A stretch of 36,520 bases of DNA from Bernardetiaceae bacterium (GTDB lineage Bacteria > Bacteroidota > Bacteroidia > Cytophagales > Bernardetiaceae): contig JAFIER010000211.1 in NCBI GenBank assembly GCA_020832465.1, positions 1 to 36,520 of the forward strand, in the 5' to 3' direction. Position numbers and translations under genes: made by a program. The notes beneath the pieces were generated by a model that saw nothing but the letters and a program-made list of their open reading frames with translations, did not search any database and had not been told where the DNA came from. Position 1 is the first letter of the stretch. Every line of letters begins with the position of its first letter. Below are positions 1 through 36,520 of this stretch, in pieces.

Positions 1-272
1 ATTGTAGCTATCAATCATGAAGAATTCAGCAATTGCTACCCAATATTTAATACTGTCTTGAGAAGTCCTTATTTATTAAGCAATTGATTATCAGTTTTTT
101 AATAAATAAATAAAAAATAAAACAGGGGTGCGGAAAGTCAGATATAAATTTAGAACCATGCGACCATAGATTTTTCTATAGCCTGACCTTTGAAAAAATC
201 GGCTTAGAACTAACAGTGTTTTGAAAACTGTTAGTTCTAAAGGGTGCTACACCCGTGTGCCAAACCTATTTT
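1..272. other. Left-edge intergenic region with repeat hairpin
   Basis: No gene is visible. The stretch is AT-rich and ends in a perfect 12-bp inverted repeat, AGAACTAACAGT (206-217) and ACTGTTAGTTCT (227-238). This is the same internal palindrome found in the family A elements further right. Upstream of it, GAAAAAATCGGCTTAGAACTAACAG resembles the junction near 7056-7080, so this looks like a decayed composite repeat. The hairpin lies downstream of the minus-strand LRR gene and could help end its transcription, although no clear T-run follows. Confidence 0.6.
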
Positions 273-1106
273 TTAGATACCGCTATAAAAGACTTCACAA
301 TCGGGATACTTGCTTTTAAAAGTAGCTACATCTTTGCTATTAAGTGGAGAGTCTTCTGCGTACAAAATTATTAAGTTATTGCCTTTAATGGGTGTAATTT
401 TGCTTACCGCAGTTTTGGCAAAAACAATTTCTCTTAGATTGGAGAGTTTAGATAAAGGCTCTACCGAACTAACTTTTGTTTCAGAAAAGGTAAGCTCTGT
501 GAGTGCAGTCAGTTCTTTAAGAGGGTCTAAAGAGCTGACATTCGTGCGTGCCAGATAAAGTACTTCGAGGGATTTGACGTATTTGAGTGGATAAAGTGAG
601 CTTACTTTTGTATCCGTAATGTCTAAGGTTTCTAATTTTCTTAAACCTGCTAAGGGGCCGAGGTTTGTTATATTTGTTTTTCGGCATTCGAGGCTTTTCA
701 AACTCTTGACATTACGCAAAGGCTCGAGCGAACTAATACGCGTTTCGGAGCATTCTATTTTGCGAAGGTTCGGCAGTTCGCTTAAAGCGGAGAGGTCATT
801 TATACCATCATTTTGGTCGCACCAAAGTACTTCTAAATTTTTGAGTGCGCTTAAAGGTGCAAGTGTTCTTACGCCTGCATTGGAGCAGTCTATTTCTTTG
901 ATAGCAGCGATTTGCTCAAAGGCTGCGGCTGTGGGCGTGGCGTTTTTAGGTAGGTTTGCCTTTTCGGCAAAAAATCCTTTCCAATAACTATCCAAACTTG
1001 CCCACCAAGTGGCATTGGGCGTATCGGATTGAGCTATAGCAGTGCTACTATAAAAAAATAAGGCTATGCTAACGATAAGCGTACTTACAATGTATGATTT
1101 TTTCAT
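273..1106 (-). CDS. Exported leucine-rich repeat protein
   Basis: Predicted 277-residue secreted or periplasmic protein. It starts with a signal peptide (MKKSYIVSTL, a hydrophobic core, then STAIAQS), which supports the ATG at 1104-1106 over a longer reading from a TTG at 1133. After an N-terminal segment of about 60 residues, about eight 22-residue leucine-rich repeats follow, of internalin/LRR_4 style, each close to 'T.VSSL.PL..L..L..L'. The last repeat runs into a short cap ending CEVFYSGI. LRR arrays of this type bind proteins; no catalytic domain is present, so the ligand cannot be named. It is a lone gene, divergent from guaB across 412 bp. The fold is certain; the role is unknown. Confidence 0.85.
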   Translation of the reverse strand: MKKSYIVSTLIVSIALFFYSSTAIAQSDTPNATWWASLDSYWKGFFAEKANLPKNATPTAAAFEQIAAIKEIDCSNAGVRTLAPLSALKNLEVLWCDQNDGINDLSALSELPNLRKIECSETRISSLEPLRNVKSLKSLECRKTNITNLGPLAGLRKLETLDITDTKVSSLYPLKYVKSLEVLYLARTNVSSLDPLKELTALTELTFSETKVSSVEPLSKLSNLREIVFAKTAVSKITPIKGNNLIILYAEDSPLNSKDVATFKSKYPDCEVFYSGI

Positions 1107-1518
1107 GTCTTTTCTAATATAAGGTCTAAACAAATTAGATTTATGCTAAAAATACAATATTATTACGAAAAAAGCAAGTAAAATGTTAAGTAGCTACGCA
1201 AATACATTATAAATTGATGTATAAATAAGTATAGATACGCATAAATAAGCCCTGCCTATAGTGCGTATTTTTATTACAACTATTCCAAAACTTGTTTTTT
1301 TAAGCTATTTAAGAGTTTTGGCTTATCTATGCTTTTATTTTTTATTGATATAGGGGGAAGTAAGATTCTACGTAGATTGCAAAACTTTAATAGGTAAATA
1401 TTTGAGTTAAAAATTTAAAACCTATAGTTTGCATAAATAACTATGGCTATAGTTTTTCTTTTCAAAAATATTTGCTAATTTTGTGCTGCAAATAAAACCA
1501 TGTAAATTTTTGTTTGCC
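1107..1518. other. Divergent intergenic region, LRR gene / guaB
   Basis: No gene is seen in these 412 bp. The region carries the starts of two divergent genes and should hold both promoters. It has three short copies of an (G/C)(T/C)ATAAATAA motif near 1221, 1240 and 1431. A weak CCAAAAC...GTTTTGG inverted repeat spans 1285-1321. The only good promoter match is the -7 box before guaB. Confidence 0.5.
1476..1483 (+). promoter_or_regulatory. Putative guaB promoter -7 box (TAATTTTG)
   Basis: TAATTTTG matches the Bacteroidota -7 consensus TAnnTTTG and lies 35 bp before the guaB ATG. No clear TTG -33 element sits 19-21 bp upstream, so this is a one-box match. Confidence 0.4.
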
Positions 1519-2988
1519 ATGTCCATAGATTCTTCAAAATTTCTCTTCGAAGCGCTCACTTATGATGACGTGCTTCTCGTACCCGGATATTCTGAGGTAC
1601 TTCCACGTGATACAGAAACCTCTACTTTTCTGACGCAAAAAATCCAACTTAACATTCCAGTGCTCGCCGCTGCTATGGATACCGTTACGGAATCCGATAT
1701 GGCTATTGTGCTTGCTCGTGAAGGTGGTTTGGGTTTTATTCACAAAAATATGTCTATTCAAAAGCAAGCCGAGCAGGTGAGGCGTGTAAAACGCTCTGAA
1801 AGCGGTATGATTTTAGACCCCATTACACTAAAACCAGAGGCTACACTTGCTGATGCGAACCGTCTCATGTCAGAGTTTAAGATTGGAGGTATCCCTGTTA
1901 TTGATGAGCAAGGAACGCTTATTGGTATCATTACTAACCGAGATTTGCGCTTTCAAAAAGACTTAACCCGTCCAGTATCTGTGCTGATGACTAAGGAAAA
2001 TTTAATCACAGCGCCCGAGGGTGTAGGCTTGGCTCGTGCAGAGGATATTCTGAGAGAGTACAAAATAGAAAAATTGCCTATTACCAACAAAAAACACAAA
2101 CTTGTAGGGCTAATTACTTACAAAGATATTCTCAAAAAGAGAGACCGTCCGAATGCTTGTAAAGATGACTACGGGCGTTTGCGTGTCGGTGCTGCCGTAG
2201 GCGTTACAGCCGATACGCTTGAGCGGGTTACTGCTTTGTACGAGGCTGGAGTTGATATTATTACTATAGACACAGCCCATGGGCACTCTAAGGGCGTTAT
2301 AGATAAGCTCAAAGAAGTAAAAGCTAAGTATCCTGATTTGCAAGTTATTGTGGGCAATATTGCGACTGGCGAGGCTGCTAAGGCATTAGCGGAGGCTGGT
2401 GCTGATGCGGTAAAAGTAGGTGTAGGGCCAGGTAGTATTTGTACGACGCGCATTGTAGCTGGTATTGGTATGCCACAGCTTTCTGCTGTTTATGAAGCGG
2501 CTAAAGCACTTAAAGGCACTGGAGTTTGCATTATTGCTGATGGCGGGATTCGTTTTTCAGGTGATGTTGTCAAAGCCATTGCTGCGGGTGCCAATACGGT
2601 TATGATAGGTTCTCTTTTTGCTGGTACGGACGAAGCACCAGGCGAAATGATTATTTATGAAGGGCGTAAATTTAAGTATTATCGTGGCATGGGCTCACTT
2701 GAGGCTATGGAAGACGGTTCGAAAGACCGTTATTTCCAAGATACAGAGGACGATATTAAAAAACTCGTACCTGAAGGTATCACAGGGAGAGTCCCGTATA
2801 AAGGCAAAACTGAAGAAGTCTTGTATCAAATTACGGGGGGCTTAAAAGCTGGTATGGGGTATTGTGGTGCTAAAGACATTCCAGAACTGCAAGAAGCTAA
2901 ATTTGTCAAAATTACAAATGCCGGCATGCGGGAGAGTCACCCACATGATGTATTTATCACACGTGAAGCACCAAATTATAGCCGATAA
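1519..2988 (+). CDS. guaB: Inosine-5'-monophosphate dehydrogenase
   Basis: Oxidises IMP to XMP with NAD+, the committed step of GMP synthesis in the cytosol. The 489-residue product has the usual family length. The TIM barrel is interrupted by two CBS domains (about residues 95-210, including [20 protein letters not shown]). The catalytic loop GPGSICTTR places the nucleophilic cysteine at residue 308. The phosphate-binding segment [10 protein letters not shown] and the flap motif [10 protein letters not shown] follow. The start is the ATG at 1519 ([10 protein letters not shown]); an in-frame GTG at 1483 would add 12 residues overlapping the promoter box and is less likely. Transcription probably ends at the hairpin at 3199-3235, shared with the convergent ctp gene. 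Confidence 0.97.
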
Positions 2989-3012
2989 GTATTTATTGCA
3001 GTTTTATTGGTA

Positions 3013-3146
3013 ATCATACTACCTACTGGACATTCTCCTTCCAGAAATAACCTGTCTCAAAGAAATGTTATTTCTAATCCTATTTTTCAATAGCGTGAGC
3101 GTGGGGGGCAAACCTCACGTCATGGAAAAATATCTAATGATATGAT
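3013..3146. repeat. Palindromic element, family B (copy B1)
   Basis: A 134-bp non-coding element between convergent guaB and ctp. Ends are ATCATACT (3013-3020) and ATATGAT (3140-3146), flanked by a 5-bp duplication with one mismatch (TGGTA / CGGTA). Inside are two hairpin modules: an AAATAAC...GTTATTT stem near 3045-3080, and a second stem reading roughly CAATAGCGTG..CACGTCATGG at 3088-3125. Both modules recur elsewhere in the window. Confidence 0.65.
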
Positions 3147-3198
3147 CGGTAATAACTACTATTATATAAGGCATGTTCGTGAAAAATAGGTTATGCTC

Positions 3199-3235
3199 AA
3201 AAAAGCTCCAATTCTCTTTGAGATTGGAGCTTTTT
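3199..3235. terminator. Bidirectional terminator, guaB / ctp
   Basis: A perfect stem, AAAAGCTCCAAT and ATTGGAGCTTTT around a 10-nt loop, has A-runs on the left and T-runs on the right. It therefore reads as an intrinsic terminator on both strands, between two convergent genes. Confidence 0.88.
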
Positions 3236-3270
3236 GTATAAGGGGATAATTTACTTTAATAGTTAGGGGC

Positions 3271-4917
3271 TTATGGCTTAATAAGCTTAGCATAACGCTC
3301 TTTATCATTCAAAATTTCTATGGCAGCAAGCACATCGTGGTCGTCGTCAAAAGAGGCTTCTATTGCACCTTTTTGCAAGTAATATCTTGAAGCAATTTCA
3401 GATTCTAATGCTTCTTTAATCTGGATTTTAAAGCTGTTTAAATCTGCTTCTTTGCTATGTGATGCACCTTGCTCAAGGGCGTTAATTTGACCTTTGAGTG
3501 CTTCATAATAGGCTTCATCTTTTGCAGTTTCGCGCAGTTCGCGAATCATTTTTTCGACTTTGGTGGTATAGTCATAATCTTTATCTTTGAGCCATGCTTT
3601 AAACTCGTTGTACTCAGCATCGCTCAGTTTGAAGTTTTTTGCATTGGGAATTGTTTCGTGCTCGGCGTGGTATTTATTTGCAAAATCAAAAATCCAGCCT
3701 TTGTTAAGCAAGCTTCTCAAAATAGGAGGGGGCGCGGGGTGTTCAACCTCTACATCAGGGCGTACACCGCCCCCGTCATATACTAATCGTCCGTTACGTG
3801 TTTTGAAAGGCACACGTAGGGAATCTGGAATGCGCCCTACGCTACCATCATCATTGCGATGCGAATAATCTATAGCTTGAATGCAACGCCCGCTTGGGAT
3901 ATAGTATTTTGCAACTGTTACTTTGAGTTTGGAGTTGTAAGAAAGAGAGCGTGTAGATTGCACTAATCCTTTACCAAAAGTATTTTCACCGATGAGAAGC
4001 CCCCTATCGTAGTCTTGAATTACACCAGCTACAATTTCAGAAGCTGAGGCACTTCCACTGCTTATAAGCACCGCCATAGGTATTTCTTCATCAAAGGGGT
4101 CATCTAAGGATTTATAAATTTTGTTCCACTCGGCAATGCGTCCTTTGGTGCTTACAATATCTCGTCCTTTCGGTACGAATACATTAGAAACATTTACAGC
4201 TTCGGTGAGTAAGCCGCCAGGATTGCCTCTCAAATCCAAGATTATTTTTTCAGCACCTTCTTCTTTAAGTGATTTGAGTGCGTCTCTAACTTCTTTGCCC
4301 GCATCTCTTGTAAAGTCTGTAAGCTGAATAAGCCCTACATTTTCAGTTACCATACCATAATAAGGTACATTTCTAAGTTGAATTTGTTGGCGTTTTACGG
4401 GGATATCAAGCAAATTTGTTTTGCCGTATCTTTTGATTTTTAGCACTACATCAGAATTGGCTTGCCCGCGCAAAAGACGTGTAATCTCTTCGGCATTATC
4501 GGGCGTAACATCTACGCCATCAATAGCCATAATCTGATCGCCGACTTGCAAGCCTGCTTTATGGGCTGCATATCCTTCAAAAGGCATAGCTACAAACACT
4601 TTTCCATTTTGTGTTTTGATATTTGCACCAATGCCGCCGTATTGCCCTGTCATAGAACTGCGATAATCTTCAATTCTATCCTCTGGAATGTAGTTTGTAT
4701 AAGGGTCTAACTCGGCAAGCATAGCAGTAATGCCCGTTTCCATGACCTTACTTGGATTGACTTCATCAACGTAATAGGTGTTGATTTCTTTGTAAAGTGT
4801 AGCAAAGATATCGAGATTGCGTGCAATTTCAAAATACTTTTCTGTTGTATCAAAAGAAGTAAGCACGAAAAAGAATAGTAGAATGCCGCTACTTGCTATA
4901 ATGATTTTTTTCCTCAT
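3271..4917 (-). CDS. S41 family carboxy-terminal processing peptidase (tail-specific protease)
   Basis: Serine protease of the CtpA/Prc family, which trims or degrades exported proteins from their C-termini. The 548-residue protein starts MRKKIIIASSG, with a hydrophobic signal or anchor segment at residues 4-22, so it acts in the periplasm. A PDZ domain covers about residues 92-165 (GGIGANI, GLQVGDQIMAIDGVDV). The catalytic core shows GSASASE with Ser289 and TFGKG with Lys316, the Ser/Lys pair of the family, plus DLRGNPGG. A charged C-terminal region of about 130 residues follows. It lies 271 bp from rnpA on the same strand, so co-transcription is uncertain. Its substrate cannot be told from sequence. 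Confidence 0.95.
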   Translation of the reverse strand: MRKKIIIASSGILLFFFVLTSFDTTEKYFEIARNLDIFATLYKEINTYYVDEVNPSKVMETGITAMLAELDPYTNYIPEDRIEDYRSSMTGQYGGIGANIKTQNGKVFVAMPFEGYAAHKAGLQVGDQIMAIDGVDVTPDNAEEITRLLRGQANSDVVLKIKRYGKTNLLDIPVKRQQIQLRNVPYYGMVTENVGLIQLTDFTRDAGKEVRDALKSLKEEGAEKIILDLRGNPGGLLTEAVNVSNVFVPKGRDIVSTKGRIAEWNKIYKSLDDPFDEEIPMAVLISSGSASASEIVAGVIQDYDRGLLIGENTFGKGLVQSTRSLSYNSKLKVTVAKYYIPSGRCIQAIDYSHRNDDGSVGRIPDSLRVPFKTRNGRLVYDGGGVRPDVEVEHPAPPPILRSLLNKGWIFDFANKYHAEHETIPNAKNFKLSDAEYNEFKAWLKDKDYDYTTKVEKMIRELRETAKDEAYYEALKGQINALEQGASHSKEADLNSFKIQIKEALESEIASRYYLQKGAIEASFDDDHDVLAAIEILNDKERYAKLIKP

Positions 4918-4981
4918 GATATTGATTATCTATATTTGTGATGTAAATTTTGATGCAAAAATGATATAGTTGTGTCGCTAA

Positions 4982-4989
4982 CAAAGTTA
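4982..4989 (-). promoter_or_regulatory. Possible -7 box for the S41 peptidase (TAACTTTG)
   Basis: On the minus strand TAACTTTG matches TAnnTTTG about 65 bp before the ATG. No matching -33 TTG was confirmed. The rest of 4918-5188 shows nothing convincing. Confidence 0.3.
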
Positions 4990-5188
4990 TGCTAAGTTTA
5001 TTTAATGAGTACATTTCAAAATTACCTACTTTGGTTTGTAGGGGGTAGAGGCGTTATAATACCGATTAAAATGCAAACAACTCATGATACACTTTGCGTT
5101 AAGTCAGTAAATGCTCAGACAACTTATGTTAATATACGTATATTTATGCAAATTAGTTTAGTTTTGTTACAAAAAAATCAATATAATT

Positions 5189-5560
5189 TTACAACGGAAT
5201 TTTTTTTATAGCCTTATGCAAATTGCGGTGTAAAGTAGCATACTCAAAATTATCTTTGCCTACAAAAATAATAGCTATATGTTTGATGTTTTTGTGCGGT
5301 TTTAAAAAATCTTTGTGATGTAAACGATAGATTTCCTTTATTTGTCTTTTTATACGATTTCTATCTACGGCTTTTTTGCGATACCGTTTAGGTACGCTAA
5401 TCAAAACCTGCCGTTGCAAAGGCTCAGTATCTTCTGTTGCCTTATCACTTTTTTGGTATAGCACTTTAAAAGGGTAAGAAAATACAGATGCCCCCTCTTT
5501 GAAAATACTATCTATGAGCTTACGGCTACACAAGCGCAATGATTTAGGAAGTGTATTCAT
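5189..5560 (-). CDS. rnpA: Ribonuclease P protein component
   Basis: Basic protein subunit that assists the RNase P RNA in cutting 5' leaders from pre-tRNAs. The 123-residue product carries the family signature KKAVDRNRIKRQIKEIYR (RNR motif) at about residues 68-85. An upstream basic region includes LRLCSRKLIDSIFKEG, with the family's conserved SRK in the first helix. The start is taken at the ATG at 5558-5560 (MNTLPKSLR); a TTG at 5578 would add six unlikely residues. There is no rpmH next to it, unlike the common rpmH-rnpA arrangement; tgt lies upstream instead, separated by a family B repeat. The next gene downstream is the S41 peptidase. Confidence 0.95.
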   Translation of the reverse strand: MNTLPKSLRLCSRKLIDSIFKEGASVFSYPFKVLYQKSDKATEDTEPLQRQVLISVPKRYRKKAVDRNRIKRQIKEIYRLHHKDFLKPHKNIKHIAIIFVGKDNFEYATLHRNLHKAIKKIPL

Positions 5561-5617
5561 AGTATAAAGATAGTACAAAATTTAGAACAAAAAAATACAT
5601 AAAGTTATAAGGAATAC

Positions 5618-5694
5618 CCCATATCACTATGCATTTTTCCATAGCGTGGGGTTTGCAAACGCCAACGCTATGTAAAAATGTACAGTAGTATGAT
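5618..5694. repeat. Palindromic element, family B (copy B2)
   Basis: A 77-bp element that is almost one long hairpin. The left end CCCATATCACTATGCATTTTT pairs with the right end of the form ATCATACTACTGTACATTTTT read from the other strand. The central stem is CATAGCGTGGGGTTTGC..GCCAACGCTATG. It ends 5 bp from the tgt stop codon, so it may serve as the 3' hairpin of tgt. The 5-bp flanks (AATAC / AAAAT) do not form a clear duplication. Confidence 0.65.
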
Positions 5695-5699
5695 AAAAA

Positions 5700-6830
5700 T
5701 TATAATTTTTGGCTAATCTGTGGCAGGGTTTGATTTTTCCACGTGGCAAAATCACCTGCTATGATATGCTTTCGGGCTTCTGTTACAAGCTCGAGGTAGA
5801 ATGTAAGGTTTTGTAAAGTAGCAATTTGAGAACCTAAAATTTCATTGCATTTATGCAAATGCCTTAAATAGGCTTTGCTATAAAATTGCCCTGCATAACC
5901 TTTTGTTTGGGCATCTATGGGCGAGAAGTCCCGTTCCCATTTTTGATTGCGAATATTGAGCTGTCCGTTCCAAGTAAAAATCATACCATTGCGTGCATTG
6001 CGTGTAGGCATCACACAGTCAAACATATCTACACCTAAGGCAATGCACTCGAGCAAATTGGCAGGTGTGCCGACTCCCATGAGATAGCGTGGCTTATCAG
6101 CAGGTAGAATATTACAAACTAAGTCTGTGTGTCTGTACATCTCCTCTGTAGGTTCGCCCACGGAAAGCCCGCCAATAGCATTACCTTCGCGCTCAAAAGA
6201 AGCAATTTTTTCAGCAGAGGCTTGCCGCAAATCATCGTACACACTGCCCTGTACAATAGGAAAAAGCGTTTGGCTATAGCCATATTTGGCTTCTGTATTA
6301 TCAAAACGCTCGACGCAACGGGCGAGCCAGCGATGAGTAAGCTCCATAGAATTTTTGGCATACTCATAATCGCAAGGATAAGGCGGGCATTCATCAAATG
6401 CCATAATAATATCCGCCCCAATACTGCGCTGCATATCCATTACATTCTCGGGCGTAAAATATAATTTTGCCCCATCGTGGTGGGAACGAAACTGCACACC
6501 CTCTTCTGTAATTTTACGATTTTCACCTAAGGAATAGACTTGATAGCCACCACTATCTGTCAATATAGGACGATTCCAACCATTAAAACGGTGGAGCCCC
6601 CCCGCCTCTTCCAGAATATCCAAACCAGGACGTATGAAAAGATGGTAGGTATTGCCTAATATAATTTGTGCTTTGATGTCTTGCTCAAGCTCACGTGTAT
6701 GTATGGCTTTAACAGTCCCGAGCGTACCTACGGGCATAAAAATAGGTGTTTCGATAGTGCCGTGGTCAGTGGTAATTTCCCCAGCACGCGCCTTGCTTTT
6801 AGGGTCGGTGTGTGTATGTTCGAACTTCAA
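5700..6830 (-). CDS. tgt: Queuine tRNA-guanosine(34) transglycosylase, zinc ligands absent
   Basis: Exchanges guanine-34 for preQ1 in the anticodon of Asp, Asn, His and Tyr tRNAs, a step in queuosine synthesis. The 376-residue TIM barrel has both catalytic aspartates: Asp92 in DSGGYQVYSL and the nucleophile Asp271 in GVDMFDCVMPTR. The segment PIVQGSVY and the GGLSVGEP substrate loop are present. The start is a TTG at 6828-6830: KFEHTHTDPKSKARAG matches the family N-terminus, an in-frame stop lies just upstream, and the next ATG would remove 31 conserved residues. Oddly, the C-x-C-x2-C...H zinc site reads T309-K-G311-Y-A-G314 and Gln340, so all four ligands are replaced. No other queuosine genes are nearby. 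Confidence 0.95.
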   Translation of the reverse strand: MKFEHTHTDPKSKARAGEITTDHGTIETPIFMPVGTLGTVKAIHTRELEQDIKAQIILGNTYHLFIRPGLDILEEAGGLHRFNGWNRPILTDSGGYQVYSLGENRKITEEGVQFRSHHDGAKLYFTPENVMDMQRSIGADIIMAFDECPPYPCDYEYAKNSMELTHRWLARCVERFDNTEAKYGYSQTLFPIVQGSVYDDLRQASAEKIASFEREGNAIGGLSVGEPTEEMYRHTDLVCNILPADKPRYLMGVGTPANLLECIALGVDMFDCVMPTRNARNGMIFTWNGQLNIRNQKWERDFSPIDAQTKGYAGQFYSKAYLRHLHKCNEILGSQIATLQNLTFYLELVTEARKHIIAGDFATWKNQTLPQISQKL

Positions 6831-7133
6831 GAAAATTATGTTTTAAAGATGAGTAATAGGCATTTTTGCGTTTCGGAGTTCAATATAAGATTTCTCGGCT
6901 CTACGTCAGTCAAGTTGCTAAAACGACTTCATTATAGCTGGAACTTCGTTACTACAGGCGCACAAATATGAATTGCACCCAATCAATGTCAGGTATCTGG
7001 ACTCATAACGACTATATATTTTTTCATAGTGTGGGGTTTGCAAACCCTACGCTATGAAAAAATGGGCTTAGAACTAACATGTCTTAAAGAAATTTTATTT
7101 TGAACTCTTCATGTTTTTTTAATGGCTTCTGTT
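6831..7133. other. Intergenic region with repeat fragments
   Basis: No gene. It holds a degraded family C end (ACGTCAGTCAAGTTGCTAAA near 6903-6922) and an AGCTGGAACTTCGTTACTACAGG segment near 6938-6960 that also occurs inside copy C3. At 6964-6980 there is a 17-bp exact inverse match to the left end of element D1. From 7002 a family B hairpin follows. Confidence 0.55.
7002..7060. repeat. Family B hairpin, right end truncated
   Basis: The left end CTCATAACGACTATATATT resembles the family B end. A strong stem follows: TTTTTTCATAGTGTGGGGTT, then TGCAA, then a near-perfect reverse complement ending CTACGCTATGAAAAAA. No GTATGAT right end is found; the sequence continues as GGGCTTAGAACTAACATG, the start of the family A-type palindrome. 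Confidence 0.55.
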
Positions 7134-7829
7134 TTAACGATTAAGCTCTACAAGTTTTTCTAAATTATAAACCTTACCCATTACAATCAGCATATCAGAG
7201 TGCTCGAGTACAATATCTTGTCCAGGGCGGTTGAGTAGGTGCTCTACTTGCTTTACTTCGCCATTATTTTGATTTTCTGTATATACTCTTTTGATGGCAA
7301 TAAGGTCTATTTCATAGTTTTCTATAAACTTAGCCTGCGCAATACTTCGGTTAATTAAACGGCGCGGTACTTGAATTTCGCTGATAGAATATTCATCAGG
7401 CAGTGGCAAAAAGGCTTTCATATTCGGATTGAGTAGCATTTCAGCAACGAGCTTACCGACTTCATCTTCGGGCGAGAGTACTTCTGATACTCCCAATTTA
7501 TTGAGAATCAGGCGTTGCTGGTCATTCATAGCACGAGCAATGATACGCTTGACATTGAGCTCCAGCAATTGAACGGTCGTGAGCAGTAAGCCCTCGATAT
7601 TCTCACCAATAGCGATAAGCACAGCGTCCATATCAATTAAATTTTGCGTACTGATCGCTTTTCTGTCGGTAGCATCTAAGGCTACAGCATAGGCTACATC
7701 GTCTTTAATAGCTTCTACACGTTCGATGTCTCTATCTATTGCCAACACCTCGGCACCTCTTTGTGCTAAGTTGCGTGCTACAGCATATCCAAAATGACCA
7801 AGTCCGATAACAGCAAATTTGTCAGGCAT
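7134..7829 (-). CDS. KtrA/TrkA-type potassium uptake regulatory (RCK) protein
   Basis: Cytosolic gating ring subunit that binds nucleotides and controls a KtrB/TrkH potassium channel. The 231-residue protein has an RCK_N Rossmann domain starting at residue 4 (VIGLGHFGYAVARNLA), with the acidic end of the second strand in VLAIDRD. An RCK_C domain follows from about residue 135 (EISEIQVPRRLINRSIAQ through DMLIVMGK). The start is the ATG at 7827-7829; the TTG at 7871 would add 14 residues before the first strand and is unlikely. A CAAATTTA (inverse TAnnTTTG) lies at 7888-7895. No membrane channel gene is adjacent, so its partner must lie elsewhere. Confidence 0.9.
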   Translation of the reverse strand: MPDKFAVIGLGHFGYAVARNLAQRGAEVLAIDRDIERVEAIKDDVAYAVALDATDRKAISTQNLIDMDAVLIAIGENIEGLLLTTVQLLELNVKRIIARAMNDQQRLILNKLGVSEVLSPEDEVGKLVAEMLLNPNMKAFLPLPDEYSISEIQVPRRLINRSIAQAKFIENYEIDLIAIKRVYTENQNNGEVKQVEHLLNRPGQDIVLEHSDMLIVMGKVYNLEKLVELNR

Positions 7830-7946
7830 ATTATTTTTATAAAATGATGATCTTACCTTTGGCAAAGGCAAACGGCTACAACTACTACAAATTTAAGAAA
7901 AAAAGTCTATAATTTTAAAGATTACTAAGGTTTTCCTTTATGCAAA

Positions 7947-8049
7947 ATCATACTACTGTATATCTGCCAGCCATATCTAAGCTCATTTTTCCATAGCGCG
8001 TGGGGTTTGCAAACCCTACGCGCTATGGAAAAATCTATAGTTGTATGAT
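7947..8049. repeat. Palindromic element, family B (copy B3), with 5-bp duplication
   Basis: A 103-bp element with inverted ends ATCATACTACTGTATAT and ATAGTTGTATGAT, flanked on both sides by GCAAA (7942-7946 and 8050-8054). The core is a 40-bp stem, TTTTTCCATAGCGCGTGGGG and its complement around TTTGCAAA. There is no coding capacity. Confidence 0.78.
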
Positions 8050-8079
8050 GCAAAATAAAGAGGGGTTAGTAAACAAACA

Positions 8080-8110
8080 AAGCACAAAACCTATGGGTGG
8101 CTTTGTGCTT
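8080..8110 (-). terminator. Probable terminator for elbB
   Basis: Inverted repeat AAGCACAAA (8080-8088) and TTTGTGCTT (8102-8110). On the minus strand it is followed by TGTTTGTTTAC, so it can end transcripts from elbB. It lies about 300 bp past the elbB stop, apparently pushed away by the B4 and A1 insertions. Confidence 0.6.
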
Positions 8111-8212
8111 TAGCATAAATATGTGATAAGATGCGAGTCAAATACTGCTTAGCAATAGACTGGCGCATGCTCAATTCCGCCGTATGATGATGATAAAGAT
8201 TTTATCTTTGCA

Positions 8213-8393
8213 ATCATACTATTAGACATTCACGGTAGTCTTAAAGATGTAATGCTCAAAGTCTTTCAAAACTAACAGTTCTCAAAGAACTGTTAGTTCT
8301 AAGCATTACTTGTTATGCACTACCGCCATCAATAACATTTTTTTGAGAAATGTTATTACTAAGCCCATTTTACTATATCATCTGTGGTATGAT
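8213..8393. repeat. Family B element (copy B4) interrupted by a family A element
   Basis: Ends ATCATACT (8213) and GTATGAT (8393) are flanked by perfect 5-bp duplications TTGCA (8208-8212 and 8394-8398). The 90 bp belonging to B4 are split after position 8233 by copy A1. The remaining right part holds an AATAACATTT...AAATGTTATT hairpin (8331-8356). Confidence 0.75.
8234..8324. repeat. Family A MITE-like element (copy A1), nested in B4
   Basis: 91 bp, ends GGTAGT / ACTACC, almost identical to copy A4 in the same orientation. The internal stem is AACTAACAGTTCT...AGAACTGTTAGTT. Unlike A2-A4, the 8-bp flanks differ (ACATTCAC and GCCATCAA), so the target duplication is missing or lost. Confidence 0.78.
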
Positions 8394-8410
8394 TTGCAAT
8401 AGCAAATGGC

Positions 8411-9112
8411 TTAACTCTCTGCGTGCAAAGCTACTAATTCCGTGAGTTTAGCTACGGCTTTTCTAATGCCTTCGTATGTACCAGCGACGGAGTTTTCCAT
8501 CATATAGCAAGGCGTAGTGATGATATTATGCAAGTCATCTACAACAATTTCTTCTTTGCCACACATAATGGCTTCTGCCCCTGTGGCATTGATACCCTGA
8601 CTAATAGCATCTATTTCGTAGGGCGATTTTTCTTCGATATTGCCTACTGTCAATTTGATTTTATCACCTTTTGTACCTTCTAAGGCTTTAGCAAGCGTAG
8701 TGGGTGCCATACAAAGGGCAGCGACGGGCTTACGATGCCTGACCATTTCTTTGATAAGATTGGCTACACCTTCATCAATGCTACCTTGGGGGCCTTCAAA
8801 AGCCCATTTAGTAAAATTTTTGGCTACACCAAAACCGCCTGGTAGTACTAATCCGTCTAAATCTGATTCTTTTATATCAGCAAGTTTTGTAATTTCGCCT
8901 CTTGCAATTCGAGCGGCTTCGACAAAAACATTGCGTGTCTCTTGCATCGGCTCACCTGTAACGTGATTGATAACGTGATGCTGCTCAATATCAGGCGCAA
9001 TACACACAACCTCTGCCCCTTCTTGCTCTAAAGCAAGCAAAGTGAGCACAGCCTCATGAATTTCAGAGCCATCATAGACCCCGCAGCCAGAAAGTAATAC
9101 ACCGATTTTCAT
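8411..9112 (-). CDS. elbB: ElbB-like DJ-1/PfpI family protein (isoprenoid biosynthesis glyoxalase ElbB)
   Basis: Cytosolic member of the DJ-1/PfpI superfamily, related to E. coli ElbB, which has glyoxalase III-like activity. The physiological role is poorly defined. The 233-residue product has the family start MKIGVLLSGCGVYDGSEIHE and the LPGGFG loop. The nucleophile-elbow cysteine lies in AALCMAPTTLAK, and the C-terminal part includes TTPCYMMENSVAG. Length and start (ATG at 9110-9112) agree with the family. It is a single gene with a terminator-like hairpin at 8080-8110. The name is firm at family level; the reaction is not shown by sequence. Confidence 0.92.
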   Translation of the reverse strand: MKIGVLLSGCGVYDGSEIHEAVLTLLALEQEGAEVVCIAPDIEQHHVINHVTGEPMQETRNVFVEAARIARGEITKLADIKESDLDGLVLPGGFGVAKNFTKWAFEGPQGSIDEGVANLIKEMVRHRKPVAALCMAPTTLAKALEGTKGDKIKLTVGNIEEKSPYEIDAISQGINATGAEAIMCGKEEIVVDDLHNIITTPCYMMENSVAGTYEGIRKAVAKLTELVALHAES

Positions 9113-9236
9113 AATATATATCTTGGTTTTAAAAGTTGCCTATTAAATTTTGTTTATAACAGAAACGTAGGAGATGTGGGTATCCTTTTGAGAAACATCT
9201 CGTTTATGCCTTTCAGCCGTTAAGATAGAAAAAATT

Positions 9237-9274
9237 AAGCAAAGAAAAAAATTATCAATCAATTTTCTTTGCTT
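9237..9274 (-). terminator. Terminator of the YugP-like gene
   Basis: Perfect 12-bp stem AAGCAAAGAAAA (9237-9248) and TTTTCTTTGCTT (9263-9274), followed on the minus strand by AATTTTTTCT. It serves the minus-strand gene ending at 9444. The C1 element has inserted right beside its outer arm. Confidence 0.78.
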
Positions 9275-9280
9275 AAAAAT

Positions 9281-9390
9281 GGGCGTACGACAACTTTGCT
9301 AAATTAGCTCCGAAATAACATTTCTGTCAGAAATGTTATTTCTATAAGTTCTGATACTACCTAAGTCGATTTACCAACTTGACGACACCC
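9281..9390. repeat. Family C MITE-like element (copy C1) with 8-bp duplication
   Basis: 110 bp with imperfect inverted ends (GGGCGTACGACAACTTTGCT left; GGGTGTCGTCAAGTTGGTAA read inward from the right). The perfect 8-bp direct repeats TTAAAAAT lie at 9273-9280 and 9391-9398. The central hairpin, GAAATAACATTTC-TGTCA-GAAATGTTATTTC, is at 9312-9342. Confidence 0.82.
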
Positions 9391-9443
9391 TTAAAAATTG
9401 ATAAGCAAACGCTTATAAAGTCTTTTTAGGGAGCTTTGCGTTG

Positions 9444-10133
9444 CTAATCCCTGCGCCCTAAAAGAATGCTAACATAGTAAAGCAACGTAGCCAAAGAGGC
9501 GATTGCAGCAACTACATAAGTCATAGCCGCCCACCAAAGTGCGCTTTTTGCCATAGCATATTCTTGCTGATTTACGACCCTGCTATCTTTTATCCAAGCT
9601 AATGCACGATTGCTTGCATCAAACTCTACGGGTAGCGTTACGAAGCTAAAGATCGTTGTCATTGCAAAAAGTACAATACCTATAATAAGAGGCAGTGGCG
9701 TAAATTCTAAAAGAAAAATACCTCCGATAAGTACCCAAGTTATCCATTGAGAAGCAAAGTTTACTACGGGCACTAATTTCGAACGGAGTTGCAAATAGCT
9801 ATAATCTTGTGCGTGCTGAATGGCATGCCCGCACTCATGTGCGGCTACTGCGGCAGCGGCGGCATTGCGCCCATGATACACATCTTCGCTCAAATTAATA
9901 CTTAAATTTGAAGGGTCGTAATGATCCGTGAGCTGACCTGGTATGCAAGTAATGCGCACCGTATTTATATTGTGTGCGGCAAGCATATCTTGCACAACCT
10001 CAGCGCCAGACATATTAGAGGCAAGGGGCGTTTCTGCAAATTTCTTGAAACGGCTTTTGAGCATATACTGGACTATCCAGCTTGCACCCATAATGACAAC
10101 CATCAGTACTATTCCACTAGGACTAAAAATCAT
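9444..10133 (-). CDS. YugP-like membrane zinc metallopeptidase
   Basis: Putative integral membrane metalloprotease of the Zn_peptidase_2 (YugP) family; no substrate is known. The 229-residue protein has an N-terminal membrane segment (residues 6-24). A soluble stretch contains the zinc motif HECGHAIQHA at about residues 99-108. Two or three hydrophobic segments follow (about 118-165 and 200-225), with LPVEFDASNRAL, a conserved family segment, between them. The start ATG at 10131-10133 gives the expected length. It is followed by element C1 and a terminator, and preceded by 166 bp of AT-rich DNA, so it appears monocistronic. Confidence 0.92.
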   Translation of the reverse strand: MIFSPSGIVLMVVIMGASWIVQYMLKSRFKKFAETPLASNMSGAEVVQDMLAAHNINTVRITCIPGQLTDHYDPSNLSINLSEDVYHGRNAAAAAVAAHECGHAIQHAQDYSYLQLRSKLVPVVNFASQWITWVLIGGIFLLEFTPLPLIIGIVLFAMTTIFSFVTLPVEFDASNRALAWIKDSRVVNQQEYAMAKSALWWAAMTYVVAAIASLATLLYYVSILLGRRD

Positions 10134-10299
10134 AACTTTTAATTTAGGTGTTGATGAATCTAATTATTGAAACAAAAAATATGGCTCGCACATAGCGAGG
10201 AGTAATTTTATCCCAAATAAACAAAAAAATAATTGTAATGATATCCTTAAAAATCAAGTTTTTTGTTAAAAAAATTGATTTAGCCTATTTTGCATAATG

Positions 10300-11370
10300 C
10301 TACACAATGCGCTTTTCGATATAATTGGAGTTGAAAATCGAGAGCGCACCCATATATTTGAGGTTAAAGGAAATAACATCGCCTACTTTTACCTGATTCG
10401 GATTATCCTTCAAATCTATGACCAGCATATCCGAACTTGCACCCACAACTTCAAGATTTTCATCTTTAGGAATCAAAAACTCGGGCTTAATATCTAAAAG
10501 TCCTATATCAATAATGGCGCGGTGAGAAGTGCGTCCGTAGTCTTCTTCATCGACGACAAAAACCTCCCCACTCGGATTAGCAGCCATCTCGCCCATAGGA
10601 ACTACGGGCTTTTTGCTCACCTCAATGACTTCTGCAAAAAGCTCGAGTACATCGCCATTCATACCCTCTATAATCGTATTATCAAAAAGATTTGTACCAA
10701 AAAAGAGCGTCTCGCCGATGCGAAAATGATTGATTTCCTTAGGAATAATTTTACGATAAATAAGCGGAAGCACTACACTCGTACCAGCAGAAATGAGCGG
10801 AATATCTCGTTTGAACTTAAGCTCTATAATTTGCTTATAAAGGCATAGCTGAATGAGCTTATCCTCAGACGGCATGACCCCATGCAAGCAGTTGAGGTTC
10901 GTTCCTAAGCCTGCAACTTCAATATTGGGCTGCTCGAAAATTTGAGCATAAAAATCTACTAAATCATCGCGCATTACGCCCTCGCGCAAATCGCCCATTT
11001 CTATCATAATAATCACACGATGCACTTTGTCTTGCCTTTGTGCTTCCTCGGAAAGCAGTTTAATCGTGTCGAGCTCGGAGTTAAAACTTACATCAGCATA
11101 GCGAACTACATCGGGAATCGCGCCTTTAGCCGGCGGCTTGATATAGCCCGTACGCACTTCGGGGTTCATTTCTTTGATTATTTTGAGGTTACTGATGCGA
11201 GAGTCCATAATTTCGGTAACGCCCATATCGAGCAACTCGCGCAAATAAATTTCATTGCCACATAAAAGCTTCGAGACAACACCCCAGCTAATATCTTGAC
11301 TACTCAAAAGATTATCTAAGTATTCATAATTCTGTTTCAGACGTTCTCTGTAAAGGACCAAGTGTGCCAT
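10300..11370 (-). CDS. PLP-dependent ornithine/alanine racemase-like protein
   Basis: Fold-type III PLP enzyme of the alanine/ornithine racemase-like group. The 356-residue protein has the N-terminal barrel with the likely Schiff-base lysine in WGVVSKLLCGN (Lys34). The barrel strands include MDSRISNLKII, VIIMIEMGDLREGV and EVAGLGTNLNCLHG. A C-terminal beta domain has GRTSHRAIIDIGLLDI. Relatives called Orr interconvert D/L-ornithine, but substrate cannot be fixed from the sequence. The start is the ATG at 11368-11370. The alr gene lies next upstream on the same strand, separated by an intergenic stretch with element A2. Two racemases of one fold side by side is notable. Confidence 0.85.
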   Translation of the reverse strand: MAHLVLYRERLKQNYEYLDNLLSSQDISWGVVSKLLCGNEIYLRELLDMGVTEIMDSRISNLKIIKEMNPEVRTGYIKPPAKGAIPDVVRYADVSFNSELDTIKLLSEEAQRQDKVHRVIIMIEMGDLREGVMRDDLVDFYAQIFEQPNIEVAGLGTNLNCLHGVMPSEDKLIQLCLYKQIIELKFKRDIPLISAGTSVVLPLIYRKIIPKEINHFRIGETLFFGTNLFDNTIIEGMNGDVLELFAEVIEVSKKPVVPMGEMAANPSGEVFVVDEEDYGRTSHRAIIDIGLLDIKPEFLIPKDENLEVVGASSDMLVIDLKDNPNQVKVGDVISFNLKYMGALSIFNSNYIEKRIV

Positions 11371-11659
11371 TACTTATATTTTTGGGTTAAAAAAGGGAAG
11401 GCTGACTTGCCATTCCCGTAAGGTATAAAGAGGATATTTCAATAAAAAGTGTAAAACATTAGTTTTTTTGCAAAAAAAATGCTTATCTAATCAAAATTCA
11501 AAATTATTAAAATTCGTTCAAAATAAATCACTTTGTTGAGTAATTTCGTTTAAATTATGGGTAGTGTATAACAAGTAATGCTTAGAACTAACAGTTCTTT
11601 GAGAACTGTTAGTTTTGAAAGACTTTGAGCATTACATCTTTAAGACTACCAAATTATGA
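11371..11659. other. Intergenic region between the two racemase genes
   Basis: No gene. The right third is taken up by MITE-like copy A2 with its target duplications. The remainder (11371-11551) is very AT-rich with no recognisable site. Confidence 0.6.
11560..11650. repeat. Family A MITE-like element (copy A2) with 8-bp duplication
   Basis: 91 bp, GGTAGT...ACTACC, inverted relative to A1 and A4. Perfect 8-bp direct repeats AAATTATG flank it (11552-11559 and 11651-11658). The central stem is AGAACTAACAGTTCT..AGAACTGTTAGTTTT. It lies 2 bp beyond the duplication from the alr stop codon, where its hairpin could act as a 3' transcript end. Confidence 0.88.
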
Positions 11660-11660
11660 T

Positions 11661-12890
11661 TCATTCCGTGATATAGCGTGGGATCGCCTTAGGCAATCGT
11701 GTAAGTAGCTCATAATTGAGCTGATTGCTATATTCACCAAAAGAAGCTACTGAGATGCTCAAGCCTTGTTGCTCGCCTATAAGTATGACTTCATCGCCTT
11801 TTTTAATATCTGGTGCTTCTTTGATGTCCACAATGCTGAGGTTCATATTTACTACGCCAATGATAGCGAGGCGTTTGCCTTTGATGATTACTCTTCCAAT
11901 ATTGGTCATAGAGCGACTGTAGCCATAGGCATATCCTACGGGAATCGTACAAATCTTGGTGTTTTCTTGTGTAAGATAGCTTGTACCGTATCCAATAAAC
12001 TCATTTACACCGACTTGCTTAACGCTCATAACCCTGGTTTTCCAACTAATAACTCTTTTCAAAGGGTCATCTATATGCGGAAATTGTGTGCGGTAGCGAA
12101 TATAAGTTTCACGGCTGGGCCAAAAACCATATTGCATAATTCCGATACGCACCATATCCATCTGAGTTTTTGGATATGAAAAAGTTGCTGCTGAGCAAGC
12201 AGTATGCAAGTAATTAGGTATTAAGCCCTTGTCTAAAAAAAGTGTTTTGATTGTATGAAAAACTTCAATTTGTTTTTTTACTCTTACATAATTCGCTACA
12301 CTCTCCGCACCTGCGTAATGCGTACAAATGCCTTCGAGTACGTAGTGAGGTTTCCAATCTTCTAATATTTGAATTACTTCTGGAAGTTCTTGGCTTACGA
12401 ATCCCGTGCGGTTCATACCTGTCTCCACTTCTATATGAATGCGTACTTGCTTGCCCTGTTTTTTTGCTACTGTTAAAGCTTGTTTTAAACGGTCTAACTC
12501 AAATATATAAATTTCTATATCTTTGCTAATAGCCCATTCGAGGTCGGCATTATCTATCCAGCCCATAATCATAATATCGGCATCAGAAGAGGCGCAAGCA
12601 CGAACCCTACGAGCTTCATTGCAACTAAATACAGAAAAATGTCTTACACCATACTCACACATAAGCGGTACGATTTGCTCTATGCCATGCCCATAGGCAT
12701 TACCCTTGACAACCGATGAAATACGTGTATCTTTATGGATAAAATCTCGCAAAAAACTTAGGTTATTGTGTAGGGCTTTCCTACTTAGTGTGATATAAGA
12801 AGTACTTGAACCACTATCCATTACCTCTGGCAGTGGAAAAGCATGAATATTATCATAAGGAGCAAGATTATTATTGGAGTCTGTGGTCAT
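11661..12890 (-). CDS. alr: Alanine racemase
   Basis: PLP enzyme making D-alanine for peptidoglycan. The 409-residue product carries the lysine motif SVVKGNAYGHG (Lys62), the pyridine-contacting arginine in VRIGIMQYG (Arg249) and the catalytic-tyrosine motif IGYGTSYLT (about Tyr301). A C-terminal beta domain follows. The start is taken at the ATG at 12888-12890 (MTTDSNNNL); an upstream in-frame TTG at 13070 would add 60 residues of low plausibility. Where most Alr proteins have MDQ or MDM in the C-terminal domain this one has VNMNLSIVDI, so a broader substrate range cannot be excluded. Part of its leader and first codons are repeated at 13222-13258. A family A element follows the stop codon. 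Confidence 0.9.
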   Translation of the reverse strand: MTTDSNNNLAPYDNIHAFPLPEVMDSGSSTSYITLSRKALHNNLSFLRDFIHKDTRISSVVKGNAYGHGIEQIVPLMCEYGVRHFSVFSCNEARRVRACASSDADIMIMGWIDNADLEWAISKDIEIYIFELDRLKQALTVAKKQGKQVRIHIEVETGMNRTGFVSQELPEVIQILEDWKPHYVLEGICTHYAGAESVANYVRVKKQIEVFHTIKTLFLDKGLIPNYLHTACSAATFSYPKTQMDMVRIGIMQYGFWPSRETYIRYRTQFPHIDDPLKRVISWKTRVMSVKQVGVNEFIGYGTSYLTQENTKICTIPVGYAYGYSRSMTNIGRVIIKGKRLAIIGVVNMNLSIVDIKEAPDIKKGDEVILIGEQQGLSISVASFGEYSNQLNYELLTRLPKAIPRYITE

Positions 12891-13094
12891 TATTTTTGCG
12901 TGTTTTTGAGTGAGGTAGCACGATGCAATATAAAATGCAAGGTACAATTGGAGTGGTATAGCAAGCATTAAAAATGCGTTCGAATTACAAAACCACTTAT
13001 TTAACGCATTATAACAGCTTTTTGTTTTGATTTTCGATTTTGAGCAACTCAAATGACGACAATATATCAAAACATAGCGTGCGTAAATACAGAA

Positions 13095-13321
13095 GTGTGT
13101 ACGCCAAATTAGCTAATTGGCTTAGGTTGTTTCAGCGCTAACAGTTTTAAAAACTGTAGCCCGACGCTCCAGCTTCGGAAGCATTCTACTATAAGGAAGC
13201 TGGCGCTTCGTTACTACAGGCTTGGAGTCTATGGTCCTCCTTTTTGCGTGTTTTTGAGCAATTCAAGTTTTCTGACAGAAATGTTATTTCTGTACTAATT
13301 TAGCAAAGTTGTAGTACATCT
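13095..13321. repeat. Composite family C element (copy C3)
   Basis: The left end GTGTGTACGCCAAATTAGCT and the right end (read inward) GATGTACTACAACTTTGCTA match family C ends. The flanks ATACAGAA and AATCAGAA agree at 6 of 8 positions, like an eroded duplication. Inside, in order: an AACAGTTTTaAAAACTGT palindrome, a GCTTCGG/GAAGC segment (13162-13220), a piece of alr leader (13222-13266), and half of the GAAATGTTATTTC hairpin. Confidence 0.62.
13222..13258. repeat. Duplicate of the alr leader and first codons
   Basis: This 37-bp stretch matches 12874-12910 at 33 of 37 positions, in the same orientation. The original spans the alr start codon; here the ATG has become AGG on the minus strand (CAT to CCT). 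The match extends as TTTTGAGCAA-TCAA into 13259-13266, but the corresponding sequence near alr sits at 13038-13052 instead. Confidence 0.65.
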
Positions 13322-13366
13322 AATCAGAAGGTTTATAGTCAATTTGAACAAAAGGCTACTATATCA

Positions 13367-14545
13367 TTATTTTGATTTTTGGATAAGCGCTTTATCAAAA
13401 AGTAAGGTTTTGGCAATACCGATAAAAAGATGTACACCTGTATCGAGAATTTCGTCGGGGAAGTCATAATCAGGATTATGCAAAGCGGGGGTTTGCTCTC
13501 CTGCACCTATACCAAACATAGCACCTTTGAATTTTTCGGTAAAAAATCCAAAATCTTCTCCCCATTTGAAAGCAAAATCTTTGTCTGTAACTTTATAATT
13601 AGCTTTTTGGGCTACTTTTCTAATAATTTGATTTGCTTCTTGATGATTTCGATTAGCAAGGAACATTTCAGTCCAAGCACTTTCAAATTCTAAATGATGT
13701 TTTTTTGTAATTTGCTCTACGGTATCGATAATCTGTTCTGAAAATTTTCTCATAACAGCATTTTTCCATGCCCTTATAGTAAGGTGTAGTTCGCCATATC
13801 CAGCTGATACGCCATAGGCTTTTTCTCCTAAGCAAGCATATACGGGTGTTATAAGTTTGAAGTCATCGCAATTTGCATTTGGTTCTTGCATTTGCTGGCA
13901 AGCCATAATGATTTCGGCAATAGCCATAGCTGGATTTACACCATTTTCGGGCTCGGCAGCATGCGCTGTTTTGCCTTCAAAACGCAAAATCAAACTTTGT
14001 ACTGCTGCGGTAAATGAGCCATCACGTACAATAACTTCATTTAATGGCAACTGAGGCAGATTGTGATATGCAAATACCCAATCGGGGCAGAAATCCTTAA
14101 AACGGTCATCTTTGCATACTGCTTGTGCGCCTCGCCCGTTCTCCTCTGAGGGTTGGAAAAGCAAAATAGCACGTCCCTTTTCGGGTGGATTTTGAGCTAA
14201 AAAACAAGCTAAACCCACGAGCGTACTTGCATGACCATCATGACCGCACTTATGTGATACACCATCATAAACCGAGCGGTAGGGCATTTCATTTTCCTCT
14301 TGAATAGGCAAAGCATCTAACTCTGCTCTAAAAAGGACTGTTTCGCCCTCTTGCTCACCTTTATAAATGGCTAAAATCCCTGTACCGCCAACCTCTGTTA
14401 TAAGCTCATCAGGGGGAGCATTTTCTTTCAAAAAATGACAGATTCTTTTTGCTGTTTCATGCTCTTTGCCAGAAACTTCGGGATACTGATGTAGTGTATG
14501 ACGCAGCGATTTAATTCGTTCAATGTCTATATCTAAGTCTATCAA
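13367..14545 (-). CDS. M20 family amidohydrolase / peptidase (HipO-like)
   Basis: Cytosolic metal-dependent hydrolase of subfamily M20D, which releases amino acids from N-acylated forms (hippurate or IAA-amino acid hydrolase type). The 392-residue protein shows the metal-site motifs HKCGHDGHAS (about residues 97-106), QPSEENGRGA, AYHNLP and LHNPDYDFPD, and the EDFGFF segment. The lid dimerisation domain lies between about residues 180 and 290. The start is a TTG at 14543-14545 (MIDLDIDIERIK): a stop codon lies two codons upstream and no ATG occurs before the metal-binding domain. The natural substrate is not evident. No signal peptide is present. Confidence 0.9.
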   Translation of the reverse strand: MIDLDIDIERIKSLRHTLHQYPEVSGKEHETAKRICHFLKENAPPDELITEVGGTGILAIYKGEQEGETVLFRAELDALPIQEENEMPYRSVYDGVSHKCGHDGHASTLVGLACFLAQNPPEKGRAILLFQPSEENGRGAQAVCKDDRFKDFCPDWVFAYHNLPQLPLNEVIVRDGSFTAAVQSLILRFEGKTAHAAEPENGVNPAMAIAEIIMACQQMQEPNANCDDFKLITPVYACLGEKAYGVSAGYGELHLTIRAWKNAVMRKFSEQIIDTVEQITKKHHLEFESAWTEMFLANRNHQEANQIIRKVAQKANYKVTDKDFAFKWGEDFGFFTEKFKGAMFGIGAGEQTPALHNPDYDFPDEILDTGVHLFIGIAKTLLFDKALIQKSK

Positions 14546-14586
14546 TGTTTATTGTGTGTTTTGTTGTATTGTTGTTTGTGTTATTA

Positions 14587-14649
14587 ATCATACTGCCCCC
14601 ATAGGACTATACATTTTTCCATAGGGCTTAGCAAAGTTGCCATACGCCC
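14587..14649. repeat. Fused fragments of families B and C
   Basis: A family B left end (ATCATACTGCCCCCATAGGA, from 14587) runs into ACATTTTTCCATAGGG. It is then joined to the right end of a family C element, TTAGCAAAGTTGCCATACGCCC (14628-14649). It lies just past the stop codon of the M14 gene. Confidence 0.55.
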
Positions 14650-14657
14650 GTTAGCAA

Positions 14658-16493
14658 CTATCTTATTTCGTTAAAAGTACGCACTACGGGGTAGCGCAAA
14701 TGTTGCTGCTCTAAGTAGTGTGGCGAGTTTTTATATACAAAATCTAATTGTGCGCGTGCATCTTTAGCAAAAACAGGGTCTTTCTTGCGCTTTTCTTCGA
14801 GCTCTTTTCTTAGATTTGGATTTTCTCTTAGGATTTCGGCAGCGAGGTCTTCGAAAACATAATCAGAAAATCCTTCTTTTTGCTGTAAAATGCTATCAAA
14901 AAAGTTCCAATTAAAAAAAGAATCAGGTGCGTGTGGCTCTAAGGTTTCTACCAAATAGCGCACTGCAGGCTGTTCGGTATAAACGATATAGTCTCCTTTT
15001 TTTATTTTTACCAACTCACCTTTTACTTCAATGCGCACATCGCTATGCAGATAATGCCCTTCGTAAGGGTAGGTAGATGTTTTATAATTGCGAATGTAAT
15101 AGACTTCTGCTTTTATATCTTTATCGCTATTTGCTCGTTCGAGCCTTACACCATTGGATTCTAAAATAGCGATGACTCTATGCCAAGCCTGCGGGATAAT
15201 GTAAGCAAAAGGTTTTTGTGCTACTTCGACCTCTCTGTAGTAAGTATAATACGGAATTTCTAATTCACGTATTTGCTCTGGGTCATAGCGCAGGCGTTTC
15301 AAACCGCTGACTTCACTTATTACGGAATCGGCTTTATAAGCCTTAAATTTTATTTTTTCATGTCGCCCTTTCTCGGGTAGCCAATCAAGTGGAAAAGCAC
15401 TTTGTAGCTGTATTTGTGCACGTGCTTCATCGACGATATAGGTAAACTTACGGCTTTGCAAAACCATTAAATTAGCAACCTCTTCGAAGAAGGCTAAGGT
15501 AGCCTCTACACGTTTATCAAAGGGTTTGAGCATGTGCGTTTCGATGACAATGCTCGGCGTTTGAAAAAGCGTAGCATATCCGGAGGAGTAGCGTGGAGAG
15601 TCATAAAATTGTGTATAGCCCTTGTCTGGTGTATCGTTCCAAATATTGACATAGGGGATAATCTCTTCGCCACGTTCTGCCATTTTTTGCTCGAGTATGG
15701 GCGTTATACTTCGCATAAAACTTCCAATAATAGGACCAGCCTTATCGTATTGCGAAGCCAGATAAGTAAGTGTATAGGGATAATCAGCGCCATTGCTCAC
15801 ATGCGTATCCAAGAAAAAGTGTGGTTTCCAATGGTGGAATATTTCGGCAAAAGCCTTAGCATTTTTGCTATCTTGCTTGATAAAATCGCGATTAAGGTCA
15901 TAGTTTTGAGCGTTTCCACGAAATCCGTAATGTGCCGGACCGTTTTGATTTACTCTTGTATGACTATTTCTGTTGAGCGCACCCCCGATATTATAGCATG
16001 GTATGATCACAATTTTGAGATTTTCGTATTGTGTGCGCAGGTTTTTATCGTTTGCCAATTTTTTGCACCAAAGCATAGAAGCATCGATGCCGTCGGGCTC
16101 TCCAGGGTGTATGCCATTGAGTATGAGCAATACCATTTTTTCCGCTTCTGGTTCTTCGGCTTCGTTTGTGGTAGCTTTTCGTTCGTCTTCGCTATTGGTT
16201 TTCTCTTTGTTTCTATCTTTGGGGGCGGGTGGTTCAAAGTTTCTATCTGCCGAAAAAATAACGGTATGCAAAGGCAATCCTGCATCAGTCATTCCAACTT
16301 CTTTGATTTCAAAAAAGCGGGAGCTCGAGGCGAGGTTTTTATAAAATTCTATTGTTTCGTAATAGGTAGCGGTTGCCTTACCATTAGATTTTTCAAACGG
16401 TGTTTCAAGATTTTTTTGCGCTTGCGATAGATGCTGAAATCCTATGATGGAAATACAAAAAAATAAGATTTTGAAAATGATATGTTGCGTCAT
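14658..16493 (-). CDS. Exported M14 family zinc carboxypeptidase
   Basis: Secreted or periplasmic peptidase of the M14 carboxypeptidase family. The 611-residue protein has a signal peptide (residues 1-25, ending SQAQ). The zinc ligands His129 and Glu132 lie in NGIHPGEPDG, and the third histidine in FFLDTHVSNG. The substrate-binding segment NYDLNRDF and the catalytic glutamate candidate in VIETHML also fit. About 300 further residues form a C-terminal region found in Bacteroidota relatives, with a very charged end (ELEEKRKKDPVFAKDARAQL). Unusual is a low-complexity Glu/Lys/Asn/Pro-rich insert at residues 87-119, just before the zinc motif. The start is ATG at 16491-16493. Substrate unknown. 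Confidence 0.9.
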   Translation of the reverse strand: MTQHIIFKILFFCISIIGFQHLSQAQKNLETPFEKSNGKATATYYETIEFYKNLASSSRFFEIKEVGMTDAGLPLHTVIFSADRNFEPPAPKDRNKEKTNSEDERKATTNEAEEPEAEKMVLLILNGIHPGEPDGIDASMLWCKKLANDKNLRTQYENLKIVIIPCYNIGGALNRNSHTRVNQNGPAHYGFRGNAQNYDLNRDFIKQDSKNAKAFAEIFHHWKPHFFLDTHVSNGADYPYTLTYLASQYDKAGPIIGSFMRSITPILEQKMAERGEEIIPYVNIWNDTPDKGYTQFYDSPRYSSGYATLFQTPSIVIETHMLKPFDKRVEATLAFFEEVANLMVLQSRKFTYIVDEARAQIQLQSAFPLDWLPEKGRHEKIKFKAYKADSVISEVSGLKRLRYDPEQIRELEIPYYTYYREVEVAQKPFAYIIPQAWHRVIAILESNGVRLERANSDKDIKAEVYYIRNYKTSTYPYEGHYLHSDVRIEVKGELVKIKKGDYIVYTEQPAVRYLVETLEPHAPDSFFNWNFFDSILQQKEGFSDYVFEDLAAEILRENPNLRKELEEKRKKDPVFAKDARAQLDFVYKNSPHYLEQQHLRYPVVRTFNEIR

Positions 16494-16706
16494 GGCTTAA
16501 TTGCTTTGTCTTTTACAGCAGGGGTGCGTAAAAAATTTTTGATTGAGTTTTTAGAAAAATATGATTCTGTTTTCCTTGTTTGGGTATCCTTGCCAAACAC
16601 TTACAAAACAAATTTTTATTTACAAAACCAAAAAAATGCTAATCAAAGTTTACTTCTCTGCGTTTTTACACAAACACTGCTCAGGTTTATTTTAAAATTT
16701 ATTGTA

Positions 16707-17534
16707 TTATTTGACAGCTACAACGACCATATTCCAAGCCAAACGGCGCACTAAGGGCAGTTTGAGCAGTGCGCTATCGAGGGCGCGCAAGGGCTTAAAC
16801 CACCAGCCTATGGTTTTGTTGTTTTCTTTATAAATGCGTTTCCAATATCGCACTTTATTGGGATTGTAGCGTTTTATTAAATAGTAATGCAAAAAAAGAT
16901 ATAGCGTAGAGAGCCAAAACTCACGATGCGATACTTGGGTAAAATATTTGCGATACAATTTTAGAATATCAAATCCCAATGGCATCTCATCAATGGTGCG
17001 TACTTCTGTAGCCATACGGCGATATACATTGATAACGGGGTTGTATTTGATAGGATCCCAAGTATAGAGTTTTCCGCCTTTTTTTAGAAAATGGTGCATA
17101 TTAGCAATCCAATCTTCTTGCTCTTCGGGCGGTACGTGGTGCATCAAATTTGCACAATAAATAAAATCAAAAGTATCAGCTTCAAAAGTCATTTTTTCGG
17201 CGGGCGTTATGACCGTTTTGATGCTTGTGCCGTGGTGTGCGGCGAGGGCTTGGGCAAGCTCGCCCATTTTAGGAGAGATGTCGTTATAAGTAACCTCTGC
17301 ACCTTGCAAAGCAAAATAAGTGGAGCTTTCGCCTAATCCTGCGCCTACATCTAAGATTTTTTTGCCTTGCAAATTACCCATATCCTGAATAATAAACTGA
17401 TTTTCAATGGCACATAAACCTTCAAAAAGGGCATGCACTTCAATATCTTCTAAGGCTTCGGAGGTTGCCCAATCGTCGTGAAACTCGGTTTCTCGTTGAT
17501 GTAAAGCTTCTATAGATTGATTTTCTTTTGACAT
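16707..17534 (-). CDS. Class I SAM-dependent methyltransferase
   Basis: Predicted methyltransferase of unknown substrate, 275 residues. The Rossmann core has motif I ILDVGAGLGES (residues 60-70), an acidic end of the second strand in VTYNDISPKM, and motif IV DFIYCANLMHHVPP. Motif VI is GGKLYTWDP. After the core comes a basic, aromatic-rich C-terminal region of about 100 residues with a hydrophobic helix (STLYLFLHYYLI), suggesting membrane association. Such tails occur in ubiquinone/UbiE-like and lipid methyltransferases, but no specific family is recognisable. The start is ATG at 17532-17534. A family C element lies 43 bp upstream, possibly within its promoter region. Confidence 0.85.
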   Translation of the reverse strand: MSKENQSIEALHQRETEFHDDWATSEALEDIEVHALFEGLCAIENQFIIQDMGNLQGKKILDVGAGLGESSTYFALQGAEVTYNDISPKMGELAQALAAHHGTSIKTVITPAEKMTFEADTFDFIYCANLMHHVPPEEQEDWIANMHHFLKKGGKLYTWDPIKYNPVINVYRRMATEVRTIDEMPLGFDILKLYRKYFTQVSHREFWLSTLYLFLHYYLIKRYNPNKVRYWKRIYKENNKTIGWWFKPLRALDSALLKLPLVRRLAWNMVVVAVK

Positions 17535-17577
17535 AATCTTGTATTTCTGTATGACTTTATTGCTTTATGCTTAAAGG

Positions 17578-17790
17578 GGGTGTACGACAACTTTGCTAAA
17601 TTAGCACCGAAATAACATTTCTGTCAGAAATGTCGTTTCTAAAAATTTGACATCTAATATCTTTACAGCCTGTAGTACGAAGCTCCAGCTTCGTTATAAG
17701 CCACTTCCGAAGCAGGTGCTTCGGGCTACAGCTTTAAAAACTGTGAAGGCTGAAACTACCTAAGTTGATTTACCAACTTGACGTACACCC
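17578..17790. repeat. Family C MITE-like element (copy C2), long form, with 8-bp duplication
   Basis: 213 bp. Ends GGGTGTACGACAACTTTGC and CAACTTGACGTACACCC are flanked by perfect direct repeats CTTAAAGG (17570-17577 and 17791-17798). The left half matches C1, including the AAATAACATTTC-GAAATG hairpin. About 100 extra bp form a second structured module, with GAAGCTCCAGCTTC and CCGAAGCAGGTGCTTCGG palindromes (17682-17733). Confidence 0.82.
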
Positions 17791-17845
17791 CTTAAAGGCA
17801 AAGATACAATAAATTTGTGGAATAGGATATATTTCAGTGTGTTTT

Positions 17846-17889
17846 GGGTGTACGTCAAGTTAGCTAAATTCGCTCAGAAATGTTATTTC
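17846..17889. repeat. Family C left-end fragment
   Basis: GGGTGTACGTCAAGTTAGCT continues into TCAGAAATGTTATTTC, matching the left arm of family C. No matching right end is present before clpS, so the element is truncated. Confidence 0.55.
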
Positions 17890-17941
17890 AGGCTGTTCAA
17901 GGTCTAAGTAGTATGATGATACATATAGTTGTACAACAAAA

Positions 17942-17974
17942 AAGCGCAAAATTGTTGTTCACAAAATTACGCTT
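17942..17974 (-). terminator. Probable clpS terminator
   Basis: AAGCG...CGCTT arms with additional AATT pairing; on the minus strand it is followed by a TTTTTTGTTGT run. It lies about 45 bp beyond the clpS stop codon. Confidence 0.5.
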
Positions 17975-18016
17975 CTCACAAGGATCTCTTCGTGCATAGC
18001 TTACCATTGACAAGCA

Positions 18017-18304
18017 TTAGAGCACCTCTGCCGATATTCCACGGTCGCATATTGCATTGCGCATAGGGGCTAACTTATCAAAGTCTCCACTTTTAACGGC
18101 GCATTTGCCACGGTAATGAATAATAAGCGAGCATTGCTCGGCTTGCTGTGGGGTATGCTCACAGACTTTGACTAAGGTTTTGATGACATGCTCAAAGGTA
18201 TTGTAGTCATCATTAAAAACTACAAGTTGTTTGATTTCGGTTTCTTTGACCTCAACTTGCTCTTGTACTAATGTTTCGGTATGGGCTTCAAATATAGATT
18301 CCAT
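18017..18304 (-). CDS. clpS: ATP-dependent Clp protease adaptor ClpS
   Basis: Small cytosolic adaptor that hands N-degron substrates (proteins with bulky N-terminal residues) to ClpAP or ClpCP. The 95-residue product has the family core: VVFNDDYNTFEHVI (residues 28-41), whose Asn-Asp pair lines the substrate pocket, HTPQQAEQCSLIIHYRGKC, and the end RGISAEVL. An acidic, flexible N-terminal tail of about 25 residues (VQEQVEVKETEIKQ) is as expected for the segment that engages the unfoldase. The start is ATG at 18302-18304. smpB lies 182 bp upstream on the same strand, but a terminator between them argues against one transcript. Confidence 0.95.
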   Translation of the reverse strand: MESIFEAHTETLVQEQVEVKETEIKQLVVFNDDYNTFEHVIKTLVKVCEHTPQQAEQCSLIIHYRGKCAVKSGDFDKLAPMRNAICDRGISAEVL

Positions 18305-18407
18305 ATCTTTGCTTAATTTTTTTTATTTGAAAATACGAATAAAAATACGCAAATTTTTATCGCAAATGCAAATTATTTGCATACTTTTTTTGAAAAAAAT
18401 ATTTAGG

Positions 18408-18448
18408 CATAAGCAATAACATTTTTGAGAGAAAGATTATTGCTTATG
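18408..18448 (-). terminator. smpB terminator
   Basis: Perfect 12-bp stem CATAAGCAATAA (18408-18419) and TTATTGCTTATG (18437-18448). On the minus strand it runs into CCTAAATATTTTTTTC, a T-rich tail fitting an intrinsic terminator for smpB. Confidence 0.75.
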
Positions 18449-18451
18449 CTC

Positions 18452-18493
18452 AAAGTTACTTATGCTCAATATAAAGTTACTTATGCTCAATAT
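18452..18493. repeat. 21-bp tandem duplication at the smpB 3' end
   Basis: AAAGTTACTTATGCTCAATAT occurs twice in direct succession (18452-18472 and 18473-18493). The right copy includes the last two codons and the stop of smpB. Confidence 0.85.
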
Positions 18494-18951
18494 TTCATGC
18501 GTTGCAACTCTCTTTTTTGGTCTTTTTCTTTGATAGACTGACGCTTATCATAGAGTTTTTTACCTTTGGCTAAGGCAATTTCTACTTTAGCTAAGCCTCT
18601 ATCATTGATAAAAATACGCTTAGGAATAATGGTTAGTCCTTTTTCGCTCATTCCTGTTTCGAGTTTGCGCAGTTCTCTTTTTTGCAACAGAAGTTTGCGT
18701 TCTGCTTTGGCATCGTGGTTATGAATATTGCCTCTTTCGTAGGGTGAAATATGCAAATTACGTATAAAAAGTTCGCCGTCAATGAAAAGACAAAAAGCAT
18801 CTTGCATATTGACTTTTGCTTGACGTATAGATTTGATTTCTGTGCCTTGCAACACAATTCCAGCCGTATAAGTATCTATGAAGCTATATTCAAAAGAAGC
18901 TTTGCGGTTTTGAATATTGATATTTTTTTTAAACTTTTCGTTCTTTGCCAT
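18487..18951 (-). CDS. smpB: SsrA-binding protein SmpB
   Basis: RNA-binding protein that, with tmRNA, rescues stalled ribosomes by trans-translation. The 154-residue protein has the full family pattern: RKASFEYSFIDTYTAGIVL, QGTEIKSIRQAKVNMQDAF, ISPYERGNIHNHD, RKLLLQKRELRKLE and the basic C-terminal tail KKLYDKRQSIKEKDQKREL. The tail inserts into the empty mRNA channel. The start is ATG at 18949-18951. The tmRNA gene itself (ssrA) was not found in the window. The stop codon lies within a 21-bp tandem duplication, which has not altered the reading frame. Confidence 0.97.
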   Translation of the reverse strand: MAKNEKFKKNINIQNRKASFEYSFIDTYTAGIVLQGTEIKSIRQAKVNMQDAFCLFIDGELFIRNLHISPYERGNIHNHDAKAERKLLLQKRELRKLETGMSEKGLTIIPKRIFINDRGLAKVEIALAKGKKLYDKRQSIKEKDQKRELQRMKY

Positions 18952-19093
18952 GGTATTTTTGGGGTATTTTTTTTACTTGCTTGAAAAATAGCAATATTTC
19001 GCATACTGCCTTAGCTTAACTGCCTATACTAACTTATCTAGGCAAAAAATGGTTCGATAATTTTGTAATAATTAGCGATTATTGGGTTTAGGC

Positions 19094-19289
19094 GGGTGTG
19101 CGTCAAGTTGATAAATAGACTTATAGGGTGCAATTCATATTTACGCAGTAGCATAAGCTACTGTCTTAAAACAACTACTATCGCCGTGTTTGGTGTCCTC
19201 ACCAAACACAAACCGCGTAGTTCTGAAATGCACCCGACCGACTTAGGTAATTTCATCACTAACAGTTTTTGAAAACTGTTGGTGCTGAG
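19094..19289. repeat. Family C element (copy C5) interrupted by element D1
   Basis: It begins GGGTGTGCGTCAAGTTGATA as family C. After D1 it continues with CGACTTAGGTAATTTCATCA and an AACAGTTTTtgAAAACTGTT palindrome, the order seen inside C2 read from its right end. A right terminal repeat is not recognisable, so the right limit is approximate. Confidence 0.55.
19126..19235. repeat. Palindromic element, family D (copy D1)
   Basis: 110 bp with inverted ends GGGTGCAATTCATA and TTCTGAAATGCACCC. Two internal hairpins are CAGTAGC-ataa-GCTACTG (19146-19163) and GTGTTTGGTG-tcct-CACCAAACAC (19186-19209). GACTTA is repeated close to both sides, consistent with a target duplication inside the host family C element. 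A 17-bp fragment of the same end is at 6964-6980. Confidence 0.6.
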
Positions 19290-19355
19290 TCATAGGTTGC
19301 TTCATCGATATAAACCATTTTATTGCAAGTAGTTTATACCCAAAACTAAAGCACA

Positions 19356-19392
19356 AAAAAGCAATGTCTCTGTATAAGAGACCTTGCTTTTT
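19356..19392 (-). terminator. Terminator of the siaB-siaC operon
   Basis: Stem AAAAAGCAAtGTCTCT / AGAGACctTGCTTTTT around a 5-nt loop. It is followed on the minus strand by TTTTTTGTGCTTT and placed just past the siaC stop. Confidence 0.82.
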
Positions 19393-19435
19393 GTTTATAC
19401 TTATCGTAAATGTGGCAAGTTTTAGCTACACACTC

Positions 19436-19819
19436 TTATTCTTCTTCTATCATGTGCATATTGATTTTGACATCAATAATATCCTGAAAATCTTCTCCTG
19501 ACTCTTGCATATCTTCGTCGTCTTCTTCGTAGAACCAATTGATAAGGACATCTTGTCCTTTCTCTTGAAGATGCTCGAGTTTACGGAATATCTCGACGAT
19601 ACACTTAGATGAGCTCGTATTAAAATATTCGAGCTTTACATCAAGTATAGAGTTTGCTTGTGGGGATTCTATATACTTATCAAGCCACTCGAAGAGTGGT
19701 CTGTAAAACTCTATGGAGTTTTCAGGTATAGAACGTCCTTCAACAACAAATTTTCCGGTGCCCGCATTAAAATCTAAGAGTGGGGTCTTGCTTGTGCCTT
19801 CCAAATAAAAATTTTCCAT
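19436..19819 (-). CDS. siaC: SiaC family regulatory phosphoprotein (DUF1987)
   Basis: Homologue of Pseudomonas SiaC, the small protein phosphorylated by SiaB and dephosphorylated by the PP2C phosphatase SiaA. There the unmodified form activates the diguanylate cyclase SiaD. The 127-residue product matches the family: STKTPLLDF, GRSIPENSIEFYRPLFEWL, and the phosphosite region EYFNTSSSK with the acceptor threonine at residue 68, the same number as in SiaC. NWFYEEDDEDM follows. The start is ATG at 19817-19819. It lies 26 bp after siaB and is followed by a strong terminator, so the two form an operon. No diguanylate cyclase is in the window, so the output must differ or lie elsewhere. Confidence 0.9.
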   Translation of the reverse strand: MENFYLEGTSKTPLLDFNAGTGKFVVEGRSIPENSIEFYRPLFEWLDKYIESPQANSILDVKLEYFNTSSSKCIVEIFRKLEHLQEKGQDVLINWFYEEDDEDMQESGEDFQDIIDVKINMHMIEEE

Positions 19820-19845
19820 TCGTATATATAGAGCAGTGAAATTTT

Positions 19846-20412
19846 TTATGCTGAAACTATTACTTTCAAACTGAAAAATGAATTACCATCTTGGCAATCC
19901 TTAAACTCGTAGTGAAGTTTTTCACCCGATCTTTTTGCTATATCAATAATTCCTAATCCAGCACCGCCTTTTTCAGAGAGTTCGCCGTGATGCAATTGTT
20001 CACGATATAACATTCTGATTTCGTCTTTTGATGCTTGATTGATTTTATCGATGTGCGCTTTTAGATTTGCAATATCTTTATTGGGGATAAAATTACCTGT
20101 AATAATAGAGTACCCATCATCGTTTTTTGCCAAAATAAAAATAATAGCATTTTGTTCTTGCGAATTTTGATATAAATTTTTATCAAAATGATTTTGAACG
20201 TTTTGAATCGTTTCTATTAAAATGTGATATACCTTTTTTCTGAGCTTCGATTGTGATTCGAGCATAGCAAGTCGCTCATCGATAATAGATAGCATGCTAT
20301 CTAAAAGCGTATGCGATGGTGCGCCTTTGTAAGACATAATAATGCCTTCAGGTAGTATGGTACGATAATATGCGCTAATATTCAATTTTATTTTAGGCGT
20401 TTGATACGGCAA
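19846..20412 (-). CDS. siaB: SiaB family protein kinase
   Basis: Kinase of the GHKL fold that phosphorylates SiaC on threonine. The 188-residue protein has the N-box helix ILIETIQNVQNHF (Glu67, Asn71) and the glycine-rich ATP lid GGAGLGIIDIAKRSG (residues 149-163). The N-terminal part has the family-like SYKGAPSHTLLDSML. Two starts are possible: TTG at 20412, used here because the residues before SYKG resemble the family's first strand and helix and a TGA directly precedes it, or ATG at 20335-20337 giving 163 residues. It is first in the siaB-siaC operon. Two SpoIIE-type phosphatases in the same window (26498-28582 and at the right edge) are candidate antagonists. Confidence 0.85.
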   Translation of the reverse strand: MPYQTPKIKLNISAYYRTILPEGIIMSYKGAPSHTLLDSMLSIIDERLAMLESQSKLRKKVYHILIETIQNVQNHFDKNLYQNSQEQNAIIFILAKNDDGYSIITGNFIPNKDIANLKAHIDKINQASKDEIRMLYREQLHHGELSEKGGAGLGIIDIAKRSGEKLHYEFKDCQDGNSFFSLKVIVSA

Positions 20413-20505
20413 TCAATAATCAATATTAAAAGCGCGATAACTTACTACGGCATAACGATATAATAACATCATTAAAACTTATGTAGCAGGCTACGCAAAA
20501 CTATT

Positions 20506-20545
20506 CTACTTAAAGGAGCATAAAAAGATGCTTTTTATCAAGTAG
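20506..20545 (-). terminator. Possible terminator of the glycosyltransferase gene
   Basis: Outer arms CTACTT (20506-20511) and AAGTAG (20540-20545) enclose GAGCATAAAAAGATGC. The structure is AT-rich and has no strong T-run, so it may be only a weak terminator downstream of the gene ending at 20613. Confidence 0.35.
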
Positions 20546-20612
20546 GAATATTATAATTGTAAATATACAAAAATAAAAAACGAAACCAAATTTTTATGCA
20601 AAAAAACTAAAA

Positions 20613-21806
20613 TTATTTTTTTGCAGTCTGATAGTATTGAAAATTCGCTACGGTCTCTACCTCGGCATCAGCTACTATAGTTTGCTTTTGCAAAGGTAAG
20701 CGATTGATAGCTTTTTCGTATTTTCGGATAACAATGCGTTGGTCAAATTTGGTTTCGGCTACGTGCCGGCTATTTCGTCCTAGTTCGGCAAGGTAGCTAT
20801 TATCCATTTGCATAAGGCGTTGCATTTTATCTGCCAAATCATAGGGGTCTTTGACTTTGCAAAGATAACCGTTATAATTATGTATGACAGTTTCGCGGCA
20901 GCCGGGCACATCAGTTGCAATAAGTGGCTTACCTAAAGATGCAGCTTCTAACAAAGTACGTGGCGTTCCTTCCCTGTAGGAAGGCAAAACTACACAGTCT
21001 GCATTGATAATCGCAGGGCGTACATCTGATACAGTACCTAAATATTCTATCAAACCTTCGTCGACCCATTTTTGAATATCGCACTCAGGTATTCCTAATT
21101 TTTTGCCTTCGTCGAGCTTACCTAAAATTTGAAATTTAGCCTGAACACCCTTAGCTTGCAATAAGCGTATAGCTTCGATATACTCGAGAATGCCTTTGTC
21201 GTAAAGTAAGCGTGCAATAAGCAAAAAGGTAAAGGTTTTGGGTTTCGAAGCATGCGCTTGCAAAAGCTGGGGCTGAAAATGATCTATATCTACGCCCGAG
21301 CCTGGGAGCGTATCAGCAATATGCTTTTTGATTAAGCCTTTTTGTAAAAAAAGATTTAAGTCATCTCCATTCTGAAAAAATACTAATGCTGGAAAACGAA
21401 ATGAAATTTTATATAAAAGACGAGCCACACGGGACGAGATTCCTCTATGGATAAAAACAGTACCCAGCCCCGTTACATTATTGATAACAGGAATAGACAA
21501 GGCTTTTGCAGCAAGCGTACCGTAAATATTGGGTTTTATGGTATAATGCAAAATGACATCAAAACCATGCTTTTTATAAATTTTATAAAGTTGAGAAAAA
21601 AGCCGTACGTCTTGAAAGGGGTTAGTACCTTTAGCTTCTATTGCCAAAGGTTCAAAACTACAGCCCATTGCCTCAATCTGTTCGGCATAACCATCATCAG
21701 CAGCAATAGCTACTACTTCATAATTTTTATTGATAAAAGACGCTATGAGTCCTTTGCGAAAGTTATAAATATTCCAAGCAGAATTTACCACAATTCCTAT
21801 TTTCAT
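20613..21806 (-). CDS. Glycosyltransferase family 4 protein
   Basis: Cytosolic GT-B glycosyltransferase that probably adds a sugar to a lipid-linked or surface glycan. The 397-residue protein starts MKIGIVVNSAWNIYNFRKGL. The N-terminal domain contains IKPNIYGTLAAK and INNVTGLGTVF. The C-terminal GT4 domain has FLLIARLLYDKGILEYIEA and the nucleotide-sugar EX7E motif in SYREGTPRTLLEAASLGKPL, then VPGCRETV. The start is ATG at 21804-21806; a reading from TTG at 21890 would add 28 Asn/Tyr-rich residues and is rejected. It looks most like PglA/WbpX-type transferases of polysaccharide loci, but no other glycan gene is nearby. Donor and acceptor are unknown. Confidence 0.92.
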   Translation of the reverse strand: MKIGIVVNSAWNIYNFRKGLIASFINKNYEVVAIAADDGYAEQIEAMGCSFEPLAIEAKGTNPFQDVRLFSQLYKIYKKHGFDVILHYTIKPNIYGTLAAKALSIPVINNVTGLGTVFIHRGISSRVARLLYKISFRFPALVFFQNGDDLNLFLQKGLIKKHIADTLPGSGVDIDHFQPQLLQAHASKPKTFTFLLIARLLYDKGILEYIEAIRLLQAKGVQAKFQILGKLDEGKKLGIPECDIQKWVDEGLIEYLGTVSDVRPAIINADCVVLPSYREGTPRTLLEAASLGKPLIATDVPGCRETVIHNYNGYLCKVKDPYDLADKMQRLMQMDNSYLAELGRNSRHVAETKFDQRIVIRKYEKAINRLPLQKQTIVADAEVETVANFQYYQTAKK

Positions 21807-22224
21807 ATATTTAATGTTTTTGTTAAGGTAACAGATTTGATAATTGTTGTTGTGGTAGTACTTGTTGTCATTGGGTAGGCATTTTGGCAAATATTATTTT
21901 TGACTTCTGATATGTACATTTTTAACGCAATTTGAAAATAGTTTAAAAAATAAGTTTTATTTGATGCACGCATTAAATAAAACTTAGCAAAGGTCTTAAA
22001 AACTATACTATTTTGTATTACAAACATATCAATTTTTTAAAAACTTAGCAATTTGAGCTAAAGCTATAAGACTTTCGGTAGTGTATAACAAGTAATGCTT
22101 AGAACTAACAGTTCTTTGAGAACTGTTAGTTTTGAAAGACTTTGAGCATCATATCTTTAAGACTACCAGACTTTCAAAGCCTTCTATGCTTTTATTGTTA
22201 AAATAGCAAAAAACAATCCAAAAA
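21807..22224. other. Intergenic region glycosyltransferase / radA
   Basis: 418 bp without a credible gene. It is AT-rich with a GTTGTTGTGGTAGTACTTGT-like low-complexity stretch at 21844-21870, and holds MITE-like copy A3 near its right end. Confidence 0.6.
22077..22167. repeat. Family A MITE-like element (copy A3) with 8-bp duplication
   Basis: 91 bp, same orientation as A2 and differing from it at only a few positions (GAGCATCATATC versus GAGCATTACATC). It is flanked by perfect direct repeats AGACTTTC (22069-22076 and 22168-22175). It lies 57 bp past the radA stop codon. Confidence 0.88.
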
Positions 22225-23610
22225 TTAAAAAAAGTGAGGTAAAATGTCCTCAAGTTTTCCAAAAGCGTGTACTTTTATGCCGTAATTGGCTAAATCAATG
22301 GCTTTCATATTGTATTTTGATATATAAATTTCGCGGTATCCGAGCTTTTCGGCTTCTGCTATTCGGTTCTCTATGCGGCTAATCGCTCTGACCTCACCTC
22401 CTAAACCGACTTCTGCCGTAAAGCATACGTGCTCGGGCAGGGGCTGGTCATGATAAGAAGAGACAACGGACATACATACGGCTAAATCAATCGCGGGGTC
22501 TTCGATTTTAAGGCCGCCTGCAATATTTAAAAATACATCTTGAGCAGCCAAACGATAACCGCCACGCTTTTCTAAAACCGCAAGTAGCATGTTAAGACGT
22601 TTAGCATCATATCCCGTACTGCTTCGCTGCGGTGTGCCGTAAGCTGCGGCGCTGACCAAGGATTGGACTTCAATAAGAAGAGGGCGGTTGCCCTCTACGG
22701 TTGCGCCTATGGTGATACCACTCAAGCCTTCGTCTCTTTGTGAAATCAAAATTTCAGAGGGGTTGCTTACTTCGCGTAATCCTGTAGCCCGCATTTCATA
22801 AATACCAATTTCGGACGTAGAGCCAAAGCGATTTTTCATTGTCCGTAATAGGCGGTAGGTCAAGTGCCTATCTCCCTCGAATTGCAATACAGTATCGACC
22901 ATGTGTTCAAGGATTTTCGGACCAGCAATAGCCCCATCTTTGGTAATATGACCGATAAGAAACACTGGAATTTGACGTTCTTTCGAGAAACGCATCCATT
23001 CGCCAGTGCAATGACGCACTTGGGAGATACTGCCCGCACCCGAGTCAATGTAGCTTGTATAAAGTGTTTGAATAGAATCTATAATGACAATATCAGGCTC
23101 GAGTTCGTTGATGCGTGAAAAGATTTTTTCAATATTCGTTTCCGTGAGTACATAGCAATCAGGTGATCTATCGCCGAGGCGGTCTGCCCGCATTTTTATT
23201 TGTTGCTGGCTCTCTTCGCCCGAGACGTACAAAACTTTACACATTTTGAGGGCAAGCGCAAGTTGTAGCATAAGTGTAGATTTGCCAATACCTGGCTCAC
23301 CACCTATTAAAATCAAGGAGCCTGGTACAATTCCTCCTCCTAAAACTCGATTAAGCTCTTCGTCGTAGGTAGGAATGCGAGGGGAATCCTCTGCTTTGAT
23401 TTCTGAAATTTTAGTAGGGTGGTTATCTGCTTTTCGCCCTTTTGCATCGGGTTTTTGCCACGCTTTTTCTTGCGTTTTGTTATCATCTTTATCTAAAATT
23501 TCCTCTACGAAGCTATTCCATTCGCCACAGGCTGAGCATCTGCCGAGCCATTTAGCCGATTCGTAACCACATTCTTTACAGAAATAGGCTTTTTTTATTT
23601 TTTTTGCCAT
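22225..23610 (-). CDS. radA: DNA repair protein RadA
   Basis: RecA-like ATPase that helps process recombination intermediates by driving branch migration. The 461-residue protein has all family parts. A four-cysteine zinc finger lies at the N-terminus (CKECGYESAKWLGRCSACGEW). The Walker A motif is GGEPGIGKST (about residues 92-101), Walker B is in PDIVIIDSIQT, and the RadA signature KNRFGSTSEIG is present. A C-terminal Lon-like (S16-fold) domain spans about residues 285-461. The start is ATG at 23608-23610, directly before the zinc finger. A family A element separates it from hflX upstream, and another lies past its stop. Confidence 0.97.
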   Translation of the reverse strand: MAKKIKKAYFCKECGYESAKWLGRCSACGEWNSFVEEILDKDDNKTQEKAWQKPDAKGRKADNHPTKISEIKAEDSPRIPTYDEELNRVLGGGIVPGSLILIGGEPGIGKSTLMLQLALALKMCKVLYVSGEESQQQIKMRADRLGDRSPDCYVLTETNIEKIFSRINELEPDIVIIDSIQTLYTSYIDSGAGSISQVRHCTGEWMRFSKERQIPVFLIGHITKDGAIAGPKILEHMVDTVLQFEGDRHLTYRLLRTMKNRFGSTSEIGIYEMRATGLREVSNPSEILISQRDEGLSGITIGATVEGNRPLLIEVQSLVSAAAYGTPQRSSTGYDAKRLNMLLAVLEKRGGYRLAAQDVFLNIAGGLKIEDPAIDLAVCMSVVSSYHDQPLPEHVCFTAEVGLGGEVRAISRIENRIAEAEKLGYREIYISKYNMKAIDLANYGIKVHAFGKLEDILPHFF

Positions 23611-23665
23611 AGAAAGCGGAGTTTTTGGGTATTATGCTATAAAGCAAGTTGAAAGTGCAAAATAA

Positions 23666-23756
23666 GGTAGTCTTAAAGATGTAATGCTCAAAGTCTTTCA
23701 AAACTAACAGTTCTCAAAGAACTGTTAGTTCTAAGCATTACTTGTTATACACTACC
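23666..23756. repeat. Family A MITE-like element (copy A4) with 8-bp duplication
   Basis: 91 bp, same orientation as A1 and differing from it at about one position. Perfect direct repeats CAAAATAA lie at 23658-23665 and 23757-23764. It fills most of the gap between hflX and radA, 9 bp beyond the hflX stop codon, so it lies in the radA upstream region. Confidence 0.88.
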
Positions 23757-23765
23757 CAAAATAAC

Positions 23766-24953
23766 TTAGTTTGGCAGATAATTAGGATATATTTCACCGT
23801 GTACACCTGCAATCATTTCTTGCATAACGCTGCGCAACTCTTCAATATTTTCTTTTTGAGCGGCGGATATAAAAATAGCTCTATGCTTTTCGTTATCCAA
23901 ATAAGAATCACGCAGTTCGGTAAGCGAAGGAGGGCATATTAAATAATTATCACCAACAATCATATTGTCTTTATAAGCATCAATTTTATTACAAACCAGA
24001 ATAGAGGGTTTATTGCTTGCGCCAATATCATCAAGGGTTTGCTCGACGACCTTAATATGATCTTCAAAAGCGGGGTGCGAAACGTCCACAACGTGCAAAA
24101 GAATATCCGCCTCTACGATTTCTGAAAGTGTAGATTTAAAACACTCTATCAATAAAGTTGGCAATTTACGAATAAAACCTACGGTATCGGTAAGCAAAAA
24201 AGGCATTTGTCCCCATTGCACCCTGCGAATTGTAGCATCTACTGTAGCAAAAAGTTTGTTTTCTGCAAAAACATCAGCTTTAGTGAGTAGCCTCATAAGC
24301 GTAGATTTACCAACATTAGTATAACCTACAAGCGCTACTCTGACCATACGGTGGCGTTGTTTGCTTCGTGTTTCTCCTTGTTTTTCGATTTTGCGTAGCT
24401 TATCTTTGAGTAGTTTGATTTGGTTATTTACGATACGGCGGTCAGTCTCGATTTCTTTTTCGCCTGCACCGCGCTGCCCAATACCACCTCTTTGCCTTGA
24501 GAGGTGAGTCCACATACCTGTAAGGCGTGGTAAGATGTATTGATTGCGTGCAAGATCTACTTGTGTGCGTGCTTGTGCTGTTTGTGCACGATAGCTAAAA
24601 ATTTCGAGAATAAGCAAACTTCTATCCAAGACAATTTTGCCTTTAAACTCTTGCTCCAAGTTGCGTACGTGCCTTGGAGATAGCTCGTCATCAAAAATAA
24701 TATATTTTACATTTTTGGCTTCAGTAAATTCACGAATTTCTTCGATTTTTCCTTTACGTACAAACGTACGTATATCAGGGTGTGGTATTTTTTGTGTAAA
24801 CTGCTCGATAGCTTCAATATTGAGTGTTTGCGCTAAAAAAGCCAGTTCGTCTAAGTATTCTTTGGCTTTATAGGCAGGTTGCTCTTTGTTTATAAGTGCC
24901 ACAAGTACGGCAGTTTCCATTTCTTCCGACTTGATGGGCGGAGTTTGTATCAT
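23766..24953 (-). CDS. hflX: GTPase HflX
   Basis: Ribosome-associated GTPase that splits 70S ribosomes stalled by heat or antibiotics. The 395-residue protein has an N-terminal ATP/ribosome-binding domain (about residues 1-125), then a helical linker with the conserved GGIGQRGAGEKEIETDRR. The G domain follows: G1 GYTNVGKST, G3 DTVGFI, G4 NKID and an SA-type G5 (FISAAQKEN). The start is ATG at 24951-24953 (MIQTPPIK); the family start METAVLVALI 11 codons later is an alternative. In many genera the linker reads GPGE where GAGE stands here. The gene ends beside MITE-like copy A4. Confidence 0.96.
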   Translation of the reverse strand: MIQTPPIKSEEMETAVLVALINKEQPAYKAKEYLDELAFLAQTLNIEAIEQFTQKIPHPDIRTFVRKGKIEEIREFTEAKNVKYIIFDDELSPRHVRNLEQEFKGKIVLDRSLLILEIFSYRAQTAQARTQVDLARNQYILPRLTGMWTHLSRQRGGIGQRGAGEKEIETDRRIVNNQIKLLKDKLRKIEKQGETRSKQRHRMVRVALVGYTNVGKSTLMRLLTKADVFAENKLFATVDATIRRVQWGQMPFLLTDTVGFIRKLPTLLIECFKSTLSEIVEADILLHVVDVSHPAFEDHIKVVEQTLDDIGASNKPSILVCNKIDAYKDNMIVGDNYLICPPSLTELRDSYLDNEKHRAIFISAAQKENIEELRSVMQEMIAGVHGEIYPNYLPN

Positions 24954-25055
24954 AAAGTTAAATTTGGGTTTTGACAAAACAGTGCGCTATGAAACGAAAA
25001 AGCCTTGTAAAAAATTCCTTTTAGACTTATCTAACGAATACTTTTTTTTAAAATG

Positions 25056-25541
25056 TTAGTTTTTGTTCTCAATAAACACAAGCGATTCGGAGTTTATGCA
25101 ATAACGCACGCCCGTGGGTGGCGGCCCGTCATTGAAAATATGCCCTAAGTGCCCCCCACAAGATTTGCATACGACCTCCGTGCGTATCATACCGTGGCTA
25201 TAGTCGGGGATTTCTTCTATTTTGTCCTCCATAGAAGCAAAATAACTGGGCCACCCACAGCTTGAGTTATACTTTGTATCGGACTTAAACAAAGGGGTTT
25301 TGCAACCTGCGCAGGCATATACACCTTTTTCAAAATGATCCCAAAACTTGCCTGTAAAAGCGCGTTCTGTACCTTTCTCACGCAATATACGATACTGCTC
25401 GGGCGTGAGTTCTTTTTTCCATTCAGCTTCTGATTTTTGCATAGGAAATGTATCTTTTTGGTTATTGTTTTGTGTTTGAGCGCAGGCTACTGTGCTAAGG
25501 CTCAAAATCAATATAGAAAAAATAAAGAATGTAAATTTCAT
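25056..25541 (-). CDS. msrB: Exported peptide-methionine (R)-S-oxide reductase
   Basis: Reduces methionine-R-sulfoxide in proteins, here outside the cytosol. The 161-residue protein begins with a signal peptide ([20 protein letters not shown]), and the cysteine at its end could be a lipoprotein site. The MsrB domain covers about residues 35-158. Zinc is bound by CAGC and CKSC, the fold motif is [11 protein letters not shown], and the catalytic cysteine lies in [11 protein letters not shown]. The start is ATG at 25539-25541; a longer reading to 25736 would run through repeat sequence and remove the signal peptide from the N-terminus. The SRPBCC gene ends 194 bp upstream. Confidence 0.94.
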
Positions 25542-25687
25542 AATTGAGTAGGTCGTTTGTGTAATAGACTGCAAGGACGCAAAAAGCGTTAAGTATGCCT
25601 TCAAATAACATTTGTAAAGGAAACCTTTGCTCAATAAAACCAATGTACAATCATAAAGTTTATGGATAGTGGTATATTTTATTGATA

Positions 25688-25742
25688 AGGTGCACGACAG
25701 CTTTGCTACATGAGTCCAGCACTGAGCATCAAGCACTAACAG
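25688..25742. repeat. Family C left-end fragment at the SRPBCC gene's 3' end
   Basis: AGGTGCACGACAGCTTTGCT matches the family C end GGGTGTACGACAACTTTGCT with few changes. The repeat-like ACTAACAGT at 25735-25743 covers the last codons and the TAG stop of the SRPBCC gene. Confidence 0.5.
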
Positions 25743-26170
25743 TCTTTAAATATGCGTTTATAAATGGGTTTTCTATACACAAACTGCAACCACAAAGCGG
25801 GGTATAGCAACCAGTCTAATATGCGATTAGGAGTTTTGTAACTAATTTCGTCAATAATAAGCGTAGCATTTTTGTGCCTACAAATACGGTGTTTGTGCTT
25901 CCAAGCAGTGAGAAAAAAAGGTAGCTTACTGCCTTCGTCTATAAAATAAAATTCTTTGTCCGTGATTTCTTGCGCCGTAATTTTACTAATCCATAGTTGC
26001 TTAAAAATTATAAAATTCAGTTCTATATGCACTTCATCACCGGGCTGATTTCCGTCGTATCGCAATAGACGGGCTGGTGGGAAGGGCGGGTTGAGCTTTT
26101 CAAATAAATCTTGATTAAAATTATCCCATACGATCTGGGCATCTGCATTGACCTGAGTGCTTATACGCAT
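25736..26170 (-). CDS. SRPBCC (START-like) family protein
   Basis: Small cytosolic protein of the helix-grip SRPBCC superfamily, whose members bind hydrophobic ligands in a cavity. The 144-residue product shows [13 protein letters not shown] at the N-terminus, the long beta sheet with [11 protein letters not shown] and [15 protein letters not shown], and a C-terminal helix rich in aromatics ([18 protein letters not shown]). No catalytic residues are evident and the ligand is unknown. The start is ATG at 26168-26170. The last codons GAC-TGT-TAG coincide with a repeat palindrome, so the native C-terminus may have been changed by an insertion. It is divergent from the SpoIIE phosphatase gene. 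Confidence 0.82.
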
Positions 26171-26396
26171 ATTTTTTGAAAATTAGCATGCGCAGTTCTT
26201 TGCGTGCGTGTGTGAGCTTTGCTTTTTATAAAGCCAAAAGTATTTAACTTAGGCGTGTAACAAAAAAAGATAGGGCTCCTGCTCGCGATTTTAAGAACTA
26301 TTGGCTCTGCTATTTGATTTGTAAATAAATTATGAAAAATCTAAGGATTCAACTCTTTTTTGGTATCAAAAGTTTAACAAGCACAATTATTTTGCG

Positions 26397-26404
26397 TATT
26401 TTTG
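26397..26404 (+). promoter_or_regulatory. Putative -7 box (TATTTTTG) for the SpoIIE phosphatase gene
   Basis: Matches TAnnTTTG in the divergent 249-bp spacer. No good -33 TTG was found 19-21 bp upstream. Confidence 0.35.
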
Positions 26405-26497
26405 GGAAATAAATGTTAAGTGCACGCAAATTGTTGTTTATGCTTCATTTTGCATTTTTTGTGTTTCGAAAATTTCAAACTAAACCGATTCATACTG

Positions 26498-28582
26498 TTG
26501 TATTCTAACCGAGTCAAATTATTTTTTGATGCGATTTCGCGTAGCGAGCGGTGGCGTTATACGCTTATTCTTGTGGCTTTTGTGAGTTGGGTGTTGCTTA
26601 CGCTTTGGGGTATGTGGGAGCAGCAGCACACAATGGAAGGTGGCGAGCCTTATGCTATATGGATAAAAGGTATATTTTTAAATTTTTTCTTGCTCACTAC
26701 GTATATGTATTTTCGTTATGCTGATGCTCAAAAAAGCGATAATGAAGATTTTTATGGATTGTTGTGGAAGGTTTTTGCTATGGGATTAGCTTGCGGTTTT
26801 TTTTCTGCTACGCTTGCTTTTTTTGTACGTTTAGTCAATGATTATTTTTCGCATCATACGCTATTTTATAATTTTTTCTACCACTTAGATTTTGGTTTGC
26901 TTGTGGTCTTTTTGATGACGGCATTTTTTAAGTGGAAGCACAAAATTTTGTATCATAGTAGTCGTTTTACGGCAGTGATTTGGTATATCTTTGAGTTTTC
27001 TTTGCTCTCGACCTTACTATTTCACTTTTTTCGTTTCAAGCTTTTTGATACGGTTTTTAATGCTTTTTTTGTGCTTTTTGCTTTGATGGGAATTTACTTA
27101 TCCTTCAATGCCAAATGGATAGCTAATCTGAATGCCAAACAAAAACTTTATAGTCTGTTTTTCTGCTTATTGCTTCTGGCAGTGCAGGGCTATTTTTTCA
27201 AAGAAATCTTAGACTACAAAGATATGAATGTCAATTATTTGACATTTTTAATTCTCGATTTGACTAAAAGCATTTTCTTTGCATCGCTTTACTGTTTTTC
27301 GGCTATTTATACCGTTACGATATTATTGGTATTGCTTTTTAGCTTGCCTACCTCTTCTGTATTTGAGAAAAAAATAAGCGAACTTGTAAGTTTTCAACAG
27401 CTCAGTGCTTCTATTTTGAGTGGTGAAAATGAGCAAAAGGTATATCTGGTACTGCTCGAGAGTGCCATTCAAACCTTACGTGCGGATGCTGCCTGGCTCG
27501 AGATTGAAAACAAAAATGATGACTTAATTAGCAAAAAAATCAATAAGCAAGAAGCCCTTGAGATTCTTAAAGCTATCAATGCGTATAAAGCTGATGCTTC
27601 TATCCCACGTAAATATACACCTGAAAAACTTTTTGGAAATCCTAATGCCATACAGTATCAGTCTATTCTGACGCTACCGCTTATTGCTGATAATAATTTT
27701 CTGGGTCGCTTAGTTTTGCTCAAAAAGCTTCCTGATGCTTTTGATAATATCATTATCAATACGCTCAACTCTTTTGTAACGCAGGCGAGTTTGGCAATTT
27801 ATAATTTTAGATTGCTCTCAAGCACTGTCGAGACCCAGCGTTATAAAGAAGAGCTCAAAATTGCACAGCGCGTACAAAAAAGCCTATTGCCCGAGACTAT
27901 TTTAGTCAAAGATAACTTAGAAATTTTTGTAAAAAATGGTTCTGCTGATGAGATAGGTGGCGATTATTACGACTATTATCAAGTCGGCGAGCATAAATAT
28001 GCACTTATTATCGGCGATGTTGCGGGTAAGGGTACTTCGGCTGCCTTTAATATGGCACAACTCAAAGGTGTTTTTCATAGCCTTGTGCGTTTGGACTTAA
28101 GCCCTGATTTATTTTTTGAATATGCCAATAATGCTTTGAGTGGTTGCTTGGAGCGCAATTCTTTTATAACGGCTACTTATTTGGTCGTCGATGCTGAGCA
28201 GCGCAAAATCTACTCTTCACGTGCGGGGCATTGCCCCACACTTTACTATAGCCATGAGAGCAAAGAAGTTCGTTATTTACAAGAAAAAGGGCTTGGCTTA
28301 GGTATTATTCGCAATGAAGACTACCGTAAATATATTCAAATACGAACTTTTGAGTATAAAAAAGGAGATATTTTGATGCTCTACTCCGATGGTATTTATG
28401 AAGCGCGCAACAAGCATACAAGAGAAGAGTATGGCTATGATAGATTGCATGAGTTTTTTAAAATGCACTGCAACCTCCCACTCGCCGATATAGCTCATAA
28501 GCTGCTCGAGGATATTTATGCCTTTACACAGTGTGACCGATTAGACGACGACTACACCGTGCTTCTTTTAAAGTTTCCGTAA
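26498..28582 (+). CDS. Multi-TM SpoIIE/PP2C family protein phosphatase
   Basis: Membrane sensor phosphatase of about 694 residues. The N-terminal third (about residues 20-290) has seven or eight hydrophobic helices. A GAF-like segment follows (about 300-440) and a short coiled-coil containing LKIAQRVQKSLLPE. The PP2C/SpoIIE domain has metal ligands in GGDYYDYY (Asp489) and GDVAGKGTSAAF (Asp507). AGHCPTLYY, YSDGIYEARN and a terminal DDDYTVLLL complete the domain. It should remove phosphate from Ser/Thr of a regulator; SiaC at 19436-19819 is a candidate. The start is uncertain: no in-frame ATG precedes the first helix. TTG at 26498 is used; GTG at 26420 is the alternative. Confidence 0.88.
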   Translation: MYSNRVKLFFDAISRSERWRYTLILVAFVSWVLLTLWGMWEQQHTMEGGEPYAIWIKGIFLNFFLLTTYMYFRYADAQKSDNEDFYGLLWKVFAMGLACGFFSATLAFFVRLVNDYFSHHTLFYNFFYHLDFGLLVVFLMTAFFKWKHKILYHSSRFTAVIWYIFEFSLLSTLLFHFFRFKLFDTVFNAFFVLFALMGIYLSFNAKWIANLNAKQKLYSLFFCLLLLAVQGYFFKEILDYKDMNVNYLTFLILDLTKSIFFASLYCFSAIYTVTILLVLLFSLPTSSVFEKKISELVSFQQLSASILSGENEQKVYLVLLESAIQTLRADAAWLEIENKNDDLISKKINKQEALEILKAINAYKADASIPRKYTPEKLFGNPNAIQYQSILTLPLIADNNFLGRLVLLKKLPDAFDNIIINTLNSFVTQASLAIYNFRLLSSTVETQRYKEELKIAQRVQKSLLPETILVKDNLEIFVKNGSADEIGGDYYDYYQVGEHKYALIIGDVAGKGTSAAFNMAQLKGVFHSLVRLDLSPDLFFEYANNALSGCLERNSFITATYLVVDAEQRKIYSSRAGHCPTLYYSHESKEVRYLQEKGLGLGIIRNEDYRKYIQIRTFEYKKGDILMLYSDGIYEARNKHTREEYGYDRLHEFFKMHCNLPLADIAHKLLEDIYAFTQCDRLDDDYTVLLLKFP

Positions 28583-28718
28583 AATTATCTATCTCTATGC
28601 CACTTAGATTTGTCATGACTGATTGCACTTAATCAATATCTTGACTTTTTTGCTACTCTTGTTTTAGATTTATGAACAGAAAAAACATTTATACTATGCT
28701 TTTTTTCTAAAAAATCTG

Positions 28719-28726
28719 TATTTTTG
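28719..28726 (+). promoter_or_regulatory. Putative metK promoter -7 box (TATTTTTG)
   Basis: Matches TAnnTTTG about 122 bp before the metK ATG. The leader of about 115 nt shows no SAM riboswitch that I can recognise. Confidence 0.4.
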
Positions 28727-28848
28727 CGTTTTCACTTTTAAAGTTGAAATCAAGACGTGCGTGGGCATCGTATATGTATGTGTGGTCATGTCGTAAAGCA
28801 CTTTTTTCAAAAAATCTTTTCTGATAAAATTATAGCGTTATAAAAAAT

Positions 28849-30060
28849 ATGTCATATCTCTTTACCTCCGAATCTGTTTCTGAAGGACACCCTGATAAAA
28901 TAGCAGACCAAATCTCTGATGCCATTGTAGATGCCATGTTGGCTCAAGACCCCAAATCTCGTGTAGCTTGCGAAACGCTCGTTACTACGGGGCTTGTCAT
29001 GATTGCTGGCGAAATAAAAACGAATGCACGTGTAGAGGTATCTGAAATTGCTAGGCAAAAAATTCGTGAAATTGGTTATAATAGCGATAAGTATCGCTTT
29101 GATGCTGAATCTTGCGGTGTAATTGTATCTCTTCATAGCCAATCACCAGAGATTTCGCAGGGCGTAGATAGAATTGACGATGACGAAATTGGTGCTGGAG
29201 ATCAAGGTATGATGTTTGGTTATGCCAATCGTGAAACGCCTGAGTATATGCCTATGGCATTGGCATTTTCGCACCGTATTGTCAAAGAATTGGCTAAGGT
29301 ACGCAAAGAGGAGCGCGAGATAATGCCTTACCTTCGCCCCGATTCAAAAGCACAGGTTACGATTGAGTATAGCCAAGACCATAAACCGCAGCGCGTGCAT
29401 ACCGTAGTAGTTTCTACACAGCACGATGAATTTGATACCGATGCGGCTATGCAAGCACGCATCAAAAAAGATGTGCAAGAGATTATCATACCGAGAGTTA
29501 TACCTGCTCATCTTATCGATGATAAAACAATTTTTCATATTAACCCTACGGGTAAATTTGTAATTGGCGGTCCGCATGGAGATGCTGGACTAACAGGTCG
29601 TAAAATTATTGTCGATACTTATGGTGGCAAAGGTGCGCATGGCGGTGGTGCATTTTCTGGTAAAGATTGCTCAAAGGTAGATAGAAGTGCCGCTTATGCT
29701 ACTCGGCATATTGCCAAAAATTTAGTCGCTGCTGGTATTGCCGATGAGGTCTTGGTGCAAGTAGCTTATGCTATTGGCGTAACCCAGCCCGTATCACTTA
29801 CAGTAGATACTTATGGCACTTCAAAAGTAAATTTTGACGATAGTGAAATCAGCGAAAAAGTATCTCAAATTTTTGATATGCGCCCCAAAGCTATTATCAC
29901 AAGATTGGGATTAGATAAGCCCATATTCTCTCCTAGCGCTGCCTATGGGCACATGGGAAGAGAAACTTATTCAGAAAAACATGGCGATGAGCAAATCGAG
30001 TTTTTTACTTGGGAAAAAACTGATTATATCGATAAAATCAAAGCCGCTTTTTCACTCTAA
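28849..30060 (+). CDS. metK: S-adenosylmethionine synthase
   Basis: Makes SAM from methionine and ATP in the cytosol, the methyl donor for the methyltransferase genes also in this window (egtD and the gene at 16707). The 403-residue protein shows the family signatures: [20 protein letters not shown] at the N-terminus, [12 protein letters not shown] (methionine and ATP site), [13 protein letters not shown], and [19 protein letters not shown] (P-loop-like motif). The end is [19 protein letters not shown]. The start ATG at 28849 fits the family. The TPR gene follows after 141 bp with its own strong promoter, so metK is probably monocistronic. Confidence 0.98.
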
Positions 30061-30148
30061 AATTTTATTTGCTAATCCACTGTTTTAGCCTGAGTAAGAT
30101 TGGTTCTATGCTGCAAAATCATTACTTACAAAGATTTAACAGTTGCAA

Positions 30149-30180
30149 ATTGTATTGACAAATTTTTTTTTATATCTTTG
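30149..30180 (+). promoter_or_regulatory. Bacteroidota-type promoter of the TPR gene
   Basis: The -7 box TATCTTTG (30173-30180) is a full match to TAnnTTTG. An ATTG -33 element at 30149-30152 lies 20 bp upstream, the expected spacing. Transcription would start near 30187, about 15 nt before the ATG at 30202. It is the best promoter in the window and supports the phylum call. Confidence 0.75.
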
Positions 30181-30201
30181 CAGCCAAAATTTAGCAAAAT
30201 T

Positions 30202-30960
30202 ATGGCAAAAACAAGAACATCAAAATCGTCGCCGAAAGGCAAAAAACAAGCGCAATCAAGCGAGGATTTGGACTCAAACTTTGACGCACTCGCAAACTCC
30301 GACGAAGTATTGCGAGATAGTGTATCCAAAACCGAAGACTTTGTGTCTCAAAACCGCAATGTGCTTATAGGTGGTGTAGTCGCTATCTTTCTTATCGTTG
30401 CTGCTGTATTTGGTTACAACTGGTACGTACAAAAGCAAAGCAAAGAAGCGCAGGCAAAAATATTCCCTGCTGTTTTCTACTTTGAGAAAGATTCGCTCAA
30501 CAAAGCACTTATGGGAGACGGCAACCAAGCCGAAGGCTTAAAATCTATTGCTGAGAACTATAGCATGACCGCTACTGGGGATTTGGCTAGCTTTTATGTA
30601 GGCGTATCCAAACTCAAACTCGGAGAGTATGACGAAGCAATAGCTGCATTGAAAAAATTCTCAGCTAAGGATTTGCTCGTTCAAGCACGTGCTTTTTCCC
30701 TGATAGGAGATGCTTATGGCGAAAAAGAAGATTGGAAAGCCGCAAGCGAGTACTACGAAAAGGCTGCTAATTACAATCCTAATGAGCAGTTTACTCCTGA
30801 TTATTTGGCTAAACTTGCCTTTGCGCAAGAGCAAAACAAAGAGTATAGCAAAGCCGTTGCTACTTATGATAAGCTACTCAAGAAGTATCCTAAGGCACGA
30901 CAAGCACCTCGTATGAAAAAAGAAAAGGCGCGACTCGAGCAACTTGCACAAGCTAACTAA
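30202..30960 (+). CDS. Membrane-anchored tetratricopeptide repeat protein
   Basis: A 252-residue protein with a basic, Ser/Lys-rich cytosolic N-terminus (KTRTSKSSPKGKKQAQ). A single transmembrane helix follows (about residues 56-77, VLIGGVVAIFLIVAAVFGYN), then a periplasmic part with TPR units: GDLASFYVGVSKLKLGEYDE, ARAFSLIGDAYGEKEDWKAA and LAKLAFAQEQNKEYSKAVAT. The arrangement resembles YfgM, a SecYEG-associated TPR protein, but homology to it is only suggestive. The start ATG at 30202 lies just after a strong promoter; an upstream in-frame start at 30100 would overlap that promoter. A good terminator follows at 31047-31088. Confidence 0.88.
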   Translation: MAKTRTSKSSPKGKKQAQSSEDLDSNFDALANSDEVLRDSVSKTEDFVSQNRNVLIGGVVAIFLIVAAVFGYNWYVQKQSKEAQAKIFPAVFYFEKDSLNKALMGDGNQAEGLKSIAENYSMTATGDLASFYVGVSKLKLGEYDEAIAALKKFSAKDLLVQARAFSLIGDAYGEKEDWKAASEYYEKAANYNPNEQFTPDYLAKLAFAQEQNKEYSKAVATYDKLLKKYPKARQAPRMKKEKARLEQLAQAN

Positions 30961-31046
30961 ATCTGTTTAGTCATCACGTATTTATCACACACGTACTGAA
31001 AATGAGTGTATGTAAACATAAGCATGGCTAATAATCTTATTGAAAT

Positions 31047-31088
31047 AAAAAAAGCACAAACTCAAAATTTTGGGTTTGTGCTTTTTTT
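31047..31088. terminator. Strong terminator after the TPR gene
   Basis: AAAAAAAGCACAAAC (left) and GTTTGTGCTTTTTTT (right) enclose a 12-nt loop region. The U-run follows on the plus strand, and the A-run on the other side also allows function on the minus strand. Confidence 0.88.
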
Positions 31089-31209
31089 CATGCCACCATA
31101 CATTTTTCTATTGCATGGGGGCGCAAACCCTATGCTATGAAAAAAAGAGCTTAGAAATAACATGGCTTGCAGGCATGTTATTCCCGCCAGGCAAATGTAT
31201 AGTAGTATA
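31088..31209. repeat. Family B element (copy B5)
   Basis: The left end TCATGCCACCATACATTTTT is degenerate; the right end GTATAGTAGTATAT matches family B. Between them lie the CTATTGCATGGGGGCGCAAACC..ATGCTATG hairpin and the AAATAACATG-GCTTGCAGG-CATGTTATT hairpin, the same two modules as in B1 in opposite order. No clear target duplication. Confidence 0.55.
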
Positions 31210-31406
31210 TTTTTTTTGCTAAAAATCCTTGTTTTCAAGTTTTTATTTGTACAAAAAATTAAAGTTGTGTATATTTAGGCAATACTTACTTAAATAAAAC
31301 ACCTACGAATAGATATTCTGGTCGTATGTAGGTATCTGGTGCATCGTTTTTGGGAAAGGGTGCGCCGTGCCTACCTATCCAAGTATTATGAAGAAAATAC
31401 AAATAT

Positions 31407-32030
31407 ATGAAAATAGATAGCTATCCTAATGTTATATTTGACTTAGGCGGGGTCATCATTAACCTCGACTATGAGCGCACTGTCAATGCCTTTTCATTGC
31501 TTTTTGAGAATAATTTTGCAGATTTTTATACGCAACGCAATCAAATCAATATTTTTGATAATTTTGAAAAAGGGCGCATATCGGCTGATACTTTTCGTAA
31601 ACAACTAAAAACTTATTTTAAAAAAGAAGTCCCTGATGCTGCTATTGATTATGCATGGAATGCGATGCTACTCCGCGTTCCAGAGGAGCGCATAACACTG
31701 CTACGAAAACTCGGACAAAAAAAACGAATATTTTTGCTGTCTAATACCAATATTATCCACAAAGAAGCTTTTGATAAAATTATTAAAAGAAATAACGGAT
31801 TAGACTCGCTTGTCGAGCTTTTTGAGGCTACCTACTATTCGCACCTTATTGGTATGCGAAAACCCGATGCCGAAATTTTTGAACATGTGCTTAATAGTCA
31901 TGAACTTAAAGCCGAAGAAACACTTTTTATTGATGATAGCATACAGCATATAGAAACTGCCGAAAGGCTCGGTATCGCTGCTTATCACCTGACAAAAGAC
32001 AAAGATATTACGCAGCTTTTTGAAGTCTAA
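31407..32030 (+). CDS. HAD family hydrolase (subfamily IA)
   Basis: Cytosolic phosphatase-like enzyme, 207 residues. Motif I is VIFDLGGVIINLD with the nucleophile Asp12. The position that is normally the second Asp is Gly, as in the YihX/epoxide-hydrolase N-domain subgroup, where the DLGG form is common. Motif II is FLLSNTN, motif III lies in GMRKPDAEIFEHV, and motif IV is LFIDDSIQHIETA. The helical cap between motifs I and II (about residues 20-90) is of type C1. The substrate could be a sugar phosphate, as for YihX, but this is inference. The start ATG at 31407 is 15 nt before the first strand. Confidence 0.9.
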   Translation: MKIDSYPNVIFDLGGVIINLDYERTVNAFSLLFENNFADFYTQRNQINIFDNFEKGRISADTFRKQLKTYFKKEVPDAAIDYAWNAMLLRVPEERITLLRKLGQKKRIFLLSNTNIIHKEAFDKIIKRNNGLDSLVELFEATYYSHLIGMRKPDAEIFEHVLNSHELKAEETLFIDDSIQHIETAERLGIAAYHLTKDKDITQLFEV

Positions 32031-32254
32031 TATTCAATGTGTACTGCTACAAAAAGCTATGTGCATTGATATAAACTTGCTATATGCCTGCTCACTCGTC
32101 AAAACAAATAAAATTATACAATAAAAATGATTACGTTTAGCCATTCGTAAAGTTATAGAACAGAATATAGGCTGTTTGAAGCTATAAATTAGGCACAGAC
32201 TAAGCTGTGCTACGGACTCAAAGCAAGCGTGATGATATTTAATAATTATACAAT

Positions 32255-32947
32255 ATGTACACTTACGAATACCCCCGCCCCGCACTTACTGTGGATTGTG
32301 TAATTTTTGCTTGGGATAAAGCATCAGAAGCAATTAAAGTTATGCTCATTGAGCGTGCACACGAACCTTTTGCCAACCATTGGGCATTCCCTGGTGGGTT
32401 CGTTGATATGGACGAGACCGTCGATACCGCCGCCGCCAGAGAGTTGGAGGAAGAAACAGGTATAAAAAATGTTTTTATGGAGCAACTCTATACGTTTAGT
32501 AGCGTAGATAGAGACCCACGTGGGCGTGTGGTAAGTGTGGCTTATTACGCCCTTATCAATATGCAAAAACACCCTGCAAAAGCAGCTTCTGATGCTAAAA
32601 GTGTAAAATGGTTTGGACTTTCAGAAATTCCAGCCTTAGCTTTTGACCACCAGCAGATTTTAGATATGGCTTACGAAAGGCTTAAGTCTAAGGTGCGCTA
32701 TCAGCCTATTGGGTTCGAGCTACTGCCACGAAAATTTCCCCTTTCAGAACTCCAACTTCTTTACGAGCAAATCCTTAATACAAAACTCGACAAACGAAAT
32801 TTTAGACGCAAAATCCTAAAAACAGGATTGCTCAAACCACTCGAAGAATTTCAAACACGAGTAGCACACCGCGCCGCACGCTTATACACTTTTGACGATA
32901 AAAAATATAAAGCACTCACCAGAGAAGGATTTTCTTTTGAAATATAA
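32255..32947 (+). CDS. NrtR-like Nudix domain transcriptional regulator / hydrolase
   Basis: A 230-residue protein with an N-terminal Nudix domain (residues 8-140) and a C-terminal winged helix of NrtR type (about 150-225, [20 protein letters not shown], then [11 protein letters not shown]). NrtR proteins repress NAD or pentose genes and respond to ADP-ribose or related ligands. Here the Nudix box is complete ([17 protein letters not shown], then EEETGI; residues 48-70), so it could still hydrolyse a nucleotide sugar, unlike regulators whose box is broken. No NAD or sugar gene is adjacent, and no operator was identified. The start is the ATG at 32255 (MYTYEYPRP). Confidence 0.88.
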
Positions 32948-33492
32948 ACAGCACGCTCAGTGAGTACCAACGATTTAAAAAATTCATTACTTATGCTTTG
33001 CCCATGCCCCAAAGAGATACTTTTAGTCTATGATTTATGCCTTTTCATCGATTAGAGGTTGCCTTTTTTGTAAAAATACATTATTAAATTTGGTTTTGTG
33101 TGTACGAATCTGTAATTTTATATCCAAATCTATCCTATTCCTATCTCAATACACAATTTGCACTCGCAAATACTATTTTTGCATATACTCCATTCCTGAG
33201 TCTATTTGGCTATGGCAAGGGATTGCAATAGGCGCAAAAATAACAGACAATAACCTTAGCTTTCTATTCAACGAGAAAAATGTAGGGTTCGTCTATGCAA
33301 AACAATAAATTATCTTTTTGGGCATGGTTCTTGAAAATTATACTCATTAGGTAAGGCAGACGAGAGCAAATTCTTTCCTTGAGCTTATTACTCAAACTGT
33401 TTTGATGCAAAATATGCAGTATGCAATATTTATAATAAAAAACTAAACGAAGCAAACTGCCCACATTTTACTTACGCTCTATTCTAAGAAAA
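32948..33492. other. Intergenic region without identifiable gene
   Basis: 545 bp, the largest gap with no recognised repeat. An open frame at 33030-33308 has a cysteine/isoleucine/phenylalanine-rich translation with no domain, and I do not accept it as a gene. TATTTTTG at 33174-33181 matches the -7 consensus but is 312 bp from the next start. No hairpin or RNA gene was recognised. Confidence 0.5.
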
Positions 33493-34134
33493 ATGAAAAG
33501 TGATAACGAACATAAAGACCAAGAAAAGCCACTAAACGAAGATGCAAGTGGCGAACTACAGTCGCAAAACGACGAGCAAGATGCTATGCCTTTACCTAAG
33601 GATAAAATTGAAGATTTAGAAGTGCATAACTTAGATACGAATAGTGTCTTACAAACAACAGAAACCATGAACAAATCCAAACAAAATTTACTACTCGGTA
33701 TTGTAGGTGGAGTCATTGCAATGATTATAGGCGTAGTACTTTGGGCTGAAAGTAGTCTTTGGGTAAGCGAGCATAGATACGCTTATATGTCTATTTTATT
33801 AGGGCTTTTGGTAGGCTTAGGTGTACGCTTTTTGGGCAAAGGGCATAGTGTCAATTTCGGTATTGTAGCCGTTTTGTTAGTTATTATTGGTTCTTTTGTG
33901 GGTAATATATTTAGTGCACTTGCACCGATTGCCGATGCTTTTGGTATGAATTATTTAGAAATCATGACTTCTTTTGATTTTCAATATCTTTTAGGATTTT
34001 TGCAAGATAGATTCGTATATCCAGATATAGCATTTTATGCGCTTGCTATATTCTTTGCATATAGATTCTCGTTTAAAAAAAGAAAATTTTTTTTTAGCCC
34101 CACAGCAAATAGTGGTCATTTAAGAACGGCATAA
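33493..34134 (+). CDS. Uncharacterised membrane protein with acidic N-terminal tail
   Basis: I do not recognise a named family. The 213-residue product has a hydrophilic, acidic tail of about 62 residues (rich in Asp, Glu, Gln and Asn). Four hydrophobic helices follow at about 66-86, 94-112, 118-143 and 176-193. The end is basic (FSFKKRKFFF). The segment HRYAYMSILLGLLVGLGVRF, then GKG, resembles a conserved small membrane module seen in other Bacteroidota proteins, from memory only. The start is ATG at 33493, and a terminator follows at 34166-34193. The gene stands alone, so context gives no hint of its role. Confidence 0.75.
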   Translation: MKSDNEHKDQEKPLNEDASGELQSQNDEQDAMPLPKDKIEDLEVHNLDTNSVLQTTETMNKSKQNLLLGIVGGVIAMIIGVVLWAESSLWVSEHRYAYMSILLGLLVGLGVRFLGKGHSVNFGIVAVLLVIIGSFVGNIFSALAPIADAFGMNYLEIMTSFDFQYLLGFLQDRFVYPDIAFYALAIFFAYRFSFKKRKFFFSPTANSGHLRTA

Positions 34135-34165
34135 GTTTGCTTGAATGCTTTTATTTTATAGACTT

Positions 34166-34193
34166 ACCCACGATTTTTATCGCGGGTTTTTTT
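34166..34193 (+). terminator. Terminator after the membrane protein gene
   Basis: ACCCACGAT and ATCGCGGGT arms around a short T-rich loop are followed by TTTTTTT: a compact intrinsic terminator 32 bp after the stop codon. Confidence 0.85.
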
Positions 34194-34199
34194 ATGTAC

Positions 34200-34311
34200 T
34201 GGTAGCAACGAAGCACCAGCTTCGTTGTAAGCTACTTCCGAGGCTTGAGTTTCGGGCTACAGTGTGAGTGTTGAAACTATCTAAGCCGATTTACTAACTT
34301 GACTTACACCC
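34200..34311. repeat. Family C fragment, right half (copy C4)
   Basis: It contains the CGAAGCACCAGCTTCG palindrome module and the right end ACTAACTTGACTTACACCC, ending at 34311. This part closely follows the right half of C2 (17682-17790). The left terminal repeat is missing. Confidence 0.6.
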
Positions 34312-34347
34312 AAATCATCACAACTTTGATATTTGCATTTGAAACAT

Positions 34348-34384
34348 TTTACACTGTATAATGCTTTAGCATTAAAAGTGTAAA
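34348..34384 (+). promoter_or_regulatory. Stem-loop in the leader of the SirB1-like gene
   Basis: Outer arms TTTACACT (34348-34355) and AGTGTAAA (34377-34384), inner arms TAATGCT (34359-34365) and AGCATTA (34368-34374), loop TT. It ends 9 nt before the ATG at 34394, so it overlaps the place where a ribosome or repressor would bind. Confidence 0.6.
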
Positions 34385-34393
34385 CACAATATT

Positions 34394-35245
34394 ATGACAG
34401 ATTCAGAACTTTATGCACTTGTATCGCTCATAGATGACAATGATTCCAATATTAGGGCGCAAATCCAAAAGGATATTCTTGCACTCGATGAAGAGGTTAT
34501 GGTACAACTCTTAGCCCTGCAGAAAGAAAATGCAAGACCAGAGTTAGCGCAACAAATACAAAAAGTAATCCGACAAATTGCCTCACAACGCACCTTCGAA
34601 CGACTCCAAAAATGGAATGAAAAGCAGGATAATGATTTGCTCGAAGCCCTTTGGATTATTGCGACTTATCGCTACCCCGAGCTTAAATACAAAGATTTAC
34701 AAAAACAAATAGAACAGATTTATTATGAAGTATGGATAGAGTTTAAACCTGATTTGCACCCCGTGGATCAGATTCGTAAGCTCAATAGCGTGCTCTTTGA
34801 TAAACTAAAATTTAAAGGAGATACCCAAAATTTTCATGCTGTATCAAACTCCATGCTCAATCGTGTATTAGATTTGCGCAAAGGAAATCCTATCAGCCTC
34901 TCGGCAGTATATATGCTTATTGCACAAAAACTTGAGCTACCTATTTATGGCGTAAACTTACCACATCTTTTTGTATTGCTCTACCAACACAAACAACTCA
35001 CGTGGTATATTAACGTCTTTAATCGGGGGATAATTTTCTCACGTCAAGAAATCGATCGCTATGTCGAAAGGCTCAATATGCCGCCATCTACGACTTTTTA
35101 TCAACCCTGCTCGCACCAAGATATGCTCAAGCGGGTGCTTCGCAATCTTATTGTTTCTTATAAATACAAAAAGCAGGAAGAGTTTATTCCTGATATAGTA
35201 CGATTCTTAAGCGCACTCGGCGAAGAGGCTCCGCCTTATGTATAA
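34394..35245 (+). CDS. SirB1 family (transglutaminase-like) protein
   Basis: A 283-residue protein of the SirB1/transglutaminase-like family of unknown function. The N-terminal 110 residues are helical (HEAT-like, NIRAQIQKDILALDEEVM). The core has the family segments NFHAVSNSMLNRVLDLRKGN, PISLSAVYMLIAQKLELPIY and GVNLPHLFVLLY. The segment is usually LP-x-HF; here His is moved one place and the usual position is Leu, so a catalytic role is doubtful. In other bacteria SirB1 genes are often near hemK/prfA, but not here. The start is ATG at 34394. It converges on egtD with only 32 bp between the stops. A striking stem-loop lies in its leader. Confidence 0.87.
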   Translation: MTDSELYALVSLIDDNDSNIRAQIQKDILALDEEVMVQLLALQKENARPELAQQIQKVIRQIASQRTFERLQKWNEKQDNDLLEALWIIATYRYPELKYKDLQKQIEQIYYEVWIEFKPDLHPVDQIRKLNSVLFDKLKFKGDTQNFHAVSNSMLNRVLDLRKGNPISLSAVYMLIAQKLELPIYGVNLPHLFVLLYQHKQLTWYINVFNRGIIFSRQEIDRYVERLNMPPSTTFYQPCSHQDMLKRVLRNLIVSYKYKKQEEFIPDIVRFLSALGEEAPPYV

Positions 35246-35277
35246 GGCAATTTCAATGTGCATAAAGAACCATTTTG

Positions 35278-36243
35278 TTAGTATAAGGCTTCACTTTTTT
35301 GGAATAGCACATCGCTAAAATAGTGGCGGCAATCATAAAAATAATCAAGTACTTGAAAGCCTGTTTGATGGGCTAAATGTTCGATATCGGCTTGATTATA
35401 TTTTTTAGAGGTTTCGGTGTGAATAGGCTCCCAAGCATCAAGCTCAAAGTGTTTATCGATATGAGCGAGGTAAACTTCTTGTGCTTTAGTGCTTACCAAA
35501 TAACTTCTCACTTCTCCTGTAATGGGATTATAAGTAGGGCAAAACTCAAAATTTGCTATATCAAAATTTCCACCTAATTCCCGATTGATGCGCACCAGCA
35601 GATTCAAGTTAAAAGCATGGGTAACGCCTTCGGGATCGTTATAGGCTTTCAATATCATAGAAGGCGATTTTTTTATGTCAAAACCTATAAAACAGCTATC
35701 CTTAGGGCGCAAATAGCTTTGTAGTTTTTGTAAAAACGAGACCTCTCCATTGTTTTTAAAATTGCCTATAGTCGAACCTAAAAAGAAAATAATGCGCGGG
35801 CGCAGGCTCTCCGATTGTTGTAATTTTTCTAATACTTCAAAATAATCCCCTACAAGACCTTGTATAGGCAAATTCGGAACTTTTTCTTTCAAATGCTGTG
35901 TAATTAAGGCTATAGCTTCACCAGATATATCTATAGGTTGATACGTAAAATCTATATTTTGGCTGACAAGATGCCTGAGCAATATCTGCGTTTTAGCTCC
36001 GTCGCCAGCCCCTAATTCGATAATATCAAAAACTTGTTCAGGATAGACTTCTAAAAACTTAGCCAATATTTTTTCTTTTTGCATAGAGAATACAGCAAAC
36101 TCAGCATCGGTAAGGTAGTAGCTTTCAAGTGCCATAATTTGTTGAAAAAGGCGACTTCCTTGGTCATCGTAAAAATACTTGGAGGGCAAAGTCTTAGGAT
36201 TTTGGCTAAGACCGTGAATAATATCCTGCTCAAATGTACTCAT
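35278..36243 (-). CDS. egtD: L-histidine N(alpha)-methyltransferase EgtD-like
   Basis: SAM-dependent enzyme that trimethylates histidine to hercynine, the first step to ergothioneine. The 321-residue product has the family N-terminus LPSKYFYDDQGSRLFQQIM and LESYYLTDAE. The SAM motif is IIELGAGDGAKT, then FFLGSTIGNF with the conserved asparagine, and the C-terminal IHTETSKKYNQADIE contains the Glu and Ser that contact the histidine amino group in characterised EgtD. The start is ATG at 36241-36243; a TTG at 36294 would add 17 residues. No EgtB-like sulfoxide synthase or EgtE gene is in the window, so the pathway is incomplete here, and methylation of another substrate is possible. Confidence 0.9.
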   Translation of the reverse strand: MSTFEQDIIHGLSQNPKTLPSKYFYDDQGSRLFQQIMALESYYLTDAEFAVFSMQKEKILAKFLEVYPEQVFDIIELGAGDGAKTQILLRHLVSQNIDFTYQPIDISGEAIALITQHLKEKVPNLPIQGLVGDYFEVLEKLQQSESLRPRIIFFLGSTIGNFKNNGEVSFLQKLQSYLRPKDSCFIGFDIKKSPSMILKAYNDPEGVTHAFNLNLLVRINRELGGNFDIANFEFCPTYNPITGEVRSYLVSTKAQEVYLAHIDKHFELDAWEPIHTETSKKYNQADIEHLAHQTGFQVLDYFYDCRHYFSDVLFQKSEALY

Positions 36244-36408
36244 CTTAAATAGTTTGTCGGTAGTATAAAGTTTTGTGTATGCTTTTGTTTTCAAACCAAC
36301 TTTTATATAAAATGTTTTTGCGTTTGAGTACTGGACTGGCGCGCTTAGTTTGACACTACCTTATCTGTATCAGCATTCGAACCTAAGGCATTGTCATACA
36401 AAATTTTA

Positions 36409-36520
36409 CTACAAACGAATCCCCATTACAACGACATCATCAGTTTGACTTTGATTGCCTTTCCACTCTTCAAAAATTTGCAATAGCTCTGCACGCTGCG
36501 CCTCTAATTCCTGCTGATGC
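36409..36520 (-). CDS. C-terminal end of a second SpoIIE/PP2C phosphatase (partial)
   Basis: Cut off by the window edge; the last 36 residues are readable, ending at a TAG at 36409-36411. They run through ELEAQRAELLQIFEEWKGN and end QTDDVVVMGIRL. The aspartate pair in QTDDV is the final metal-binding signature of PP2C/SpoIIE domains, and the preceding helix ending in EEWKG is typical of SpoIIE phosphatases in Bacteroidota. Upstream domains cannot be seen. This would be the second phosphatase of this class within 10 kb, another possible partner for SiaB/SiaC. Confidence 0.75.
   Translation of the reverse strand, partial: HQQELEAQRAELLQIFEEWKGNQSQTDDVVVMGIRL

Follow-up and report, generated by a model that had tools for sequence, protein, structure and literature searches.

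A 91-bp miniature transposon of a Bernardetiaceae bacterium has IS1-type ends and a REP-like palindrome as its core

The 91-bp repeat that occurs four times in the window (the whole stretch of 36,520 nucleotides analysed here, contig JAFIER010000211.1) is a genuine miniature transposon. Judged from sequence comparison, it is very probably a non-autonomous MITE of the IS1 family, moved by a transposase acting in trans and carrying a captured REP-like palindrome as its core. The element has many copies, defined ends, target duplications, a target preference and ends in common with IS1 elements of related bacteria. Its core duplicates a palindrome that is abundant in this genome, a relationship missed by the preliminary description of this DNA.

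All four copies listed in that description, with ends GGTAGT/ACTACC, were found at their positions: A1 (8234-8324, plus strand), A2 (11560-11650, minus strand), A3 (22077-22167, minus strand) and A4 (23666-23756, plus strand). Each is 91 bp long, with one mismatch to the consensus in A1, two in A3 and no differences in A2 and A4. The three different, perfect 8-bp duplications reported earlier are present on both sides of A2 (AAATTATG, 11552-11559 and 11651-11658), A3 (AGACTTTC, 22069-22076 and 22168-22175) and A4 (CAAAATAA, 23658-23665 and 23757-23764), and A1 has no target duplication, its flanking 8-mers matching at 4 of 8 positions. Taking A4 as an example, the left IS1-type end is the 23-bp sequence GGTAGTCTTAAAGATGTAATGCT (23666-23688, plus strand) and the right end is the 23-bp sequence GGTAGTGTATAACAAGTAATGCT (23734-23756, minus strand); by eye, the two are equal at 18 of 23 positions. 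The core palindrome lies at 8270-8298 in A1, 11586-11614 in A2, 22103-22131 in A3 and 23702-23730 in A4, where this member of the REP-like family has 13-bp arms and a 3-nt loop. It had been called strong, in agreement with its fold energy of -30 kcal/mol (z of -6.3 versus 200 shuffles). Rfam gave no match at gathering score in the window, and ARAGORN no tRNA. With its 91 bp, within the limit of approximately 300 bp for a MITE, the element is too short for a transposase gene; it has no coding capacity, and its 23-bp inverted ends are imperfect, as in a MITE.

A genome-wide search for the consensus, proposed earlier as a check, returned approximately 97 copies, most of them flanked by duplications. 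A pattern search gave 96 full-length copies when at most three mismatches were allowed at its fixed positions, and the reversed-pattern control gave 0. Identical copies make up 76 of the 97 with flanks, which fits the recent movement that had been suggested. A perfect 8-bp duplication is found in 77 of the 97 and is absent in the other 20; as a control, 13 of 9312 mismatched pairs of left and right flanks match. Many near-identical dispersed copies with target duplications are characteristic of a MITE, the length of 8 bp falls within the 8-9 bp of the IS1 family, and the earlier claim that the element was inserted as a unit is supported. At the second position beyond the duplication, about 98% of the 77 duplicated copies have A or T on the left and about 97% on the right, compared with a background of 68.5% in MITE-free gaps; the target preference is symmetric and for A/T.

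Empty sites, whose comparison had also been proposed, were sought in paralogous repeats of the own genome only, the other genomes searched being from outside the genus. Under a strict criterion, in which the joined flanks match an uninterrupted place over at least 12 bases with at least 75% identity on either side of the 8-mer, 10 of the 77 pass; with shuffled flanks (20 shuffles) the average is 1.8 and the highest value 5. This form was adopted because shuffled flanks pass a looser one in 8.0 cases on average, which makes the looser count of 14/77 weak. The 8-mer is exact in 3 of the 10 and agrees at 6-7 of 8 positions in the remaining 7. Related empty sites lend moderate support to insertion.

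Palindromes of the core type occur at 1002 places in the genome (control 0), and subtracting the approximately 97 copies leaves about 900 outside the MITE. Stem positions covary among 81 palindromes located outside full-length MITEs. These 81 had been selected by one arm only, and covariation was taken from them because the other list of hairpins had been selected for complementarity. The core is therefore REP-like in being a short palindrome with more than 100 copies and a structure kept by covariation, and its consensus, by eye, has neither a GTAG nor a CGTC tag. If the palindrome had been born in the MITE, the standalone palindromes would be relics of MITEs with lost ends, as half-MITEs broken at or near the palindrome (two loci) and a 73-bp copy without half of the palindrome might suggest. 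We consider this unlikely, since the palindromes outside the MITE far outnumber it, and the best end matches near the 81 standalone palindromes resemble those at 278 random positions, for which reason decay of MITEs into standalone palindromes was disfavoured. Full 23/23 end matches were seen at 1 of the 81 palindromes and 2 of the 278 random positions, and are probably half-copies. Two further observations argue against relics. In the genome G003, core matches (BLAST) stop short of the ends, the end pattern is absent, and the one flank examined has no end. In the own genome, arm motifs of this palindrome are also frequent in a second MITE-like family, which has different ends; the motifs were counted over about 8 bases and may occur by chance. 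Capture of a REP-like palindrome that was already dispersed is the most likely origin of the core.

In other bacteria, for the most part Cytophagales, the 23-bp ends adjoin transposase genes of the IS1 family. The end pattern GGTAGTNTNNAANANGTAATGCTNB, which excludes the 91-bp element and counts the own genome through a 73-bp variant, matches 10 of 390 genomes of the order, and the reversed control none. In the genome G023, an identical end lies next to ORFs that match DDE_Tnp_IS1 (71.8 bits) and Zn_ribbon_InsA (30.4 bits); the other end of this element is poor (15/23), and its flanks, by eye, are without a duplication. The genome G039 has the end, InsA and InsB consecutively (74.8 bits), and the right-end 23-mer of A4 is identical at the IS1 elements of both genomes. 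A 1022-bp IS1-like element of the genome G087 has both ends and InsA/InsB-like ORFs (PF03400, 53.2 bits), with no target duplication and with a stop inside the PF03400 match. Of 18 matching stretches in one Cytophagales MAG, 17 end 122-127 bp into the element, and the C-terminus of InsB is found at that place in 9 of the 18, as would be expected of a multicopy IS that breaks the assembly. Perfect 8-bp duplications flank two of the five testable IS1 elements of the order, and a sixth runs off its contig. The MITE ends are common to putatively autonomous IS1-type elements in these three genomes and the MAG. Beside the InsA/InsB genes, the terminal repeats are of the type GGT(A/G)NTG, the general IS1 terminal-repeat motif. 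Ends of the same type also border other MITEs.

The preliminary description had pointed to ISL3 or IS1595 as possible parents. Sequence comparison matches the ends to IS1-family elements instead, and the ISL3/IS1595 parentage was dropped because the same ends are found beside IS1 genes, the transposase genes identified there being IS1-type. Families besides IS1 (ISL3, IS1595 and IS256) also make 8-bp duplications, and the own assembly has no detected IS1 transposase. A transposase of another such family, with a coincidental likeness to IS1 ends, is nevertheless very unlikely, given that in several genomes IS1 transposase genes lie next to 23-bp ends identical or nearly identical to these and that the reversed pattern gave 0 over 390 genomes. 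A full-length IS with the same ends, the other item to be looked for, was found as IS1-type elements in other genomes but not in the own draft assembly. In the latter (4.6 Mb), a PF03400 profile search found no IS1 transposase; the sole match scores 21.9 bits, below the cut-off, has four internal stops and lies among unrelated long ORFs. When InsB of G023 and InsA of G039 were used as queries, this assembly gave no match, which shows little as there was no known positive. We infer that an IS1-type transposase did the work in this genome and, as none was found in the assembly, that the enzyme is now lost, unassembled or carried elsewhere. Although the core belongs to a REP-like family that has about 900 further palindromes outside the MITE, it is extremely improbable that a REP/BIME-type element with passive flanks as ends was spread via its palindrome by a RAYT (an IS200/IS605-type tyrosine transposase, PF01797), because the perfect 8-bp duplications sit at the outer ends in 77/97 copies, target duplications are not known from IS200/IS605-type elements, and MITEs with the same ends but weakly folding cores exist.

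For an IS1-family MITE, transposition would proceed as follows. Two 23-bp IS1-type ends bracket a short geneless core, most likely captured from the palindrome that has about 900 dispersed copies apart from the MITE. Both ends would be bound by a transposase of the IS1 family, provided in trans, and the element would be inserted at target cuts staggered by 8 bp in A/T-rich DNA, where gap repair would leave the 8-bp duplication. With a REP-like palindrome copy as core, every transposition would also spread the hairpin.

Proximity to gene 3' ends had been noted for A2, A3 and A4, which indeed lie 10, 57 and 9 bp from the 3' end of a called ORF (here, too, a simple longest-ORF call); A1 lies 86 bp past the 3' end of the ORF at 8411-9112. 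The association is weaker genome-wide: 42.7% of 82 classified intergenic copies lie no more than 60 bp from the 3' end of an ORF, versus 25.1% of 3000 random intergenic positions, in a comparison that leaves out 15 copies of the 97, of which 9 are at edges and 6 overlap an ORF call, and measures distances to simple longest-ORF calls rather than gene predictions. This bias is mild, and targeting of gene 3' ends as a rule was dropped. A role of the core as terminator also found no support. None of 21 terminator-like sites between 7900 and 24000 of the window is a MITE core, in a scan that is weak because of the low G+C, and on inspection the stem is not followed by a run of T.

In a Calditrichia genome, too, a palindromic repeat lies between IS1-type ends, its cores occurring in both orientations, and there are core-only matches; a literature text search with its core motif returned unrelated papers only. 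Together with the core and the second MITE-like family of the own genome, this case suggests to us that MITEs moved by IS transposases carry REP-like palindromes as cargo. A more tentative idea, which we hold to be somewhat doubtful, is that DDE-type IS ends (IS1-type and at least one other) repeatedly take up host REP-like palindromes, that palindromes without a transposase spread as MITE cargo, and that the hairpin core may be of use to the MITE, for instance if it draws the two ends close to each other or lessens the damage done at gene 3' ends. The effect of the hairpin core on transposition is directly testable. The MITE burst is very recent; the analysis indicates the IS family from which it stems and supplies a target rule and about 97 marked insertions for further work. 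It also bears on the wider question of how REP-like palindromes spread without a known dedicated transposase, which the available text on CGTC repeats leaves as a question (PMC3733652). One palindrome is found inside an IS1-type MITE and, as arm motifs, in a second MITE-like family, and the Calditrichia case adds a palindrome inside IS1-type ends in both orientations.

In a literature search mostly outside subscription journals, no title or abstract concerned an IS1-family MITE with a REP core. One likeness to the IS1 family is the InsA/InsB genes that adjoin these ends in relatives. As far as the available text of PMC6382973 describes it, the ISAba3-like IS1 has an inverted repeat of 24 bp (GGTGGTGTTTCAAAAAGTATGCTG) and 8-bp duplications, arranged as in the 91-bp element, which differs in having no transposase gene and an unrelated core; what the 8-bp duplications enclose in the published case is an 8.5-kb insert with an IS copy at either end. 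In the same text, MITEAba12 is similar in size (approximately 113 bp), in TIRs common to a full IS, in AT-rich target duplications and in presumed mobilisation in trans, and differs in its 9-bp duplications, present in 40% of 90 copies, and in its GGCTTTGTTGC ends, as in ISAba12 (PMC6382973). The GTAG/CGTC repetitive extragenic palindromes, in the portion of the source available, are short, intergenic and of high copy number, like the core described here (1002 places), whose consensus differs in the absence of either tag by eye (PMC3733652). QMITE2 of Coxiella burnetii is likewise a MITE that contains a repetitive extragenic palindrome, with REP-like short copies, and is located mainly in intergenic or gene 3' regions; it differs in its length of 150-190 bp, its repeats of 7-11 nt and its GTAG-type palindrome, and the available part of the report names no IS1 parent (PMC5896051).

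The 91-bp repeat is an IS1-type family of MITEs, and its 8-bp target duplications and shared ends confirm this in detail. When the window was re-read, the four elements and their flanks lay where the preliminary description had placed them (8234-8324 and 23666-23756 on the forward strand, 11560-11650 and 22077-22167 on the reverse), with different perfect 8-bp duplications at the last three copies and none at the first. The genome search it proposed recovered 96 copies in the assembly (4.6 Mb, 289 contigs) with a 91-position pattern and up to three mismatches (reversed control 0), and an ungapped scan of fetched flanked loci plus the window, allowing up to nine mismatches, gave 97 distinct copies. 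Among these, 76 are identical to the consensus, 14 have one change and seven have two to four. The duplication is perfect in 77 copies (64 of the 76 identical ones and 13 of the 21 variants), as against 13 of 9312 mismatched left/right flank pairs, and in five more the flank 8-mers match at seven of eight positions. Perfect 7-bp repeats occur in 3/96 and 9-bp repeats in 0/96 copies of a separate, less complete set that includes one 10-mismatch alignment. With 76 copies identical, the burst must be young. A 94-base variant with three extra bases near its right end was also seen (contig C84:16794-16887).

The 77 duplicated 8-mers are 77% A/T. Outside the 8-mer the second base follows a symmetric rule, as expected for a transposase acting on both strands: on the left side it is T or A in about 98% of copies (T 0.71), on the right side A or T in about 97% (A 0.65), set against an A/T content of 68.5% in MITE-free gaps. 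Empty sites, which the preliminary description proposed to compare in orthologous gaps, were obtained at paralogous ones, the other genomes searched all being of different genera: when at least 12 bases and at least 75% identity were demanded on each side of the 8-mer, 10 of the 77 copies passed, against a mean of 1.8 and a maximum of five in 20 flank shuffles. The single 8-mer is identical at three of these 10 places and differs by one or two bases at the other seven, and together they give moderate backing to insertion with duplication. A looser test was passed by 14 of 77 copies and by 8.0 shuffled flanks on average, a background probably due to palindromic repeats, which are frequent in the flanks. 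As for gene context, 51 copies lie in tandem, 16 in convergent and 15 in divergent gaps, six overlap an ORF by more than 15 bp and nine are at stretch edges. A set of 3000 positions drawn at random from MITE-free gaps served as comparison: more of the copies lie in convergent gaps (19.5% vs 9.2%) and more lie within 60 bp of an ORF 3' end (42.7% vs 25.1%). Genome-wide, the association with gene 3' ends noted in the window appears mild.

The parent family is IS1, which replaces the earlier guess of ISL3 or IS1595, since the same ends adjoin InsA/InsB genes in relatives, the duplications are of 8 bp and the layout matches a published IS1 element. In a search of 39 genomes, the 24-nt right end was found at 100% identity in G023, a genome of the same order. 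The ORFs adjoining it score 71.8 bits against DDE_Tnp_IS1 (PF03400) and 30.4 bits against the InsA zinc ribbon (PF03811); the far end of that element is only 15/23 alike. A degenerate end pattern, written so that it does not match the 91-bp element, was present in 10 of the order's 390 genomes (control 0), including this one through its 73-bp variant. In a second relative (G087), both ends bound a 1022-bp element that contains InsA/InsB-like ORFs but has a stop within the PF03400 match and no duplication; in a third (G039), a shared-type end is followed by InsA and then InsB. Over GTDB genome contigs the pattern gave 59 stretches. In the Cytophagales MAG JAAFIU, 17 of 18 matching stretches terminate 122-127 bp into the element; the InsB C-terminus is visible there in nine of the 18, and the one stretch outside the 17 has InsA, the pattern that a multicopy IS leaves when it breaks an assembly. 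Five IS1 elements could be read at two recognisable ends and at both flanks; two of them carry perfect 8-bp duplications, and most of the five have ends related, not identical, to those of the MITE. A published IS1-family element is described with a 24-bp inverted repeat of similar layout and 8-bp duplications (PMC6382973).

PF03400 scores above cut-off in 95 of the 390 genomes. The draft assembly yielded no IS1 transposase with this profile or with the relatives' Ins proteins as queries; the profile recovers the G023, G039 and G087 genes, so an assembled IS1 relative should have been detected. As the burst is young, we infer that the enzyme was present recently or is located in unassembled or foreign DNA.

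The interior of the element holds no recognisable IS sequence. Its core is a hairpin with 13-bp arms (AGMAMTAACAKTTCT-NNN-AGAAMTGTTAKTKCT); with up to three mismatches allowed, the genome has 1002 such sites (control 0), about 97 of which, we infer, must be MITE cores, each one position off the pattern. In 81 copies outside full-length MITEs, selected by the left arm alone, stem position 3 is A-T in 57 and C-G in 13, and position 11 is T-A in 57 and G-C in 13; because variable positions change together, the fold is maintained. Among 11 genomes of the family, this one included, the core pattern recurs only in G003, at six places. BLAST gave at least 26 matches in that genome, from scoring 23 of 38 candidates, and among the matches listed all lie within the core part; the search of the order with the end pattern had no hit in G003. 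IS1-type ends near the 81 standalone palindromes matched no better than at random positions. The palindrome was therefore most likely captured by the MITE. Other copies are incomplete: a 73-bp one (L093:1453-1525, contig C175) lacks half of the palindrome and any duplication, perhaps through a palindrome-linked deletion, and two half-copies (L001:752 and L053:2118), one with a right end only and the other with a left end only, are broken beside the palindrome.

A second, MITE-like element type in the same genome has ends GGGTGTACG(A/T)CAA... and a length of 81-247 bp, with 12 paired examples in the loci examined. It is present in the window at 9281-9391, 17578-17790 and, more weakly, 13095-13321, and elsewhere in L024, L037, L038, L040, L048, L053, L066 and L068. 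Its 8-bp duplications are perfect in three of 12 and match at seven or more positions in eight of 12 (control 0/132). The cores are variable; 10 of the 12 hold at least one arm motif of the palindrome, scored over about 8 bases and so able to occur by chance, and several hold the palindrome whole. Thus two MITE types with unrelated ends carry the same palindrome. These data would look no different had the palindromes, through a mobility of their own, inserted into the MITEs instead of being captured. For capture, one possible route is IS insertion into REPs, which are known targets of IS elements from five families, IS1 not being one of the five (PMC1525189).

The window also holds other repeats. 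A 48-bp near-perfect palindrome, CATTTTTCCATAGCGTGGGGTTTGCAAACCCCACGCTATGGAAAAATG, occurs at 7985-8034 of the window and in other loci (e.g. L024:1760-1807, L037:1040-1087), in several of them only a few bases from the REP-like palindrome. A 55-bp repeat at 17677-17731 and 34208-34262 (85% alike, hairpin ACGAAGC-CCAGCTTCGT) is also found within long second-family members.

The same end type surrounds other cores elsewhere. G004, of the same family, has a 110-bp MITE with a different core and a perfect duplication. Short end pairs occur in 16 of the 59 GTDB stretches, eight of them with perfect 8-bp duplications (JANYGM three, Pontibacter two, Calditrichia two, a Cytophagales MAG one). Cores differ between the two Pontibacter elements and between L159 and L170, both from a single MAG. 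Folding of 18 elements, including our 73-bp variant, gave a strong inner fold (-13 kcal/mol or lower) in nine (our own, L159, L200, L164, L178, L167, L201, L168 and L204), a moderate one in L152 and a weak one in eight, the energies being raw values biased to long or G+C-rich cores. A palindromic core is thus common in such MITEs, not required. IS1-like ends surround a strong hairpin without perfect duplication in Poribacteria (L168:3609-3735) and, with a weak left end, in Crenothrix (L204:2028-2131). The 8-13 kb examined in Poribacteria, Crenothrix and Pontibacter contained no convincing core copy beyond the elements themselves.

The Calditrichia genome G390, searched with one element, gave at least 49 matches (40 of 148 candidates scored), many spanning ends and core and others the core alone (e.g. 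query 22-114 or 24-113). Ten of 20 loci have a pair of ends, and four of the ten have perfect duplications, among them L205 and L206, which are apparently the same elements as L164 and L201. With respect to its ends, the core is inverted clearly in L219 and, with a less certain end assignment, in L214; repeated capture explains this best. This core may resemble the CGTC-type repeats of PMC3733652.

The less ordinary part of this system is the repeated palindrome cargo, rather than the MITE itself; QMITE2, as described in PMC5896051, is one published precedent for such a cargo in a MITE.
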